A stretch of DNA of 64,000 nucleotides from BD1-7 clade bacterium (GTDB taxonomy: Bacteria > Pseudomonadota > Gammaproteobacteria > Pseudomonadales > DT-91), in contig CACSIO010000012.1 in the NCBI GenBank assembly GCA_902705865.1, forward strand, positions 496,001 to 560,000, in the 5' to 3' direction. Made by a program: the position numbers and the translations under genes. Each line of letters opens with the position of its first letter. Position 1 is the first letter of the stretch. This document shows, one piece after another, positions 1 to 64,000 of the stretch. Under the pieces are notes generated by a model. It was not told the DNA's origin, ran no database searches, and saw only the letters and a list, made by a program, of their open reading frames with translations.

Positions 1-294
1 GCCAAATTATCGATGCGCCGTGTTTTAAGCGTTAGTGAGTTGTTAAAAGAAAAAGGTATCCAAGGTGGTCGAATTTATATATCGGCGCTTGGTGAACAAG
101 CACCGTTAAACGGCGACTTGACAGCAGCCGATCGTGCTGTAAACCGACGCGTTGATATGGTGTTATTAGGCCCCAATGAAACCGACGATTTTGAAACCTT
201 GGCAGAATTTCTTGGTGAAACGGTAACGCCCGATGTAAACGCTACGTCGGTGGGCTCTACCTCAGCCACGCCTGCAGATAACCAGCTGCAGTAG
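1..294 (+). CDS. C-terminal end of an OmpA-family peptidoglycan-binding protein (5' partial)
   Basis: The reading frame is open from base 1 and stops with TAG at 292-294, so only the last 97 residues are visible. The segment S-M-R-R-V-L-S-V-S-E-L-L-K-E-K-G-I followed by I-S-A-L-G-E and A-A-D-R-A-V-N-R-R-V-D matches the end of the OmpA C-terminal domain. In that domain a helix carries S-x-x-R-A and the terminal N-R-R-V conserved Arg binds meso-diaminopimelate. A Thr/Ser/Asn-rich tail of about 35 residues follows. The family ties the outer membrane or a surface complex to peptidoglycan. It lies 14 bases upstream of a large exported repeat protein on the same strand, so it is probably the first visible gene of a surface-protein operon. 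The N-terminal architecture cannot be judged. Confidence 0.8.
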   Translation, partial: AKLSMRRVLSVSELLKEKGIQGGRIYISALGEQAPLNGDLTAADRAVNRRVDMVLLGPNETDDFETLAEFLGETVTPDVNATSVGSTSATPADNQLQ

Positions 295-308
295 GCGGAA
301 TATTCGAT

Positions 309-2969
309 ATGACTGAAACGATGGTACATCCACAACAACACAGTAAGTGCTCCGCGGCGATGACTAACGGCATAATGCAGTTGTCTGGCTGGTTTGCGTC
401 TGCGATGTTGGTAATGTTTGTGTGCCTAATCGTCTCAGCAGCGCCAGCAGCGTTTGCGTTAACGCCAGCCAATACATTGATCAGTAACCAGGCAACTGCC
501 AGTTATAAAAGCTCTGATGGTGCCCAGCGTCTTGCGACGTCGAACTCTGTTCGAACTATCGTAACATCGGTAGCTGCAGCAACATTGACTCAAGATCAAA
601 CGCGTGATGTGCTGGCTAGCGGCAGCGTCGTGTTTTCTCATATTATTTCGAACAATGGTAATGTCGGCGATAGCTATACGATTACACTGACAAACCAGAC
701 GGGTGATGATTTTAATTTCACGAGTCTATCCGCCTTTGCTGACGCTGATGCAAATGGCCAACCTGACACCGTGCAACCGCTTACTGAAACACCAGTACTG
801 GCGATGCAAGAATCGTTTAACATTGTTATTGTTGGTTCGATCGGTACCGGTGAAAACCCGGGTAATGAGGCGCAGGTTCAGGTAACCGCTACAAGTATTT
901 TGGATAATTCCGTGGTATTGAATAACACGGATACCGCGATCGTTGTTGACGACGCGGTGGTTGATATCACCCAGTCAATAGATCTAACTCAAGGTATTGC
1001 TGGCCAAACACCCATTCGAATTACGTATTTCTACGTAAATAGCGGATCCCGCGCTGCAACAGCGATCACGCTTGGTAATTTATTGCCGGATGGTTTTGTT
1101 TATCAGGGTAATGCTGTCTGGAGTTTCGGCAATTTACCGTTAACAGATGCGAATGAGGAAACCCAAGGCTCAGCCCCATCGATAATCTACTGTGCCTATC
1201 AACCCAGCTGTACGCAGGCAGATCGTTTGTCGTTTGTGATTGATGAATTGGGCGCCGGGCAATCAGGTAGCGTCAGTTTTGATATTGCGATCGATGCAAC
1301 ACAGTTACCCGGTGTTATACAAAACACCGCAACCTATGACTATCTACCGTTCAATGGTACGCAGATCACTGGACGATCAACCAACACAGTGCCTTTCACG
1401 GTAGTTGGTGATGAATCGTTAACCCTGACCGATGACAGCGTCACGGATGCCGTGCCTGGAACCACGGTTTTTGTCACACATACTGTAACTAACACAGGTA
1501 CTGGGAACGATACGTTTAATATTCGTGTCAATCAGATTAGTTCTAACTTCCCTGTGGGAACGGTGTTTTTTCTATATCAATCGGACGGTCTGACGCCGCT
1601 GAATGACAGTAACCTTGATGGTGATTTGGATACCGGCCCTCTGCCAAAAGACGATGATGTTAATATTATTATCGGTATTACTTTGCCTCCAAGTGCCGCT
1701 ACAGGAACATATTCCGTGGGTCTGAGAGGAACCTCGCTGCAGAGCAACAACACCTTTGCTGATGCGATTGCGACGGTTTCAGTGTTGGCACCGTTGTTGG
1801 CGGTGGATCTGACTGGGATTGCTGCAAATGGTGACAGTGCCTGTGACGCGGATGCTGACAATTGCGGTTTCGAAGCGTTTGACCCTGCAGATCCGGCTGT
1901 TATCAGTCAGACAATTGACCCTGGGCAGACGGCGAATTTTGTTTTATATGCGCGAAATCTGAGTGAAATTATCGATTTGTTCGGATTCAGCGCCAGCACT
2001 GATAATACGTTCGGGAGCCAAACTCTTCCAGCTGGATGGAGTATCTCCTACACCGAGCTTACGGATGAAGTAATCGCATCAACCGGTACTTTGTCTCCTG
2101 GTGGCGTTAAAGCTTTTAAGGTGGCTGTGACTACCTCGGAAACAGCGTTAGCCACGACCGAAGATTTATACATTCAGGTGTTATCGGCAACCTCGTTACG
2201 TAGTGATCGATTGCGATTAAGTATTTCTATCAATGAAGTTCAATCTGTATCACTTGGCCCTGATAATGCGTCGACCGAAGAACCGAATCAATTTGTGATC
2301 TATCGACATGAACTGGTTAACGATGGCAACGCGGCAGTGACGTTTGATGGCATCGCTGTGGCGCTAACGACGCCAGACTGGAGTATTGCGCTGTATGAGG
2401 ATACTGCTGGCGGCACTGTCGATGAGTGGGATGTAGATGATCAGATTATCAATGGTAGTTTTTCTGTCGCGGCATTCAGTAGCAAAGTTGTTTATGTGCG
2501 GGCCTTTATTCCAAGTAGTGCCACGCCAGGACAAGTAGAAACAGCGACCGTTACTGCGACATTTAACGCGGGTGTTGATCAAGTCAGTGCCATTGATGTG
2601 ATTACCGCTAACCCATTCGATATTGATATCGTTAAAGCGCAGGCCAAAGATGCTAATTGCGACGGTACAGAGGATTCTGCATTTGCGGTTGGCAGTTTTG
2701 GTGCTTTGCCGGGTGAGTGTATTGTTTATCGTTTGCGCGTAAGTAACTTCTCCGACATTACTGCAGTTAACGCAGTGATTCGCGATGCGACGCCTGAATA
2801 TACTTTTTACAGTGCAACACAACCTGCAACACGTTGCACACCCGCAGTGTGTGTGTTTGTTAGTGAACCAGCGGCTTCGCAGACTGGTGAGCTTGAGATT
2901 AATGTCGGCGACATTGATGCCGGTAACACGGTGGATTTTTTCTTCAGCGTGAAGGTGAGTGATACATGA
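309..2969 (+). CDS. Large exported DUF11-type repeat protein (surface protein)
   Basis: This 886-residue protein has an N-terminal signal sequence, with a hydrophobic stretch at about residues 29-50 ending in A-P-A-A-F-A. The charged n-region is long, so M18 or M23 could be the real start. The mature protein is Thr/Asn/Asp-rich, low in Lys and built from beta-sandwich repeats. It includes segments like A-N-T-L-I-S-N-Q-A-T-A-S-Y and V-T-H-T-V-T-N-T-G-T-G-N-D-T-F, typical of DUF11 or conserved-repeat surface proteins. Two Cys-containing stretches (C-A-Y-Q-P-S-C and C-D-A-D-A-D-N-C) suggest disulfides formed after export. The gene ends in an ATGA overlap with the next exported giant, so the two are translationally coupled. 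I see no C-terminal sorting signal. The exact role (adhesion, stalk or envelope scaffold) cannot be read from sequence. Confidence 0.75.
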   Translation: MTETMVHPQQHSKCSAAMTNGIMQLSGWFASAMLVMFVCLIVSAAPAAFALTPANTLISNQATASYKSSDGAQRLATSNSVRTIVTSVAAATLTQDQTRDVLASGSVVFSHIISNNGNVGDSYTITLTNQTGDDFNFTSLSAFADADANGQPDTVQPLTETPVLAMQESFNIVIVGSIGTGENPGNEAQVQVTATSILDNSVVLNNTDTAIVVDDAVVDITQSIDLTQGIAGQTPIRITYFYVNSGSRAATAITLGNLLPDGFVYQGNAVWSFGNLPLTDANEETQGSAPSIIYCAYQPSCTQADRLSFVIDELGAGQSGSVSFDIAIDATQLPGVIQNTATYDYLPFNGTQITGRSTNTVPFTVVGDESLTLTDDSVTDAVPGTTVFVTHTVTNTGTGNDTFNIRVNQISSNFPVGTVFFLYQSDGLTPLNDSNLDGDLDTGPLPKDDDVNIIIGITLPPSAATGTYSVGLRGTSLQSNNTFADAIATVSVLAPLLAVDLTGIAANGDSACDADADNCGFEAFDPADPAVISQTIDPGQTANFVLYARNLSEIIDLFGFSASTDNTFGSQTLPAGWSISYTELTDEVIASTGTLSPGGVKAFKVAVTTSETALATTEDLYIQVLSATSLRSDRLRLSISINEVQSVSLGPDNASTEEPNQFVIYRHELVNDGNAAVTFDGIAVALTTPDWSIALYEDTAGGTVDEWDVDDQIINGSFSVAAFSSKVVYVRAFIPSSATPGQVETATVTATFNAGVDQVSAIDVITANPFDIDIVKAQAKDANCDGTEDSAFAVGSFGALPGECIVYRLRVSNFSDITAVNAVIRDATPEYTFYSATQPATRCTPAVCVFVSEPAASQTGELEINVGDIDAGNTVDFFFSVKVSDT

Positions 2970-5900
2970 TGAAACAGTATTTGTATCAGAGCTTTTGTGC
3001 GCTGTTTGTATTGGCGGCTAGCAGTTTTGCCGGTGCTGCCACGTTTACATTTGATTCTGATGCGACGCAATTGGCGATTCCGGCTGATGGGTGCAATACC
3101 GGTAATTCAGTTTTCAAAACGTTCGTAGTTCCAAATAATATTGATTTGACACAAGTACGAGTAGGGGTAAATGCGAACCATACTTGGAGGGGGGATATTC
3201 AGGTTTATTTAACGGGACCTGATGGTAACCGGCGTTTGATTAAAGAATCTGCCAATGAAGCCTCAGATAATTACGATATTTTATTGGATGATACTTCGAC
3301 AAATAACCCGAACGCCGTTGGGGACCATGCGACTAACATCTACGCGAATACAGTAGGTGTTTTGCCGAATGGGAACCTTGACGCATTTGCCAGTGAAAAC
3401 ACAGTAGGCACCTGGCAGGTTGAGGTGTGTGACACCGTGGTCCAGGATGTTGGAACCTTCAATACTGCACGATTGATTCTCGACGGAACAGACGGTTCTG
3501 CAACTTGCGCTGCTCCAGGTGCTGAGGCAGTTTGGCCATTTGATGCAAATACTGACGACATCGAAAATGGTCACAATGCGGTAACTGGCACGGTAAGTAT
3601 TTCAACATCGAATCAGCTTGTTGGGCTCGGTGCAGCTGATTTCAATGGATTACAACAAATTACGTACTCCGACGGAAGCTTTCTTAATGCGGCATTTACC
3701 AATCGTACGATATCTATGTTTCTTCGGCCTGATAGCACAACGGGCAATCAGGTCGTATTCGACGAAGGTGGGGGTACGAATGGTCTAGCGATCTTATTTA
3801 ATGGCGGCAATATTATTGCCAGCGTTCGTGAGAGCGGGGCCGGATCTGAGCAGAGTGTGCAAGCAATCTGGCCAGCCGGTGGTGGTTGGCATCAGGTAGC
3901 TGTTGTATACGAAAATGGGATTATGCGTCTTTATATTGATGGCGCAGAAAGAGATTCAGTATCGACAGGTTTTGGTGCACTTGCAGCACATGGCAATACT
4001 GGTGGATTAGGTGGCCCAATCAGTAGCGGAGCCTTCCCCGGAGGTTCAAGCAGCTATTCCGGCCTAATGGATGATGTTGGTTATTACAACAGTGCATTGT
4101 CTGCCAGCACACTTGAACAGATAACAACGTGTGCGGGTATTACCGTTGATGGCCCGCCGACTATTGCCCAAGTGTTTGACCCGACCACAGCATCAATTGG
4201 TTCAACAACCACATTACGTTTCACCCTCATAAATCAGAGCTTCTCAGGGCTGACGGGGCTAAATTTCACCGCGACGTTGCCCACGGGTATCTCGCTATCA
4301 TCTGAGACCCCGGCGGGAACCTGTTTCGGTATTGCGGTTAGCGCTAACACACTTACTGGAGGGCAGTTGATCGAGGTTACTGATGGTCAGTTGGCTTCCA
4401 ATCAGTCTTGTACCGTTGATTTTTCTGTGAGTGCCGCGGCTTTTGGTAGCTACCCCGTACAAAGCTCAGGGGTTGGATCCGACCAGTTCTCAATCGGTAG
4501 CCCGGGTGCTTCAACAAGCCTCACGGTTACGCCATTAAATAATGGGCTGCAGATGAGCTTTGATGTCAGTGGCTTTTCTGCGGGTAATACGGCGCTGTTA
4601 ACGTTCACTTTTCAGAACGCGACGGGTAACGATTATACGAATACGACCGTTGCTATTGATCAGGATGCGGCTTTGTGGCTGGATTCATCCACATTAAGCG
4701 GCTCTTGTAGCGGATTTACTGTCGCTCAGGCGCTAGGTTCGAGCGACTTTACGCTATCTGGCGGCACTGTGCCGGCAGGCGGGCAATGTACTTTGTCTGC
4801 AACTGTGCGTTCGAATACACCGGGGGCTCATCAGGCCAGTGTTACAGGCTACAGCACAGACCAAACTGGCGGTTTGAATGCACCAGCGACGGATACCGTG
4901 AATGTTTCTGAGGCATTGTCGGCATTGTGTACACCGGGAAATGGCGCCTCCGGCGCGATTTTTATGAACTTCCAAGATGACATATACAGTGTCAATTTGC
5001 AGACGGCGAAGGCGACTCTGGTGACAACCTCCAACTTGGTAACGCAGTTGAACTCGCTGGCGATCAATCCCAAAAACTATCTGATGTACTACGCCCTCGA
5101 AAACGGTAATTCAGGTAATTCAACAATCTACTTCTACGATTTATTGTCGGGTGTTCACGGCACAGTGGCACAGGCGAATGGTAACGTATTTGCCGGAATG
5201 CTGGGTGGCAAAGGATTATCCTCAGGCGGAGCCTCGTTCTATAACGGCGCCTTGTACTTGGGGGTTGAAGATGTATCCGGAAGCACAGATTCTGTTATTC
5301 GAGTTATTATGTCGGACGACGGGCGCACAGCGCGCTATGCAACACGCTTAATTGACTTTGCAACGGGCGAATACGGCGATGTTGTGGCCACCGGCGGGCA
5401 CTTGCATTTTTACGTTCGTGAGTCGTCCCCTCAATTTCGCCGTTATTCGTTGGCAGATCTTTCTGAGGTCCTGAATGTTCCTTCTGCGTCGGCAGTGCAG
5501 GGTGGCGCACAACGTGATGGCGCAACAATCTGGAATGTCAGTAACTCGCTCGGATTTACGAATGTTTTGACCGGTGTAATCACTAACTTCAAAACGATTA
5601 CAACGGATGGTAGTCAGCAAGTGGGTACTGCATTCGACGCCGCCGGTTGTGTGCCGACGACGAACTATATTGGTGATACGGTTTGGAATGACAGTAATGC
5701 TAATGGCGTAAAAGATACGGGTGAAACCGGGATCGCTAACGTCACGGTAGACCTTTATTACGACATCAATAATGATGGACAGTTAACTGCTGCTGATGAT
5801 GTCGATGGCGACAGTGATCTAGATACAAACGATCGTGTTCTGCAGGTGACGACTAACGGTGTTGGTAGTTATCTCTTCTCCGGCTTAACTACCGACGCAT

Positions 5901-7168
5901 ACGTTGTGGTTATCTCTGATGATAATGGCGTGCTGACAGGTGCTGCCCCTACGTTTACCAGTTCAGACCCGAATCGTGATGCGCAAGCTGTGGCGCTCGG
6001 GTTATTGGACCTTCGTAATGACCTGGATTTTGGTTATCGAGGCTTTATCGATGTTCGGGGTACCGTACTTGATGATAATGGTGCAGCGATAGCCGCTAAC
6101 GCACACAATACAGTTCAGGATACTGGTGAAACGGGTATTGAAGGTGTTCGTATTAAAGCGTTTGATGTTGCGACTAACACTGAACTCGTTGCGGGTTTAA
6201 CGGATGCGACCGGTAACTTCCAGTTGCTGCTGCCAGTCAGCGCTCAAAACTCCAACGTTCGAATTGTTCAAGAAGTCCCTGGTGGTTTTCAGGCCGTTAA
6301 CGAAAACATTGGTAACTCGGGTGCCACTAACCCGGATACAGCAGACAGCGAAATCGAATTTAATATTGGTGTGCAGTTTGTGTTCGATGGTCTGGTATTC
6401 AGTAATGTGAAGCAAAACGTACTGATTCCAACACAGGTAGCGACAATTAGTGCGGGTGATCATACCGACTATCCTCATCAGTTTGTGGCGAACTCCGCAG
6501 GTGATGTTACTTTCTCCGTCGTGGGGGCTGCCCAGCCGAATGACCCATGGGGTGAGGCCATATTCCACGATGTGAACTGTAACAACCAACTTGATCCGAC
6601 GGAGGCGACAGCAATCGGTAGCCCGTTTACAGGGCTATTGAAAGGGGATTCCATTTGTTTAATGTTGCGTGTTAGCAGCCCGACGAATGCCGCGCCAGGT
6701 GCATTGCACACAGCAACAGTCTCTGCCTCTTATAGTTATGCCAATACCACATTGGTGGCCGAAGTCTCGTTGATTGATTTAACAGACATTGGTACGAATG
6801 CGCTGCAATTGGTTAAATCCGTCGAGAACCTGACACAAAGTGGCACTGCAGGCGTCGAGAATCAGGGGCGGCCGGGCGACGTATTACGCTATAGAATTCA
6901 GTTTACCAACAATAGCTCAGGCCCAGTTATTGAGCTTTTAATCAACGACAGCACACCGAGTTTTACGTTTGCTAAAGATGTTGATGGCAACGGTACTGCC
7001 ATCGAATGCCCAGATATCGCAGGCATTCCACAAATCACCAGCTGTAATATCGTTGAGCCCGCTTCTGGCAATATCGAGGGCTACCGAGGCCCAGTCCGCT
7101 GGCAATTTGATGGTGTGCTAGAGCAGGGCAGCACGGGCACTGTTGTCTATGATGTGCAGGTCGAATAA
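2966..7168 (+). CDS. Giant exported protein with P-domain, LamG-like and SdrD-B-like domains
   Basis: This 1400-residue protein has a signal peptide with cleavage near A-G-A at about residue 25. Domains in order: a proprotein-convertase P-domain-like beta-sandwich (about 26-170, with H-T-W-R-G-D-I-Q-V-Y-L and G-T-W-Q-V-E-V-C-D); a LamG/concanavalin-like jellyroll (about 180-390, with G-G-W-H-Q-V-A-V-V-Y and L-Y-I-D-G); Ig-like DUF11/DUF7933-type repeats (about 395-650); a beta-propeller-like DUF6923-type segment (about 652-900); and an SdrD-B domain from residue 901 (I-G-D-T-V-W-N-D-S-N-A-N-G) with calcium-type D-x-N-x-D-G loops. A second SdrD-B/CNA-B-like unit starts at about 1025 and a final DUF11 domain at about 1281-1400. 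It overlaps the upstream gene by 4 bases. Calcium-dependent folding is expected for SdrD-B domains. There is no LPXTG or PEP-CTERM tail, so how it is held at the surface is unclear. Confidence 0.8.
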   Translation: MMKQYLYQSFCALFVLAASSFAGAATFTFDSDATQLAIPADGCNTGNSVFKTFVVPNNIDLTQVRVGVNANHTWRGDIQVYLTGPDGNRRLIKESANEASDNYDILLDDTSTNNPNAVGDHATNIYANTVGVLPNGNLDAFASENTVGTWQVEVCDTVVQDVGTFNTARLILDGTDGSATCAAPGAEAVWPFDANTDDIENGHNAVTGTVSISTSNQLVGLGAADFNGLQQITYSDGSFLNAAFTNRTISMFLRPDSTTGNQVVFDEGGGTNGLAILFNGGNIIASVRESGAGSEQSVQAIWPAGGGWHQVAVVYENGIMRLYIDGAERDSVSTGFGALAAHGNTGGLGGPISSGAFPGGSSSYSGLMDDVGYYNSALSASTLEQITTCAGITVDGPPTIAQVFDPTTASIGSTTTLRFTLINQSFSGLTGLNFTATLPTGISLSSETPAGTCFGIAVSANTLTGGQLIEVTDGQLASNQSCTVDFSVSAAAFGSYPVQSSGVGSDQFSIGSPGASTSLTVTPLNNGLQMSFDVSGFSAGNTALLTFTFQNATGNDYTNTTVAIDQDAALWLDSSTLSGSCSGFTVAQALGSSDFTLSGGTVPAGGQCTLSATVRSNTPGAHQASVTGYSTDQTGGLNAPATDTVNVSEALSALCTPGNGASGAIFMNFQDDIYSVNLQTAKATLVTTSNLVTQLNSLAINPKNYLMYYALENGNSGNSTIYFYDLLSGVHGTVAQANGNVFAGMLGGKGLSSGGASFYNGALYLGVEDVSGSTDSVIRVIMSDDGRTARYATRLIDFATGEYGDVVATGGHLHFYVRESSPQFRRYSLADLSEVLNVPSASAVQGGAQRDGATIWNVSNSLGFTNVLTGVITNFKTITTDGSQQVGTAFDAAGCVPTTNYIGDTVWNDSNANGVKDTGETGIANVTVDLYYDINNDGQLTAADDVDGDSDLDTNDRVLQVTTNGVGSYLFSGLTTDAYVVVISDDNGVLTGAAPTFTSSDPNRDAQAVALGLLDLRNDLDFGYRGFIDVRGTVLDDNGAAIAANAHNTVQDTGETGIEGVRIKAFDVATNTELVAGLTDATGNFQLLLPVSAQNSNVRIVQEVPGGFQAVNENIGNSGATNPDTADSEIEFNIGVQFVFDGLVFSNVKQNVLIPTQVATISAGDHTDYPHQFVANSAGDVTFSVVGAAQPNDPWGEAIFHDVNCNNQLDPTEATAIGSPFTGLLKGDSICLMLRVSSPTNAAPGALHTATVSASYSYANTTLVAEVSLIDLTDIGTNALQLVKSVENLTQSGTAGVENQGRPGDVLRYRIQFTNNSSGPVIELLINDSTPSFTFAKDVDGNGTAIECPDIAGIPQITSCNIVEPASGNIEGYRGPVRWQFDGVLEQGSTGTVVYDVQVE

Positions 7169-7332
7169 TCGCCTGTCTTTTGTGTTCATCACTGGCTTTT
7201 CTCAGCTGAAATCAGTAATTTTCGACTAGACTTTCTGGATCATGTAATCGCAAATGCGAACTGAATTTCTGTTGGGCTGGCTTGGTCATAACCGATGAAG
7301 TCCTTCAGGTTTATCAGACAAGGAATCTGGTT
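7169..7332. promoter_or_regulatory. Intergenic region carrying the htpX promoter and ribosome binding site
   Basis: This gap separates the surface-protein operon from htpX. An AGGA at 7321-7324 sits about eight bases before the ATG at 7333 and decides the htpX start in favour of the internal Met over the upstream TTG at 7282. I see no convincing T-tailed hairpin for the preceding operon. Confidence 0.4.
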
Positions 7333-8223
7333 ATGATGCGCATCGCTCTGTTTTTGGTTACCAATATCGCCGTTTTGGTTGTGCTTGCTATTGTCATGCA
7401 CATTTTCGGTATTAATTCTTATTTGGCACAGGATGGAAGCGGGCTCAATTTGTCCGTCTTACTCTTCATGTCTGCCGTTATGGGGTTTACAGGCTCGTTT
7501 ATTTCGCTATTTATTTCAAAATGGATGGCAAAGAAGTCGATGGGCGTGAAACTTGTCAGTAACCCTCAAACTCCTGACGAAATTTGGTTGATGGAAACCG
7601 TCGCTGAGCTAGCTGCCAAGGCGGGCGTTAAGATGCCTGAAGTGGGTATCTTTCCAGCAGCTCAGGCAAATGCATTTGCAACCGGCTGGAATCGCAATGA
7701 CGCGCTGGTTGCAGTGAGTTTGGGCCTACTACAACGCTTTGATCGTGATCAGATAAAAGCCGTTCTCGGACATGAACTGGGCCATGTTGCCAATGGCGAT
7801 ATGGTCACGCTAAGTTTGATTCAAGGGGTCGTGAATACCTTTGTTATCTTCCTTAGCCGGGTTGTTGGATATGTGATTGATCAGGCGATATTTAAATCTC
7901 GCAGCGGCTTTGGCCCGGGTTACTTTTTGACGGTTATCGTCACTCAAATTGTGTTCAGTATTCTGGCATCGATGATTGTGATGCGCTTTTCGCGTTGGCG
8001 TGAGTTTCGAGCTGATCGAGCTGGAGCGCAGTTAGCCGGTACGGCGAGCATGATAGGTGCATTGCAGCGTCTACAGGAGGAGTCAGAGAACCCGCCAGAA
8101 ATGCCTGATGCTATCGAAGCGTTTGGTATCCGCTCCGGTAAAACGTCGGGCTTATTGGCCTTGTTTGCGTCACACCCTCCGATTGAAGAGCGAATCAAGG
8201 CGCTTCAGCAATCCCAAACCTGA
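7333..8223 (+). CDS. htpX: Membrane-bound zinc metalloprotease HtpX (M48 family)
   Basis: HtpX is an inner-membrane protease that degrades damaged or misassembled membrane proteins together with FtsH. The product from ATG 7333 has 296 residues, close to E. coli HtpX (293), and opens with M-M-R-I-A-L-F-L-x-T-N as in that family. Two transmembrane helices are near the N-terminus. The zinc motif H-E-L-G-H is at residues 147-151 inside V-L-G-H-E-L-G-H-V-A-N-G-D. A second hydrophobic pair follows, then the third zinc-ligand region F-R-A-D-R-A-G-A. The C-terminus has the usual F-A-S-H-P-P-I-E-E-R-I. The frame could extend to TTG 7282, but family alignment and the AGGA before 7333 argue for the shorter form. 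In enterobacteria htpX is Cpx-regulated, and a Cpx-like system lies about 2.5 kb downstream. Confidence 0.96.
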   Translation: MMRIALFLVTNIAVLVVLAIVMHIFGINSYLAQDGSGLNLSVLLFMSAVMGFTGSFISLFISKWMAKKSMGVKLVSNPQTPDEIWLMETVAELAAKAGVKMPEVGIFPAAQANAFATGWNRNDALVAVSLGLLQRFDRDQIKAVLGHELGHVANGDMVTLSLIQGVVNTFVIFLSRVVGYVIDQAIFKSRSGFGPGYFLTVIVTQIVFSILASMIVMRFSRWREFRADRAGAQLAGTASMIGALQRLQEESENPPEMPDAIEAFGIRSGKTSGLLALFASHPPIEERIKALQQSQT

Positions 8224-8355
8224 ACATAGATCATGCTAACGTCAAGACGGTGTAGTTGTTTTCGGTGACTATGCTATATGATTGAATCGGGTTCTCGAAT
8301 TGTCGAAGCGATCGATAGCTTGCTCAACCCACGATACTAATAAAGGGGACACGCT

Positions 8356-9243
8356 GTGCCAGAAATTTCTATGAGTTCCATTGTCCGGTTTCCGGCTGCC
8401 CACAAGTTAGCACTACTTTTGGTTCTGATTGTTGTTGCTAGCTCTTCTACTTTTGCTGCGGATGAACAATCCCCGAAATCTGATCCGACAATTTATGACG
8501 GCAATACTGAACCAGCGCCGGGCAATATGGATGTGAAAGCGGCGGAAGAGGCCAACGAACCGTTTGAGCAACAAGACAACTTGGCACCGACGAATAATTC
8601 GGTACCGGCATCGGTGCAAGTTCAGCAGCAGAATGATGCCATTAAGGCGCAGCAGCAAAAAGCGGATGCGGAAAAAGCCGAAAAATTGCAGGCCGAGAAA
8701 GCCGAAACCGAGCAGTCGACCAAACAAGCAACGCCTCCGGCAGAACAGTCGCCATCAGAGCAACAATCTTCGAAACCAACCACTCCGACAGCATCACCCG
8801 AAGACGAAACCGCATCGAAGCCGCTAAATCAGCGTTGGTTGTTTACCCTGTCTGGTCATCTGGCCAAGTTGTCATTGAATGAGCTGGTTTTTTATTCACG
8901 CCAGCCGGTACTGGGTATCGATGCAGAAACGTTGCGCTCCTTCACGCTTGAGGGCCTTACCTTGTTTACTGATCACTGGCAAAAAGCTGACGATCCGAAT
9001 TTCGTCGGAGCTCCGCCATTTGCGGCATTGGTATATCAGGTGGATGACAAAACTTTCCGATATAGCTTTGAGATTACCGGTGCAGAACCTTTTCATGAGG
9101 CCATTAAATTCAAGATAAAGATGCCGAAAGGTATGAAGGTTACGCCGATTGATATCAAGGGTGCTACGCTATTTATTGATGCATCCAAGTGTGCTGGCTG
9201 CATTGATCTTGAGACCATCACAATAGCCGGAGCAGAAAAATGA
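8356..9243 (+). CDS. Exported protein of unknown function with Gln/Lys/Glu-rich linker
   Basis: This 295-residue protein starts with GTG at 8356, chosen because A-A-A-G-G-G-G-A at 8342-8349 is well spaced for it; the later ATG at 8371 is too far away. A signal peptide runs to about residue 35 (hydrophobic L-A-L-L-L-V-L-I-V-V-A, cleavage near T-F-A-A). Residues about 85-155 are a low-complexity Gln/Lys/Glu/Pro-rich, probably extended or coiled linker. The C-terminal half (about 155-295) looks globular and contains a C-A-G-C motif near its end. The stop overlaps the start of the next gene (ATGA), which also encodes an exported protein whose length and pattern resemble this C-terminal half, so the pair may act together in the periplasm. 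I do not recognise the family. Confidence 0.7.
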   Translation: MPEISMSSIVRFPAAHKLALLLVLIVVASSSTFAADEQSPKSDPTIYDGNTEPAPGNMDVKAAEEANEPFEQQDNLAPTNNSVPASVQVQQQNDAIKAQQQKADAEKAEKLQAEKAETEQSTKQATPPAEQSPSEQQSSKPTTPTASPEDETASKPLNQRWLFTLSGHLAKLSLNELVFYSRQPVLGIDAETLRSFTLEGLTLFTDHWQKADDPNFVGAPPFAALVYQVDDKTFRYSFEITGAEPFHEAIKFKIKMPKGMKVTPIDIKGATLFIDASKCAGCIDLETITIAGAEK

Positions 9244-9707
9244 AACCGAATTACCTGTTATGTGCGGTGATTGCCATGATGATGTCATGGCATGCCAACG
9301 CAATGGATGATCTGGATTCACCGTTAGCGACAGATTCAATTAACTGGATGTATGTGCTCACCTCAGGTAACGGATCATTATCTGACACACAATTAACGGT
9401 GAAACTACAGGGGCAGGTGTTTGCGTTTACGGATCGCCCTCTGCGTCAATCTTCACGCATTACGATTCAACAATTTGTGAGCTTTTGGCGTACTCAAAAC
9501 CCGTTGAGCTTTAAGAGCATGCCGCCGAATGCAGTGTTAACTTATACCGACGCTGATGGCAGTTCATCGTCACAGGTATTGAAGTTACTGAAGCTTGAAG
9601 AGGCCCATCTTTCAGGTGATACCTTGATTCTCAATGTGAAATACATGAATCATCCTGCGCCATCCGCGGCGAAACCGATCAAAAATATCAGCCTGTTTGT
9701 TGATTAG
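9240..9707 (+). CDS. Small exported protein of unknown function
   Basis: This 155-residue protein has a signal peptide ending at about residue 22 (W-H-A-N-A). The mature domain of about 130 residues (Y-V-L-T-S-G-N-G-S-L, then V-T-L-type strands and L-N-V-K-Y) appears beta-rich. It shares the order of elements seen in the C-terminal half of the preceding gene: a statement of the domain start, F-x-D-R-P/T-D-H-W in the middle, and an I-x-x-I-x-L-F-V-D-like end. The two may therefore be distant paralogues, which is my inference. The gene is coupled to its neighbour by a 4-base ATGA overlap. No catalytic motif is evident. Confidence 0.65.
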   Translation: MKPNYLLCAVIAMMMSWHANAMDDLDSPLATDSINWMYVLTSGNGSLSDTQLTVKLQGQVFAFTDRPLRQSSRITIQQFVSFWRTQNPLSFKSMPPNAVLTYTDADGSSSSQVLKLLKLEEAHLSGDTLILNVKYMNHPAPSAAKPIKNISLFVD

Positions 9708-9798
9708 TGGCTAGATCTTGGTGAGTGCAGGAATAGGGCTGTGTAAGCCCATTCAAGTTTCTCGCTCTGCATAGTTACAATCAAATGCAGCTACACCA

Positions 9799-11157
9799 TT
9801 ATGCTGGTAAGCTGATTGTTACCAATAGACCACCTTCCGGGTGGTTTTTTAATGCCAATTTTCCACCACAGTGCTCAAGCGCGCGCACTGCGATGCTTAA
9901 GCCAAGTCCAAATCCTTCTGTATGCATCTGTTGATCCGCACGCTGAAATGGCTGCATAACCTGCTCTAAATCCTTATCGTTAATCCCAGAGCCATGATCG
10001 CGGATATGCAGCACTATTTCGTTGGATCGCTTCGCCAGATCAAGATCTATGGCTGAGTCGCTAGGAGTGTGCTGGCAGGCGTTTTCGAGAACATTATTGA
10101 TCGCGCTGGATAGCAATTGTTGATCTGCGTTGACCGACACCGAAGGTTGTTCATCGTTTGCCCATTGGATGGTTCGTACTGGGTGCCGGAATCGGCAGTC
10201 ATCGACTACCTGCTGAATCGTGTCATTCAGTGATGTAGGGCCGATGTCATCCGTGTGGCCTGCGCGGCTGAGTTCGATGATTCGACCGATTAACTGATGC
10301 ATGCGCTCACATTCTTGATGTAAACGTTGAATATTTGCATCAGGTGCATCTTTTGCTTGGCGACTTTTCTGTTCGATAAGCGCTGCGGCAGCCTGAAGTC
10401 GAGCCAGTGGTGCTCGAAGCTCGTGGGAGACGTCATTCAGCAATGCTTGGCGGTTTTCGATCATAGTGGCGACATTAATCGCCATCTGATCGGTGGTGCG
10501 GGCGAGGTCTCCGATCGTGTCTTTACGAGCTAACAGTTTTTGGTCGAGTTGCGTGTCAAAATCGAGAGTCGACAGCGCTCGTGTATAGGTTCGTAATTTG
10601 TTTAACGGCCTCTGAATTAGATAGGTTGCCATAAAACTGACCAGCGCTGCTCCTAGCATCAGAGCGCTAAATTGCATCAGGTGCAGCCGTATAAATGAAC
10701 GTGGTAGCCAATGCTTGCGTGCCGGAGAATGGGCCTCTACGCGATAATGGAGGCCTGCATCGCTTACAAATTCAGTTTCGCGCACTTTACCGGGTATGGC
10801 TGTTTTCTCTGATGTTTCATGGTCATGTGTGTGGCGTTTTTTTCGAAAGCGCTCGTACACCAATTCACCATCATCGGTGTAGATTCGGATGTTGGCGCTG
10901 CGTAAATCATGGCGCAACATCTTATCGAGGTGTTTTTCTCGTTTGTATGAGAGTCTTTTCGACGGTTTGTTTTCCCATGCATTGATGATGGGTCTGACGT
11001 AGGTCGGAATGCGATCAGAAAAATGCTGGTCGGCCAAACGTGTTTGACTAACACTGACCACATAAAAGCTAGTTAAAGCGATCACCGTAACGTTGGTCAA
11101 CCAAACCAGTAGAAAGAGCTTCCAAAACAGGCTGTCAAACCGAACACTGCGTTTCAT
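9799..11157 (-). CDS. CpxA-like envelope-stress sensor histidine kinase
   Basis: This 452-residue inner-membrane kinase has TM1 at about residues 12-36, a periplasmic sensor loop (about 37-158, with a His-rich K-K-R-H-T-H-D-H), TM2 at about 159-181, and HAMP at about 182-235. The dimerisation domain has the phospho-accepting His245 in S-H-E-L-R-A-P-L. The ATPase domain shows an N-box (N-N-V-L-E-N-A-C-Q-H-T), a G1 box D-H-G-S-G-I and a G2 box G-F-G-L-G-L-S-I-A. The stop codon of the upstream response regulator overlaps its ATG, so the two genes form an operon. A Spy/CpxP-like gene is transcribed divergently, which with the sequence makes a CpxA role likely. The signal sensed is presumably envelope protein misfolding or metal stress, by analogy. 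RstB or other OmpR-family partners are the alternative. Confidence 0.85.
   Translation of the reverse strand: MKRSVRFDSLFWKLFLLVWLTNVTVIALTSFYVVSVSQTRLADQHFSDRIPTYVRPIINAWENKPSKRLSYKREKHLDKMLRHDLRSANIRIYTDDGELVYERFRKKRHTHDHETSEKTAIPGKVRETEFVSDAGLHYRVEAHSPARKHWLPRSFIRLHLMQFSALMLGAALVSFMATYLIQRPLNKLRTYTRALSTLDFDTQLDQKLLARKDTIGDLARTTDQMAINVATMIENRQALLNDVSHELRAPLARLQAAAALIEQKSRQAKDAPDANIQRLHQECERMHQLIGRIIELSRAGHTDDIGPTSLNDTIQQVVDDCRFRHPVRTIQWANDEQPSVSVNADQQLLSSAINNVLENACQHTPSDSAIDLDLAKRSNEIVLHIRDHGSGINDKDLEQVMQPFQRADQQMHTEGFGLGLSIAVRALEHCGGKLALKNHPEGGLLVTISLPA
9829..9850 (+). terminator. Rho-independent terminator embedded in the 3' end of the facing kinase gene
   Basis: ACCACC (9829-9834), a TTCCG loop and GGTGGT (9840-9845) are followed by a run of T up to 9850. 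Read on the plus strand this is a short intrinsic terminator for the two exported-protein genes. The same bases encode N-H-P-E-G-G near the C-terminus of the histidine kinase on the other strand. Confidence 0.5.
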
Positions 11158-11912
11158 GGTGTTTCCCCTGAGAATTGGTAGCCCGTGCCACGCAGTGTAT
11201 TGATGAGTGTGTTATCACCCAAGTGCTTTGCCAGCTTTTGGCGAATACGACTGACATGCACGTCGATGCTGCGGTCGTAAGGGCTGAGTTTTCGGTGCAA
11301 GACTTTCTCTGTCAGCGTTTCTTTGGAAACAACCTTGCCCTGATGTTGCATCAACAACGCCAATGTATTGAATTCGGCGCTAGTCAGAGAGACGTCAACG
11401 CTGTTAATAGTGGTTTTACGTTGGGCAAGATTGAGTTCGATACCATGAGCACTTAATTCAACCGGCAGATTGCGGTTGTCGTCATCGGAGCCTTTTAGCG
11501 TCTGTTGAAAGGCGTTAACTGCCAAATTTGAGCGCCGAAGTGTGGCGCGTATGCGGGCGGCAAGCTCTCGCGGGTTACAGGGTTTGGCGAGATAGTCGTC
11601 AGCGCCCATTTCAAGGCCGAGAATCCGATCAATGTCGTCGGCTCTTCCGGTTAGCATGATGACTGGCAGCGGCATGCGCGCGCGAATGCTTTGCAGTACA
11701 TCAAGCCCGCTGATACCTGGCATCATAATGTCGAGCACTGCAAGGTCGTAGGTTGCCCCATCGTTCAGCTGATTCAACGCTGATTGGCCGTCATGTAAGG
11801 TGTCGACAGTGAAGCCTTCACCATGCAAGTACTCGCTGAGCATCTCGCACAAGGCGGTATCGTCATCAACGAGGAGTATGTGATCAGGCCGTTCAGTTTG
11901 CATAGGTTGCAT
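11154..11912 (-). CDS. CpxR-like OmpR-family response regulator
   Basis: This 252-residue two-domain regulator has a receiver domain (about 10-125) with acidic pocket D16-D18, phosphoacceptor Asp61 in V-L-D-I-M-M-P-G, the switch Thr in L-T-G-R, and Lys in Y-L-A-K-P. The winged-helix DNA-binding domain (about 150-250) includes L-T-S-A-E-F-N-T-L-A-L-L and the recognition segment S-I-D-V-H-V-S-R-I-R-Q-K-L, ending in L-R-G-T-G-Y-Q-F as in CpxR/OmpR proteins. It is coupled to the kinase gene by a 4-base overlap. Three TTTAC repeats matching CpxR half-sites lie in the 150-base gap before the divergent Spy-like gene, suggesting both autoregulation and control of that gene. Confidence 0.88.
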   Translation of the reverse strand: MQPMQTERPDHILLVDDDTALCEMLSEYLHGEGFTVDTLHDGQSALNQLNDGATYDLAVLDIMMPGISGLDVLQSIRARMPLPVIMLTGRADDIDRILGLEMGADDYLAKPCNPRELAARIRATLRRSNLAVNAFQQTLKGSDDDNRNLPVELSAHGIELNLAQRKTTINSVDVSLTSAEFNTLALLMQHQGKVVSKETLTEKVLHRKLSPYDRSIDVHVSRIRQKLAKHLGDNTLINTLRGTGYQFSGETP

Positions 11913-11972
11913 AGGTATTCCGTTGTTGCCGAAGCATGATCATACGACAGCCTTCCGGCGCGTTTTGGCGAC

Positions 11973-11998
11973 TTTACCTAACTTTACACTGTCTTTAC
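11973..11998. promoter_or_regulatory. Tandem CpxR-like operator (three half-sites)
   Basis: TTTAC occurs at 11973-11977, 11983-11987 and 11994-11998, spaced by 5 and 6 bases. On the other strand this reads GTAAA-N6-GTAAA-N5-GTAAA, matching the known CpxR consensus of two GTAAA half-sites about 5 bases apart. It lies between the divergent cpxR-like and spy-like genes and just upstream of a -10-like CATACT (12021-12026) for the spy-like gene. Confidence 0.7.
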
Positions 11999-12062
11999 AC
12001 ATCTTGGCGTTTGCCCTTGGCATACTTAATCCCGAACACTGATTCAACGAAAGGTGAACACC

Positions 12063-12527
12063 ATGAACAAAACACTGAAAACTTTAACAGCAGTTACTTT
12101 GAGCGCCGGCTTACTATTGGGTACAGGCGCGGCGATGGCTAAACCTGGGCACGGCGGTCACGGCGATAACAATTATCGGGCGTATTTCAATCAAGAAGTC
12201 TTACAACTGACATCTGAACAGCGTGATGAGATCAAAACCATTGTTAAAAAGGCGAAAACCGAAGGTAGGGCACAGCGCGAAGCACACAGACAGGTGAGTA
12301 TCGCTAAATTAGATCCAACTGCAGCGGATTACCAAACCCAGGTCGAGGCGATTGCTGATGCGAAGGCGGCAATGGTGAAGCAACGCATCCTGAAACAAGC
12401 ACAGGTGCGTGCGGACATCTATCAGATATTAACGCCCGAGCAGCGTGAAAAAATGCTGAAGCTGGACGAATACCGAGGCAAGCAAAAAGGTAAACATCAT
12501 CACGGTGAAAAACACCAACGCTCTTGA
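12063..12527 (+). CDS. Spy/CpxP-family periplasmic chaperone
   Basis: This 154-residue protein starts from ATG 12063, chosen over the in-frame GTG at 12054 because AGGTG at 12052-12056 is correctly spaced. A signal peptide is cleaved near A-M-A at about residue 26. The mature protein is a charged helical bundle with two L-T-x-x-Q motifs: L-T-S-E-Q-R-D-E-I early and L-T-P-E-Q-R-E-K-M late. These define the Spy/CpxP/CnrX family of ATP-independent chaperones or stress modulators. It begins with a His/Gly-rich stretch after cleavage and ends G-K-H-H-H-G-E-K-H, which could bind metal. It is divergent from the CpxRA-like operon behind three CpxR-like half-sites, so it is a likely target and possibly a feedback modulator of that pair. 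Confidence 0.9.
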   Translation: MNKTLKTLTAVTLSAGLLLGTGAAMAKPGHGGHGDNNYRAYFNQEVLQLTSEQRDEIKTIVKKAKTEGRAQREAHRQVSIAKLDPTAADYQTQVEAIADAKAAMVKQRILKQAQVRADIYQILTPEQREKMLKLDEYRGKQKGKHHHGEKHQRS

Positions 12528-12581
12528 ACAACATCATCACTGACGAATAAATCAGGCTATCATCCGATATCTTGATTTCCA

Positions 12582-12610
12582 ACGCCCGGTTCTAGCCGGG
12601 TGTTTTTTTA
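12582..12610 (+). terminator. Rho-independent terminator after the Spy-like gene
   Basis: The 8-bp stem ACGCCCGG (12582-12589) pairs with CCGGGTGT (12596-12603), with one G-T pair and a 6-base loop. A run of T follows at 12603-12609. It lies about 55 bases after the spy-like stop codon. Confidence 0.75.
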
Positions 12611-12795
12611 CCTGCCTATTTTGAAAGTGGCTTTGATGGTTTTTCACTGCTTAAACCTTTCGTCGAGTTGAATCCCAAAGCTGTTTCCTCTGCTTATAAT
12701 GGTATGCGGGCATTGAGCCTGTCAGAGCAAGCGGTTAAAGTAAGCGCCCCGCTGACTTCTCAGCCACGACTAGCAATATAAAAAGAGGCGCAGGT

Positions 12796-13554
12796 ATGGC
12801 CGATGAATGTTTCGCCCTGAAGGGTAGTGTTGTTACTACCATCATTATCGAGCTCCACACGTTTGATCCCGCTGATTTTGTGCAGCTATTACAACAAAAA
12901 ATTGGGCAAGCGCCTTCGTTTTTTCATCAAAGTCCGGTCATTATTGATTTATCCATGGTTGCGGATATCTCTGCAGATGCATTACGTCAGATAATTAGCT
13001 TGTGCGAAGATTCTGGTCTTCAGCCGATTGGTTTCAAAGGCGAGCAGCACGCCGCAGCGGTTGCAGAAACACCGCTTGCACTGTTGCCAGATACAGGCAC
13101 GCGCGCCAAGTCGGTTAAACCTACCCCAGCCGCTGATACGTTAAGCGAGTGCAGCGGCAAATCCGCTGCCAGCGAAGACAGCGCACCTGCAGAGGAAGAG
13201 CCTAGTGCAGTTGCTGTGGCATCCCGACCAACCAAGGTCATTGAGCAGCCGGTGCGCTCGGGTCAGCAGGTTTATGCAGCAGATGCGAATTTGGTGGTAT
13301 TGGGTAATGTCAGTGAGGGGGCAGAAGTGCTCGCCGATGGCGATATTCATGTCTATGGCGCACTTCGAGGCAGAGCGTTAGCCGGCGTTCGTGGTGATGT
13401 AACTGCACGAATTTTTTGCCAACAGCTGAATGCTGAGCTGTTGTCGATCGCGGGGAATTTTATTCTCAGCGATAGTATTGATCCTTCGCATAACAAATCT
13501 GCTGTGCAGGTTGCGCTGAGCGAGCAATCCTTGCAAGTGAAATCACTTTATTGA
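12796..13554 (+). CDS. minC: Septum site-determining protein MinC
   Basis: MinC inhibits FtsZ ring assembly at the cell poles when recruited to the membrane by MinD. This 252-residue protein has an N-terminal FtsZ-inhibiting domain (about 1-105, with F-E/F-K-G and P-V-I-I-D-L-S at the expected places). A long Ala/Ser/Glu/Pro-rich linker (about 105-150) is followed by the C-terminal right-handed beta-helix that dimerises and binds MinD (about 155-252). Its signature is V-R-S-G-Q-Q-V-Y-A, L-V-V-L-G-N-V-S-x-G-A-E-V-x-A-D-G-D-I-H-V-Y-G-x-L-R-G-R-A and G-A/D-x-x-A-R-I-F-C-Q. It lies 152 bases upstream of minD, so the three genes are probably one operon, although the spacer could hold its own promoter. 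Confidence 0.95.
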   Translation: MADECFALKGSVVTTIIIELHTFDPADFVQLLQQKIGQAPSFFHQSPVIIDLSMVADISADALRQIISLCEDSGLQPIGFKGEQHAAAVAETPLALLPDTGTRAKSVKPTPAADTLSECSGKSAASEDSAPAEEEPSAVAVASRPTKVIEQPVRSGQQVYAADANLVVLGNVSEGAEVLADGDIHVYGALRGRALAGVRGDVTARIFCQQLNAELLSIAGNFILSDSIDPSHNKSAVQVALSEQSLQVKSLY

Positions 13555-13706
13555 ATACTCAGTATTTGTGACGTTATTCATATATTTACGCATTTTTTTG
13601 CCTATTTTCACCGGTTTGCAAAGGCAATATGCATATTGATTAATGACAATTCACAGCTTGGCGTTGATGCTAAACAACTGTACTTGTCAAAAAAAGGAGC
13701 CTGGTT

Positions 13707-14519
13707 TTGGCGAAAATAATTGTTGTTACTTCAGGAAAAGGCGGTGTGGGTAAAACCACAACCAGTGCTGCTATCGGCACCGGGTTGGCATTAAAAGGAT
13801 TTAAAACAGTAATTATTGATTTTGATGTAGGCCTTAGAAACCTTGATTTGATCATGGGTTGCGAGCGTCGCGTTGTTTACGATTTCGTTAATGTTATCAA
13901 TGAAGAAGCGAACCTGAATCAGGCGCTGATCAAAGACAAACGCTGCGACAAACTGTTTATTCTGCCTGCATCTCAAACCCGTGATAAAGAAGCGCTTTCT
14001 AGAGAAGGCGTGGGCAAAGTGCTTGATGCACTGGCTGAAGACTTTGAATATATCATTTGTGATTCTCCAGCGGGTATTGAAAACGGCGCTCAGATGTCGC
14101 TGTATTTCGCTGACGAAGCCGTTGTAGTAACTAACCCTGAAGTATCTTCTGTAAGAGATTCCGACCGAATTTTGGGCATTCTACAAAGCAAATCGCGTAA
14201 AGCTGAAATTGGTGAAAGTGTTAGAGAACACTTGCTAGTCACACGTTATAGCCCTGAACGTGTATCCGCCGGTGAAATGCTGAGCGTTGAAGATGTTGAA
14301 GAAATTCTGGCTATTCCATTGCTGGGTGTAATCCCTGAATCTCAGGCTGTGTTGAAAGCGTCTAATCAGGGCATGCCCGTGATCCTAGACAATGTTGCTG
14401 AGGCAGGGCAGGCATATGATGATGCTGTACGGCGTTTATTGGGTGAAAATGTCGAACATCGTTTTCTAGAAGCCCAGAAAAAAGGATTTTTCAAACGATT
14501 GTTGGGAGCCGGCGCGTGA
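13707..14519 (+). CDS. minD: Septum site-determining ATPase MinD
   Basis: MinD is a membrane-binding ATPase that recruits MinC and oscillates under MinE control. The 270-residue protein begins with TTG at 13707, supported by AAGGAG at 13694-13699 and by alignment to the family start M-A-x-I-I-V-V-T-S-G. The deviant Walker A motif G-K-G-G-V-G-K-T-T (about residues 10-18), the Walker B-like D-F-D-x-G-L-R-N-L-D-L, and C-D-S-P-A-G-I-E are all intact. The C-terminal amphipathic membrane-targeting helix is present as K-G-F-F-K-R-L-L-G. The stop overlaps the minE start (GTGA). Confidence 0.98.
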
Positions 14520-14764
14520 GTTTTTTTGACCATTTTCGTAGCAAGAACAAACAAACGGCATCTGTTGCGAAAGAGCGCTTACAGATCATCGTTGCGCATG
14601 AGCGAGCGCAGCGTACACAGCCTGATTATTTGCCGCAATTGCAGCGCGAGCTGGTTGAGGTTATCAAAAAGTATGTCAACATCGATCAGGATCAAGTCTC
14701 CGTGCAGCTTGATTCTAACGATAGCTGCTCCGTTCTAGAGCTGAATGTGACGCTACCTGAGTGA
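14516..14764 (+). CDS. minE: Cell division topological specificity factor MinE
   Basis: MinE stimulates MinD ATPase activity and confines MinCD to the cell poles. The 82-residue protein starts with GTG at 14516, overlapping the minD stop by 4 bases, which is the usual coupled arrangement. The N-terminus M-S-F-F-D-H-F-R is the membrane-targeting segment. A[12 protein letters not shown] is the conserved anti-MinCD helix, and [17 protein letters not shown] opens the topological specificity domain. Length is slightly shorter than E. coli MinE (88). Confidence 0.97.
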
Positions 14765-14771
14765 TAATTTG

Positions 14772-14805
14772 ATCCTGGCAGTGTGCGTTGCGCAGCTGCT
14801 AGGAT
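14772..14805 (+). terminator. Possible hairpin terminator downstream of minE
   Basis: ATCCTGGCAG (14772-14781) pairs with CTGCTAGGAT (14796-14805) over 10 bp with one G-T pair and a 14-base loop. The bases after it (TATCTG) lack a clean T-run, so it may be a processing hairpin instead of an intrinsic terminator. Confidence 0.35.
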
Positions 14806-14948
14806 TATCTGATTGCATATCGATTTCAAAATTCAGGGCTGACTGATATCGTCGCCTTTCTTCACTCTACTCTTCATTCCAATTCTTCATTCCAATTCGC
14901 CCCGACCTACAATCCTGCAAACCGCTAATCGAACTATCGGATTGCGGC

Positions 14949-15452
14949 TTATACCCGTGTGTTGTTGTTGGTATCCTGACTTTCGCGAATGCGCTCAATG
15001 GAATAATCCGCAGTACCCGATTTAGCCATGCGGTCGTAGAGCACAACGTTGGCAGTCGCAGCCAAATTCATGCACCCGATGGTAGGGATGTACACGACAT
15101 CATCACACCAGGCTAAAACGTCGTCTTTCAATGATCCGTCTTCCGGGCCAAAAACATAAAACGCGTTTTTCGGATGTTCATATTCGATGAGAGGTTTTGC
15201 GCCCTCGACCAACTCAATAGCAACAACCGTTGCGCCTAGCGGCACGGAATCCCGCAAATCCTGACTGTGAATAATCGGAATGCGTTCATGAACCTTCTGT
15301 GTATTGGTCATGAACTCTCGCGCTTTTTGATATCGCTGACCGCTGTAAAAGACGCTGTTGACACCGTAGCAACCGGCAGCACGAAGGATAATACCAACAT
15401 TTTCTGGGTTTTTAGGGTTGGATAGCCCGATACAGGCAAAGCCGTTGGACAT
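14949..15452 (-). CDS. SpoU/TrmH-family RNA 2'-O-methyltransferase
   Basis: This 167-residue protein is a compact SPOUT methyltransferase, probably acting on tRNA or rRNA ribose with S-adenosylmethionine. The three SpoU motifs are present: motif 1 N-P-K-N-P-E-N-V-G-I-I-L-R-A-A-G (residues 12-27), motif 2 Y-V-F-G-P-E-D-G-S-L (about 107-116), and motif 3 I-P-T-I-G-C-M-N-L-A-A-T-A-N-V-V-L-Y. Together they form the trefoil knot SAM site. It lacks the extra RNA-binding N-terminal domain of TrmH and RlmB, and its length is near that of TrmL (YibK), though the sequence is not obviously orthologous. The exact target nucleotide is not known. It is separated from the Bat operon upstream on the same strand by 86 bases. 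Confidence 0.88.
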   Translation of the reverse strand: MSNGFACIGLSNPKNPENVGIILRAAGCYGVNSVFYSGQRYQKAREFMTNTQKVHERIPIIHSQDLRDSVPLGATVVAIELVEGAKPLIEYEHPKNAFYVFGPEDGSLKDDVLAWCDDVVYIPTIGCMNLAATANVVLYDRMAKSGTADYSIERIRESQDTNNNTRV

Positions 15453-15503
15453 AGGTGCAGCCTCGAAAATTATTCAGATACAAAACAGAGCGCTGCATTG
15501 TAA

Positions 15504-15531
15504 ACGCCTGCTGATGGGTTTCAACAGGCGT
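15504..15531 (-). terminator. Hairpin after the Bat operon
   Basis: ACGCCTG (15504-15510) and CAGGCGT (15525-15531) form a stem that can extend to 10 bp with one mismatch. It lies just beyond the batD stop codon on the minus strand. The tail is short (TTTAC on the minus strand), so termination is plausible but weak. Confidence 0.35.
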
Positions 15532-15538
15532 AAATGGT

Positions 15539-17281
15539 TTAACCGTTGTTAGGGTACAGCGGCGCTAGTTGGTCTTTACTCATAATATTTGCCGTTGCCT
15601 GGGATTTTTCGCAGGAGTCAGCGATCGTTTGCCAGTGTTGTGGTTGCCCTGGCTCGCCTTGGAACAACGCTGCATCAAGCGCTTTTAACGCGTCGTTCGC
15701 TTGCGAAGATTGCAGTAAGCGTGCGACATCCATGGTGGAGTAGGCAGATGCTTCAGGCCAGCGTAGCTTGGCCCATGCGAGCAGTTTGATGCGAATAGCT
15801 TCTGGCTGGCCTAGTTGGCATGCAGACTTCAAGGCATTTAAGGCTGCCGGTAACTGGCTTGCTTCCGCAGATGGGGCTGCTTGCTCATCCGATATAGCGG
15901 TAGGGCGTCTTCGGCTGTTCAACCAAAGCACCAGAAATACTAATGCAAGCACACTGCTGATGGCGGTGGCAATCTGCCAGAGGCGCAGGTGTTGATGGTC
16001 AACTTGAACAGCGCTTGCTGATTTAGGAGGCTCAGCGGTGGGCTGCGGGTTTAATAGCGCTGGCTCAGACGGTGCAGCTTGTGGTGCGATTGCTGCGTCT
16101 GGATTTGGTTTTACCGTCAACGTAACGGCTGGTAACTCGGCTGTTTGTAATTTTTGTGTCGTCAAATTCCACCATTGTAACTGTATCGCTGGCAGTGTGA
16201 CGGTGCCCGACTGAGTTGGAACAATGGCGATTGAGTCAGTATGAATACCTACAATACCTCTTTCATTCTGGCGATCTTCTGAGGTTGGTTGATCGGGGTA
16301 GGTCTTGTAATTGGCAGTGCCGTCCATTGTGATTGGTGGCAACTGTTCGGCACTGAGGCCCAAAGCGGTGGTGGTAATGGTTCGTGTGATTGAGTCGCCA
16401 ACTTTCAAGTCTTGGAGGTCACTGCTCCAGCTATCTTTGAGACTCATTGTTTGTGCCGGTAACCAATCCCCCTCGTGTGGCGGCGGCGTTGTGACGTCGA
16501 CGGTCTCGCTGTTCGTTCTCACACGTTCCTGACGATTACTGGAGAACAAGCTACGAAACCCTTGGCGACCGCCATCCGGCCGCGCAACATGCACGGTTAC
16601 TGGTGGGATTTGCAGTGTGCCGCTGGCCTGTGGGAATAGGGCATAACGAACTTCATACGTTTGAAAAAGCTTACCGCCAAGTGTGCGCTGATAGCTGGTT
16701 TGGCCAATTTCCTTGAGCAGCGTGTTTGGAATATTCAACGGTTCAATATTCAGGTCGGTGAGATTAACTGCCGTATTCACTTTAACCGTTAGTAAGACCT
16801 GCTGCTGCAATGTCACTTCTTGGTTATCGACCGACAACTCCGCAAAAATATTGCTAACCGGGCCTTTGGTTGGGTCGGTGTTGATGGCATTCACTTGCAG
16901 TTGTCGTGCTGCAACGGTTTCTCCATCCAATGTAAAGCCAGGGATGGTGTAAATGCCGGGCGCCTTCGGTTCTAGCATATAAGCGGTACTGGAGGTCGAG
17001 GTACAGCTGAAATTTACACAGGAGGTTTGTTTTGATTGCCCGCGACTGGTGACGTCAAAGTTGCGCTCAAGATTACGCAATACGTCATCGGGCAGTGCGC
17101 CGTCGTCTTCGGCTTCTACCGTCAGTGTGGCACTTTCGCTCATCGAAATTTGTGTGCGGTCGAGCGTTACCTTGGCTGCTAGTGCCACTTGAGCACCGCA
17201 CATGGATGCAGCGATGGCAAGAACTGCTATGGCACGTCGCACCGTAGGCTTAATCAGTGAGGGCGTTGCAGAAATTACCAT
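15539..17281 (-). CDS. batD: BatD-like protein (oxygen-tolerance/aerotolerance family)
   Basis: This 580-residue protein is the last gene of the Bat operon. It has a signal peptide (about 1-35, ending in A-L-A-A), a long periplasmic region of Ig-like beta domains (about 36-430), and one transmembrane helix at about 435-455 (I-S-S-V-L-A-L-V-F-L-V-L-W-L) followed by a cytosolic tail. The first domain has V-T-L-D-R-T-Q-I-S-M-S-E-S, typical of BatD. Bat proteins in Bacteroides and Leptospira have been linked to aerotolerance and stress, but the molecular role is not established. Its start overlaps the preceding VWA-TPR gene by 7 bases, consistent with translational coupling. Confidence 0.88.
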   Translation of the reverse strand: MVISATPSLIKPTVRRAIAVLAIAASMCGAQVALAAKVTLDRTQISMSESATLTVEAEDDGALPDDVLRNLERNFDVTSRGQSKQTSCVNFSCTSTSSTAYMLEPKAPGIYTIPGFTLDGETVAARQLQVNAINTDPTKGPVSNIFAELSVDNQEVTLQQQVLLTVKVNTAVNLTDLNIEPLNIPNTLLKEIGQTSYQRTLGGKLFQTYEVRYALFPQASGTLQIPPVTVHVARPDGGRQGFRSLFSSNRQERVRTNSETVDVTTPPPHEGDWLPAQTMSLKDSWSSDLQDLKVGDSITRTITTTALGLSAEQLPPITMDGTANYKTYPDQPTSEDRQNERGIVGIHTDSIAIVPTQSGTVTLPAIQLQWWNLTTQKLQTAELPAVTLTVKPNPDAAIAPQAAPSEPALLNPQPTAEPPKSASAVQVDHQHLRLWQIATAISSVLALVFLVLWLNSRRRPTAISDEQAAPSAEASQLPAALNALKSACQLGQPEAIRIKLLAWAKLRWPEASAYSTMDVARLLQSSQANDALKALDAALFQGEPGQPQHWQTIADSCEKSQATANIMSKDQLAPLYPNNG

Positions 17282-19260
17282 AATTGTTCACTGTCCTTAT
17301 CGATATGCTCGTTATTGCGTCGGTTTTGCTCGTACTGGTGACGGAATTTGTTTCTTAACAACATGCCAGAGTCATCTGGGATGCGTCGTAGCCATTGTTG
17401 CAGAGCCTGTTGATGGGCTTTCTCTTCGGCGCTCATGGGTTCTTGTTGGCCCTGCGCTATTGCTTGTTGTTCGGCGTCGGTCTGATCTTGTTCGTCAGTT
17501 TCTTCATCGGCCTGCTGTGCTTCTGTTGCATCGTCCGGCTGTTCAGACTCGTCTGTTTGATCTTGTGAATTGGCGTTTTCGCCAGCTTGTTGCTCCTCAC
17601 TCTGTTCCTTATTCTGGTCTGCGTTTTCAGAATTTTCGGAGCCTTGAGACGCATCTTGTTGCTGACTATCGTCCATGTCTTGACCGTCATTGTTCTGGTC
17701 ACTACTGGATTCACTATTCTGACCATCTTGTTGGTCACTGCTACTTTCACCTGATTCCCCTTGTTGACCTTCTTGGTTGGAATCGTCGGCGCCGTTACTT
17801 TGTTGATCTTGTTGCTCTCCAGATTCGCCATCTTGCTGTTGGCTGTCTTCGCCATTTTCGCCGGATTGGTTTTCCTGGTTCTCTTGCTGCTGCTTTAGTT
17901 GTTCAATCAGCTGTTTGTTGAATGCGGCATCTTCATCGTTCGGGTTGATTTCGAGGGCCTTGTCGTAGGCTGCGATGGCGTCATCGAATTGATTCATGCG
18001 CGCCAGTGCGTTGCCGCGGTTGTAGTAGTCTTGGCTGTCTTGGTCTTCGATATCCAGCTGATCGATGGAGTCCAATGCTTTTTGGTAGTCCCCCGATTGA
18101 TAGTGGGCGGCAGATTGCCAGCGCTGGTCGTTAAATTGGCCGGCAGCTTCACTGGTGTTGCCGGATTCCAGTTTTGCGGCGGCCTGTTGATCTTGTGTTT
18201 TCCATAGGTCGTCCCATGTTAGTGACCAGGCGTCCTGCGGCATGACGATAACAAGAGCCAACAGAATCCATCCACGGCGAAAGCTAAATAGCGCTATCGG
18301 TAAAATCAAAAGCACCAGCCAATGACCCATTTCTTGCCATAGATCGAACTGACGGTCGACGGTTTCTTTCTCATCATCATTCTGATGTGTGCTGCTAAGC
18401 AGTCGATTAATGTCGGTGTCTGTGACGCTGCTTTTGGCAAAACCGAATCCGTATTTGCGGCTGTCAGACATAATCTGAGAAGTATCTGTTTTGGCGATGA
18501 CTGTGGCGCCAGCGCGATTTTTCAGGAAGCCTTCCGGTAGCGGTATCGGCGCGCCAGAGGGGGTGCCAAAGCTGATAATATCGAGTTGTACGCCCGCAGG
18601 TAAAAGGTTGGCGACTGTTTTAAACTGGTTGCTGTTGAGTTCATCGGCCAGCAATAAGTACTGTGCCTGATGCACGGTTGCTGCTTCGATTAACTCGTTA
18701 GCCTGCTTGATTGCTGAGCCGACATTGTTGCCAAACTTCGGCATTACCGAGGGTTCTAGTGCAGGTAACATGTTGTCGATGGTGCGCACGTCATCAGTTA
18801 GCGGTGCAACGGTATGTGCATCGCCAGAAAACACGACCAGCGCCGTAACGCCTTCTTTGCGCTGTTTGAGAATATCTTCAACCTTTCGCTTGGCGGCGAC
18901 TAACCGAGAGGGTTTTTGATCCTCTGCATACATCGATAACGTCAGGTCGAGGATGATCACAAGGGCATTTTGTTTTTTGACGACAGGTTGTTCGATTTTT
19001 TCCCAAACCGGCCCGGCGATGGCAAAACACGCTAGACACCACGCAAGCACCAACGCGGCGACGGGCCAACGCTGAGATTTCACTTGGTTTTCGCCGTCGA
19101 TCAAAAACGGCAGCAGTGCCGGATCAATTACTTTGTTCCAATTCGATGCTGCTGCGATCGAGTGTCGTGCAAACCACACAAACGCAAGGCCCAATGGCAG
19201 CAATGCCAACAATTCAGGGCGTATAAAATGAAAATTGGCAATCAGTTCGGAGAAACTCAT
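17275..19260 (-). CDS. batB: BatB/BatC-type fusion: membrane VWA domain plus TPR and acidic disordered tail
   Basis: This 661-residue inner-membrane protein has two N-terminal TM helices (about 15-30 and 65-85) and a VWA domain (about 98-290) with the MIDAS-like I-L-D-L-T-L-S-M-Y. The canonical D-x-S-x-S is partly altered, as in many BatB proteins. Another TM pair is at about 310-345. Two or three TPR repeats follow (about 385-450; Y-Y-N-R-G-N-A-L-A-R and A-I-A-A-Y-D-K-A-L-E-I-N-P). A low-complexity Gln/Glu/Asp/Ser/Asn-rich tail of about 150 residues (about 450-610) precedes a conserved C-terminal segment with W-L-R-R-I-P-D-D-S-G-M-L-L-R-N-K-F. BatB and BatC are separate genes in some bacteria and fused here. 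It overlaps batA by 4 bases. Confidence 0.88.
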   Translation of the reverse strand: MSFSELIANFHFIRPELLALLPLGLAFVWFARHSIAAASNWNKVIDPALLPFLIDGENQVKSQRWPVAALVLAWCLACFAIAGPVWEKIEQPVVKKQNALVIILDLTLSMYAEDQKPSRLVAAKRKVEDILKQRKEGVTALVVFSGDAHTVAPLTDDVRTIDNMLPALEPSVMPKFGNNVGSAIKQANELIEAATVHQAQYLLLADELNSNQFKTVANLLPAGVQLDIISFGTPSGAPIPLPEGFLKNRAGATVIAKTDTSQIMSDSRKYGFGFAKSSVTDTDINRLLSSTHQNDDEKETVDRQFDLWQEMGHWLVLLILPIALFSFRRGWILLALVIVMPQDAWSLTWDDLWKTQDQQAAAKLESGNTSEAAGQFNDQRWQSAAHYQSGDYQKALDSIDQLDIEDQDSQDYYNRGNALARMNQFDDAIAAYDKALEINPNDEDAAFNKQLIEQLKQQQENQENQSGENGEDSQQQDGESGEQQDQQSNGADDSNQEGQQGESGESSSDQQDGQNSESSSDQNNDGQDMDDSQQQDASQGSENSENADQNKEQSEEQQAGENANSQDQTDESEQPDDATEAQQADEETDEQDQTDAEQQAIAQGQQEPMSAEEKAHQQALQQWLRRIPDDSGMLLRNKFRHQYEQNRRNNEHIDKDSEQLW

Positions 19261-20225
19261 ACGGACGTACTCCTTGTTTGCATGCGTCTACTACCCACAT
19301 TGATGAGGCCGAATAGCAGTGCCAGCGTCATTGCTCCGCCGAGCGGCCAGTAAAAGAGGGTTTGTTTGGGGCGGAAAATTTCAGCTTCCTGTTCCACGGC
19401 TTCGAGCTTATCGATAGCGGCATAGATGCTGGCTAATTCCTGTTGGCTGCGGGCACGGAAAAATTCACCGCCGGTAATATCGGCGACTTCTTTCAATGTG
19501 CGTTCATCGATGGGGTAGCGTGAGCGGGGGTGTCCGAGGCCGATGGTGTAGATCTTAACGTGCTCTTTGGTGGCAAATTTAGCGGCCTCTACCGGTAGCA
19601 TCGTGCCGGATGTGTTCTCCCCATCGGTGAGCAAAATCAAAACACGGCTTTCGGCCGGGTTGTCGGCCAAGCGTTTGATCCCCAAGCCAATAGCATCACC
19701 GATGGCCGTGCCAGTGCCAGCAAAGCCGATTTGACTCTCCATTAATAAACGGTGAACGGTTTTTAAATCAAATGTGAGTGGGGCCTGAACAAATGCCTGG
19801 CTGCCGTATAGTATTAAGCCAACACGATCACCCTGACGCTGCGAAAGGAACCGAGTTAATACATCCTTGGTGGCGACCAAACGGTTAACTCTGCGGCCGT
19901 TAATGGTCATGTCGCGTTGCTCCATACTACCGGAGATGTCCACGGCCAGCATTAAATCACGGCCATTTGCCGGTAATTCAATGGCTTCACCGATACGCAT
20001 TGGGTTGGCTGCAGCTGCGAGTAATAAGATCCAGATTGCCAACAATGGCAAGAAGCGTAACCATGAAAATCGGCCGGGGCTAATATCATGCTGTCGCAAG
20101 TTGTCTGATTGCACATGCGGCATATAAAGCGCAGCAGACGTTTGTTTGCGCGCCGGTATTAACCACCATACGAGCAATGGCAACGGTAGCAACGCAAAAA
20201 TCCAGGGGAGGGTAAACTCAATCAT
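19257..20225 (-). CDS. batA: BatA-like membrane VWA protein
   Basis: This VWA protein of about 322 residues starts at ATG 20225, in an ATGA overlap with the upstream gene's stop; a 7-residue longer version from 20246 is possible but less well placed. TM helices are at about 5-22 and 55-75. The VWA domain (about 85-270) has an intact MIDAS D-I-S-G-S-M and the Thr/Asp positions T-G-T-A-I-G-D and L-L-T-D-G-E-N-T. A C-terminal TM is at about 295-315. It sits between the DUF4381 gene and batB. VWA proteins of this type are thought to act with a MoxR AAA+ ATPase, encoded at the head of the operon, in assembly or metal-insertion-like remodelling at the membrane. Confidence 0.9.
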   Translation of the reverse strand: MIEFTLPWIFALLPLPLLVWWLIPARKQTSAALYMPHVQSDNLRQHDISPGRFSWLRFLPLLAIWILLLAAAANPMRIGEAIELPANGRDLMLAVDISGSMEQRDMTINGRRVNRLVATKDVLTRFLSQRQGDRVGLILYGSQAFVQAPLTFDLKTVHRLLMESQIGFAGTGTAIGDAIGLGIKRLADNPAESRVLILLTDGENTSGTMLPVEAAKFATKEHVKIYTIGLGHPRSRYPIDERTLKEVADITGGEFFRARSQQELASIYAAIDKLEAVEQEAEIFRPKQTLFYWPLGGAMTLALLFGLINVGSRRMQTRSTSV

Positions 20226-20692
20226 ACCTTGTGCCCCTTGATCCATTGTCTAACGGCTGCAGTCAGGGCCGCTGTATCGGGAACCTCAGCGTTTGCTTGG
20301 TATTTGCCCTGGGTTATCCAGTGTATCTGTGTGTCTGTTAACTCGGGTTTTAGTATCTCTTGGAGATTATCACCCGTTAGCGCAGATTGTTGTTTGTCAT
20401 AGCCCTCGTCGGCGGCTTTTAGGGTTCGACGAATGAGCTGCGTGAGTGCTTCAGCCAATTCTGCAGCATCGTTTTTCTCAGAGCTAAGTTGGTCAAGCTC
20501 GGCGATCGCAAGTCGACGATATCGGCGTTTTTGATGAATTTTGACCAGTGCATAAACAGTTGTGAAAAGCGCGATGATCGCTAACAAAGCCACGGCCCAC
20601 CAGCCGGGAGCCGGTGGCCACCATGTGATCGCGTCCGGTAGGTGAATGTCGCGCAGTTGGTCGAGTGGATTACTGGCTGCAGGTTGTTGCAT
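20222..20692 (-). CDS. DUF4381 membrane protein of the Bat/MoxR operon
   Basis: This 156-residue protein has a conserved periplasmic lead-in L-R-D-I-H-L-P-D-A-I-T-W-W-P-P-A-P-G-W-W, one TM helix (about 31-51), and a cytosolic helical part with R-R-Y-R-R-L-A and L-I-R-R. This is the DUF4381 pattern. It occurs almost always between DUF58 and BatA genes in proteobacterial MoxR operons and presumably forms part of the membrane complex. It shares TGATG with the end of the DUF58 gene and overlaps batA by 4 bases. Confidence 0.88.
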   Translation of the reverse strand: MQQPAASNPLDQLRDIHLPDAITWWPPAPGWWAVALLAIIALFTTVYALVKIHQKRRYRRLAIAELDQLSSEKNDAAELAEALTQLIRRTLKAADEGYDKQQSALTGDNLQEILKPELTDTQIHWITQGKYQANAEVPDTAALTAAVRQWIKGHKV

Positions 20693-21657
20693 CAGGCAGT
20701 ACCTCCTGACACCAAGTTGTCGGTTTGTGTGAAGCGTGGTTTGCCGAAGTACTGATGTAGCAAGCTTAGCGGATCATGGTCAGTCGCCACCGGGATTAGC
20801 GGTATCTGATATTTGCCAAGAGTCGCTCGAATAGCTTCGCTGTGTGCTTGCCAGCTTTCCTGATATTGGTCTCGTGTATTTTTGTCGTTACTGTTGAATT
20901 CAAAAAAGCGTTGTCCGTTTCCGGCTCGGAACATGCCTTGGTGCGGTAATTGTGTCTCCAGCGAATCGTACGTCTTGATCGCAATAATTTCACAGTGTCG
21001 CGCGAGATCATGGATTATTGATGAACAGCTGTCGTTGAGATCGTGAAAATCAGAGATCACGAAGATCTGGGAGCCAGGTTTTGCGATGCGTTTCAATTCC
21101 AGTAGCGCGTCGGCGAGAGGGCGGCTGCTGTTGTTTTGAAAGCCTTGTAAGGCCTGATTGAACTCCGATAGCCCATGCAGTAATTGTAAAACGGTTTTGC
21201 GTTGACGTCGGGGGCGGATATCCGTGTGTTTTTGGTCATTGAATATCAAACCGCCAACACGGTCGCCTTTGTGAAATGCGGCCCATGCCAAGTAAGCGGC
21301 TAGATCAGCTGCGATAACGGATTTAAGTGCAACCTGGCTGCCAAAAAACATGTTGCTGCGTTGATCAACGGCAATAAACACAGGTTTTTCGCGTTCTTCG
21401 CGAAATTGTTTGGTGTGCGTCTTGCCCGTGCGGGCACTGACACGCCAGTCGATGGTTCGGATATCGTCGCCTGGCTGATACTGGCGCACATCTTCAAATT
21501 CCATGCCTCGGCCACGAATCAGGGTTTTGTAGGGGCCATTGAGTGCAGCCAGGGCGCGATTATTTTTAATTAACGGCAAATGCCGTGCAGCCACCTGATA
21601 GCTAGATAAATGTTCCAGCTCTGTATAGGCGCCGGTACTGCGGGTTTGATAGCTCAT
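20692..21657 (-). CDS. DUF58 family protein (degenerate VWA fold)
   Basis: This 321-residue soluble protein carries the DUF58 signature G-R-G-M-E-F-E-D-V-R-Q-Y-Q-P-G-D-D-I-R-T-I-D-W (about 48-70). A VWA-like fold follows, with V-D-Q-R-S-N-M in place of the MIDAS. Members almost always sit directly after a moxR gene and are thought to be its partner or substrate adaptor. The gene lies 20 bases after moxR and is coupled to the DUF4381 gene. Confidence 0.9.
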   Translation of the reverse strand: MSYQTRSTGAYTELEHLSSYQVAARHLPLIKNNRALAALNGPYKTLIRGRGMEFEDVRQYQPGDDIRTIDWRVSARTGKTHTKQFREEREKPVFIAVDQRSNMFFGSQVALKSVIAADLAAYLAWAAFHKGDRVGGLIFNDQKHTDIRPRRQRKTVLQLLHGLSEFNQALQGFQNNSSRPLADALLELKRIAKPGSQIFVISDFHDLNDSCSSIIHDLARHCEIIAIKTYDSLETQLPHQGMFRAGNGQRFFEFNSNDKNTRDQYQESWQAHSEAIRATLGKYQIPLIPVATDHDPLSLLHQYFGKPRFTQTDNLVSGGTA

Positions 21658-21677
21658 GGGTTTTCAAATAGCAGTGA

Positions 21678-22640
21678 TTAGGCGACGGGAACCAGTTCCA
21701 ACAGTCGATCGGTGATGTCATCTTTGCTTAAGCCGCTGGCTTCTGCTTCGAAACTTAGCAATAAGCGATGACGGAAGACATCATGCATAACCGCCTGTAC
21801 ATCGTCGGGGCTCACATAATCTTTACCGGCTAACCAAGCATGGGCGCGTGCGCAGCGATCTAGCGCAATAGTGGCACGAGGGCTGACGCCGTACTCGATC
21901 CAGCTGGCTAGTTGACTGTCGTAGCTGGCCGGCTGACGTGTCGCACATACCAATTGCACCATGTAGGTTTCAACCGATTCAGCCATGTGTAGGTTGAGTA
22001 CTTGCTGGCGTGCATCAAACAAGGTGGCCTGTGAGATTTCTTCAATGGGTTCGATTTGGTCGGCTTGTTTAAACTCATTGCGAACCAATTGCAGGATCTT
22101 TTTCTCGGCGTCTGCACCGGGATAGTCAACGTTGATATGCAACAAGAAACGGTCGAGCTGGGCTTCTGGCAGAGGATACGTACCTTCTTGCTCCAGCGGA
22201 TTTTGCGTTGCCATAACGAGGAATAAATCGGGTAGCTTGTAGGTTTTTTTACCAATACTTACCTGGCGTTCAGCCATTGCTTCAAGCAGTGCCGATTGCA
22301 CTTTGGCCGGGGCTCGGTTGATCTCATCCGCGAGGATCATCGGGTGAAATATCGGGCCTTGCTCAAATGTAAATGTGCCGGTCTCTGGGCGAAAAATATC
22401 GGTGCCGGTAATATCGCCAGGCAGTAAATCAGGGGTAAATTGAATACGGTGAAAATCACCTTCAATGGCGTCCGAGAGTATTTTGATTGCTTTGGTTTTC
22501 GCCAGCCCTGGAGGCCCTTCGACCAATAGGTGACCATCAGCAAGAAGTGCAATCAGCAGGCGGTTGATCAGCTTGGGCTGGCCGACAATTTGAGAATCCA
22601 GCCATGTTTCCAAGTGTTGAAACGCAGTATTTGTATCCAT
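21678..22640 (-). CDS. moxR: MoxR-type AAA+ ATPase
   Basis: This 320-residue MoxR-subfamily AAA+ protein has Walker A G-P-P-G-L-A-K-T (about residues 42-49), Walker B M-I-L-A-D-E-I-N-R-A, sensor 1 A-T-Q-N-P, and the family segment L-P-E-A-Q-L-D-R-F-L. The C-terminal lid has Y-G-V-S-P-R-A-T-I-A-L. It is the first gene of a six-gene minus-strand operon (MoxR, DUF58, DUF4381, BatA, BatB/C, BatD). MoxR proteins act as chaperone-like motors with VWA partners. The operon promoter should lie in the 22641-23103 gap, divergent from pyrD. Confidence 0.92.
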   Translation of the reverse strand: MDTNTAFQHLETWLDSQIVGQPKLINRLLIALLADGHLLVEGPPGLAKTKAIKILSDAIEGDFHRIQFTPDLLPGDITGTDIFRPETGTFTFEQGPIFHPMILADEINRAPAKVQSALLEAMAERQVSIGKKTYKLPDLFLVMATQNPLEQEGTYPLPEAQLDRFLLHINVDYPGADAEKKILQLVRNEFKQADQIEPIEEISQATLFDARQQVLNLHMAESVETYMVQLVCATRQPASYDSQLASWIEYGVSPRATIALDRCARAHAWLAGKDYVSPDDVQAVMHDVFRHRLLLSFEAEASGLSKDDITDRLLELVPVA

Positions 22641-23103
22641 ATCCGTTGTTGATTCTTCTCAGTTCTGTTCTTGTTTTTTCGAATAAATCCGCGGTGTTTA
22701 AGGTCTTGTGCGAGTATTGATGCTTACAGCAGCATATTGCACTCAATGACGATTAGCCAAGCAATAAAGTTCGATGCGTTTAAACACTTCTTTGGCGGAT
22801 GTAATACTCAAAATGATTAGCGGTATTCAAGGTCTGGCAGCGGTTTATCCGCTCTAGAGCGTTATCTGAATGCCTCAGATGTAGCTTTGCAGAAGTAACA
22901 ATGCCTGTCTCGACTACTAACGAATTAGCGTAGCATTTTAGTTACCGAGCCAAAATAGTTCAATGCACTGTTGCTGCCGTCGAGGTAGTAAATTTTCGAC
23001 CTCATCGAAACGAGCGATAGAAACCTGATTCTGTTATGATTGTCTGATTTTCCTAGTCGTTATCCCTTTCCCGTTTATACCTATCCGCAGGTGCGCTTTT
23101 TAT
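22641..23103. promoter_or_regulatory. Divergent intergenic region between moxR and pyrD
   Basis: This 463-base AT-rich gap lies between divergently transcribed genes and must hold promoters for the Bat operon and pyrD. I see a TATGAT (-10-like, about 23033) upstream of pyrD without a good -35, and AGGTG at 23089-23093 as the pyrD ribosome binding site. No gene or T-tailed hairpin is evident. Confidence 0.35.
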
Positions 23104-24117
23104 ATGTACGCTTTGATCAGACCGCTGCTTTTCCAAATGGATCCGGAGAAATCCCATAATCTCTCGCTTAAGGCGCTGAAAACTCTGCATAAATTGCACC
23201 TGACCCGTTTGTTCAGAACATCCGGGCCGGAGTTGAATAATCCGGTAGAGGTGATGGGAATAAACTTTCCGAATGCAGTAGGTATTGCTGCCGGTTTAGA
23301 CAAAAACGGTGATTATATTGATGCGCTGGGAGCATTAGGGTTTGGTTTTGTTGAGATTGGTACGATCACCCCACGTCCGCAACCTGGCAACCCAATGCCA
23401 CGATTGTTCCGCCTTAAAGAGCATCAAGCGATCATTAATCGCATGGGATTTAACAACAAAGGCGTTGATTATCTGGTAAGTCAGGTTAAGCAGCGCCAAT
23501 TTAAAGGCATTTTGGGTATTAATATCGGTAAAAATAAGGATACCCCGAATGACAAGGCCGTGGATGATTACCTGATCTGTATGGATAAGGTCTATGCCTA
23601 CGCCGATTACATTACGGTTAATCTCTCTTCACCGAATACTCCGGGGCTCCGTGATCTTCAATTTGGTGAGCCGCTGAGAGGATTGTTGAAAGCCTTGAAA
23701 CAACGTCAAACAGAATTAGCTGAAAAACACGGACGCTACGTCCCATTAACATTGAAGGTTGCACCGGATATGGCAGAGGACGATATTGCTGATGTTTCTA
23801 GTGCATTGCTTGAATATCAGATTGATGGATTGATAGCGACTAATACAACCATCGGTCGAGATGCGGTTCAGGGCCATCCGCTGGCTGGCGAGGCGGGTGG
23901 CTTGAGTGGTTTCCCGGTACAGCAGATTTCAACGCAAACTATTAAGCTTTTTCATTCACACCTTGGTGACCGAATTCCGATTATTGGCGTGGGTGGCATT
24001 CTTGATACTGAGAGCGCTGCGGCAAAACGTGCAGCCGGTGCTTCGCTAGTGCAGATATACAGTGGGTTTATCTATCGAGGCGCCGCACTCATTAAGGATG
24101 CAGCTAGAGCGTTTTAA
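23104..24117 (+). CDS. pyrD: Dihydroorotate dehydrogenase (quinone), class 2
   Basis: PyrD oxidises dihydroorotate to orotate in pyrimidine synthesis, passing electrons through FMN to the membrane quinone pool. The 337-residue protein aligns along its length with E. coli PyrD. The N-terminal membrane-associating helices start [13 protein letters not shown] and substrate residues include [28 protein letters not shown], and the catalytic Ser in [10 protein letters not shown]. Others are K-V-A-P-D, A-T-N-T-T and G-V-G-G-I at the expected places. The gene stands alone; pyrC is about 15 kb away on the other strand. Confidence 0.98.
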
Positions 24118-24132
24118 GGTGATCAATGAAAA

Positions 24133-24152
24133 GCGGCCGCGTCTGCGGCCGC
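24133..24152 (+). repeat. Perfect GC-rich inverted repeat after pyrD
   Basis: GCGGCCGC (24133-24140) and GCGGCCGC (24145-24152) form an 8-bp GC-only stem with a GTCT loop, 16 bases after the pyrD stop. There is no T-run behind it, so it may stop transcription through a factor or protect the mRNA end. Confidence 0.45.
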
Positions 24153-24277
24153 ATATGCACCGTATTCATCGGGTGCAAGAGGGCCATTTGGTAATGGCCG
24201 CTAGGGTATGTAAGGGTACTAAATAGAATCTTGCGTCTTACTGCTTTGGATACGTTGGAAGAAGGTTAGTTCTCATA

Positions 24278-24484
24278 TTAACGCATTTGCGCTTTGTGCA
24301 TGCCAGCGAAGGCGGCGTTGCCTGACCAGTGATCCTGACGCCCTTCGCGCCAACCGGATGTCCATTGAAAGTGTTTGTCTGTGGCTTCCTCGTAAGGACA
24401 GTTACTTAACGATTTACCTCTGATAGCTGCGATGTAGCCGTGGTTGAAGATACGCTGAATAGCGCTGCGTTTATGTGTTTTCAT
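24278..24484 (-). CDS. rmf: Ribosome modulation factor
   Basis: RMF dimerises 70S ribosomes into inactive 100S particles in stationary phase. The 68-residue basic protein has the family features: K-R-S-A-I-Q-R-I-F-N-H-G-Y-x-A-x-x-x-G-K-S, then C-P-Y-E-E-A, then Q-W-T-S-G-W-R-E-G-R-Q-D. It carries an extra 12-residue C-terminal extension relative to E. coli RMF (55 residues), as often seen in Pseudomonas and marine relatives. GGAG ahead of the ATG at 24484 supports the start. The gene is divergent from rlmKL. Confidence 0.95.
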   Translation of the reverse strand: MKTHKRSAIQRIFNHGYIAAIRGKSLSNCPYEEATDKHFQWTSGWREGRQDHWSGNAAFAGMHKAQMR

Positions 24485-24854
24485 TCATTGTCTCCAAATC
24501 GATAGACACTGCGAACGACAAAGTAATTAAAACGAACACCCTGTGTAATCACTTTGTTGTAGATCAACTGAACCAGTTTTTGGCCGAAATGTCATCCACT
24601 TTTCAGTTATTAATAGGCACTGATTACGTTATATGTGCCACAGAACTTAAAAATGACATGCCGTTGAGATTTCACTGAATCCTCGACAACCCGTCTGAAA
24701 GCTAACACAAGCTTGGTTTGTGAAGGCAAGTAGCATGTCTACTAATTACGAAAACATGAGCGGTGAAAAATTCCCGCCGTTCGGCTGGTTATATGCTGAT
24801 ACGGGAACAACTTCACAAGTTTGAAATATCAGGCCGATAGGCCAGAGTTAATCC
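24485..24854. promoter_or_regulatory. Divergent intergenic region between rmf and rlmKL
   Basis: This 370-base AT-rich gap holds the rmf and rlmKL control regions. An open frame runs on the plus strand from 24475 to 24678 but has no ribosome binding site or recognisable content. I see no confident promoter match. Confidence 0.3.
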
Positions 24855-27101
24855 ATGAAAAACCGATTGTTTATTACCTGCCCTAAAGGGGTTGAACTGT
24901 TACTTGAAGACGAAGTGCAAACACTTGGGCTGGACAGTATCCAGCAGTCGGTCGGCGGTATTTTTGCCGAAGGTGACCTTGCCGCAGTTTACCGTGTCTG
25001 TCTTTGGTCGCGATTGGCTAATCGGGTAATTTGGCTTCTTGCAGAGGCTGAAGTACGTACCAAAGAAGATCTTTATCGATCTGTTCGTGATGTGTATTGG
25101 CCTGGGTGTTTTGCATTGAACAAAACCTTCTCTGTCGATTTCAAGGGTACTAACCGATTTATTAAGCACTCTAACTACGGTGGTCAGCTGGTTAAAGATG
25201 GCATTGTTGATGCGTTTAATGCTGAAGTGGGTGAACGACCCAATGTTGATTCTCAGTCTGCACAAGTGCATATATTTGCCTCGGTAAAACGAAACCGGTT
25301 TATGGTGGGCGTTGATATGGCCGGCGGCAGCTTGCATCGTCGTGGCTATCGACTTGCGGGTGCTAAAGCACCGCTGAAAGAAAACTTGGCCGCAGCATTA
25401 CTGGTACGTGCGGGAGTGAAAACCGGCGAAATACAGCCGGTTGTGGATCCTATGTGTGGATCCGGTACGCTGTTGATTGAAGCCATATTGACCATGCTGA
25501 ATATCGCGCCTGCGATTCAGCGACCGTCATTCGGGTTTGAGCAAATATTGCGTCACCAGCCAGCGTTGTGGAAGGAAATATATCAAGATGCTGTCGATAA
25601 ACGCGATGCCGCGTTTGCTAGCGAAGCGCGTTTAATAGCATATGGATACGATGCCGATGGGCGTTCTATTATGGCTGCAAGAGACAACGCGACGCGTGCA
25701 GGTGTGGCAGAGTTTATTGAATTTAAACCTCAATCATTAAAAGATTTTGCGCCTGCGTTACCCGAGCCTGGAGTGCTTGTATGTAACCCTCCGTATGGTG
25801 AACGATTGTCTGATCGTAATCAGCTGTTCGGCTTGTATCAGTTGCTAGGGCAAAAGCTGCGCCAGCATTGTGAAGGTTGGGAAGCAGCAATCCTGAGTTC
25901 TGATGATGATTTAATCAAAGCACTGGGGCTCCAAAAATCCCGCGCGTATCAGTTTATGAATGGTGCGTTAAAAGCACAGTGGGTGTTGTTCAAATTGTAT
26001 CGTAAGGACAAAACCCTCAATCCTCCCGCAGAGCTGGCACCTAGCGTCAAGATTAGTGAAGGTAACGTTTGGGAGAAAAGTGCTGCCAGAAGAAACAACG
26101 AACAAGCTGTCTCGACACCATCTGAGAATGCGGTAGATGGGCCGCAATCCGAGCGATTCAAAAAAGGGGTGGATATGGTATCCAACCGCCTGCGAAAGAA
26201 TCGAAAACATCTGAAAAAGTGGCTTAAAAGAGCTGATACAGATGCTTACAGAATTTATGACGCAGATATGCCAGAGTATGCCTTTGCGTTGGATTGCTAT
26301 GGCGAATTTTTTCAGATCACTGAGTACTCCGCACCTAAGTCGGTTGATAAATTCGCCGCGTTTAGTCGTCGGCAGCAGTTTGAAGAAGCCGTTAGAGAGG
26401 TGTTTGAGCTGACGCCCGGGCAGTTGTTCTTCAAAGAGCGAACCCGCCAAAAGGGTACGAGCCAATACGTGAAGCTGGATGATTCCAAAGCATTTTTCAG
26501 AGTGCAGGAAGGTAATGCACACTTGTTAGTCAATCTGAAAGACTACCTCGACACGGGTTTATTTTTGGATCATAGGCCGGTACGCAAAATGATTGGCGAA
26601 CAGGCTAAGGGCAAGCGATTCCTGAATCTTTTCGCTTACACCAGCGCAGCAACCGTACAAGCTGCTCAAGGCGGCGCATTGGCTTCTGTCAGTGTTGATA
26701 TGTCGCAGACATACCAGAGTTGGTCTTTGCGTAACTTTAAAGCGAATCGCCTCGACCTCAAACGCCATTTGCTGGTGCGAGCTAACGTTATTGACTGGTT
26801 GTCAGAAGCGCGAGATCAATTTGATCTAATTTTTTTGGATCCGCCGAGCTTCTCCAATTCTAAACGCATGGACGACACGTTCGATGTTCAACGCGACCAC
26901 GTTAACCTGATTCACAAAACCATGGGGCGACTTAATCAGGAAGGCACCCTGATATTTTCTAACAATCGCCGTGGGTTTCGACTAGATAAGGTGTTGGAGT
27001 CTCATTTCGATATTCAGGATATTACGGCAAAAACTATCGACGAGGACTTCAAACGTAACGCTAAGATTCATCAATGCTGGATAATTTCCCATAAGAAATA
27101 G
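24855..27101 (+). CDS. rlmL: Bifunctional 23S rRNA methyltransferase RlmKL (m2G2445 and m7G2069)
   Basis: The 748-residue fused enzyme modifies two guanines of helix 74 in 23S rRNA. The N-terminal half is RlmL: a ferredoxin-like/THUMP region (about 1-160, with F-I-T-C-P-K-G-V-E) and a Rossmann methyltransferase with D-P-M-C-G-S-G-T-L-L-I-E-A (about 199-211) and catalytic N-P-P-Y-G-E-R. The C-terminal half is RlmK: F-L-N-L-F-A-Y-T-S-A-A-T as the SAM-binding motif and L-D-P-P-S-F-S-N-S-K-R-M as the active-site motif. A linker of about 60 residues between the two halves is Ala/Glu/Ser-rich. Length compares with 702 in E. coli. Confidence 0.97.
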   Translation: MKNRLFITCPKGVELLLEDEVQTLGLDSIQQSVGGIFAEGDLAAVYRVCLWSRLANRVIWLLAEAEVRTKEDLYRSVRDVYWPGCFALNKTFSVDFKGTNRFIKHSNYGGQLVKDGIVDAFNAEVGERPNVDSQSAQVHIFASVKRNRFMVGVDMAGGSLHRRGYRLAGAKAPLKENLAAALLVRAGVKTGEIQPVVDPMCGSGTLLIEAILTMLNIAPAIQRPSFGFEQILRHQPALWKEIYQDAVDKRDAAFASEARLIAYGYDADGRSIMAARDNATRAGVAEFIEFKPQSLKDFAPALPEPGVLVCNPPYGERLSDRNQLFGLYQLLGQKLRQHCEGWEAAILSSDDDLIKALGLQKSRAYQFMNGALKAQWVLFKLYRKDKTLNPPAELAPSVKISEGNVWEKSAARRNNEQAVSTPSENAVDGPQSERFKKGVDMVSNRLRKNRKHLKKWLKRADTDAYRIYDADMPEYAFALDCYGEFFQITEYSAPKSVDKFAAFSRRQQFEEAVREVFELTPGQLFFKERTRQKGTSQYVKLDDSKAFFRVQEGNAHLLVNLKDYLDTGLFLDHRPVRKMIGEQAKGKRFLNLFAYTSAATVQAAQGGALASVSVDMSQTYQSWSLRNFKANRLDLKRHLLVRANVIDWLSEARDQFDLIFLDPPSFSNSKRMDDTFDVQRDHVNLIHKTMGRLNQEGTLIFSNNRRGFRLDKVLESHFDIQDITAKTIDEDFKRNAKIHQCWIISHKK

Positions 27102-27469
27102 TATTAATGTTAGTTGGTACACATTTTTTTTCTTGACGAAGTAGAAGGGTGGTTATTTTTGAGTTTTTAGTTAGAATTGGAGGTCTTCTGGTCTTGCCTA
27201 TAATTAAACGTTATAAAGGCTGTGATTCATCCTGCGCTGAACTGGGCACGATGAATCATCGTAAAGATCTGTTCTTAGGGGCATTTCATTCGACTGGAGG
27301 CCACATTTCTTTTGTATTTGGTTGAGATTATCTGCCAGAAATCAAAGGTGTGTGGGTGCAGGGGAAGTTACTGCAATTAGATAGAAGCTCAATAGCAATT
27401 TGATTCTCAAACAAATTGTTTTTATCTCATTACTTTCGATCAAATTAAGGTCTTAGGGAGAAGGTTCGA
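27102..27469 (+). promoter_or_regulatory. csrA upstream region with promoter and leader hairpin
   Basis: A TTGGAG (27177-27182) and TATAAT (27199-27204) spaced by 16 bases look like a sigma-70 promoter, giving a leader of about 260 bases. A 9-bp inverted repeat, TGATTCATC (27223-27231) and GATGAATCA (27250-27258), lies early in that leader. Several GGA motifs (in ACTGGAGG, AGGGGAAG and the ribosome binding site AGGGAGAAGG at 27455-27464) are potential CsrA-binding sites. CsrA autoregulation through such motifs is known in E. coli, but this leader itself is untested. Confidence 0.5.
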
Positions 27470-27664
27470 ATGCTGATACTCACTCGTCGAGTTCAGGAAG
27501 CATTGGTTATAGGGGAAAACGTGACTGTGACTGTGCTTAGTGTCAAAGGCAATCAAGTGCGTTTAGGAATTGATGCACCAGCTGATGTAAAAGTCCATCG
27601 TGAAGAAATCTATCGTCGTGTTAAACAGGCAGCAGAACAGGAACAAGCTGAAACTGAAGCCTAA
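27470..27664 (+). CDS. csrA: Carbon storage regulator CsrA/RsmA
   Basis: CsrA is a small homodimeric RNA-binding protein that represses or stabilises mRNAs by binding GGA motifs at ribosome binding sites. The 64-residue protein has the invariant start M-L-I-L-T-R-R, the RNA-contact Arg in N-Q-V-R-L-G-I, and V-H-R-E-E-I-Y at the C-terminal contact. The tail after residue 52 is Glu/Gln-rich. The ribosome binding site contains GGA, consistent with autoregulation. Confidence 0.98.
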
Positions 27665-27878
27665 TTCACTGCGTTTGAGCGGGTCATGGATGGCCTGTTG
27701 ATTTATCCCCGCCAGTTTTTATCGTCCTTTCTATTTAGCAACTCAATCTTTTCCGTAATCTCGCTCGATACTCCCTTAGTCGTTTTTGCGATACGTTTGC
27801 CACGTTAGTCTCTAGAAGCATTTGCACTGTCGTTTACTGCCGTTACAATCTGCAGTTCGATCAAATGACAACGTACCC

Positions 27879-30800
27879 ATGACCGCTGATAGACCTACCC
27901 CAGAGATTACCCCGGCAGATATCGCCAAGACACTGAAAAAAGACCGATTTCACCTGACTCGCCAGTTAAAAAAATTGCAGAGTTTTAGTTTTAATCGAGA
28001 TGATTCAATCAAGCAGTTCGAGAAGCTTAATGGCCGGCTTGTTGATCAATGCCGCCATTCGCAGAAGATCCTTGCTGCCCGTAAAGATATTACGCTGGAG
28101 ATTGAATATCCAGATTTGCCAATTAGCCAGCGTCGGGATGAGATAGCTGAGCTTATTCGCAAACATCAAGTCGTGGTAGTTGCCGGTGAAACGGGCTCAG
28201 GGAAAACAACCCAGCTGAGTAAATTGTGCCTGGATTTAGGACGCGGCCGCGAAGGGCTTATTGGCCATACGCAGCCACGGCGAGTTGCAGCCAGCGCGGT
28301 TGCGACCCGAGTTGCTGAAGAGGTCGGGGTGACGCTTGGGCAAGAAGTGGGTTATCAAGTGCGGTTTACCGACCACAGTACCGATACAACCTTATTGAAG
28401 CTCATGACTGACGGCGTGCTTCTTGCTGAAATCCCACATGATCGGTTTCTCGAAAAATACGACACACTGATTATCGATGAAGCCCATGAGCGCTCACTGA
28501 ATATTGATTTCCTACTTGGCTATATTAAGCGCATTTTACCCAGACGGCCGGATCTTAAAGTCATCATCACCTCGGCGACCATCGACTTGGAGAAGTTCTC
28601 AGTACATTTTGATAATGCGCCAGTTATTGAGGTGAGTGGCCGTACCTGGCCTGTTGATATGGAATACCGGTCGTTGGGTGAGATTGGTGATGGGGTTGAT
28701 CTGAGCGAGGGTATCTATCAAGTTGTTAAAGAGATTGAAGCCAATGAAAAGGCTTCGCCAGAAAAGTCTCAGCTTGGTGATGTGCTGGTGTTTCTGCCCG
28801 GTGAACATCACATTCGTGAAGCATCCCTGTTGCTAAGACGTTCAGATCTGCGTCAAACGCAAATCTTGCCTTTATACGCGCGTCTCAATTCAGCAGAACA
28901 TCGCAAAATATTTAATCCTGACAAAACAGCCGGCAGGCGAATTATCCTTGCAACCAATGTGGCCGAAACATCCTTGACCGTGCCGGGCATCCGCTATGTG
29001 ATCGATTCAGGTCTGGCGCGTATGTCTCGCTATAGTCACAGAGCAAAAGTACAGCGTTTGCCGATCGAGAAAGTATCTCAAGCCAGCGCTAACCAGCGTG
29101 CGGGTCGCTGCGGTCGTATCGGCCCGGGAATATGTTACCGGTTGTACGATGAAACTGATTTCACAACACGGGACGCATTTACACAACCAGAGATTCAGCG
29201 TACGAATCTATCGGCGGTTATTCTGCAAATGCAAATCATGCGGCTTGGCCTCGTTGAAGATTTCCCCTTCCTTGAGCCGCCAGATCAGCGCTTAATAAAT
29301 GATGGAACCAAGCAACTGGTGGAGCTCGCTGCGCTGACACCGACACGCCAATTGACCGATACGGGTCGCCAGCTGGCGCAATTGCCTGTTGACCCGCGGC
29401 TTGCTCGTATTGTGGTTGAAGCGGCGAAGGAAGATTGCCTCAAGGAAGTATTGGTAATTGCAGCAGCATTGAGTATTCAAGATCCCCGAGATGCCCCAGC
29501 AGACAAGCGTGAGGCTGCACGTGAGAAGCATAGCCGGTTTAAAGATACAGAATCAGACTTCGTCAGTTTGTTAGCTCTTTGGGATTATGTCGAAGAGCAA
29601 CGACAGGCCTTGTCTCGAAACCAGTTTCGCCGAATGTGCCAGAAAGAGTTTTTATCTTGGCAGCGATTGGGTGAATGGCGTGAAACTCACGCGCAGATTA
29701 AACGTATCTGTCATCGTCTTGGTTTTAAAGAAAATATCGAGGCGCGTGATTATAACCGCGTACACCGAGCACTGCTGACTGGCTTGCTGACGAATATTGG
29801 TTTCCAAGCCGAACCGAAATTATTTGATGGAACACGGAATCGTAAGTTTCGTTTATTCCCGACATCGCACCTTGCGCGCAAACCGCCAAAATGGGTAATG
29901 GCGGGAGACCTGATAGAAACATCGCAGCTGTATGGACACAATGTCGCTCGCATTGATCCGGAGTGGTTGTTGGACATCGCAGCGCACCTTCTCAAGCATA
30001 CCTATTTTGAACCTCACTGGAGCACTAAACAAAATCAGGCGCTTGCTTATCAGAAAACCAGCCTCTATGGCCTGGTAATTGAAGAGAAAAAGCGGGTCAG
30101 TTTTAGCCAAATCGACCCGGTTGTTTCACGGGAGCTATTTATTCGCAGTGGATTAGTTGAAGAGCAGTTGCGCACTAATGCGCCTTTTTATCGACACAAT
30201 CGAAAGTTGCGTTCTGACATTGCCGGCATAGAAGAAAAATCTCGTCGCCGCGATCTGCTGGCGAATGATGATGATATTTACCAATTCTATGATCAACGTG
30301 TTCCTGAAACCGTTACTAACTTAGCGTCATTTGATCGATGGCGTAAAAAAGCCGAGAAGAAAGAACCTAAGCTGCTGTTTGCTGATGAGACTTTGTTTTG
30401 TTCATCCGATGCGGGAGATGCGGTAGATGGTCAATTCCCGGATCATATTGATCATAAAGACGTCAGTTATGCGTTGTCGTATCGTTTTCAGCCCGGTCAT
30501 AAAGATGATGGTATAACCGTTCGGGTGCCGGTTACGACGCTTAATCGGGTGCCCCGCTTTCTGTTTGAGTGGTTGGTACCTGGATTATTGATGGAAAAAT
30601 GCGAAGCGTTACTGCGTGTTTTGCCGAAGCAGTATCGACGTGCATTGGTGCCGATTCCACAGACTGCAGCGCGCATCGTGCCTGAGTTGCAGGCGTCTGA
30701 TGCCTCTTTGTGCCAATCGCTAGCCGCTATGATTAAGAAATTAAACGGTCTGGATATTCCACCTGATGCGTGGAACCCCGAAGCGGTAGATGACTATTAT

Positions 30801-31805
30801 CGGGTGCAGTTTCACCTGATCGGCGAAGATAACGAGACGTTGTCGAGGAGTCGTGATCTGGGATATTTGCTCAAAACCTACGGTCACATGGTACAAGACG
30901 CGTTAGACAATAAAGTGGTCAAAGCTGCTGAGACATATACGCGATGGACATTTGGAGATATCTCTAAGGAAAAAGAATTCGTTCAGGCCGGAAGCCGTGT
31001 TAAATCCTTCCCTGCAATTAAAGATAACGGTGATAGCGTATCGCTAACATTAGCGGATTACCCGCATGTTCAGGCGCAAGTTCATCGTAAGGGATTAGTG
31101 CGTCTGGCGATGCTGACTTTACCTCAACAGGTGAAGTATTTACGCAAGGAGATGCTGCGTGGAAACGAGCTACAACTCAAGCTTAGTGCGGAGTATGACA
31201 AAAAACAGTTAGTCGAAGATTTGATTGCAGCCAGCTTCAATCATTGTTTCTTTGGTGACGAACTTGTATTTGATCAAGAAGGTTTTGAATCACGTATAAA
31301 ACACAAAAGAGGGCATTTATCACAAATCGCTAACGAATTAGAAGAGGTAGTGCGGGCCGTTGTTAATGATGATTATAATGCCCGACAAGCGCTGATGAAG
31401 TTAGATGGTAAGACATATGCGGCGGTGATCGCGGATGTTGAATATCAGCGCCGCCATTTGGTATTTCCTGGGTTTGTTTATGAAACCCCGATAGAGAGCT
31501 TGAAGGAGTTGCCCAAATATTACGCTGCGATGGCTTATCGATTGGAGCGACTCCAAAATCAATTGAGCAAGGATTTGAAATATACCGCAGATTTGGCTGA
31601 GATTCGCCAACAAATGGACGAATTAGAAGAGGCATACCCGGGTGTGCTGACTATGGAAAGTTCGATAAAGTATCGTTGGATGTTAGAAGAATATAGAGTG
31701 TCGTTGTTTGCTCAGCAGTTGAAAACCCGTTTTCCGATTTCGAAGAAACGGCTAGAGAAACAATGGCAAGGGGTACTGACGGAGCGAAGAGATACGATTA
31801 TTTGA
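27879..31805 (+). CDS. hrpA: ATP-dependent RNA helicase HrpA (DEAH box)
   Basis: HrpA is a DEAH-box helicase involved in rescue of stalled ribosomes and mRNA processing. The start ATG 27879 gives 1308 residues (E. coli 1300); an in-frame extension to 27822 is unlikely. Motifs in order: Walker A G-E-T-G-S-G-K-T-T-Q, Ia T-Q-P-R-R-V-A-A, DEAH box I-I-D-E-A-H-E-R-S, motif III S-A-T-I-D, motif V A-T-N-V-A-E-T-S-L-T and motif VI Q-R-A-G-R-C-G-R. Then come the HA2/OB domains and the long HrpA-specific C-terminal region (DUF3418-like) with R-F-P-I-S-x-K-R-L near the end. It is the third gene of a plus-strand block after csrA but spaced by more than 200 bases from it. Confidence 0.97.
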   Translation: MTADRPTPEITPADIAKTLKKDRFHLTRQLKKLQSFSFNRDDSIKQFEKLNGRLVDQCRHSQKILAARKDITLEIEYPDLPISQRRDEIAELIRKHQVVVVAGETGSGKTTQLSKLCLDLGRGREGLIGHTQPRRVAASAVATRVAEEVGVTLGQEVGYQVRFTDHSTDTTLLKLMTDGVLLAEIPHDRFLEKYDTLIIDEAHERSLNIDFLLGYIKRILPRRPDLKVIITSATIDLEKFSVHFDNAPVIEVSGRTWPVDMEYRSLGEIGDGVDLSEGIYQVVKEIEANEKASPEKSQLGDVLVFLPGEHHIREASLLLRRSDLRQTQILPLYARLNSAEHRKIFNPDKTAGRRIILATNVAETSLTVPGIRYVIDSGLARMSRYSHRAKVQRLPIEKVSQASANQRAGRCGRIGPGICYRLYDETDFTTRDAFTQPEIQRTNLSAVILQMQIMRLGLVEDFPFLEPPDQRLINDGTKQLVELAALTPTRQLTDTGRQLAQLPVDPRLARIVVEAAKEDCLKEVLVIAAALSIQDPRDAPADKREAAREKHSRFKDTESDFVSLLALWDYVEEQRQALSRNQFRRMCQKEFLSWQRLGEWRETHAQIKRICHRLGFKENIEARDYNRVHRALLTGLLTNIGFQAEPKLFDGTRNRKFRLFPTSHLARKPPKWVMAGDLIETSQLYGHNVARIDPEWLLDIAAHLLKHTYFEPHWSTKQNQALAYQKTSLYGLVIEEKKRVSFSQIDPVVSRELFIRSGLVEEQLRTNAPFYRHNRKLRSDIAGIEEKSRRRDLLANDDDIYQFYDQRVPETVTNLASFDRWRKKAEKKEPKLLFADETLFCSSDAGDAVDGQFPDHIDHKDVSYALSYRFQPGHKDDGITVRVPVTTLNRVPRFLFEWLVPGLLMEKCEALLRVLPKQYRRALVPIPQTAARIVPELQASDASLCQSLAAMIKKLNGLDIPPDAWNPEAVDDYYRVQFHLIGEDNETLSRSRDLGYLLKTYGHMVQDALDNKVVKAAETYTRWTFGDISKEKEFVQAGSRVKSFPAIKDNGDSVSLTLADYPHVQAQVHRKGLVRLAMLTLPQQVKYLRKEMLRGNELQLKLSAEYDKKQLVEDLIAASFNHCFFGDELVFDQEGFESRIKHKRGHLSQIANELEEVVRAVVNDDYNARQALMKLDGKTYAAVIADVEYQRRHLVFPGFVYETPIESLKELPKYYAAMAYRLERLQNQLSKDLKYTADLAEIRQQMDELEEAYPGVLTMESSIKYRWMLEEYRVSLFAQQLKTRFPISKKRLEKQWQGVLTERRDTII

Positions 31806-31957
31806 CACAAACGGTGTTTTAAAACGTATCGGCAATTGTCATAACGAAAAAAGTATTGTTTTTGTTTGTTATGCAACATGTGTAGACCAATAGTGGATTA
31901 TTAGCGTAAAGATTCTACTATTTATCGTCAGAGCCTGTATTTAAGTTGTTCATAAAT

Positions 31958-31984
31958 AAGAACTAAGCTGGCATGGCAGTTCTT
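31958..31984 (+). promoter_or_regulatory. Inverted repeat upstream of the hvfA-like gene
   Basis: AAGAACT (31958-31964) and AGTTCTT (31978-31984) are perfect 7-bp arms separated by 13 bases. They lie 23 bases upstream of the hvfA ATG and just ahead of the AAGGAG ribosome binding site (31995-32000). The repeat could be an operator for a metal- or stress-responsive regulator or a hairpin in the leader. I cannot assign the regulator. Confidence 0.4.
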
Positions 31985-32007
31985 CAACTAGGAAAAGGAG
32001 TCACTTG

Positions 32008-32298
32008 ATGACTAAGCAAACTAAAAAACCATTAGCTACAGCGCTGGGCGCTGCGTTCTTGGCTTCAGCAATTGCACCTGTTGCTTCTGCAGATGTTAAC
32101 CCTTTCAGTGCTAACCCACTGAGCAGTGGTTACGAGCAAATCAACAAGCAGTCATCTGAAGGCAAATGCGGTGAAGGTAAATGCGGCGGCAAAAAAGCCT
32201 CTTAAGAAGGTAAATGTGGCGAGGGCAAATGCGGCGGCGAGAAAGGCAAGAAAGCTGAAGGTAAGTGTGGTGAAGGCAAGTGCGGTGGTAAGCACTAA
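32008..32298 (+). pseudogene. hvfA: HvfA/bufferin-like metallophore RiPP precursor with in-frame TAA at codon 66
   Basis: The ATG at 32008, preceded by AAGGAG at 31995-32000, opens a 97-codon frame interrupted by TAA at 32203-32205. The same frame continues without another stop to TAA at 32296-32298. The N-terminus is a signal peptide cleaved near V-A-S-A at residue 28. Three near-identical EGKCGEGKCGG units follow, at residues 51-61, 67-77 and 84-94, with six Cys in all (54, 59, 70, 75, 87, 92). HvfA-type precursors have such EGKCG motifs, in which the Cys is converted to a metal-binding oxazolone-thioamide by the MNIO enzyme HvfB with HvfC. The stop falls directly after unit 1, so an unread product would be 65 residues with only two motifs. 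It may be a truncated but functional precursor, a recent nonsense change, readthrough, or a sequencing error. The hvfB start is 25 bases downstream. Confidence 0.85.
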
Positions 32299-32323
32299 TC
32301 TCACCATTTGAGGAACTGAGCTT

Positions 32324-33175
32324 ATGCAGCAAGACGTTGTCCGAGGTGCCGGGCTTGGTTTAAGACGGGCTATGATGAGCCCGTCTTATAACCTCGATGT
32401 TTCGGCGGTAGACTTCATGGAAGTCGCTCCAGAGAATTGGATCAATGTAGGCGGGCGTTTTGGTAAAGCGTTTCGGTCTATTGCAGAACAAGTCCCTGTT
32501 ACACTACACGGTTTGTCACTCGATTTGGGTGGTATTCGCGATATCGATGTTGATCTCGTAACCAACATTCGACAATTTATGGACACATTCGATTGTCCTC
32601 TATATTCCGAGCATTTAAGTTACTGTGCTGATCAAGGCCACTTGTATGACTTAATGCCGATTCCCTTTACTGATGACGCTGTGAAAGTTTGTGCACAGCG
32701 TATTCGACAAGTTCAAGACATACTGCAACGGCGAATGGCGATTGAAAATGTGTCCTATTATGCCGCGCCTCATCAGCAGTTGTCAGAGATCGATTTTATC
32801 AATGCGGTCGTCGCTGAAGCCGATTGCGACTTGCTCCTCGATGTAAATAACATTGTGGTTAATGCGATTAATCATCGTTATGACCCGGTCGCATTCTTAA
32901 AAGCGTTACCCGGCGATCGTACTACCTATATCCATGTGGCTGGCCATTTTAACGAAGCTGAAGACCTCCGTGTAGATACTCACGGCGCAGATGTTATTGA
33001 TGATGTTTGGCAGTTACTTGAAGAGGCGTACAAAACGTTTGGTGTGTTACCAACGCTTTTGGAACGTGATTTTAATATCCCCGAGATGGATGGGTTAGTG
33101 CTTGAAGTTGAGCGAATCCGAGAAATCCAACAAAAGGTTAGTGAGCAAGCTAACAATAATCTGGCCAGTGCCTGA
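32324..33175 (+). CDS. hvfB: HvfB-like MNIO enzyme (DUF692, multinuclear nonheme iron oxidase)
   Basis: This 283-residue TIM-barrel protein belongs to the DUF692/MNIO family, which uses iron ions to convert precursor Cys residues to modified heterocycles. Conserved segments are G-L-G-L-R, the metal-binding L-H-G-L-S-L-D-L-G-G, S-E-H-L-S-Y, I-E-N-V-S-Y-Y, D-V-N-N-I-V-V-N, H-V-A-G-H, D-T-H-G and L-L-E-R-D-F-N. They supply the His, Glu and Asp ligands expected for the cluster. It follows the hvfA-like precursor and precedes the DUF2063 partner gene, the normal HvfA-HvfB-HvfC order. The precursor's in-frame stop is therefore the odd element, while the enzyme appears intact. Confidence 0.93.
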   Translation: MQQDVVRGAGLGLRRAMMSPSYNLDVSAVDFMEVAPENWINVGGRFGKAFRSIAEQVPVTLHGLSLDLGGIRDIDVDLVTNIRQFMDTFDCPLYSEHLSYCADQGHLYDLMPIPFTDDAVKVCAQRIRQVQDILQRRMAIENVSYYAAPHQQLSEIDFINAVVAEADCDLLLDVNNIVVNAINHRYDPVAFLKALPGDRTTYIHVAGHFNEAEDLRVDTHGADVIDDVWQLLEEAYKTFGVLPTLLERDFNIPEMDGLVLEVERIREIQQKVSEQANNNLASA

Positions 33176-33189
33176 GTCAGGACGAATCC

Positions 33190-33966
33190 ATGTTTGAGTT
33201 TCAAAAACAGCAGGCTGCATTTGCAGCCCACATCCGTAACCCGGAGACAAATGCCGGGCCCGAGAATATTGAAGCACGAAGGCTGAAGGTTTATACCGAG
33301 TTATTTTTTAATAACATCGAAGGTTTTATCAGTGGTGGTTTCCCAGTACTGAAATCACTATTTTCTGAAGAAGCTTGGCTCGAAATGGTGCGAGGATTTG
33401 TCGAGCATCACCAATCCCATACCCCGTATTTTCTAGAAATCTCCGAAGAATTTCTTGCTTATCTTGAGAATGACCAGCTGACTATCCATGACGAATTTCC
33501 GTTTGCACGTGAACTGGCTCATTACGAGTGGCTGGAGTTGGCGTTAGACGTCGCCGACGAAGAACATGATCGCACCGGTTTGGATGCCAATGGTAATTTA
33601 CTTGAGCAGGTGCCGATTGTATCGAGCTTGGCTTGGCCTGTGGTTTATCAATGGCCAGTGCATGAAATTCGTCGAGACTCGATTCCTGGCGCTCCTTCAC
33701 AGCAACCTGTTTGTATCGTTGTTTACCGAAATCGAATGGATGAAGTTGCCTTTCTTGAGGTTAATCCGGTGACTTTGCGATTGCTTGAGATATTAACCGT
33801 GAGTGATGACCACGAAGCGGTACCGGACAAAACCGGTGAACAGGCACTGACGCAGATCGCTGAAGAAATGCAGCAATCTGATGTTTCGGCCATTATTGAG
33901 TTTGGTTCATCAATTCTCGAACAATTACGTTCTTTAGGGATTATTCTCGGTGCGGTGAGTCGCTGA
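33190..33966 (+). CDS. hvfC: HvfC-like RiPP-recognition partner (DUF2063)
   Basis: This 258-residue protein is the partner that binds the precursor and presents it to the MNIO enzyme. Its N-terminal DUF2063 domain has the signature F-Q-x-x-F-A-x-H-I-R and R-L-x-V-Y-x-x-L-F-F-N-N-I-E-G-F, and then F-P-V-L-K-S-L-F-S-E-E-A-W. The C-terminal part (about 150-258) is a second domain (V-E/V-N-P-V-T-L-R-L-L-E-I) typical of HvfC. It lies 14 bases after hvfB. No DoxX-like (HvfD) gene follows; the next gene is an unrelated DUF2288 protein. Confidence 0.9.
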   Translation: MFEFQKQQAAFAAHIRNPETNAGPENIEARRLKVYTELFFNNIEGFISGGFPVLKSLFSEEAWLEMVRGFVEHHQSHTPYFLEISEEFLAYLENDQLTIHDEFPFARELAHYEWLELALDVADEEHDRTGLDANGNLLEQVPIVSSLAWPVVYQWPVHEIRRDSIPGAPSQQPVCIVVYRNRMDEVAFLEVNPVTLRLLEILTVSDDHEAVPDKTGEQALTQIAEEMQQSDVSAIIEFGSSILEQLRSLGIILGAVSR

Positions 33967-34078
33967 AACTTCGCTGTTTACTGCACTAATCCTACCTTCC
34001 CTAAGCCCATTCTTTACAAGCACTGTTAACCCTAGAATAATACCGGCTTACGTTAATATGCCGGTAGTGTTCCCCTCC

Positions 34079-34387
34079 ATGTCAGACAATGCAGAAAAAA
34101 AACGCGAACTTGTGAATGATTTGAATCGCCAGACGTCAAAAATCGGCTGGCGGGAAATACAGCGCTTCTATGCAGCTGGTGATGCTGTTTATGTGAAGTC
34201 AGGTATGGATTTGGTTAATGTGGCTGCTGAGGTTGCGTTGGATAACTCCGCTCAATTAAAGCAGTGGATGGAAGCTGATGAAGTGCATGCCGTTACTGAA
34301 GCTCAGGCATCCGCGTGGTTTGATGGCGAAAAGACCGTCTGGGCGGTAGTAGTTTCTCCTTGGGTTTTTGTTCAGCCTATCGACTAA
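34079..34387 (+). CDS. DUF2288 family protein
   Basis: This 102-residue protein starts from ATG 34079; a start at 34058 would add seven residues, but the shorter form agrees with the usual family start. It has L-N-R-Q-T-S-K-I-G-W-R-E-I-Q-R-F-Y-A-A-G near the N-terminus, then D-L-V-N-V-A-A-E-V-A, and A-W-F-D-G-E-K-T-V-W-A-V-V-V-S-P-W-V-F-V-Q at the C-terminus, matching DUF2288. The function is not known. The gap to hvfC is 112 bases, so it is probably not in that operon. Confidence 0.85.
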   Translation: MSDNAEKKRELVNDLNRQTSKIGWREIQRFYAAGDAVYVKSGMDLVNVAAEVALDNSAQLKQWMEADEVHAVTEAQASAWFDGEKTVWAVVVSPWVFVQPID

Positions 34388-34483
34388 CTTTGACATTTTG
34401 GGCCTCTAGCTATCGACCGAAATGTACTATGGTTGCCTGTTTCTGCCGTGAAATTTTAACTGATTGGAATTGAGGAAATCGAT

Positions 34484-34903
34484 ATGAGTGCAGTGATCCC
34501 TGAGTCACATATGGATCTTGTTAATGGCCCGGTATATGCCACCTTCAATACACATATGTCTGACGGCAGTATTCAGTCGACGTTAGTGTGGTTTAACTAT
34601 GAAGACGGGTACATCTGGGTAAACAGTAAACCTGGGCGTGTAAAGTATCGCAATATTCAGGATAACCCGAATGTCTCTCTATTAGCCGTTGATACTACTA
34701 ACCCCTGGAAGTACATCTCCATTCGTGGCCGTGTTGAGGATATCGTTGAGGAGGGCGCTTTTGAGCATATTGATGCGCTAACGCAATTGTATTTAGGCCA
34801 GCCTCACTATTATGGCGTTATCGAGCCGGTAGAAGCGAAAGAAGGCGCAGTGCGCTGCATGTATAAAATCGCCATCGATAAAGTGATGACAATGGGCGAG
34901 TAA
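34484..34903 (+). CDS. PPOX-class flavin-dependent oxidoreductase-like protein
   Basis: This 139-residue split-barrel protein belongs to the pyridoxamine-5'-phosphate-oxidase-like superfamily that binds FMN or F420. Typical features are P-V-Y-A-T-F-N-T near the N-terminus, Y-I-W-V-N-S-K-P-G-R-V-K-Y-R-N-I-Q-D-N-P-N-V-S-L, then W-K-Y-I-S-I-R-G-R-V. GAGGA upstream supports the start. The substrate is unknown. Confidence 0.85.
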   Translation: MSAVIPESHMDLVNGPVYATFNTHMSDGSIQSTLVWFNYEDGYIWVNSKPGRVKYRNIQDNPNVSLLAVDTTNPWKYISIRGRVEDIVEEGAFEHIDALTQLYLGQPHYYGVIEPVEAKEGAVRCMYKIAIDKVMTMGE

Positions 34904-34959
34904 TTCTCGCCTTTTTCAACACCTGCCGTCATTAAAGAATAATTCGAACAAGCAAAGCT

Positions 34960-36267
34960 ATGACTGATAAAACCACAGATCTTAATCAGCAATTAATTGA
35001 ATTCATTCAGAGTTCACCGACACCATTTCATGCCGTTAAAACCATGTCTGAAAAACTCAAAGCAGCAGGGTTCCAGCAGCTCGTAGAAAAAGACGGTTGG
35101 TCGCTGGAAGCGGGAGCCAAGTATTTTGTGACGCGCAATGATTCATCAATTATTGCATTCAGGTATGGTGAAAAACCGTTAGCTGAAAACGGAATCCGAA
35201 TGTTGGGTGCGCATACCGATAGCCCGTGTTTGAAAGTCAAGCCGAACCCGGATTTGAATCGCCATGGTTACTGGCAGCTAGGTGTTGAAACCTACGGTGG
35301 TGTGCTGTTGAATCCGTGGTTTGATCGAGAGTTGAGCATTGCCGGACGTGTGTCTGTAGTCGATGTTGACGGAAAGCTACACCATCGTTTAATTGATTTT
35401 TGTGCGCCGATAGCGATGGTTCCTAGCCTTGCTATTCATCTTGATAAGGAGGCGAATAGTAAGCGCAACATCAATGCGCAGACTCATTTACCGGTTGTGC
35501 TTGATTTGGTTGATGGTAACGACGCGGGTGAATTTCGGTCGTTGCTCGCTCATCGGGTGGCGGCTGAATATGCAGAACTCGGGCAACTCGAATTATTGGA
35601 ATATGAGTTGTCGTTATACGATGTGAATCCTGGACGTATTTATGGCCTCAATCAGGCATTTGTCGCTGCAGCACGTTTGGATAATCTTCTGAGTTGTTTT
35701 GTTGGCTTACAGGCGCTAATTGAGGCTGACGACGGACAATCGATGCTATTGGTCTGTAATGACCATGAAGAGGTTGGCAGTGCTTCTGCGGCCGGTGCGC
35801 AGGGTACGATGCTAAAAGACTTTTTGACGCGTCTTATTGGCGATGATGAAGCCATGATACGGACGTTGCAGCAGTCGATGATGATATCTGTGGATAATGC
35901 ACATGCGATTCATCCCAACTTTGCCAGCAAGCATGACGATAATCATGGGCCGCAAATAAACCAGGGGCCGGTTATAAAGATCAATGCGAATCAAAGATAC
36001 GCCTCAAATTCTGAAACACAGGCCATTTTTAAAGCTGTGTGCGCGAAGCAGAGTATACCGTTGCAGTCATTTGTTGTGCGATCTGATATGGGGTGTGGAT
36101 CTACGATAGGGCCTATCACAGCGACGGAAATTGGCGTGAAAACACTGGATATCGGTGTGCCGACGTTGGGCATGCACTCTATTCGAGAAACCGCGGGTAC
36201 TAAAGATACTGACTATTTAACTGCAAGCCTGAAGGGATTTCTGGAACTGTCAGAAACAGCAGTCTGA
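34960..36267 (+). CDS. apeB: M18-family aminopeptidase (ApeB-like)
   Basis: This 435-residue cocatalytic zinc aminopeptidase of family M18 has the metal- and catalysis-linked motifs G-A-H-T-D-S-P-C-L-K-V-K-P (His ligand and catalytic Asp, about residues 85-97), D-N-L (the loop R-L-D-N-L), and the Glu pair in D-H-E-E-V-G-S-A-S-A-A-G-A. It also has S-V-D-N-A-H-A-I-H-P-N, and the C-terminal H-S-I-R-E-T-A-G ligand region. M18 enzymes act on acidic N-terminal residues and form dodecamers. An 18-bp bidirectional terminator follows. Confidence 0.95.
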   Translation: MTDKTTDLNQQLIEFIQSSPTPFHAVKTMSEKLKAAGFQQLVEKDGWSLEAGAKYFVTRNDSSIIAFRYGEKPLAENGIRMLGAHTDSPCLKVKPNPDLNRHGYWQLGVETYGGVLLNPWFDRELSIAGRVSVVDVDGKLHHRLIDFCAPIAMVPSLAIHLDKEANSKRNINAQTHLPVVLDLVDGNDAGEFRSLLAHRVAAEYAELGQLELLEYELSLYDVNPGRIYGLNQAFVAAARLDNLLSCFVGLQALIEADDGQSMLLVCNDHEEVGSASAAGAQGTMLKDFLTRLIGDDEAMIRTLQQSMMISVDNAHAIHPNFASKHDDNHGPQINQGPVIKINANQRYASNSETQAIFKAVCAKQSIPLQSFVVRSDMGCGSTIGPITATEIGVKTLDIGVPTLGMHSIRETAGTKDTDYLTASLKGFLELSETAV

Positions 36268-36287
36268 CAAGCTTTATAAGTTTTAGG

Positions 36288-36328
36288 GCAATCAAAAAAG
36301 CCGGCATATTGCCGGCTTTTTTGATTGC
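36288..36328. terminator. Long perfect bidirectional terminator between apeB and bfr
   Basis: A perfect 18-bp stem, left arm 36288-36305 and right arm 36311-36328, encloses an ATATT loop. Both arms carry GCCGGC next to a run of A or T, so each strand has a T-tail. It serves apeB on the plus strand and bfr on the minus strand. Confidence 0.95.
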
Positions 36329-36359
36329 TGATTACCAGCGTTTTGAACAGTAGGGCAGA

Positions 36360-36848
36360 TTAGCTTGAATGCTCATCAGCCAAATACATATTTTTCTGCT
36401 CATAACGTTCGATACCAACACGTTCTATCAATCCAAGCTGAGTTTCCAGCCAGTCGACGTGTTCTTCTTCAGATTCAAGAATGTTTTGCAGAACGTCACG
36501 ACTGACGTAATCGGCAACAGATTCGCAATATTTGATACCTTCGCGCAGATCTGGAATAGCCAATTGTTCAATCTTGAGGTCACATTCCAGCATTTCTTTG
36601 GTGTTTTCACCGATGAACAGTTTGCCGAGCTTTTGTAGGTTCGGAATGCCCTCGAGGAAGAGAATACGTTCGATCAAGATGTCGGCGTGTTTCATTTCAT
36701 CGATGGATTCGTGATATTCAAGGTGGGCTAGGTTTTTTAAACCCCAGTCCTTGAACATACGTGAATGTAGGAAGTACTGGTTGATGGCAATTAGTTCGTT
36801 GCCCAATGCTATGTTGAGGTGTTCGATAACCTTAGCGTCGCCCTTCAT
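36360..36848 (-). CDS. bfr: Bacterioferritin
   Basis: Bacterioferritin stores iron in a 24-mer cage with haem between subunits. The 162-residue protein has the haem ligand Met52 and a complete dinuclear ferroxidase centre: Glu18, Tyr25, Glu51, His54, Glu94, Glu127 and His130, all at the expected positions. The bfd gene lies 167 bases upstream on the same strand, giving the usual pair for iron storage and release. Confidence 0.97.
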
Positions 36849-37015
36849 ATAGGAACTCCTTAGTATTCGGTTCGGAATGAATAATAGGCGATTTTGGGGT
36901 GTAAGACACGGAGTGTCAACGCTAAGTTGTTGAAATTTAAGGGAAAGAAAGTGATTCTGAGAAGTGTTTTTATTAGCAACTATGTTAGAAATGTTGCTAC
37001 ACGGAAGTGTAACAA

Positions 37016-37222
37016 CTAGGCAGCATAAAAAGAAGCTTGGTTATTCATTGAGGACATATCATCGAGTGCATCATTGACGATATCTTTTGCCATACAGGCA
37101 CACTGACCACATTGTGTTGACACGCCTAACTTACTGCGTACCATTTTCATTGAAGTCGCACCGTCCATCACCGCGTCACGAATGTCGTTATCAGTAATGC
37201 CTTTGCAGATGCATACAAACAT
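37016..37222 (-). CDS. bfd: Bacterioferritin-associated ferredoxin Bfd
   Basis: Bfd delivers electrons to bacterioferritin to release stored iron. The 68-residue protein from ATG 37222 (the in-frame TTG at 37228 is less likely) has the [2Fe-2S] pattern C-I-C-K-G near the N-terminus and C-G-Q-C later, typical of the BFD family. A Thr/Met-rich segment between them follows the usual A-V-x-x-G-A order. A candidate Fur box lies about 160 bases upstream. Confidence 0.93.
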
Positions 37223-37378
37223 GTTCAACGTTCTCGATAGTGTGCCAATTTATATGGCAGTTGCTTAAAGCGTTCTTTGAGCCGGTTGATTCACAATTTG
37301 TGAAGGTGAATCAATGTGAGTTCCGGTGTCACAGTTCTATCAACAAACATATTAGGTTGTTGATGATGTAAATTTAAG

Positions 37379-37397
37379 CGTAATAGGAATCGTTGTC
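37379..37397. promoter_or_regulatory. Candidate Fur box upstream of bfd
   Basis: The 19 bases at 37379-37397 contain TAAT, AATC and TTGTC in the register of the classical Fur consensus and match it at 12 of 19 positions by my count. It is between divergent bfd and peroxiredoxin genes and about 160 bases before the bfd start. bfd is commonly iron-repressed; this assignment is tentative. Confidence 0.4.
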
Positions 37398-37648
37398 AAT
37401 TGCATTTGTAATTTATTTGCTAATTTCTCTTAGATCATAGAATTGGCTTATGTTTAATTATTGATCAATAAATTTATTTTATGAGGCGCGTAAAAATAAA
37501 CAATGGGAAATCGCCGAATTTCTCCCGTAAGATGCTGGTAAATTCAATTCAAGCCATTAAGCTATGTGGGTTGAATTAATCAAGGTGTTAGCGACCGCTG
37601 GCACTGTTTACACGCTTAACTACCCAACCTAGATTAGGAGATGAATCA

Positions 37649-38251
37649 ATGGGCGTATTAGTTGGAAAACCTGCACCGGATTTTACCTGTAATGCAGTAC
37701 TGGGTGACGGCACTATCGTTGCTGACTTCAATCTGAAGCAAGCGCTGGATGGCAAATACGGTCTGGTATTCTTCTACCCACTAGACTTCACGTTTGTATG
37801 TCCTTCTGAGCTGATCGCAGCTGATCACCGTATGGCTAAATTCAAAGAACTGGGTGTTGAAGTTATCGGTGTATCTATCGATTCTCACTTCACTCACAAT
37901 GCATGGCGTAACACCGACGTTAAAGATGGCGGTATTGGCCAAGTAAGTTACACATTGGCTGCTGACATCAACCACGACATCTGCCGTGCGTTTGACGTTG
38001 AGTCTGCCGGTGGTGTTGCTTTCCGTGGTGCATTCATTATCGATAAGAATGGCCTGGTTCGTTCACAGCAAGTGAATGATTTACCATTGGGTCGTAACTT
38101 CGATGAATACATCCGTGTTATTGAAGCACTGCAATTCCACGAAGAGCATGGTGAAGTTTGCCCTGCAGGCTGGAACAAAGGTGACAAAGGTATGACTGCA
38201 TCTCCAGAAGGTGTTGCTGAGTACCTGAGCGAGAATTCTGACGCTCTGTAA
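37649..38251 (+). CDS. Typical 2-Cys peroxiredoxin (AhpC/TSA family)
   Basis: This 200-residue peroxidase reduces hydrogen peroxide and alkyl hydroperoxides. The peroxidatic Cys51 lies in F-Y-P-L-D-F-T-F-V-C-P-S-E, and the resolving Cys is in H-G-E-V-C-P-A-G-W near the C-terminus. The catalytic Thr and Arg are present. Length is typical. It is followed by a strong terminator, so it is probably monocistronic. The adjacent bfd/bfr pair is consistent with coordinated iron and oxidative-stress control, but I did not find a clear OxyR site in the 397 bases upstream. Confidence 0.96.
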   Translation: MGVLVGKPAPDFTCNAVLGDGTIVADFNLKQALDGKYGLVFFYPLDFTFVCPSELIAADHRMAKFKELGVEVIGVSIDSHFTHNAWRNTDVKDGGIGQVSYTLAADINHDICRAFDVESAGGVAFRGAFIIDKNGLVRSQQVNDLPLGRNFDEYIRVIEALQFHEEHGEVCPAGWNKGDKGMTASPEGVAEYLSENSDAL

Positions 38252-38315
38252 ATCGCTTTATGGGTATCAATCTCTCAAGGCAATAGCTGCAGAGAGATTG
38301 ATAATCACCATAAGC

Positions 38316-38348
38316 ACAAAAAAGCCGGTATATTGCCGGCTTTTTTGT
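38316..38348 (+). terminator. Rho-independent terminator after the peroxiredoxin gene
   Basis: Arms 38316-38328 and 38336-38348 form a 13-bp perfect stem with a TATATTG loop and a T-run. The central sequence differs by one base from the apeB/bfr terminator at 36288-36328. Confidence 0.95.
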
Positions 38349-38420
38349 ATCTGAAATTCCTTGAATCTTATGAGTGCTGTTGATTTCGCAGCACGTTAAA
38401 CGTGGAACTCAGCGTGTTTG

Positions 38421-39134
38421 CTACTCGGTGCCTTCTTTCTCAGCCAAGCGCATATGCCCTTCAACGGCTTTATCCCATCCGCCCATGTCACGCCACTGGT
38501 TAACGATTTGGCAGAATAGTCGTGCAGTGACTTCTGAATCGTAGGCAGCGCTGTGGGCCGCAGCATTATCGAATTGAATATTGGCAATGCGACATGCTTG
38601 AGCGAGTACCGTGTGGCCGAAGGCAAGACCTGCCAATGATGCTGTATCGATGCTGGAAAATGGATGGAACGGGTTGCGCTTGATGCCACAGCGATCAACA
38701 GCGGCATTCAGGAATTGATGATCAAAGCTGGCATTATGGGCGACCACAATGGCACGTTTGCAATTACTTTGCTTCACCTCGCGGCGGATCAGTCTGAAAA
38801 GCTCACCTAGAACATGCTGCTCATCGTACGCTGCTCTAAGCGGGTCTTCCGGATCAATGCCGGTAAAATCCAGTGCCGCTTGCTCCAGGTTTGCGCCTTC
38901 AAACGGCTCCACGTCGAATGCGTGCGTCTCTTTTACCGAGAGAGTGCCATCCTCGTCCATATCCAGAGTCGTCACTGCGATTTCCAGCATGGCGTCCGTT
39001 TTAGGGTTGAAACCTGCCGTTTCGATATCAACTACAACGGGTAGGTAGCCACGGAATCGGTAGGCGATTTGCGGCTTGTCCATTGCTTTGGATGTCGCGT
39101 TGACCTCGCTCAGTTCCCAGTCACTCGTTGCCAT
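38421..39134 (-). CDS. rnt: Ribonuclease T
   Basis: RNase T is a 3'-5' exoribonuclease that trims tRNA and other stable RNA ends. The 237-residue DEDDh protein has D-I-E-T-A-G (about residues 36-41), the motif [12 protein letters not shown], and the exonuclease H-N-A-S-F-D-H. The third motif A-H-S-A-A-Y-D-S-E is also present. The stop of pyrC upstream overlaps this start by 25 bases; an alternative start at M18 (39083) would avoid the overlap and is closer to the E. coli N-terminus. The pyrC-rnt pair is a known gene order in gammaproteobacteria. Confidence 0.96.
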
Positions 39135-40150
39135 GTAATCTGCTCGCCTGCTAATAGTGGTGTAATAGTGGATGTGCTGAGAGTTAGGCTCTCAGGCATT
39201 GTCCATGATGTTTTTTTCAGTGTGATGGTTTCGTTGTTGCGTGGCAAGCCATAAAAGTCAGGGCCGAAAGCAGACGCGAAATTATCCAGTTTATCCAGTG
39301 CATCAGCATCTTCAAATGCCATTGCATATAGCTCAATTGCTGCGGGTGCGGTGTAACAGCCGGCACAACCGCAGGCTGCTTCTTTTTTATCAGTCGCGTG
39401 TGGTGCAGAGTCAGTACCAAGGAAGAACTTAGGATTGCCACTCGTGGCTGCTTTTAGCAAGGCTTGCTGATGCAAAGATCGTTTAAGAATAGGCAGGCAA
39501 AAAAAGTGCGGACGTATACCGCCAACAAGCATATCGTTGCGATTGAAAAGCAAGTGGTGCGCAGTGATCGTGGCAGCAATATTGTCGGTTGCGGTTTCAA
39601 CAAATTCGACGGCTTGTGCTGTTGTGATGTGCTCCAGTACGACTTTTAAGTTTGGGAAGTCGTTGGTTAGAGGTTTCAGAATGTTCTCTATAAAGATCGC
39701 TTCACGGTCGAAGATGTCGATATGGGAATCAGTCACTTCGCCGTGCACCAGCAGCGGCATACCGACTTCTTGCATTGCTGCAAAGACATCGGCTTTGGCA
39801 AAAATGTCGGTAACCCCTGAATCTGAGTTCGTGGTTGCCCCAGCAGGGTAAAGCTTTACTGCCCTGACAACACCCGATGCGTGGGCTTCAACAATGTCTT
39901 CAGGCTGAGTTTTGTCTGTCAGGTACAAAACCATCAGTGGCTCGAATGTGCTGCCTTCTGGAACGTGAGCAAGAATACGTTCACGATAATCAAGCGCCTG
40001 GCGAGTGTTGGTTACTGGCGGAACCAGATTTGGCATGACGATGGCGCGATTAAACTGATGGGCTGCATCGGCAACAGTTCTTGATAATGCGTCACCGTCA
40101 CGGAGATGAATGTGCCAATCATCCGGTTGGTGCAGCGTAATAGATTGCAT
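39110..40150 (-). CDS. pyrC: Dihydroorotase (class II)
   Basis: PyrC cyclises carbamoyl aspartate to dihydroorotate in pyrimidine synthesis. The 346-residue protein from ATG 40150 has the zinc motif [10 protein letters not shown] (His ligands) at the N-terminus, the metal-bridging Lys in [19 protein letters not shown], further His ligands in L-V-H-G-E-V and L-E-H-I-T-T, and the catalytic Asp in G-T-D-S-A-P-H. A 9-residue longer version from 40177 is possible, but AGGG before 40150 fits the shorter start. Confidence 0.97.
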
Positions 40151-40270
40151 AAACGACCCTGGTGATAGATAAATCAATAATTACAGGCCGTATTGTATCG
40201 GAAACACCGGTAACCATAAAGGTGGCGCCGAGCTTCCAAAGATCTCTTTAGCGATTTAACTGAATTATTG

Positions 40271-40310
40271 GCGTATATCAAGATACGCTAAAGCGATATT
40301 TGTATATCGC
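40271..40310 (-). repeat. Two tandem small hairpins at the lipoprotein gene's 3' end
   Basis: GCGTAT (40271-40276) pairs with ATACGC (40283-40288), and GCGATAT (40293-40299) pairs with ATATCGC (40304-40310). The second lies inside the last codons of the lipoprotein gene. There is no T-run on the minus strand, so termination is not assured. Confidence 0.35.
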
Positions 40311-41265
40311 CTTTGAATGCCTGATTGGTGTCGGCCTTCCCGCTGAATGCCGCTTTGATACCCTCGGCAGTTGATTCCTCGAATTGAATATCCATCGACG
40401 GGGCAGATCCACCTCCACGCTTCCAAAAACTATATATTGCATCTTCTGTGCCTTTGCCGTTCAGCTGCATACTCGCAGAAATCTCTTTTACTCCGAGGTT
40501 GTCACGTATTTCTGCGAGATCCAGAATCATGTCTTGGTCATCAAGCGTTGTGTTGGCAACAACCTGTAAGCGTTGTGTTGCCCCTGATTGCAGGTATTCA
40601 GGGTCTTCTGGCGTTTTGTTGTGGTTAGTCTGAGTAAATTCACCAACGGATTCTGAAAAGCACAATAGTGATGAAGGTGTTGTTGGTAACCCCATGAGTT
40701 CGGTTTGTAACACTGCAGAGCCCAGTGTGATTGCATCTGGCGCGAGTCTGTGGAGTTTGATTTGCAGAGCATACTCGAGAGATTTGGTGTCCGAAAAGTT
40801 CTCGCTATAAATCTGGTTGCCCAGCATATGTGAGTTGCTAACGACCTCCAGAGTCAATGGGTTTGCTTTAGCGCCAAATGTTGTTGTTAAGCGGCCGTTT
40901 TTGCGTCGTACAGGGCGTTCGCCCATACCGTCACAGCTAATAAAGTGCATTTTTTCGCCTTCGTGACCGGATCGTAGATGAACAATCTGGCGGATTTTAA
41001 AATGTTCTTGGTATTCTTCTTCGAGTCTTGGCACGTTATTAACATAGGCGCTTTCCTTGCGCTGCAGCTTTCCTTCCCCAATTAATAACCAGCGTCCTTC
41101 GAGGCTATCAGGTTCTGGGCTGGCAATTAGGCGTTCATATTGGTTGGCATCGAAACGCGAATCTGCTGGATTTTGGGCCGAATCGCTCGTGTCACAAGCA
41201 GTTACAACAGTAAGTACGGCGAGGGCTAAAGGCGTAACTAGTATTCGGCGGAATAAGGCGGTCAT
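40288..41265 (-). CDS. Predicted lipoprotein of unknown function
   Basis: This 325-residue protein has a lipoprotein signal: basic start F-R-R, hydrophobic stretch, then V-V-T-A-C with the acylated Cys at about residue 24, followed by D-T, which may favour inner-membrane retention by the Asp+2 rule known in E. coli. Beyond an Asp/Asn/Ser-rich region the mature protein has mixed beta and helical segments with two Cys (I-S-C-D-G-M-G-E-R and L-L-C-F-S-E). I recognise no domain. It lies 137 bases upstream of pyrC on the same strand. Confidence 0.75.
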   Translation of the reverse strand: MTALFRRILVTPLALAVLTVVTACDTSDSAQNPADSRFDANQYERLIASPEPDSLEGRWLLIGEGKLQRKESAYVNNVPRLEEEYQEHFKIRQIVHLRSGHEGEKMHFISCDGMGERPVRRKNGRLTTTFGAKANPLTLEVVSNSHMLGNQIYSENFSDTKSLEYALQIKLHRLAPDAITLGSAVLQTELMGLPTTPSSLLCFSESVGEFTQTNHNKTPEDPEYLQSGATQRLQVVANTTLDDQDMILDLAEIRDNLGVKEISASMQLNGKGTEDAIYSFWKRGGGSAPSMDIQFEESTAEGIKAAFSGKADTNQAFKGDIQISL

Positions 41266-41456
41266 TTCAACTTCAACAAATGGCTATAACGAATTGGCTC
41301 AGCGATTCTAGGGTAAGGTGCTGAAATGGGTCAAATGTTGGTTTGATTTTTGTTGCTGGTATCTCATTCCAATGGCCGGTAGAATATGCGCCCCTCACAG
41401 TTTGCTAACGCAAATTGACAAAGGCATTTCAGTGACCTCAGTTGGAGATAATTTCA

Positions 41457-42674
41457 ATGTCAGACCCTAAAAAGGTAGTTCTCGCGTATTCTGGCGGCTT
41501 GGATACGTCTGTCATCGTTAAATGGATTCAGGAAGAGTACAACTGTGAAGTTGTTACTTTTACTGCAGATCTGGGACAAGGCGAAGAAGTTGAACCAGCA
41601 CGTGCGAAAGCTGAAGCACTTGGGGTAAAGGAAATTTACATCGACGACTTACGTGAAGAATTTGCGCGTGATTTTGTATTTCCAATGTTTCGTGCGAACA
41701 CCATCTACGAAGGCGAATACCTATTGGGTACCTCAATTGCACGCCCTCTGATTGCAAAGCGTTTGATTGAGATTGCCAATGAAACCGGTGCTGATGCAAT
41801 TGCTCACGGCGCGACAGGTAAAGGTAACGATCAAGTTCGTTTTGAATTGGGTGCTTACGCGTTGAAGCCAGGTATTCAAGTGATTGCACCATGGCGCGAA
41901 TGGGATCTGACATCCCGTGAATCTTTGATGGAATACTGCGATACACATGGTATCCCGGTAGAGAATAAACAAGGTAAGAGATCACCTTACTCGATGGATG
42001 CCAACTTGCTGCATATTTCATATGAAGGTGATTTGATTGAAGATCCGTGGGCTGAGCCGGAAGACGACATGTGGTTGTGGTCTAAATCCCCAGAGCAGGC
42101 ACCGGACGAGCCTACCTATATCACGTTGTCATTCGAGAACGGTGATGTTGTTGCTATCGATGGCGAGCCTAAATCTCCTGCAACCGTGATGGAAGAGCTC
42201 AACGCTCTGGCCGGCGCCAATGGTATCGGGCGTGCTGATATTGTCGAAAACCGTTATGTGGGTATGAAGGCTCGGGGCTGTTATGAAACGCCAGCAGGTA
42301 CAGTGATGTTGAAGGCGCATCGTGCGATTGAGTCGATCACTTTGGATCGTGAAGCAGCGCATTTGAAGGATGAGCTGATGCCGCGTTATGCCGAGTTGGT
42401 GTACAACGGTTACTGGTGGTCGCCTGAGCGTAAAATGTTGCAGGCAGCGATTGATGAAACTCAGTCTGTCGTTAACGGCGACGTGCGCTTGAAACTCTAC
42501 AAGGGCAACGTAATCGTTGTTGGCCGTCGTTCAGACAGTAGCCTGTTTGATGAAAACATTGCGACATTTGAAGATGATGCAGGTGCTTATGATCAGAAGG
42601 ATGCAGAAGGCTTCATTAAGCTGAACGCTTTGCGTTTGCGTATCGCTGCAAAAAAAGGTCGCGAACAGCTTTAA
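41457..42674 (+). CDS. argG: Argininosuccinate synthase
   Basis: ArgG joins citrulline and aspartate using ATP in arginine synthesis. From ATG 41457, supported by GGAG at 41444-41447, the 405-residue protein has the PP-loop [10 protein letters not shown] (about residues 9-18), [13 protein letters not shown], and [15 protein letters not shown]. The end G-R-x-S-D-S-S-L-F matches the family. A terminator follows at once, so it is monocistronic. Confidence 0.98.
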
Positions 42675-42728
42675 TTGTTTGCTAGCTTGAGCTTTGCATA
42701 TTTCTGCGGAGCACAACAGAATACTACC

Positions 42729-42760
42729 AACAAGCGCCTATAGGGCGCTTGTTGTGTTTT
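42729..42760. terminator. Bidirectional terminator between argG and the facing membrane protein gene
   Basis: AACAAGCGCC (42729-42738) and GGCGCTTGTT (42744-42753) form a perfect 10-bp stem with a TATAG loop; GTGTTTT follows on the plus strand. The left arm ends at the stop codon of the minus-strand gene. Confidence 0.8.
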
Positions 42761-43547
42761 CAGCAGGAGGAATATTATCTGTCGCGTGAAAGATATCCAC
42801 GTAGGCGGTGTAGGTTGTTAATGCCAATAACGGAATGGCGAGGATAAGACCCAAGAAGAACGGAATCGACGCAATCACAACCAATGCCGTAGCGATAATG
42901 CTAAACCAAAGGAATGGCATGACATTACGAATACATGCGACAAAGCTTGTTTTCATCGCTTCAAAGCAGTTCATATTTTCGACAGCGATTAATACTGGAG
43001 CAAAATAGTAAGACATTAATAACGGGATATAAAACAGTAGCCCAACCATAACAGCCAAAAGAAGGCTCATCATGTCGGGGTTGCTCTGCATAACCGTCTG
43101 GAATTGTTGAATATCCAAGGTGCCATCGCTGAACGATTGACTGTACGATTCGAGGTTACTGTCACCCACAATTGCCGCAAATGTCAGCAAGAAAGGGATC
43201 ATCAGCACAACCATTGCGATTAAATAGACCAGTCCTAACATCATCAGCTGATTGAAGTTAGTTTTGAAGCCATCAAACATTTGGCCGAACTGGGCTGGTG
43301 GATCCTGCGACTCCTTATCTGCGGTGAGGTAGAGTCCGGCGGCAAGAACAGGTTGTAATAGGTTAACTGCAAAATAACCGATTAATGGAACCCACGAAAT
43401 CACCGCAAGAATAATCCAGATTACCAGTAATATGCCGATCCATAGAAAGGGTTGTTCCTTGAATAGATCGAACGCACTGCGAATCCATCGCCAACCATGA
43501 CTTGTCGGTTGTGAGGCAATTTCTAGGTGTTGAGGTAGTTCGCTCAT
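42738..43547 (-). CDS. BPSS1780-like multi-pass inner-membrane protein
   Basis: This 269-residue protein has an N-terminal amphipathic lead (W-R-W-I-R-S-A-F-D-L-F-K-E-Q-P) followed by about six TM segments (near 35-65, 66-75, 100-130, 155-185, 205-230 and 235-255). It has the BPSS1780-like pattern of hydrophobic pairs with a soluble loop of about 40 residues (about 78-100). No enzyme motif is seen. The function is unknown. It faces argG and is divergent from prfC. Confidence 0.8.
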   Translation of the reverse strand: MSELPQHLEIASQPTSHGWRWIRSAFDLFKEQPFLWIGILLVIWIILAVISWVPLIGYFAVNLLQPVLAAGLYLTADKESQDPPAQFGQMFDGFKTNFNQLMMLGLVYLIAMVVLMIPFLLTFAAIVGDSNLESYSQSFSDGTLDIQQFQTVMQSNPDMMSLLLAVMVGLLFYIPLLMSYYFAPVLIAVENMNCFEAMKTSFVACIRNVMPFLWFSIIATALVVIASIPFFLGLILAIPLLALTTYTAYVDIFHATDNIPPAENTTSAL

Positions 43548-43706
43548 GGTTCCATCCTCTTATGTTTTTGTTTACTTATAGCGCAAAGCGCCTTGCCCTG
43601 CAGATTCCAGTGGCGGGAAGATGATTAATTTACCAAAAAACGCTAGAATCGCGTGCCATTTAATTCCACCGGGTCCGCCGCCCTTCGCCAACGAAGAGAT
43701 TTATTT

Positions 43707-45287
43707 ATGTCGGCTATTTCTGAAGACGTCAGTAAGCGTAGAACGTTCGCTATTATTTCTCACCCGGATGCCGGTAAAACGACCATTACAGAGAAACTCA
43801 TTCTGTTGGGGCAGCTGATTCAGGTTGCGGGTACGGTAAAAGGTAAAAAGTCAGGCCGCCAAACAACATCTGATTGGATGACCATGGAGCAGGAGCGGGG
43901 CATCTCGGTAACATCCTCCGTGATGCAGTTCCCCTATAAAGATCGTGTCGTTAACTTGCTGGATACTCCCGGGCACGAAGATTTTTCGGAAGATACCTAT
44001 CGAACATTAACTGCTGTTGATAGTGCGTTAATGGTTATCGATGGCGCCAAGGGTGTCGAAGATCGAACCATCAAGCTAATGAATGTTTGTCGTTTACGTG
44101 ATACGCCGATTTTGACGTTTATTAATAAGCTTGATCGCGATGTGCGCGATGGTATAGATCTGCTCGATGAAGTTGAAGAAGTGCTGAATATCGCCGCTGC
44201 ACCGATTAATTGGCCAGTCGGTATGGGTAAAGAATTTAAGGGTGTTTACAACCTGTATACGGACACGATTCATGTATACGAGCAGCAGGGTGGGCATATG
44301 ATGCCTGAGGATATTCGTATTCAAGGGTTAGATACTGACGAAGCTCGTGAATTAATCGGGGTTTATTACGATGATTTCTGTGAAGAGATCGAGCTGGTTC
44401 GTGGTGCTAGCCATGAATTTGATCTTGAAGAGTACCTGAATGGCAAAATGACGCCGGTATTTTTTGGTACGGCGTTGGCTAACTTCGGTGTGCGTGAAAT
44501 GTTAGATGGTTTTGTTGAATGGGCGCCGTCTCCATTGCCTCGGCCTACAAAAACGCGTGAGATTGACGCAGATGAAGAAAAGCTCACCGGTTTTGTTTTT
44601 AAGATTCAGGCGAATATGGACCCTAAACACCGAGATCGTATTGCGTTCATGCGGATTTGTTCAGGTAAATATTCAAAAGGTATGAAATTTAAACACGTGC
44701 GTATGGGCAAGGATATCAAGATTGCTGATGCGGTCGGCTTTAAAGCCGGAGAGCGTGTGGTTTTAGACGAAGCGATGTCTGGCGATATTATCGGCTTGCA
44801 TAATCATGGCACGATTCAGATCGGTGATACCTTTACACAAGGTGAAGATCTTAAGTTTACGGGTATTCCTCATTTTGCGCCGGAGATGTTTCGTCGTATT
44901 CGTTTGAAAGACCCTCTGAAAACGAAACAGTTGCAAAAAGGCCTCCAGCAGCTGTCTGAAGAAGGGTCGACACAGGTTTTCTTCCCGCTTAACAATAACG
45001 ATATTATTGTGGGTGCGGTCGGTGTGTTGCAGTTTGAGGTTGTTGCCTATCGACTCAAAGATGAATATAAAGTCGATGCTATCTACGAGCCGGTGAACAT
45101 CTATACTGCTCACTGGGTGGACAGCGAAGATGACAAGAAGATGGATGAGCTGAAACGCAAGCACGGCGATAACCTTGCGATCGACGGCGGAGGCCACCTG
45201 AGTTATTTGGCGCCAACCCGTGTGAACTTGAGTTTGGCGCAAGAGCGCTTCCCAGAGGTTGCCTTCAGAAACACACGAGAACACTGA
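43707..45287 (+). CDS. prfC: Peptide chain release factor 3
   Basis: RF3 is the GTPase that recycles RF1 and RF2. The start ATG 43707 gives 526 residues (E. coli 529); an upstream in-frame extension to 43653 is not needed. G1 S-H-P-D-A-G-K-T-T, the [11 protein letters not shown] switch, G3 D-T-P-G-H-E-D-F, and N-K-L-D are intact, and the C-terminus ends R-N-T-R-E-H. It lies 6 bases before the DUF72 gene, so they are co-transcribed. Confidence 0.97.
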
Positions 45288-45293
45288 CGCAAG

Positions 45294-46163
45294 ATGCAAT
45301 ATCGGTTAGGGCTCCCTATGTGGAGCCATAAATCCTGGCAAGGTCGCCTTTTTTCTGTGGATGCTCAGCCGCAGGAATACCTATCTCAATACGCGAGTGT
45401 TTTCCAAACGGTTGAGGGAAACACAACCTTCTATGCTATTCCGTCGGAAGCGTCGGTTGCATCATGGTCGGAGGTAGCGCCGCGAGGGTTTAAGTTCAGT
45501 TTTAAAATGCCGAAGTTGATCACCCATGATTTGAAACTGAAAGGGTGTGAGCTGAGCATCAAAACGTTTTTTGATCGTATGTCGCCCATTCATGATCGGA
45601 TGGGACCGATTATGATCCAGTTGCCTGCTTCGATTTCTCCCAAGCACCTGCCGCTGATCGAAGCTTTTGTTAAGCAGCTTCCGTGTCACTTCCCCTATGC
45701 AATTGAGGTGCGTCACCCTGATTTCTTTGATGCAGGCGTCAATGAAAAAGCACTGATTAGCCTGCTAAAGCGATATCGTATTGATCGCGTTTGTTTTGAT
45801 TCTCGAGCTTTGTTTGCTTCTAAAAGCCGTGATGAATATACCTTGGATGCACAGAAGAAAAAGCCGAAGTTGCCCGTTCATGCAATGGCAATAGGCAAAC
45901 ATCCGATGGTACGTTTTGTTGGTGATATCGATTATGAGTTGAATGACTCTTGCCTGGATCATTGGATCAAAAAGTTAGTTCACTGGATGTCTGAAGGTAA
46001 GGAGCCGTATGTATTTATGCATATGGCAGATAATACCAATGCGCCTGCACTGGCTAGGCACTTCCACCAGAAAATCAGTGAAGTGGCGCCAGAGGTAGGA
46101 GATTTGCCGATCTTTCCTTCGACACAACCGGCGGGGTCGGATGAACAGATGGATTTGTTTTAG
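45294..46163 (+). CDS. DUF72 (YecE-like) family protein
   Basis: This 289-residue TIM-barrel-like protein has G-L-P-M-W-S-H-K-S-W near the start, V-E-G-N-T-T-F-Y-A-I-P, then F-K-F-S-F-K-M-P-K-L-I-T-H, and E-V-R-H-P-D-F-F, all DUF72 signatures. The fold resembles xylose-isomerase-like barrels. Function is unknown. It is in an operon with prfC. Confidence 0.9.
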   Translation: MQYRLGLPMWSHKSWQGRLFSVDAQPQEYLSQYASVFQTVEGNTTFYAIPSEASVASWSEVAPRGFKFSFKMPKLITHDLKLKGCELSIKTFFDRMSPIHDRMGPIMIQLPASISPKHLPLIEAFVKQLPCHFPYAIEVRHPDFFDAGVNEKALISLLKRYRIDRVCFDSRALFASKSRDEYTLDAQKKKPKLPVHAMAIGKHPMVRFVGDIDYELNDSCLDHWIKKLVHWMSEGKEPYVFMHMADNTNAPALARHFHQKISEVAPEVGDLPIFPSTQPAGSDEQMDLF

Positions 46164-46189
46164 TCGGTAACGATCTGGCTTATTCAAAT

Positions 46190-46217
46190 AAAAACAGCCG
46201 CAATAGCGGCTGTTTTT
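46190..46217. terminator. Bidirectional terminator between DUF72 and the acetolactate-synthase-like gene
   Basis: A 12-bp perfect stem (46190-46201 and 46206-46217) with an AATA loop and T-tails on both strands separates two convergent genes. Confidence 0.9.
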
Positions 46218-46243
46218 GTCTCAGAGGTGGTGGTTGATTATCG

Positions 46244-47896
46244 TTAGATAACACACGTTAATTCGCCAAGACGCTCAGTCAGTTTTTTGTTCTCTGCATA
46301 ATCGATAGGCACAACAACCAGACTTGGGCCATCTGCGTCAAACGCAGCTTGCAGAGAGCGTTTAACATCATCGCTGTTTTCAACAATAAACGAATTCCAG
46401 CCGAAGCTTTCGGCCAGTAAGCGCCAGTCTGGGTTGCCAAAATCCAGTTGAGTATGTTTGCCGAAGTGCGCCCATTGCTTCCACGCAATGAGGCCGTATT
46501 CGTGGTCTTCCCAAACCATCGCAACGATGTTGCTGTTATAGCGCTTCGCGGTTTCCATTTCCTGAACATTCATCATAAAGCCTGCGTCACCACAAATGGC
46601 CAGGATCTTACGATCTGGATACACAAAATCCGCACCGATGGCGCCTGGCAATGCAAAACCCATTGAGCAAAAACCGTTAGATATTAGGCATGTGTTCGGT
46701 TCATGGCATTGATAGTGGCGTGCGATCCACATTTTGTGAGCACCAACATCAGAAAGCAGAATATCTTCACGCCCCATAACTTCACGAACATCGTGCAAGA
46801 CTTTTTGCGGTTTGACTTTACCCATCGCGGTATCGTCTGCGTAGGCCATCAATTCCTGGTACATATTTTCGCGTGTACTGGCCTGTTGTGATAAATCGAA
46901 ACCGTAGTCGTCGTGATCGTCAAAGTGGGTGTTCAATTCAGCCATTGTTTTGGCGATATCACCGATCAACTCAAGCTCTGGGTGGTAATGTTTGTCGATC
47001 TCTGACGGTGTGAAATCAAGATGCAAAATACGTTTTTTGCCATCAGGGTTCCAAAGGTGAGGGTGGTATTCGACCATGTCGAAACCAATGCTAATGATGA
47101 GATCGGATGCATCAATAGCACAAGTCACGATATCTTTGGCACCAAGCCCAATGGTGAACAATGAATAAGGCTTTTCAAAATCGACGCAGCCCTTGGCCAT
47201 AAAAGTGTTTAATACACCAATACCGGTTTTTTCACAAAACTGCGTTAACTGCTCGCTTGAGCGTTTTCTTACACACCCGTTACCAGCAAGAATCAACGGG
47301 CGTTTGGCGGATTTAATCAAGTCTGCAGCTTCTTTGACTAATTCTGGGTCGGCGACACTTCGACGATACCGGATCGGTGTCATCGGTTGTTCCTGGGTAT
47401 CATGTTCGGCAATATCTTCTGGCAGTTCGATCATCACTGCACCGGGTTTTTCGGTACGGGCAATACGAACAGATTTACGAACGATCTCAGGGATTGTGTC
47501 AGCGTTGAGAATTTGCGCAGACCATTTGGTGACAGGCTCGAACATTTTGACCACGTTCATGATCTGATGGGATTCTTTGTGCAAACGATTGGTCGACCCT
47601 TGGCCGGTTAAAACCAGCATGGGTGCTCTGTCCATGTTGGAGTCGGCGACGCCGGTAATCAAATTGGTTGCGCCCGGCCCGAGTGTGCCGAGGCAGCCTG
47701 CGGTATGGCCGGTAAGGCGGCCATAGGCCTCAGCCATGAATGCAGCGCCTTGTTCGTGTCGCGTGAGAATAAACTGGATGCTGTCAGACTGTTCCAGAGA
47801 CATCATAAAGTCGGCGTTTTCTTCACCGGGAACGCCGAATATGTATTCGATTTTTTCTTCTTCAAGGCATTTAACTAACAGGTCGGATGCTTTCAT
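46244..47896 (-). CDS. Acetolactate synthase large-subunit-like ThDP enzyme
   Basis: This 550-residue thiamine-diphosphate enzyme has the N-terminal catalytic Glu in T-R-H-E-Q-G-A-A-F-M, the ThDP-binding G-D-A-G-F-M-M-N, and C-terminal V-V-P-I-D-Y. The start ATG 47896 (M-K-A-S-D-L-L) is preferred to 47929. It has no adjacent small regulatory subunit (IlvN), so it may be catabolic or act on another 2-oxo acid; substrate is inferred only. The partner aldehyde dehydrogenase lies just upstream on the same strand. Confidence 0.85.
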   Translation of the reverse strand: MKASDLLVKCLEEEKIEYIFGVPGEENADFMMSLEQSDSIQFILTRHEQGAAFMAEAYGRLTGHTAGCLGTLGPGATNLITGVADSNMDRAPMLVLTGQGSTNRLHKESHQIMNVVKMFEPVTKWSAQILNADTIPEIVRKSVRIARTEKPGAVMIELPEDIAEHDTQEQPMTPIRYRRSVADPELVKEAADLIKSAKRPLILAGNGCVRKRSSEQLTQFCEKTGIGVLNTFMAKGCVDFEKPYSLFTIGLGAKDIVTCAIDASDLIISIGFDMVEYHPHLWNPDGKKRILHLDFTPSEIDKHYHPELELIGDIAKTMAELNTHFDDHDDYGFDLSQQASTRENMYQELMAYADDTAMGKVKPQKVLHDVREVMGREDILLSDVGAHKMWIARHYQCHEPNTCLISNGFCSMGFALPGAIGADFVYPDRKILAICGDAGFMMNVQEMETAKRYNSNIVAMVWEDHEYGLIAWKQWAHFGKHTQLDFGNPDWRLLAESFGWNSFIVENSDDVKRSLQAAFDADGPSLVVVPIDYAENKKLTERLGELTCVI

Positions 47897-47935
47897 TGAC
47901 TTTTTCCTTTGCGAGCGTGACGCAGTCATTCCAAG

Positions 47936-49396
47936 TTATAGCAGTGAGTCGGATTTGATCACCATCAGCTTATCTATTTGCATTTCTTCAATTGTGTGTT
48001 TGATGCCGCCGGTACTTAAACCGGAAGAGCGCAGCCCTTGAAACGGCATATTGTCTTCTCTGAATGCACTGTGATCGTTCACCATCACGGCCGATGCTGC
48101 CAAGTGGCGGTAGCAATGCAGGCATTCGTTGATGTCATTACTGAATACGGCGGCTTGAAAAGCGACATCCAGTGAATTCGCCAGAGCGATAGCTTCATTG
48201 ATAGTGTTGTAGGTATAGATACAAACAACAGGTCCAAATACTTCGTGTGTGCTCACCTTGACTTGCGCAGGCGGGTTAATCAGTAATGTGGGTTCGAAAA
48301 AGTGATCATTGATACGCTTGCCACCTGCTGAAACAATTGCGCCAGCATTAATGGCTTCATTGACCCACTCTTCAACACGATCTACTTCACTCGGTCGAAT
48401 TAATGGCCCCACGTCGGTATCCGGATCACTGGCATCACCGGTTTTTAGGGCTTTTACGTGAGTCGTTAGCTGCTCGATAAAGGCTTCTGCGACTTGGTTG
48501 TCTACAAAAACGCGTTGAGTTGAGACACAGACCTGACCTGCGTGATAGTACCCACCCTTGGTAATGGATGCTGAGGCTTCTGTCAGGTTGGCGTTATTAG
48601 TCACGATAACAGGCGCTACGCCGCCATGCTCAAGTGCGCAGCGAACACCATCGTGAACCTGGTTTTTGATCATCCAGCCGACCTTCGCGCTGCCAATAAA
48701 GGTAAGAAAGCCAATACGTTTGTCTTTAACCAACAGGCTGGCGACGTCGTGATTTGCTGCTGTAACGACATGTAGCCAAGCGTTAGGCAGGCCCGCTTCG
48801 ATAGCGATGTTGTAAAACGCGATACAAGAAAGAGGGGTATTGGCTGCTGGTTTTACAATACACGGGCACCCGGCTGCTATTGCCGCCCCGACCTGATGAA
48901 CAATAAGGTTGAGTGGGTGGTTAAAAGCACTAATAGCGAGCACAACACCGATAGGTTCTTTTTGGGTGAAAGCCATTCTCTTGGCAGAGTTTGCGTACAT
49001 ACCCATGGGAACGACATAGCCAGCTTCGCTAGATAATGCCTCAATCGACTTTCTTACGCCTTGTATCGCACGGTCGGCTTCAACATTTGCATCGCTGAGC
49101 GGCTTTCCACCTTCTAGCGCAATGGTTTTGGCAAGCTCTTCTCGGCGTGTCTCCATAATGCCGACCATACGCTCAAGTATGCCAACTCGTGCTTCAAGCG
49201 ATAACCAGCGATCCCTGTTTTTAAAAAGAGCATCACATTGACTGAGAGCAAATTCAGCATGCTCGGTAGACGAAACACCGACCTTTGCGATTACCTGGCC
49301 ATTTGTCGCACTTAACACGTCAAACGTGGCGTTTTCTTTTTGGTTTATTTCCTGAACGTGATGAGTATGGGTGGGAATATCACTAGGGTTTGTCAT
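47936..49396 (-). CDS. NAD(P)-dependent aldehyde dehydrogenase
   Basis: This 486-residue ALDH has the catalytic Cys in Y-Y-H-A-G-Q-V-C-V-S-T-Q-R and the general base Glu in A-L-E-H-G-G-V-A-P-V. Other segments are K-P-A-A-N-T-P-L-S and the end H-T-I-E-E-M-Q-I-D-K. It is 39 bases upstream of the acetolactate synthase-like gene. An ALDH-ALS pair suggests that a 2-oxo acid is converted to an aldehyde and oxidised, or that an aldehyde derived from acetoin or a related compound is handled. This is inference. Confidence 0.88.
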   Translation of the reverse strand: MTNPSDIPTHTHHVQEINQKENATFDVLSATNGQVIAKVGVSSTEHAEFALSQCDALFKNRDRWLSLEARVGILERMVGIMETRREELAKTIALEGGKPLSDANVEADRAIQGVRKSIEALSSEAGYVVPMGMYANSAKRMAFTQKEPIGVVLAISAFNHPLNLIVHQVGAAIAAGCPCIVKPAANTPLSCIAFYNIAIEAGLPNAWLHVVTAANHDVASLLVKDKRIGFLTFIGSAKVGWMIKNQVHDGVRCALEHGGVAPVIVTNNANLTEASASITKGGYYHAGQVCVSTQRVFVDNQVAEAFIEQLTTHVKALKTGDASDPDTDVGPLIRPSEVDRVEEWVNEAINAGAIVSAGGKRINDHFFEPTLLINPPAQVKVSTHEVFGPVVCIYTYNTINEAIALANSLDVAFQAAVFSNDINECLHCYRHLAASAVMVNDHSAFREDNMPFQGLRSSGLSTGGIKHTIEEMQIDKLMVIKSDSLL

Positions 49397-49753
49397 TGGG
49401 CTTTGTCCCTTTCAATGAGAGTGCGTCGCTATGTGTCCATTTTCGTGTCTTTCTGTCTGAACCCGTTATTGTCTGCGAGTTCGCGCTCAGAGCAAAAAAT
49501 AATCAACGCGTTATAAATGTGAGATAAGACGACTAACGACAAAGCGTAGCTGACGATATAGGGTTGCGCGAATGTGCACGTCTATTGTTATCTTTGGTGA
49601 AGATTCGTCGATCTGAAGCTGCTGGATTAAGGTAGATATTGGAGGGTGGGATCAATATGAAGCTGCAGCGGAGAGCTGCTTTAGGTGCGATAAGGCTGAG
49701 AGTTGCGCTACGCCATTGATATCCGGGTAGCGCCTCGGGACGTGATTGCAGAA
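49397..49753. other. Intergenic region between the ALDH and glycosyltransferase genes
   Basis: This 357-base gap carries the ALDH promoter. A tiny frame at 49657-49719 (20 residues, Arg/Ala-rich, preceded by GGAGGGTGGG) has a ribosome-binding-site-like lead but no other support. GCGCTAC (49705-49711) and GTAGCGC (49727-49733) form an imperfectly tailed hairpin after it. Confidence 0.35.
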
Positions 49754-50833
49754 TTAGTAGATTAATCCTGGCTGCACCTGGTTACCGAAAGATGCGTCAT
49801 AATCTTGTTTGACACTTGTCTCGTGCCAAAGGGCCTTTACGAGAGTGTCGATGGAGTCCCATTGTCTATTGACGACCCATTTGGCTATGGCGTCGGCGAC
49901 GTCAGGATAGTTGGCAGGTTGATGGCCTGGTAATTCCAGCCATTTCTCGAGAACTTGCTGATCAAGTTTTTCAATCACTGTGCCGCGCCCAAGAGCCTGT
50001 ATCGCTAAGGCATTACAGAGTTGCTCATATTGACCGAGCAACGGTTTTATCAGTACTTTTTTTCCAAGGTGGATACATTCGCTAGCAAGCTCAAAACCTG
50101 CGTTGCTGATCACGCCGTCTGCATCAAGAAGATCATCGTGGAATTCCTGGTGGCTTAATGGGTTGATCTTGATGTGGCCGAGATCGCGCTTTTTATCCAC
50201 TTTGGCGTAAATATGGAACTCACAGTGATCGAAAGGTGTGACAAACTTGATCACCTCGTCGATGGCTTCAAAGCCCATGTACACGACGATTTTCCCTTTG
50301 ATTGGCGGTTTATGCGTCTGTGGCTCGATTAACGGTGGTAGAACCTGCTGGTCGAAATGATGCCAATGCAAGCCAACTTTGTGTTTTGTCGGAGCGAAAA
50401 AACGCATCAGTATCTTTGACGATTGGTGGCCTGTGACTTTAGGAACATCATAATCAAACGCGCTCTGGTGACTTATGCCGAGGCTGGGAACGCCCTTGAG
50501 TTTTGCTGCCCATGCAGTAACGGGCTCAAAATCCGAGATAACTGCGTCGTAGGGTTTGAGATCCAAGCGAGCGACATCACTTAGCAATCGCGCAATATTT
50601 GATGTGACAATGGTTTTGGCTGGTTGTAAGCGTCCATTTTTGGTGGCGAAGGTCATACCGTTAAAGCAGCGAAAATCGTCGCCGAATAATTCCATGTTAA
50701 AGAACTGATCGCGCTCGCGTCCTGAGAACACGAAATCGATATCAACACCTGCGGAACGGAGCGCGGGCGTCAATGCGCGTGCGCGTGCTAAATGACCGTT
50801 GCCTGTGCCCTGAACTCCATAAAGGATTTTCAT
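49754..50833 (-). CDS. MJ1255-type glycosyltransferase family protein
   Basis: This 359-residue GT-B-fold protein starts M-K-I-L-Y-G-V-Q-G-T-G-N-G-H-L-A-R-A, with the Gly-rich loop typical of the GT28/MJ1255 family. It has A-G-V-I-S-N-A-G-F-E-L-A-S-E-like donor-site residues (S-N-A-G-F-E-L-A-S-E, about 245-254) and K-P-L-L-G-Q-Y-E-Q-L-C-N-A in the C-terminal domain. Substrates are unknown. It is 87 bases upstream of neither operon partner in strict sense, but the PAP2 gene lies on the same strand behind it, suggesting lipid-linked glycan work. Confidence 0.82.
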   Translation of the reverse strand: MKILYGVQGTGNGHLARARALTPALRSAGVDIDFVFSGRERDQFFNMELFGDDFRCFNGMTFATKNGRLQPAKTIVTSNIARLLSDVARLDLKPYDAVISDFEPVTAWAAKLKGVPSLGISHQSAFDYDVPKVTGHQSSKILMRFFAPTKHKVGLHWHHFDQQVLPPLIEPQTHKPPIKGKIVVYMGFEAIDEVIKFVTPFDHCEFHIYAKVDKKRDLGHIKINPLSHQEFHDDLLDADGVISNAGFELASECIHLGKKVLIKPLLGQYEQLCNALAIQALGRGTVIEKLDQQVLEKWLELPGHQPANYPDVADAIAKWVVNRQWDSIDTLVKALWHETSVKQDYDASFGNQVQPGLIY

Positions 50834-50920
50834 TCAAATACCTGAAGTGGTTTATTGATTATTCTCTGTATCTGCCAAGTTCTCTGGCAGATGTAACAAG
50901 CAAAAATATGGATATGATGG

Positions 50921-51436
50921 TTATGCAAGGGCAAGAATAGATACAAACGTACACATCACTCCGAGGGCTGCGCCAGCGATGATGTCGCCAGGGTAGTGGA
51001 CACCCAAAAGCACGCGAGAAAGTCCGATAAGGGTTGCCCATAAATAGGCCAAGCCGGCCCAGTATGGAAACATATACGCGATCAATGTTGCGACAACAAA
51101 AGCAGCAGCAGCGTGACCGGAGGGTAATGAGAATTTGTCGCTCGGCTGCACCAGCTTTTTGGCATTGTGAAGTTGCACAAACGGGCGGTTTCTTTTAAAT
51201 AGATGTTTTAAGCCGATGAAACTGGGTATTTCAAACAGAAAGGCTAGCAATCCCGTGAAGAGGAAAATAAGCCCAAGTTCTTTATTGATTAGATATATGA
51301 AGCCAGCAATTAATGGGTAAAAGTAGCCGTCACCGGTGAAGGAGACTCCCCTCGTGATTTTCATTAACCATTTCTGTTGTTGAAATTGGTTAAACCAAAG
51401 GTAGGTCGTGCGATCAATTTCAGAGATACTTGCCAT
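50921..51436 (-). CDS. PAP2-type membrane phosphatase
   Basis: This 171-residue multi-pass protein has the three phosphatase motifs: K-H-L-F-K-R-N-R-P (motif 1), P-S-G-H (motif 2) and S-R-V-L-L-G-V-H-Y-P-G-D (motif 3). Several TM helices surround them. PAP2 enzymes hydrolyse lipid phosphates such as phosphatidate or undecaprenyl pyrophosphate. The M-M start leaves a choice between 51439 and 51436. Confidence 0.88.
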   Translation of the reverse strand: MASISEIDRTTYLWFNQFQQQKWLMKITRGVSFTGDGYFYPLIAGFIYLINKELGLIFLFTGLLAFLFEIPSFIGLKHLFKRNRPFVQLHNAKKLVQPSDKFSLPSGHAAAAFVVATLIAYMFPYWAGLAYLWATLIGLSRVLLGVHYPGDIIAGAALGVMCTFVSILALA

Positions 51437-51439
51437 CAT

Positions 51440-51908
51440 GTTGGATCTCTCTGTGACTTTCTTTCTATGTCGGTCGCTAACGCACTTCAGACATCCTGTA
51501 CGCTGAGTAAGACCAGCGAATTACGGAATGTCTCCGCAGGTATGCCACAAATATATAAATTGCCTGCTTTGCCAGTTAGACGCCGTTATTTCTGGCGATC
51601 TTCTCTGGTTAACATGCTACTTAAAGGTAATGTTGCTGCGTTGGCGATTTAGTCCTTATTATTGCGTCGTTACCCGCTTTACAGCGTTCTACTGTGTGTT
51701 ATAGCAGAATTCTTCTGGGTTAAACGATCGCTCCAGTTAGCAGAAAGTCTAGAAATGCAATATGTCTCCGAAGTGAACAAAATATGAACAATATGTTACG
51801 TCTCTAGGTGCAGTTGCCATTTTCAGGAAAATGTATGTGTCTATTATCCAGCGATTGATGCTGAAAAATCCGTATAATCACCGAAAATTCGACTTTTTGG
51901 AGTGTTCT
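51440..51908. other. Intergenic region between the PAP2 gene and the enoyl-CoA hydratase
   Basis: This 469-base gap contains open frames but no ribosome binding site with a recognisable product. An AT-rich stretch and TGGAG at 51898-51902 mark the hydratase start. I see no other feature. Confidence 0.35.
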
Positions 51909-52715
51909 GTGCCTTTTATCACTATTGAAAATCCCACCCCTGAAATTGCTATTGTGAGCTTGAATCGACCTGAGCGTATGAACGCAATGGCGTTTGATGT
52001 CATGGTTCCCTTTAAAGAAGCACTCGAAACGTTGAGCTTCGACAGCTCGGTGAGAGTCGTCATTGTTACTGGTGTTGGCGAGGCGTTCTGCGCAGGCGCA
52101 GATTTGGAAGACCCGGGGTATCTGCCCATGTTTGATGGTTTGACGATGCCCGGAATTAGCCGTCGAGCGATGCGTGTGCTCGAAGATGTGATAACAACAA
52201 TACAAAACATGCATCAGCCGGTTATCGCTGCGGTAAACGGACCTGCGATCGGCGGTGGATTTTGTCTTGCCATGGCGTGTGATATTCGACTAGCGGCTCA
52301 AAAGGCTTTTTTCCGCCCTGCTGGGATTAATAATGGGCTAACTGCCGCAGAACTAGGTTTGAGTTATATTCTGCCAAGAGCAATCGGTTCAACACGAGCC
52401 TTTGAAATTATGCTCACTGGCAGAGATGTTGATTCGAAAGAGGCCTCTGATATTGGGTTGGTCTCTAACGTTGTTGCAGATGAATCCTTGATGGACGAAT
52501 GTTTACTAATTGCCAAGCGCATCACTGGGTTTAGTCAAGTGGGGGTAGAGCTGACAAAACAAATGATATGGTCCGGGCTTGAGTCAAATAGTAAGCACTC
52601 CCATATGAATCACGAAGGGCAAGCACAGCTGTTTGTTCGAATGACGACGTCAAACTTTGAAGAAGCCATTAGAGCTAGAAAACAAAAACGTGCGCCAGAA
52701 TTCAAAGACGAATAG
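51909..52715 (+). CDS. Enoyl-CoA hydratase/isomerase family protein
   Basis: This 268-residue crotonase-fold protein starts with GTG at 51909, chosen because TGGAG at 51898-51902 is well spaced; a frame to 51831 exists but lacks a site. Oxyanion-hole segments are A-F-C-A-G-A-D-L and N-G-P-A-I-G-G-G-F-C-L-A. It lacks a clear catalytic Glu pair (G-L-T-A-A-E-L-G-L holds one candidate Glu), so hydratase versus isomerase cannot be decided. It is convergent with the RiPP cluster's first gene. Confidence 0.88.
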   Translation: MPFITIENPTPEIAIVSLNRPERMNAMAFDVMVPFKEALETLSFDSSVRVVIVTGVGEAFCAGADLEDPGYLPMFDGLTMPGISRRAMRVLEDVITTIQNMHQPVIAAVNGPAIGGGFCLAMACDIRLAAQKAFFRPAGINNGLTAAELGLSYILPRAIGSTRAFEIMLTGRDVDSKEASDIGLVSNVVADESLMDECLLIAKRITGFSQVGVELTKQMIWSGLESNSKHSHMNHEGQAQLFVRMTTSNFEEAIRARKQKRAPEFKDE

Positions 52716-52741
52716 TAGCGAATCGAAAAATTTTTAAAGAG

Positions 52742-52760
52742 GCCGCTACGGCGTTTTTTG
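52742..52760 (+). terminator. Possible short terminator after the hydratase gene
   Basis: GCCG (52742-52745), CTA and CGGC (52749-52752) followed by GTTTTTT. The stem is only 4 bp, so support is modest. Confidence 0.35.
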
Positions 52761-52772
52761 TCGGGGGGGCAA

Positions 52773-53207
52773 TTAGATGGTGTATCGGTCGATAACTTGA
52801 TAGTGCGTAAAACCGTTGCCCCCGGTAATGAACTGATCACCTAGCTGCAGCCAAGCGTGTGCCTTGTATTCACCTTCCGTTTTTGACACCCCAATGTAAA
52901 CGGTACCTGCCGAGTTTCGCTGTTTCAGCATGCTCTGTGCCGCCATCGCCTGTACCAGGCATTTGCACTCCCAGGGTAAGTGTTTTGCTGTGCGTTGCAC
53001 AGCCTCGCTGATGCGCATGGCATCAGCAGAGCAATGTTGTTCTGGCAGATCACCTTTAAGCCATTGTGTACCAAGCAGAGCGGTTTGTTTGGGGTAGGCG
53101 GCAAATCGAACGAGAAAGCGTGCGTAACCGAGCCAGATGATGGCTTCCAACAATAAAAAACGATTGTGGTCTTTGAGGAGTCGTAAGGTTAGGCGTAGCT
53201 TTTTCAT
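52773..53207 (-). CDS. Lasso-peptide B2-type transglutaminase-like leader peptidase
   Basis: This 144-residue protein matches the B2 (transglut_core3) family that cleaves the leader of lasso precursors. It has a Cys-His centre: Cys83 in C-K-C-L-V-Q-A-M-A-A-Q and His117 in K-A-H-A-W-L-Q-L-G; an Asp at 124 or 140 could complete the triad. The N-terminal 40 residues are basic and hydrophobic, as in B2 proteins. It is the last gene of the minus-strand arm B2 - B1 - sulfotransferase - kinase. It requires a recognition partner, which is the PqqD-like gene 40 bases upstream. Confidence 0.88.
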   Translation of the reverse strand: MKKLRLTLRLLKDHNRFLLLEAIIWLGYARFLVRFAAYPKQTALLGTQWLKGDLPEQHCSADAMRISEAVQRTAKHLPWECKCLVQAMAAQSMLKQRNSAGTVYIGVSKTEGEYKAHAWLQLGDQFITGGNGFTHYQVIDRYTI

Positions 53208-53247
53208 TCAGATTTTGGTCAGCTCGTAGTCAACGTGATTCATCATA

Positions 53248-53523
53248 TCAGGTGATATTGATAAACTGTTTGTCGGCTAGCTGTGTTAAGAAGCGCAATA
53301 CTTCTTGGTTGCATTGAGCTTCAGTTACGTCGTAGCTTTCCTGCATTTTGCTGCTGATGGCCAGGCCGGTTTGCGGTGTTTCAAGTAGCTGCCAGATCAG
53401 CGCGCTGACTTGATCCAGCTTGAAATACTTGCCCGTTTCTGTGCACATCAGCACAAACTCACCATCCAATTCACAGTCAAGTTGTGAAGGATTACGTTCT
53501 ACGGTTGTGTTGAGATCTAACAC
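53248..53523 (-). CDS. PqqD-like RiPP recognition protein (B1)
   Basis: This 91-residue PqqD-family protein has a winged-helix RiPP recognition element that binds the precursor leader. Its features are D-L-N-T-T-V-E-R-N-P, L-D-G-E-F-V-L-M-C-T-E-T-G-K-Y-F-K-L-D-Q-V-S-A-L-I-W-Q-L-L (beta-hairpin then helix), and V-L-R-F-L-T-Q-L-A-D-K near the end. It sits between the B2 peptidase and the sulfotransferase. Confidence 0.9.
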   Translation of the reverse strand: MLDLNTTVERNPSQLDCELDGEFVLMCTETGKYFKLDQVSALIWQLLETPQTGLAISSKMQESYDVTEAQCNQEVLRFLTQLADKQFINIT

Positions 53524-53541
53524 GCGTTGTTCCCCAAATGC

Positions 53542-54408
53542 TTAATATACGATGTTATTGTTTTCATCGAGATAGTCGAATTTTCTCATGGTGTCTTGGT
53601 GCTTTTCAATGAAGGGCAACACCATCGATTCAGGCAGTTCATCGCGCCAACTGCCAACCTTACCTTGGCGAAAGAACTTCTTGGATTTATGTGGGCGTTC
53701 TTTAAAATCACCCTGATCTTCCTGTTGTTGAAGCCTGGCGAAGTTGCATTTTTCAAGCGCGGTGAGAATGTCTTGATCAGTCGCTTCGATACCTGCAAAT
53801 TGCAAAGCTTTTCCGAACGTCTCCAGCGGTTTGCTTTGCATATCTTCGTAGCGGATCACACAGCACGGTACTTCTTTTGCGTCAGCCCAGCTTTCGACGT
53901 GTTCGCCCCATGTCAGTAGTTTTTGTCTGAGTTGGCTTTGTTGTTTCTTTTTCGGAACAAACGGATCTTCCTGAATGCCGTCAGTCATCAGCGAAAGCAC
54001 TTTCGAAACGTCGTTTTGCCCTTTGTGATGCGCGTATGATACGCAGACATCAAAGGGGTTTCTTACGATATAGATTGCGCCAAGTGAAGCCGATGCGGAT
54101 ACCAGCGGTTCACCTTGATCGTTAAAGGTATAGGCGTCGTGAATTTTGTGGAACTGCACGGATTCATAGTGCTCAGCGGCGAATTCGTAAACACGCGGCC
54201 GCAAACGGTCTATCTCAGTATCTGTAAGGTCGGCAGAATCGTAGCCAATCACACGATCAAACCAGGCTCTAGAGCTGGCGATTGTTTTTGCTTCGTCCAA
54301 CTCGTTAATATCGAGTGATTTATCCGGATTGAGGAGTGCATTCAGAAACATCCTGAACCAGGTATTGCCTGACTTTGGATAGCTCGCCAGCCAGATGATG
54401 TTTTTCAT
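53542..54408 (-). CDS. Sulfotransferase domain protein (PAPS-dependent)
   Basis: The start ATG 54408 forms an ATGA overlap with the upstream kinase stop, giving 288 residues. The 5'-phosphosulfate-binding loop is S-Y-P-K-S-G-N-T-W (residues 7-15), and the 3'-phosphate-binding segment is V-R-N-P-F-D-V-C-V-S-Y. R-K-G-x-x-G-type end motif appears as R-Q-G-K-V-G-S-W. Its place between RiPP genes suggests it modifies the peptide, for example by sulfating a Ser, Thr or Tyr. The precursor has Ser and Thr but no Tyr. This is inference. Confidence 0.88.
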   Translation of the reverse strand: MKNIIWLASYPKSGNTWFRMFLNALLNPDKSLDINELDEAKTIASSRAWFDRVIGYDSADLTDTEIDRLRPRVYEFAAEHYESVQFHKIHDAYTFNDQGEPLVSASASLGAIYIVRNPFDVCVSYAHHKGQNDVSKVLSLMTDGIQEDPFVPKKKQQSQLRQKLLTWGEHVESWADAKEVPCCVIRYEDMQSKPLETFGKALQFAGIEATDQDILTALEKCNFARLQQQEDQGDFKERPHKSKKFFRQGKVGSWRDELPESMVLPFIEKHQDTMRKFDYLDENNNIVY

Positions 54409-55325
54409 CGGGCAAGTTCCGCTTCGACGAGCTTGATCATTTTCTGTTGGAAGAAGTTTGAGCTTTTCGGGCGATTGAGATGATAAACTGACACTTTTTG
54501 CGACAGCGTGGCGCACTGCTTGAAGTGCTTGGTTTCGCGCTTAAGTCCTTGCAGATATTGATTACGGTAAGTGTGTGTTTTCAAGCATTCGATGATTTTG
54601 ACGCCGTTTATCTTTCTGAAGTCCAGCTCTGTGCCGTTATGGGGTTCCAGTTGAAAAATATGTGTGAGCGGTCTTTCGGAGTCACAAAATGCATCGTGAA
54701 TGGGGAGTTTACGCTTCGAAACGTTTGGGCGGATTAACGCGAGAGATTCTGGATCCATGTCGAGGCTTTCAAGCGAGTCATGCCAGAGCTTAGCCTGAGG
54801 GTAGCCAGGGTAGACTGTAGGCAGCTGTGTTTTGTCATCGGGCATCTTGATTACACACAAATCATCACCCAGTATTCGATAGCCTTTTTGTCTAAAAGCA
54901 GCCGCCAGTGTTGATTTCCCGCGGCCGGAGTGGCCGACAAATGCCGCACATTGCCCATCAATCTCGACCACGCTGCCATGTAAAACAAGCAAGTCGTTTT
55001 GTTGTAACAGGGCGCCTAAAACCGAGCCGAGCAAAAACAGTCGGATAGAATCCTGATCTGTGTCTGTTTCTGGGGCGATAATAATTTCGTTGCCTTCTTT
55101 CACCAGATATCGAGCAACACCATCGACACTCAGCAAAAATTGCTGATCCTGAATCTGGAAGCGAGGGCTACAAAATTCTGGATCTTCAAGCTGTGTAGGT
55201 ACTTCACCAAATCGGATTGTTACTTGTGGTTGAGCGCAATCGTCTATCGGAGAGAGTTCCGGGCATTCAAGCTCTGATGTTATGTCGAAACCAAAACAAC
55301 GGTAGGTAAAAATGCGATCGCTCAT
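54405..55325 (-). CDS. HPr-kinase-like protein of the RiPP cluster
   Basis: This 306-residue protein starts from ATG 55325. It has the Walker A loop G-H-S-G-R-G-K-S-T (about 134-142) in V-G-H-S-G-R-G-K-S-T-L-A, then L-G-D-D-L-C-V, where the Asp pair resembles HprK's catalytic motif. Enzymes of this type (ThcoK, PadeK) phosphorylate the C-terminal Ser of lasso peptides in paeninodin-type clusters. The candidate precursor here ends in Ser44. It overlaps the sulfotransferase gene by 4 bases. Confidence 0.88.
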   Translation of the reverse strand: MSDRIFTYRCFGFDITSELECPELSPIDDCAQPQVTIRFGEVPTQLEDPEFCSPRFQIQDQQFLLSVDGVARYLVKEGNEIIIAPETDTDQDSIRLFLLGSVLGALLQQNDLLVLHGSVVEIDGQCAAFVGHSGRGKSTLAAAFRQKGYRILGDDLCVIKMPDDKTQLPTVYPGYPQAKLWHDSLESLDMDPESLALIRPNVSKRKLPIHDAFCDSERPLTHIFQLEPHNGTELDFRKINGVKIIECLKTHTYRNQYLQGLKRETKHFKQCATLSQKVSVYHLNRPKSSNFFQQKMIKLVEAELAR

Positions 55326-55586
55326 CAGCAAACACTCTATCTTGTCGCGAGTTATGAGCGGGCATTATATAAGAAACGGACTTGTAATGTCTTGTAGGAT
55401 TAGAGCGAGCCGATCGTCTGCATATCTGAGGGTTGTTCGTTGCCGAGTCGACCCGTTGAAATCATTAGTTTTATGGGGGCGCTGGCGATATCATTACGCT
55501 TCTGTGAATACCAACCAGCCTAAGTATGCGATGATACGAAGTAGCGGTTTAGAATTTCCATGAGTACCGAAAAACAGGACGCCACC
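55326..55586. promoter_or_regulatory. Divergent region between the RiPP minus arm and cobS
   Basis: This stretch of about 260 bases should hold both promoters. AGGA at 55576-55579 fits cobS ATG 55587. I see no clear -35/-10 pair or small peptide gene here. Confidence 0.4.
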
Positions 55587-56579
55587 ATGCAATCAAACCC
55601 TTTGGACGCTATCTGCGTTGATTCCAAGCCTGACGTTGTGATTGATGTTCGGGAGGTATTTGGTATAGATACCGAGATGCAGATTTCGGGGTTTAGTGAG
55701 TCGAGTGCTAATGTGCCAGATAAGATTGACGGTTATGCATTTGATCCGGATACCACGCTGGCCATTCTGGCAGGCTTCTCGCACGATCGGCGAGTGATGT
55801 TACAAGGACTGCATGGCACAGGGAAATCCTCACATATTGAGCAAGTGGCGAGTCGGCTTAATTGGCCTTGCCTACGTGTTAATCTCGATAGCAATATCAG
55901 TCGTCTTGATCTGATCGGGCGTGACGCCATTGTTGTGGAAGATGGAAAACAGCGCACCGTGTTTCAGGAGGGCATTCTGCCCTGGGCCATGCAGCGCCCC
56001 GTTGCACTGATATTTGATGAATATGATGCAGGGCGCCCGGATGTCATGTTTTTGCTGCAGCGCCTGTTGGAAAACGAAGGTAAATTAACACTGTTAGAGC
56101 AGAATCGTGTTGTCAGCTCACATCCGTCGTTCCGACTCTTTGCGACTGCAAATACAGTCGGGTTAGGCGATGCAACAGGTCTTTATCATGGTACGCAGCA
56201 GCTTAATCAAGCGCAAATGGACCGCTGGCACATCGTCAGCAAACTGGAGTTTCTGCCCTTTGAGCAGGAGCTGGCACTGCTGCAAGCACAGGTCAAAGGT
56301 TTAACCGAAGAGCAGCAGCCGATGCTGGGTAATATGGTTGCAATGGCGCAGCTAACGCGTGAAGGTTTTAAGCACGGCGATATTTCAACGCTGATGTCGC
56401 TGCGTACACTATTAACCTGGGCAGATAACTTCAAGATCTTCGGTGATTTGGCACTTGCGTTTAAAGTCAGCTTCCTGAACCGCTGTGATGAAGAGGAGCG
56501 GATGATTCTGAGCGAATACTATCAGCGCTGCTTTGATACGGAAATTATGGATTACAGTGGGGCGTTATCGTTTGCTTGA
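55587..56579 (+). CDS. cobS: CobS-type AAA+ ATPase (cobaltochelatase subunit family)
   Basis: This 330-residue protein aligns closely with aerobic cobaltochelatase CobS: D-V-R-E-V-F-G-I-D-T-E-M, then F-D-P-D-T-T-L-A-I-L-A-G-F, Walker A G-L-H-G-T-G-K-S-S-H-I-E-Q-V-A, and R-V-N-L-D-S-N-I-S-R-L-D-L-I-G. Walker B is I-F-D-E-Y-D-A-G-R-P-D-V-M-F, and A-N-T-V-G-L-G-D and Y-H-G-T-Q-Q-L-N-Q-A-Q-M-D-R-W follow. ATG 55587 is preferred, since AGGA precedes it; 55560 is the alternative. CobS normally works with CobT and CobN to insert cobalt into hydrogenobyrinic acid diamide. No CobN or other cobalamin gene is present in the window, and it is flanked on both sides by RiPP genes. Confidence 0.93.
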   Translation: MQSNPLDAICVDSKPDVVIDVREVFGIDTEMQISGFSESSANVPDKIDGYAFDPDTTLAILAGFSHDRRVMLQGLHGTGKSSHIEQVASRLNWPCLRVNLDSNISRLDLIGRDAIVVEDGKQRTVFQEGILPWAMQRPVALIFDEYDAGRPDVMFLLQRLLENEGKLTLLEQNRVVSSHPSFRLFATANTVGLGDATGLYHGTQQLNQAQMDRWHIVSKLEFLPFEQELALLQAQVKGLTEEQQPMLGNMVAMAQLTREGFKHGDISTLMSLRTLLTWADNFKIFGDLALAFKVSFLNRCDEEERMILSEYYQRCFDTEIMDYSGALSFA

Positions 56580-58245
56580 ACGTGAAAGAGCAAGAGAGTT
56601 AGATAAGCGCGTTGAGCAGTTCACCAAAGGTGAGTTTGACAAAGCGTTGCAGGCAACCCAGCGCACGCTTTCGGGTGACGAGGCGAGTGGCTCTATACGC
56701 ATTATTGATTCGTTGTTTGGTGAGGCAATTGGGTTAACGAGCCTCGCGCTTGTTCGCGCACTTTCTGATTTATCCGGCCTTTGGGCGCGTCATCACGATG
56801 AGCAAATTCAAGCACAACTCACACAACGCTTCGGCAATGCCGCCTTTCTGACCTGGTTAGATGTTATCCGCATTGAAGCTCTGGCTTCACGATGGTTGCC
56901 AGGGCTTCAGTCAAATACTGTGGCACTCTTCGACTGTTTCATCGAGTATTATGGGGGATCTGTTCACGATAAAAGTGACGGATTTGCCGTCGAGCAATTG
57001 TCCCAGCTTATTGCTATTCGATGTTTAGTGTCGACGTTACACACCAATGCCCAGATCTTACCTGCGAATTATGCGGAAGTTATCCCTGTTGTGCGGGGGC
57101 CAAGTATCGAGCCCGATGTATTGCATCAATATTTGAACGATCAAGAGGCCTTTGCTGGATGTGTGCTGAGCAGCTTTGGGTATCAGGAAGTTGAAGGGCG
57201 GCTTCTTAAGCCTGAGCCTCAATGTGATTCAGAACCGGTAGGTGAAGACTTCTCAGACGATCCAGAGGATGCACAGCCAAAACTCGATACTCAGAGTCTG
57301 GAGGCTGCATCAGAGTCAATGGAGATCCATTCTGACAATTATGTTGATGGTTATAGCGTCTTTGATGCGAGCTACGACCGCGAAATTGATGCCAATACCT
57401 ACATGCGCCAGTGCGGTATGATGGCTGAAGTGCGCGATGACGAAACGCCTAACGCACTCGTTCATCGTTTGGCAAAGTGCCTGCAGCGACGTTTGCAAGC
57501 CATGCAGGCTCGCGATTGGGATCATGATCTTGAAGACGGCCGGTTGGATGCTCGTCGGTTGGCGCAAGTCGTCTCAGCGCCTTTATCTGCCAAGCCCTAC
57601 AAAAAGGAACGTGATTCTACCTTTCGTGAAACGGTTGTGACGCTCTTGGTCGATAATTCCGGATCAATGAGAGGTGAGTCTATTCACGTTGCCTGGCAAT
57701 GCAGTTGTGTGATCTCGCAAGTTCTCGAACGTTGTGGTGTAAAAGTCGAGGTGCTTGGTTATACCACCAATAAAAAAAATCAGCCGTTAGCACAATGGGA
57801 AGCCTCGGGTAAGCCTGAGCAACCCGGACGACTCGCAGCGCTTAATCATCTTGTTTATAAGTCTGCCGACACGCCTTATCGCCGTGCGCGTGCCGGGTTG
57901 TCATTAATGTTGAATGATCAGCTGTTAAATGAAAATATCGATGGTGAGGCACTGCTGTGGGCCTCGCATCGTCTTATTCAGCGGCGCGAAGCGCGAAAGA
58001 TTTTGCTCGTTATTTCCGATGGTAAGCCAATGGATAAAGCGACTCGTACCCATAACGCACGAAGCTTTCTCGACGACCACCTTATTCAAGTGGTGCGAAG
58101 TATTGAGGAGAGAGGGCAGATTGAGTTGGCGGCGATTGGTATCGGGCATGATGTGGCACGCTATTATGCAAACGCGGTGACGATTTATAAGGCAAACGAG
58201 CTTGGTGAGCGCTTGATCAACCATTTGGACAGTTTGTTCGCTTGA
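56533..58245 (+). CDS. cobT: CobT-type VWA protein (partner of CobS)
   Basis: The 570-residue protein has a C-terminal VWA domain (about 365-570) with intact MIDAS D-N-S-G-S-M-R-G, V-E-V-L-G-Y-T-T, Y-K-S-A-D-T-P-Y-R-R-A-R, N-I-D-G-E-A-L-L-W-A, I-S-D-G-K-P and I-G-I-G-H-D-V-x-R-Y-Y, all as in CobT. The preceding D-L-E-D-G-R-L-D-A-R-R-L-A also matches. The N-terminal half is diverged from reference CobT but keeps R-I-E-A-L. An acidic stretch (about 240-290) precedes the C-terminal part. The start is unclear: TTG 56533 overlaps cobS by 47 bases, GTG 56557 or TTG 56572 being alternatives. It is coupled to cobS. Confidence 0.9.
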   Translation: MIRKLWITVGRYRLLERERARELDKRVEQFTKGEFDKALQATQRTLSGDEASGSIRIIDSLFGEAIGLTSLALVRALSDLSGLWARHHDEQIQAQLTQRFGNAAFLTWLDVIRIEALASRWLPGLQSNTVALFDCFIEYYGGSVHDKSDGFAVEQLSQLIAIRCLVSTLHTNAQILPANYAEVIPVVRGPSIEPDVLHQYLNDQEAFAGCVLSSFGYQEVEGRLLKPEPQCDSEPVGEDFSDDPEDAQPKLDTQSLEAASESMEIHSDNYVDGYSVFDASYDREIDANTYMRQCGMMAEVRDDETPNALVHRLAKCLQRRLQAMQARDWDHDLEDGRLDARRLAQVVSAPLSAKPYKKERDSTFRETVVTLLVDNSGSMRGESIHVAWQCSCVISQVLERCGVKVEVLGYTTNKKNQPLAQWEASGKPEQPGRLAALNHLVYKSADTPYRRARAGLSLMLNDQLLNENIDGEALLWASHRLIQRREARKILLVISDGKPMDKATRTHNARSFLDDHLIQVVRSIEERGQIELAAIGIGHDVARYYANAVTIYKANELGERLINHLDSLFA

Positions 58246-58354
58246 TGTCGTCTGATGCTGTTTAAATGGTGCTCCGGCGAGAGTGAAGTGTCCGTGGTAA
58301 CCTTTGGTCGAATGCGATAATGAAAATTAAATTTATAAAGACTGTATTGAATCT

Positions 58355-60304
58355 ATGAGTGGTTTTGGTGGAATTGTTCAAACCGGTGAACAACGAGTTG
58401 ATTTAAAAAACGTTGAACGCATGATGGGAGCGTTGCGGCCCTATGGGCCCGATAACCAGAAAACGCTGATCCGCCCTCGCGTTAGCATGCTGCATACGTT
58501 GATGCGGATAACGCCTGAAGATTTTTTTGAACGCCAGCCATTAAGTTCTGCTGCTGGCCATATGTTGTGCGCTGATGTGCGTCTTGATAACCGCAGAGAA
58601 TTGGCAAGTCAGCTCGCTGTTCATCCCGCCCAGCTAAAAATGCTGCCAGATAGCCAACTGATTCTTAAAGCCTACGAAAAGTGGGGAGAGGAATGTCTGA
58701 ATCATCTACTTGGCGATTTTTCGTTTGCACTCTGGGATGCCCGCACAGAAAAGCTGTTTGCTGCTGTTGATCATTTTGGTAATCGCCCGATTTTTTATAA
58801 CCAGCAACGGGACTGTTTCAGCTTCGCAAATGATATCAAGGCCATCCTGGCTTTACCTTGGGTAACTAATGAGCTTAATGAGCAGAAGCTGGCGGAATTT
58901 ACCGTACTCTTACACGCAGACGCCAGTGCGAGTGTTTATCGGGATGTAACTCGTGTTCCTGGAGGTCATTACTTAACGGTTACGAATCAAGGATTGGATG
59001 TTCGTCGATATTATGCTCTTGAAGATAATATCAAGGATGTTCGGTTCAACAATCCCGATGACTATAGTGAAGCATTAAGGAGTTTACTGGAGCAAGCCGT
59101 TACCTGTCGGTTGCGTAGTGCATACCCGATTGCCAGCGAGCTAAGTGGCGGGTTGGATTCCTCCAGTGTCGCTTGTTTAGCCGCGATTGAACTGGCTAAG
59201 AGTGGTAAAAGTCTTGCTACGTATACAGCTGTACCTGACGGCAAAAGCTCGGGAATTCAGAAGCCGGGGTGGGATCTCGATGAGCGCAGCGTGGTGGAGA
59301 GTTTGAGGCAATGGTATCCGAATATTGATCTCAATTTTATGGCCTTTGGGTCTGAGAATAGCAACATGTTCTCGTCTCTCGAATGGGGCTACGGCGCGAT
59401 CGGTTTTCCTGGACGCAATTTCGCAGGCGGTTGGGGTAGAGAGCTGGCGCTTAAGGCACGTGGAGATGGTGCCAGGGTTTTATTAAGCGGGAGTCAAGGG
59501 AATTTAACTATCAGCTGGGCGGGGGAGTGCTTCCTGAGTGAGTTGATTGCAGATCGGCGCTGGCTCCGCTGGGGGCGTTGGGCTTCTAGCGATCTTCTCG
59601 AGCGCCGGCGAAATATGAAGCAAATTTTGAGTGCTTCGTTCGTACCTTTTATTCCGGATGTATTGTGGGCGAAGTACCAGCAGTATCGCGCTTGTGGGCA
59701 GGCACCGTGGTCTGCTTTCTCGTTGATTAATCCACAGATGGCGAAGGATAAGCGATTGGCAGATCGTCATAAAGAGCTAGGTTGGGGCCTCTATCGTCGC
59801 CGTTATGCTCGATCGAGAGACAGTCGTGTGATGGCGATTCTGAATGGTGCTTTTTGTGATTCGAGAGATCGGTTGAGTGCTTCAAGGGCGTTCAACGGTA
59901 TTGAGCGGCGTGACCCTACATTGGATAAGCGGGTTGTTGAGTTCTGTCTTGGGGTGCCTGAACAGGAGTACTGTCGAGATGGTGTTCCTCGATCATTGGT
60001 TCGTCGCGCTATGTATAGTGTTTTGCCTCCCGAAATTGCGTGTCGCCAACGAAGAGGAGCGCAGCCTCATGAATATTCAAGTGGTTTATATGAAACGGCT
60101 AGTGATCTAAGAATCAATATGGAAAAACTCGCATCATCTGATCAGGTCAGCAAATATTTGGATATACCGAGAATGAGACAGCTATTGGAGCAGGCGATTG
60201 ACGGTGATCTGCAGGGAGGAGAGGCGAGGAGGGCGAAGCTTGCGTTGGTGCGTGCTTATTCTGTTGGTGGATTTATTCGTTATGTCGAAGGCGACAATGA
60301 TTGA
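58355..60304 (+). CDS. Asparagine-synthetase-like lasso cyclase (C protein)
   Basis: This 649-residue protein has an N-terminal glutamine-amidotransferase-like domain (about 1-200) and a C-terminal synthetase domain with the PP-loop S-G-G-L-D-S-S-S from residue 264. It starts M-S-G-F-G-G, so the Cys2 nucleophile of real asparagine synthetases is a Ser and no ammonia can be made that way, as in lasso cyclases. It should adenylate a precursor Asp/Glu side chain to form an isopeptide ring. Its own upstream gap of 109 bases holds a weak GATAAT (58315-58320). The precursor gene lies 43 bases downstream on the opposite strand. No Shine-Dalgarno sequence is clear. Confidence 0.88.
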   Translation: MSGFGGIVQTGEQRVDLKNVERMMGALRPYGPDNQKTLIRPRVSMLHTLMRITPEDFFERQPLSSAAGHMLCADVRLDNRRELASQLAVHPAQLKMLPDSQLILKAYEKWGEECLNHLLGDFSFALWDARTEKLFAAVDHFGNRPIFYNQQRDCFSFANDIKAILALPWVTNELNEQKLAEFTVLLHADASASVYRDVTRVPGGHYLTVTNQGLDVRRYYALEDNIKDVRFNNPDDYSEALRSLLEQAVTCRLRSAYPIASELSGGLDSSSVACLAAIELAKSGKSLATYTAVPDGKSSGIQKPGWDLDERSVVESLRQWYPNIDLNFMAFGSENSNMFSSLEWGYGAIGFPGRNFAGGWGRELALKARGDGARVLLSGSQGNLTISWAGECFLSELIADRRWLRWGRWASSDLLERRRNMKQILSASFVPFIPDVLWAKYQQYRACGQAPWSAFSLINPQMAKDKRLADRHKELGWGLYRRRYARSRDSRVMAILNGAFCDSRDRLSASRAFNGIERRDPTLDKRVVEFCLGVPEQEYCRDGVPRSLVRRAMYSVLPPEIACRQRRGAQPHEYSSGLYETASDLRINMEKLASSDQVSKYLDIPRMRQLLEQAIDGDLQGGEARRAKLALVRAYSVGGFIRYVEGDND

Positions 60305-60314
60305 ACAGTGTGTT

Positions 60315-60343
60315 GTTTTAGAGGGGTACGCCCCCTCTAAAAC
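60315..60343. terminator. Perfect inverted repeat between the cyclase and precursor genes
   Basis: GTTTTAGAGGGG (60315-60326) and CCCCTCTAAAAC (60332-60343) form a 12-bp stem with a TACGC loop. It lies between convergent genes, beginning 11 bases after the cyclase stop. There is no T-run outside the stem, although the stem base is A/T-rich, so it may terminate both transcripts or protect 3' ends. Confidence 0.6.
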
Positions 60344-60347
60344 TTGA

Positions 60348-60482
60348 TTAAGATTCTGAAATACCTGGCGTTGTACCGCCGTCCATGCCAGCTCCTATGT
60401 CGTTTCTTGTTTCGAGTTCAGTGAGTTCTTCTAGTTTAGGTGTTGACCAAGTTTCTTTTTCGGTATGCAGTGTTTTTTCCAT
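60348..60482 (-). CDS. Candidate lasso-type RiPP precursor peptide (44 aa)
   Basis: This short gene (ATG at 60482, TAA at 60348-60350) is preceded by GGGG seven bases before the ATG. The 44-residue peptide has a Lys/Glu-rich leader with W-S-T-P-K-L at residues 12-17, matching the Y/W-x-x-P-x-L leader motif read by B1 proteins of lasso clusters. The core side contains NDIGAGMDGG (27-36) and then TTPGISES (37-44), ending in Ser. No Gly/Ala/Ser/Cys followed by Asp/Glu at position 7-9 gives a threadable ring. Only R26, N27 or D28 as residue 1 would place Asp34 at 9, 8 or 7; N27 also leaves Thr25 at -2, the position lasso peptidases prefer. C-terminal Ser could be the kinase site. Confidence 0.78.
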   Translation of the reverse strand: MEKTLHTEKETWSTPKLEELTELETRNDIGAGMDGGTTPGISES

Positions 60483-60583
60483 CTTCTAGCCCCAATTTAG
60501 CTGTTAGTTTTTTTAAGTGATAATGAGTGATGCCTACATGGATTTTCATTTCGGTTAGTTTAAGGCATTCATCGGTTCTTGGA

Positions 60584-60617
60584 AATGCCCTTTTTATCTG
60601 CAGATATAAAGGGCATT
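60584..60617 (-). terminator. 34-bp near-perfect palindrome between the repeat-protein gene and the precursor gene
   Basis: Arms 60584-60600 and 60601-60617 pair over 17 bp with one mismatch and no spacer, centred on CTGCAG. It lies 21 bases after the stop of the upstream repeat-protein gene on the minus strand and about 100 bases before the precursor ATG. It may end the upstream transcript or attenuate read-through into the precursor gene. Confidence 0.6.
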
Positions 60618-60638
60618 AATGGTACGGTTTGTAGCAGC

Positions 60639-61937
60639 TTACAGGCTGTTTGGGTTAACTGCACCTTTGAGATCAAGGCTGCCATCGCTATTCAGGCGCA
60701 TAACTTGGGTGCCGTTGGCGAAAAATTTCAATCCGCCAGGTGTATTTAAGATAAACCACTCGATACCGTCAGCTGATGAATCCTTGATTGCAATACCCGT
60801 TGGACCATTATTTTCGATGGCTACCAATAAGCGGGTTGTTTCAGTTGCTGTGTTCTCGACGCGAAGCGCTGTTACATTATCACCAGAAAGAATTAATCCG
60901 CTTGATTTGTCTGTGATTTTCAAATTTGTGGCGCCATCAGTGCCTGCTACTTCCAGGTTCGCGCTTGGAGCGCTTGTGCCTATTCCCACTTTTCCGTCCG
61001 CTGCTACTGTTAAGCGGGGTGTGCCTGAAGAGTTATTGCCCGTGCTGATTGCACCGCCGTCTGCAACAGAGAACCGTGTTTGAGTACCATCTGTGCTTTT
61101 AACTTCAACCATGTTTACCGGTGCGCTTGTGTTAATACCTACTTTACCAGCAGGGGTGACGGTAAGGTGGCTTTTTCCGCCTGTAGTTTGAACGTCAAGC
61201 AGGCCGGCTGGCATCTTGCCGTTATCGATGTTGATGCCGAAGTACCCAACAGGGGAAATCAACACTGCATGGTTGTTGGCATCTGCTGGGTGGGCAATGT
61301 CAAGAATGCCGTCAGGTGTGCTTGTTTCAAAGCCGATATCACCATCTGCGGCAATAAATAGAGAGTCATTGGGAGCGCTAGGCTTGATTTTGAAGGGGAT
61401 TTTGCTGCCGTTGGTTGCATCACGAATAAAGAAGTTGGTTTCGTTGCCCGCAACATCCCATACTTGGGATGTAAAGCCTGAGCTACCGTCTTGTTCTAGC
61501 CGCAGAGACGGTGAATTACCATACTTTAAATGAAGGTTAACCACGGGGGCGCTGGTATTGAAGCCGACAAAGCCATTGTCCCTGACGTAAATGCTGTGGC
61601 TGGGTGCCGAAGATACTATGGTAAACGGTGTTCTTCCTGAATCGATTTCGTCAATCGAAAACTTATTGATACCGCCGTTAGCTGAGTCGTTAAATGTCAG
61701 TTGCCAATCAATGGTTGGGAAGCTAGAAGATGAGCTTGAATCAACCGCTCTAATGCGTACATTGTTTTCTTTCAGACGAATAGTATCGAAGCCAAAATTT
61801 TCGCCGTTAGAGCAATCTGTTCCAACGCAAAGACTTCCACTGACAATTTGATCATCTTGGATATATTGATCTGCGTAGGTTTGTGCTGATAGCAGGGCAA
61901 TGGTTGATATAGCAGTGCTGAGGATGGTTTTATTCAT
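60639..61937 (-). CDS. Exported protein with tail-fibre-like G-x-V-G-I-x-T-S-A-P repeats
   Basis: This 432-residue protein has a signal peptide (about 1-22, ending T-Y-A). The body contains repeats of the type G-F-V-G-F-N-T-S-A-P, G-D-I-G-F-E-T-S-T-P, G-K-V-G-I-N-T-S-A-P and G-K-V-G-I-G-T-S-A-P, each followed by a beta-strand-rich segment. These resemble shaft repeats of phage tail fibres and secreted beta-structured surface proteins. The first part has two Cys (C-V-G-T-D-C). It ends without a chaperone (S74-type) domain. No phage genes are nearby. It is on the same strand as the 44-aa precursor and 6 bases from the next exported protein gene. Confidence 0.72.
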   Translation of the reverse strand: MNKTILSTAISTIALLSAQTYADQYIQDDQIVSGSLCVGTDCSNGENFGFDTIRLKENNVRIRAVDSSSSSSFPTIDWQLTFNDSANGGINKFSIDEIDSGRTPFTIVSSAPSHSIYVRDNGFVGFNTSAPVVNLHLKYGNSPSLRLEQDGSSGFTSQVWDVAGNETNFFIRDATNGSKIPFKIKPSAPNDSLFIAADGDIGFETSTPDGILDIAHPADANNHAVLISPVGYFGINIDNGKMPAGLLDVQTTGGKSHLTVTPAGKVGINTSAPVNMVEVKSTDGTQTRFSVADGGAISTGNNSSGTPRLTVAADGKVGIGTSAPSANLEVAGTDGATNLKITDKSSGLILSGDNVTALRVENTATETTRLLVAIENNGPTGIAIKDSSADGIEWFILNTPGGLKFFANGTQVMRLNSDGSLDLKGAVNPNSL

Positions 61938-61943
61938 TATCGA

Positions 61944-62342
61944 TTAATCCCTTGATTTTTTGTCTTTAGCGGTAACAACATTGCCGTTGGCGATGATAAA
62001 TTCACCGCTGTAGACCACTGCAATACGGTCGCCTGGGGTTTGTGCTTCGTTGCGGCCGTTGTTGAATTGTGATTTTGTCTCTTCTGTTGAACTGCCTATG
62101 TTTGCGTTAACTTCAAAGCTGTATTGTCCGTCGGGAAACCCCCTGTCGCTGCTGATAACGAGAGATTCAGAACGTAAGTTAAAGTTGTGAGGGCCGCTTA
62201 TTCTAACAAATTCGACACTGCTCTCATCGGTATCGATCGTGACGGTATCTGAATCGCCTGAAACAATCGTTTCGCCAAGGCTAATACTGGCAAACAAAAG
62301 TGATGAGGCGAAGAGCAATGATTGAGTGAGGGAGGGCATCAT
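61944..62342 (-). CDS. Small exported protein of unknown function
   Basis: This 132-residue protein has a signal peptide (hydrophobic S-L-L-F-A-S-S-L-L-F-A-S-I-S-L-G, about residues 8-23). The mature part is beta-rich and acidic, with G-D-S-D-T-V-T-I-D-T-D near its start and A-V-V-Y-S-G-E-F-I-I-A-N-G-N-V-V-T-A near its end. It precedes the repeat protein by 6 bases, so the two are an operon. I do not recognise it. Confidence 0.65.
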   Translation of the reverse strand: MMPSLTQSLLFASSLLFASISLGETIVSGDSDTVTIDTDESSVEFVRISGPHNFNLRSESLVISSDRGFPDGQYSFEVNANIGSSTEETKSQFNNGRNEAQTPGDRIAVVYSGEFIIANGNVVTAKDKKSRD

Positions 62343-62767
62343 TGTTTGTCCTTGGTTGTTAGAGCGACATCGTTAGTGCTCTATCTTTGGCTGTACGCTT
62401 CATAGGTCGCCGCGCCGAAGTGCACTCTAATTGATTTTGGTATTCGATTAGGGTGGGCTGACAGCGTGCCCGTTATTATTGCGTTATATTTGCTGCTGCC
62501 ATTCTAGTTAGTCGATGCTTATAAAACAAGTTTGAATTAAATGGTTAGATTCAACGTACTCGATCTTGTGCTTACAGTGATTAACTATCTGAGTATGATG
62601 AGCATCGTATTACATCAATTTTATAGCAGGACCAGCCAACGTTGTTATAATGGTTTCCTATAATTCGTTGCTTTGGTATAGCGTTGTTGTTTATACGGTT
62701 GTGCCGATAGTTTTGCTATGCTGCGTCAGTTGTTGTGTTTCTAGTTGTTTCTTCGGGTATTGATATC
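62343..62767. promoter_or_regulatory. Divergent intergenic region with a TATAAT
   Basis: This 425-base gap separates the two exported-protein operons. TATAAT at 62646-62651, preceded by TTGT, could be an extended -10 element for the plus-strand gene; no good -35 is present. Several palindromic A/T stretches occur but nothing diagnostic. Confidence 0.35.
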
Positions 62768-64000
62768 GTGTTTGCATTATTCCAGCGTTTGGTTTGTGTT
62801 CTGTTTTTTTGTATGGCGTTGCCTGCATTATGTCTTGAAGTAAACGCTACGGCGAATGATGCATTTTCTCCAGTTTTGCAAAGTATTGGCGAGCTTGAAG
62901 GGACGTCTGACCCTAAGTGTTATGCCACTGCATCGCGTCTTGAGGATTTTATTTATGGTACTCCGCTAACCGATGGAGCACGTTTTGCCAAAATCGATTA
63001 TCAAAAAGCACTGATTGAGGCGCTGTGGCGTGAGGCGTCAATTGCAGCACAGCAAGCCGGCGAGAGTACGATTAGTCGGAAGCGAATACGGGCATATTTT
63101 CTCGCCGTTAGTAATTTGCAAGCGATGAAAAATGGCGATTGGGTGGTGAAGCCTGAGGGTAGTGCGGACAGTGTTCTGATTGTGGCTGATATTTATCGCC
63201 AGTACAGCAGTATTGCTTATAGTCTGAGAGCCATTTTAGCGGTTCAGCAAGATAGCCTGTTGGGTGATGTTCTGTTATTGCCTCTATCTGACGAGGCGTT
63301 AATCGATATGCAGCTGTTTCTCGACTTGTACACCTTGGCAGTGTTGCACGTGGCTGACAAAGCCGCACGCGATAACGATTTATATGAAATAGATCAGCCA
63401 TTATTTGCAGCCGCTTGGAACAGATTGAACAACAAAACAGGAGCTCGATCTTCAGCTGTTGCCCGCATGGCGGGTAAGGCAACTGACGCTGGTTCTTCAT
63501 TCGCGCTAACGCACAAAATCATTGCCGAGAAAATCAGTGCGTATCAAGCGTATAACGAGATCAGTAATAAGGTTTTTATTCGAAATCTGCAGGTCTATTT
63601 CGCGCGTATGCCATGGCCCTCAGATACCGAGCAATCTGATCTCTTTAAGAAAGTATACAGCGAGGTTATGGTTGGTTTTGCGTTAGATTTGTATGCGGGT
63701 GCTGAGAAGGTGGCTGCTCAGCGGCAACATACGTTGATTCGTGTTGAGGATGTAAAAACCTATGCAGAGGCTTTTATTCCGCACAGTATTAATGAATATG
63801 AAGATGCGACGTTCTTCCCTCGTTTACCCGTTTCAAAACAAATTATGCTTGAATCCTACGATATGGATGCCTTTAGAGATAGCGGCGGGCATTGGCGTTA
63901 TCTTCAATGGGCGATGCAGGATGTGAATTTTGGCGCTACTAAACCGTTGGATCCATTTTCGGCTGAGCTTATGGCCGAAAACATTGCGCAGTTTGGTGTG
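62768..64000 (+). CDS. Large exported protein of unknown function, 3' partial
   Basis: An open frame starts with GTG at 62768 and runs without a stop through the window end, giving 411 residues. It begins with a hydrophobic signal-like stretch (L-V-C-V-L-F-F-C-M-A-L-P-A-L) with cleavage near residue 25. The rest is helical, with many Ala, Asp and Tyr residues and few Cys after the first 60. Segments such as R-L-E-D-F-I-Y-G-T-P, F-I-R-N-L-Q-V-Y-F-A-R-M-P and W-R-Y-L-Q-W-A-M-Q-D-V are distinctive, but I recognise no family. A GTG start upstream at 62735 is possible. The absent stop explains why listings of closed ORFs miss it. Confidence 0.7.
   Translation, partial: MFALFQRLVCVLFFCMALPALCLEVNATANDAFSPVLQSIGELEGTSDPKCYATASRLEDFIYGTPLTDGARFAKIDYQKALIEALWREASIAAQQAGESTISRKRIRAYFLAVSNLQAMKNGDWVVKPEGSADSVLIVADIYRQYSSIAYSLRAILAVQQDSLLGDVLLLPLSDEALIDMQLFLDLYTLAVLHVADKAARDNDLYEIDQPLFAAAWNRLNNKTGARSSAVARMAGKATDAGSSFALTHKIIAEKISAYQAYNEISNKVFIRNLQVYFARMPWPSDTEQSDLFKKVYSEVMVGFALDLYAGAEKVAAQRQHTLIRVEDVKTYAEAFIPHSINEYEDATFFPRLPVSKQIMLESYDMDAFRDSGGHWRYLQWAMQDVNFGATKPLDPFSAELMAENIAQFGV

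Follow-up and report, generated by a model that had tools for sequence, protein, structure and literature searches.

In the window, by which we mean the whole 64,000-nucleotide stretch of DNA analysed, a small gene (gene A) occupies positions 60348 to 60482 on the minus strand. Rereading its start and stop codons in the sequence showed that the 44-codon open reading frame (ORF) proposed in an earlier note is present as described, running from ATG at 60482 to TAA at 60348 and encoding the 44-residue peptide MEKTLHTEKETWSTPKLEELTELETRNDIGAGMDGGTTPGISES. Gene A is a real ORF and not a random frame, as judged from its sequence, a copy in a congener (genome G003) and a strict precursor rule, the last two described below. 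Its ribosome binding site, previously called good, had been overstated: the start region reads GGGGCTAGAAG-ATG and has nothing resembling AGGAGG at the usual distance, and the precursor gene of G003 has the better site, ACAGGAGAACAGTCG-ATG. Directly after the gene A stop codon, between gene A and the convergent gene C, lies a 12-bp hairpin (60315 to 60343; −21 kcal/mol, z −7.1) that has no U-tract. A strong hairpin of different sequence (z −5.0) follows the precursor stop codon in G003 as well. A scan of window positions 60250-60700 revealed no terminator-like or promoter-like sites.

Comparison of the gene A peptide with the NCBIfam and Pfam models produced no match, and the paeninodin model NF033524 did not recognise the precursor as a member. 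When the organism's own 5.7-Mb assembly, in which the window is bases 496001-560000 of contig C12, was searched with the 44-residue peptide, the sole match was gene A itself, so there is no close copy elsewhere in it. That genes of this kind are overlooked by annotation, as had been suggested, is in keeping with the plasmid of Thalassobaculum sp. OXR-137 (NZ_CP139716.1), on which a precursor candidate ahead of the cyclase (motif at L129:9118) sits in a gap of the gene table between the listed genes at 7986-8912 and 9282-11174, the table being stated to be incomplete.

Homologues of the leader-binding protein B1, the leader peptidase B2 and the lasso cyclase are all present in the cluster, as the earlier note had claimed from the sequence. 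The cyclase homologue, C (58355 to 60304, plus strand), contains GATase_7 (PF13537) and Asn_synthase (PF00733) domains above their cut-offs and scores 398.5 bits with NF033535, for which the cut-off is 525. The PqqD-like B1 (53248 to 53523, minus strand) reaches 62.0 bits with PF05402, above the cut-off, and 69.7 bits with NF033536, for which the cut-off is 80. Its best matches among solved chains were 9x90_B (a lasso B1) and TbiB1; the seven below them, out of nine, were designed beta-trefoil proteins and are meaningless. The transglutaminase-like B2 (52773 to 53207, minus strand) scores above the cut-offs of both PF13471 and NF033537 (74.9 bits), and its Cys (CLVQA) and His (AHAW) are conserved in the alignment.

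Gene A is convergent with C and lies about 5 kb from the block of B1, B2 and the two tailoring genes, K and ST. Homologues of cobS and cobT (55560 to 58245, plus strand; TIGR01650 and TIGR01651, both below cut-off) lie between K and C; they occur at this place in G003 too and are probably outside the pathway. A Pfam scan of the window genes between 40288 and 62342 turned up no exporter or isopeptidase. Ten genes at 40288-52715 have a housekeeping or unrelated look (argininosuccinate synthase, RF3, aldehyde dehydrogenase, glycosyltransferase, PAP2, enoyl-CoA hydratase and others). Just upstream of gene A, on the same strand, two proteins (60639-61937 and 61944-62342, both minus strand) have signal-peptide-like starts; neither showed a Pfam family above cut-off, and the larger, 60639-61937, carries tail-fibre-like repeats (DGKVGIGTSAP). 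An FG-GAP/ASPIC-UnbV repeat protein also lies near the cluster, at L126:736-3924, its start corresponding to window position 62735.

The HprK-like lasso kinase K (54405 to 55325, minus strand) carries the kinase motif as H116, G131, G134, G136, K137, S138, D154 and D155, and in the alignment the spacing of these residues agrees with that of H148-G163-G166-G168-K169-S170-D186-D187 in BsfK (excerpts of PMC10368454). The end of K is overlapped by the start of the sulfotransferase gene ST (PF00685; 53542 to 54411, minus strand). The ST protein belongs to PF00685 and has both SYPKSGNTW and VRNP..V..S, which we take to be the 5'- and 3'-phosphate-binding (PAPS) motifs; both are kept, with few changes, across ten aligned enzymes (ST and nine relatives). 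Its best solved match was Teg14 (E 5e-10), and the nearest solved relatives also included Teg12 and many small-molecule sulfotransferases. The same genome contains two further ST clusters (L010 and L012), each with its own W-x-x-P precursor ending in Ser.

The leader motif W-S-T-P-K-L noted earlier was found again, as W12-S-T-P-K-L17. From motif spacing we predict a leader of residues 1-26 (60405 to 60482, minus strand), with W12-x-x-P15-x-L17 at −15 to −10 and Thr25 at −2, and a core of N27-S44, NDIGAGMDGGTTPGISES (60351 to 60404, minus strand), with an Asn1-Asp8 ring and a C-terminal Ser18. Gene A thus has the leader combination of Y/W-x-x-P-x-L and Thr(−2), a rule described in excerpts of PMC10368454, position −2 being dependent on a putative cut. 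Cleavage would fall after Arg26, and given this cut the Asp/Glu of lasso cores at position 7-9 is D8 (D34 of the precursor); the cut site is not fixed, because the congener core reads either Met1/D9 or Gln1/D8. Position 8 is usual for a ring acid, and the candidates from other loci repeatedly have an acid at 8, 9 or 10, a nearby acid being part of the selection rule. The usual core residue 1 of known lasso peptides is Gly, Ala, Ser or Cys, a common trait and not a strict criterion; the predicted cut gives Asn1. The peptide ends in Ser44, as expected for a substrate of a lasso kinase, and this C-terminal Ser18 of the core is the likely kinase target.

G003 has the same cluster, with the precursor MNEKNEQLKETWVSPQLEEMIELETTMQTAGTNTDGTSSTS at the same place. 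Between window and G003, 12 out of 17 residues of leader K9-T25 are kept (codons 9-25: 7 identical, 5 synonymous and 5 residue-changing), and the core of the G003 precursor differs almost wholly from that of the window. The earlier note had staked its proposal on conservation of the peptide near cyclase homologues. Such conservation was found: the G003 copy adjoins the orthologous cyclase, and the same anatomy occurs beside the B1, C and K genes of other organisms. At the limits used, B1 matched in only the own genome and G003 among six genomes of the family, the kinase in 7 out of 369 genomes of the class, and the cyclase in 8 out of 293 genomes of the order. A scan of viral contigs with the kinase gave 3 pattern matches and no relative.

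Window and G003 are about 95% identical up to roughly 58,350-58,600, close to the 5' end of the cyclase gene; there identity drops to about 70%, and it remains low over 13 kb or more (window 58350-64000, L126/L127). Two regions compared elsewhere in these genomes show 90-93% identity. The drop looks like a recombination boundary. Exchange of cyclase and precursor as a pair was weakened as an explanation by the course of the low identity, which extends past fib, p132 and the FG-GAP gene; the low-identity stretch is a long divergent segment and not a two-gene cassette. The pair of genomes constitutes a natural experiment on the matching of cyclase and core.

To count ORFs of the gene A type, we used a strict rule that requires W/Y-x-x-P-x-[LIVM], Thr 12-14 residues after the Trp/Tyr, Asp/Glu 21-25 residues after it, a C-terminal Ser and length limits. 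Exactly one ORF in the window, gene A, satisfied it. This match is not independent of the rule, because the rule was drawn up after gene A and its relatives were known; the controls are the counts elsewhere and in shuffled sequence. In the 1.82 Mb examined, 9,480 short ORFs lie no more than 3 kb from kinase or lasso cluster genes; the rule picked out 40 of these, 2 of the 40 overlapping called cluster genes (the L026 kinase call, which uses an early start codon, and the end of the L035 cyclase call). By contrast, it picked out 0 out of 7,548 short ORFs away from cluster genes in the same sequences and 1 out of 53,868 in 60 block-shuffled windows (mononucleotide shuffles inside 50-base blocks). 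On these two counts we rejected a chance reading frame. An alternative precursor inside the window was also rejected, since no other ORF there satisfies the rule, and the better precursor elsewhere in the cluster that would have told against the original proposal was thus not found.

For the survey, we scanned a collection with an alignment of eight kinases, which gave 80 loci, and mapped clusters with B1, B2, C, K and ST profiles built from the window proteins and relatives from the window's genus. A locus entered the survey set if it had K together with one or more of B1, B2 and C, and 79 loci did so; outside the set stood K-only loci, the short loci L001-L008, L015-L022 and L103-L113, and L126-L130. 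ST was present in 28 out of 79 loci, including records named Limisphaerales, Bacteroidales, Owenweeksia, Sphingomonas, Novosphingobium, Thiodictyon, Methylomonas and Acidovorax. Among these 28 loci, B1 was found in 27, B2 in 17 and C in 25. K and ST lay on the same strand, at most 120 bases apart, in 27 out of 28, and with the earliest start codons they overlapped in 19 out of 28. A protein of the NTP_transf_5 family (PF14907) was encoded in 7 out of 28 ST loci and 33 out of 51 loci without ST. Outside Firmicutes the counts were 7 out of 28 and 15 out of 28 (p 0.054), a contrast that is only suggestive and depends on sorting by record names, with L053 (Chryseobacterium) counted as Firmicutes for the resemblance of its cluster to theirs. 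The nucleotidyltransferase and ST are not cleanly exclusive, 7 loci having both.

Precursor candidates were picked by leader motif, Thr and acid, the last residue being ignored. This produced 45 candidates from 39 loci, 43 of which end in Ser, against a background of 10.3% (1,459 out of 14,190 short ORFs in the 79 loci); because the 45 come from 39, partly related, loci (for example L010/L013, L012/L014 and window/L009), nominal p values overstate their independence. The candidates without C-terminal Ser were that of L041 and one of those of L029. Thr lay exactly 13 residues past the Trp/Tyr in 37 out of 45 candidates, and in 10 out of 16 from ST loci. Core residue 1 in those 37 was Ala (12), Asn (6) or Gly (6), with eight other residues sharing 13, so Asn1, at 6 out of 37, is not odd among kinase-locus candidates. 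The ring acid of the 16 ST-locus candidates stands in Asp-Gly in six (window, L009, L064, L070, L120 and L121), in Glu-Gly in two (L058 and L115) and in neither context in eight. Twelve of the 28 ST loci had no candidate: L012, L014, L036, L061, L065 and L071 contain looser Ser-ending candidates, partly selected on the terminal Ser, and L027, L062, L063, L066, L114 and L118 contain nothing convincing as a precursor. When ten candidates from other loci were compared with NCBIfam, the paeninodin model recognised those of L040 and L044, and the other eight matched nothing.

Some precursors near K-ST pairs or cyclase-like genes depart from this anatomy. Nearly identical cores, GPSTF[GS]SGQAAHVS, occur at L036:11027-11227 and in L129 near 9118; they have no ring Asp/Glu and adjoin an asparagine-synthetase-like gene. 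In a K-ST cluster of the window's genus, the candidates at L012:11293-11454 and L014:11669-11836 have no acid at core 7-9, and the L012 cyclase (557 aa) shows the Asn_synthase domain only. Because the precursors of L012/L014, L036 and L129 lack an acid at 7-9, not every member need be a lasso peptide.

Congener conservation, the strict-rule controls and the enzyme set support the earlier proposal that the ORF is the substrate of this cluster, and gene A very probably is the substrate of the neighbouring lasso enzymes. We think it probable, with good confidence, that it encodes a lasso precursor whose product is modified at its C-terminus. In the pathway we infer, the order of steps included, B1 would grip the W-x-x-P-x-L of the leader, K would place a phosphate on the last Ser while the precursor is still linear, and ST would add sulfate from PAPS. 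B2 would then cut after Arg26, Thr25 being left at −2, and C would activate core Asp8 and join it to the Asn1 amino group, closing an 8-membered ring threaded by the tail. Sulfation is perhaps a step of this pathway and is the least certain of them. Lasso kinases are described as phosphorylating the precursor C-terminal Ser (excerpts of PMC9266682; for paeninodin-type clusters also of PMC8498205), and the paeninodin kinase as unable to modify the threaded peptide (same portion of PMC8498205). A counterexample to C-terminal phosphorylation is BsfK, which phosphorylates Ser3 (excerpts of PMC10368454).

Several points speak against the lasso reading: the atypical Asn1, to which we give less weight in view of the candidates from other kinase loci, the cut that the congener core does not fix, the scores of C and B1 below the NCBIfam cut-offs, the patchy distribution, the precursor's lack of a model match, the related precursors lacking a ring acid, the Ser3 target of BsfK and the failure of the Pfam scan to find an exporter or isopeptidase. 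Gene A could be the true substrate and still give a branched-cyclic (unthreaded) or a linear phosphorylated or sulfated peptide. Among related K-ST loci are some whose candidates lack a ring acid at 7-9, including one nearly identical in L036 and L129, and the L012 cyclase has a single domain. However, the window cyclase has both domains and 398.5 bits with NF033535, and D8 stands where recurrent ring acids stand (the acid being part of the selection); we regard a product other than a lasso peptide as unlikely. Much more remote is the idea that gene A is a chance frame and that another part of the genome encodes the true precursor, which we judge very improbable: the convergent arrangement with C, the distance of about 5 kb across cobST and the weak Shine-Dalgarno sequence are set against the strict-rule controls, the positional conservation in G003 with its constrained leader, and a genome search that returned gene A only.

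The role of ST leaves more room for a different reading, in which precursor and kinase act together and ST modifies something else, such as a glycan or lipid. PF00685 enzymes have many substrates, peptide sulfation by ST is a prediction only, and small-molecule sulfotransferases stand beside Teg14 and Teg12 among its nearest solved relatives; but ST keeps company with K on the same strand in 27 out of 28 loci, with overlap in 19, and with B1 in 27 and C in 25, and we consider an unrelated target doubtful, if less so than the readings above. Across the 15 Ser-ending candidates of ST loci, the C-terminal Ser is the sole hydroxyl acceptor common to all: the L049 and L121 cores have no other Ser/Thr and otherwise Tyr only, and Tyr is absent from the cores of the window, L009, L064 and L070. 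ST may thus tolerate varied acceptors, or its target may be the C-terminal Ser or the phosphate on it. The hexose that pseudomycoidin carries on phospho-Ser is, by analogy, a partial precedent for the latter. Because of this shared acceptor, the adjacency of K and ST and the pseudomycoidin precedent (excerpts of PMC9266682), the two enzymes might work in series on the C-terminal Ser, the sulfate either being set on the phosphate, to give a phosphate-sulfate mixed anhydride, or vying with it for the hydroxyl; we give this version little credence. The defined 44-residue substrate makes the role of the sulfotransferase directly testable.

Judged by its parts, the cluster belongs with the kinase-bearing lasso clusters but, by model, not to the paeninodin family. 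Like paeninodin-type clusters (PadeA/PadeK, ThcoK, SyanK), it combines split B1 and B2 with a cyclase, an HprK-like kinase and a precursor ending in a Ser that serves, or here probably serves, as the kinase target; the Firmicutes kinase loci surveyed also show its leader motif and Thr(−2). It differs from paeninodin-type clusters in lacking an NF033524 match, in its predicted Asn1 and 8-membered ring, in the extra PF00685 sulfotransferase, in the splitting of its genes around cobST and in having no transporter in the stretch scanned. With pseudomycoidin (PsmK and the nucleotidyltransferase PsmN) it shares a second tailoring enzyme after the kinase; there a hexose is placed on the phosphorylated Ser (excerpts of PMC9266682), whereas the second enzyme of the window is a sulfotransferase, and the PF14907 proteins surveyed are only candidate relatives of PsmN. 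The bsf cluster of Bradymonas sediminis likewise has a kinase, B1, B2 and C, a Y-x-x-P-x-L leader and a flanking FG-GAP gene, but BsfK targets Ser3, Ile stands at −2, and transporter and nucleotidyltransferase genes are present (excerpts of PMC10368454).

Sulfotransferase and HPr kinase genes were mentioned for some Gram-positive lasso clusters in 2014 and 2021 with no function assigned (excerpts of PMC4289311 and PMC8498205). The sulfotransferases of L029 and L037, upstream of Firmicutes cyclases, match PF13469 best, whereas the window ST matches PF00685 best; these are two checked examples and not necessarily the enzymes meant in those papers. No sulfated lasso peptide came up in searches of the open-licence literature, most of it covered as listed entries; no word beginning sulfot or sulf occurs in the text of PMC13352647 and PMC9266682, and excerpts of PMC12325987 and PMC8776678 had no bearing on the matter. 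Kinase-bearing lasso clusters have already been characterised, and the recurrent pairing of the kinase with a PF00685 enzyme is the newer part: a lasso-like class, spread by record names over several phyla, for which the literature searched contained no characterised product. For the window, gene A very probably supplies a complete lasso cluster with a substrate that went unrecognised by the precursor models of NCBIfam and Pfam used here.

Phage tail Collar-domain-like proteins lie near 12 out of 28 K-ST loci (L014, L061, L063, L064, L065, L069, L070, L071, L079, L114, L115 and L121) and 1 out of 51 kinase loci without ST (Fisher p 6e-6, the loci not being independent; PF07484 for the two representatives tested). 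No pairing of phage tail collar, sulfotransferase and asparagine synthase appeared in the titles and abstract openings of the 10 of 19 literature matches listed. Some of the loci with a Collar-like protein also carry a gene for a GNAT acetyltransferase or an Asp/Asn hydroxylase. The K-ST cluster of Erythrobacter colymbi (L071:16470-17173, minus strand) contains three tandem candidates with similar cores (A..GGDG...YGS).
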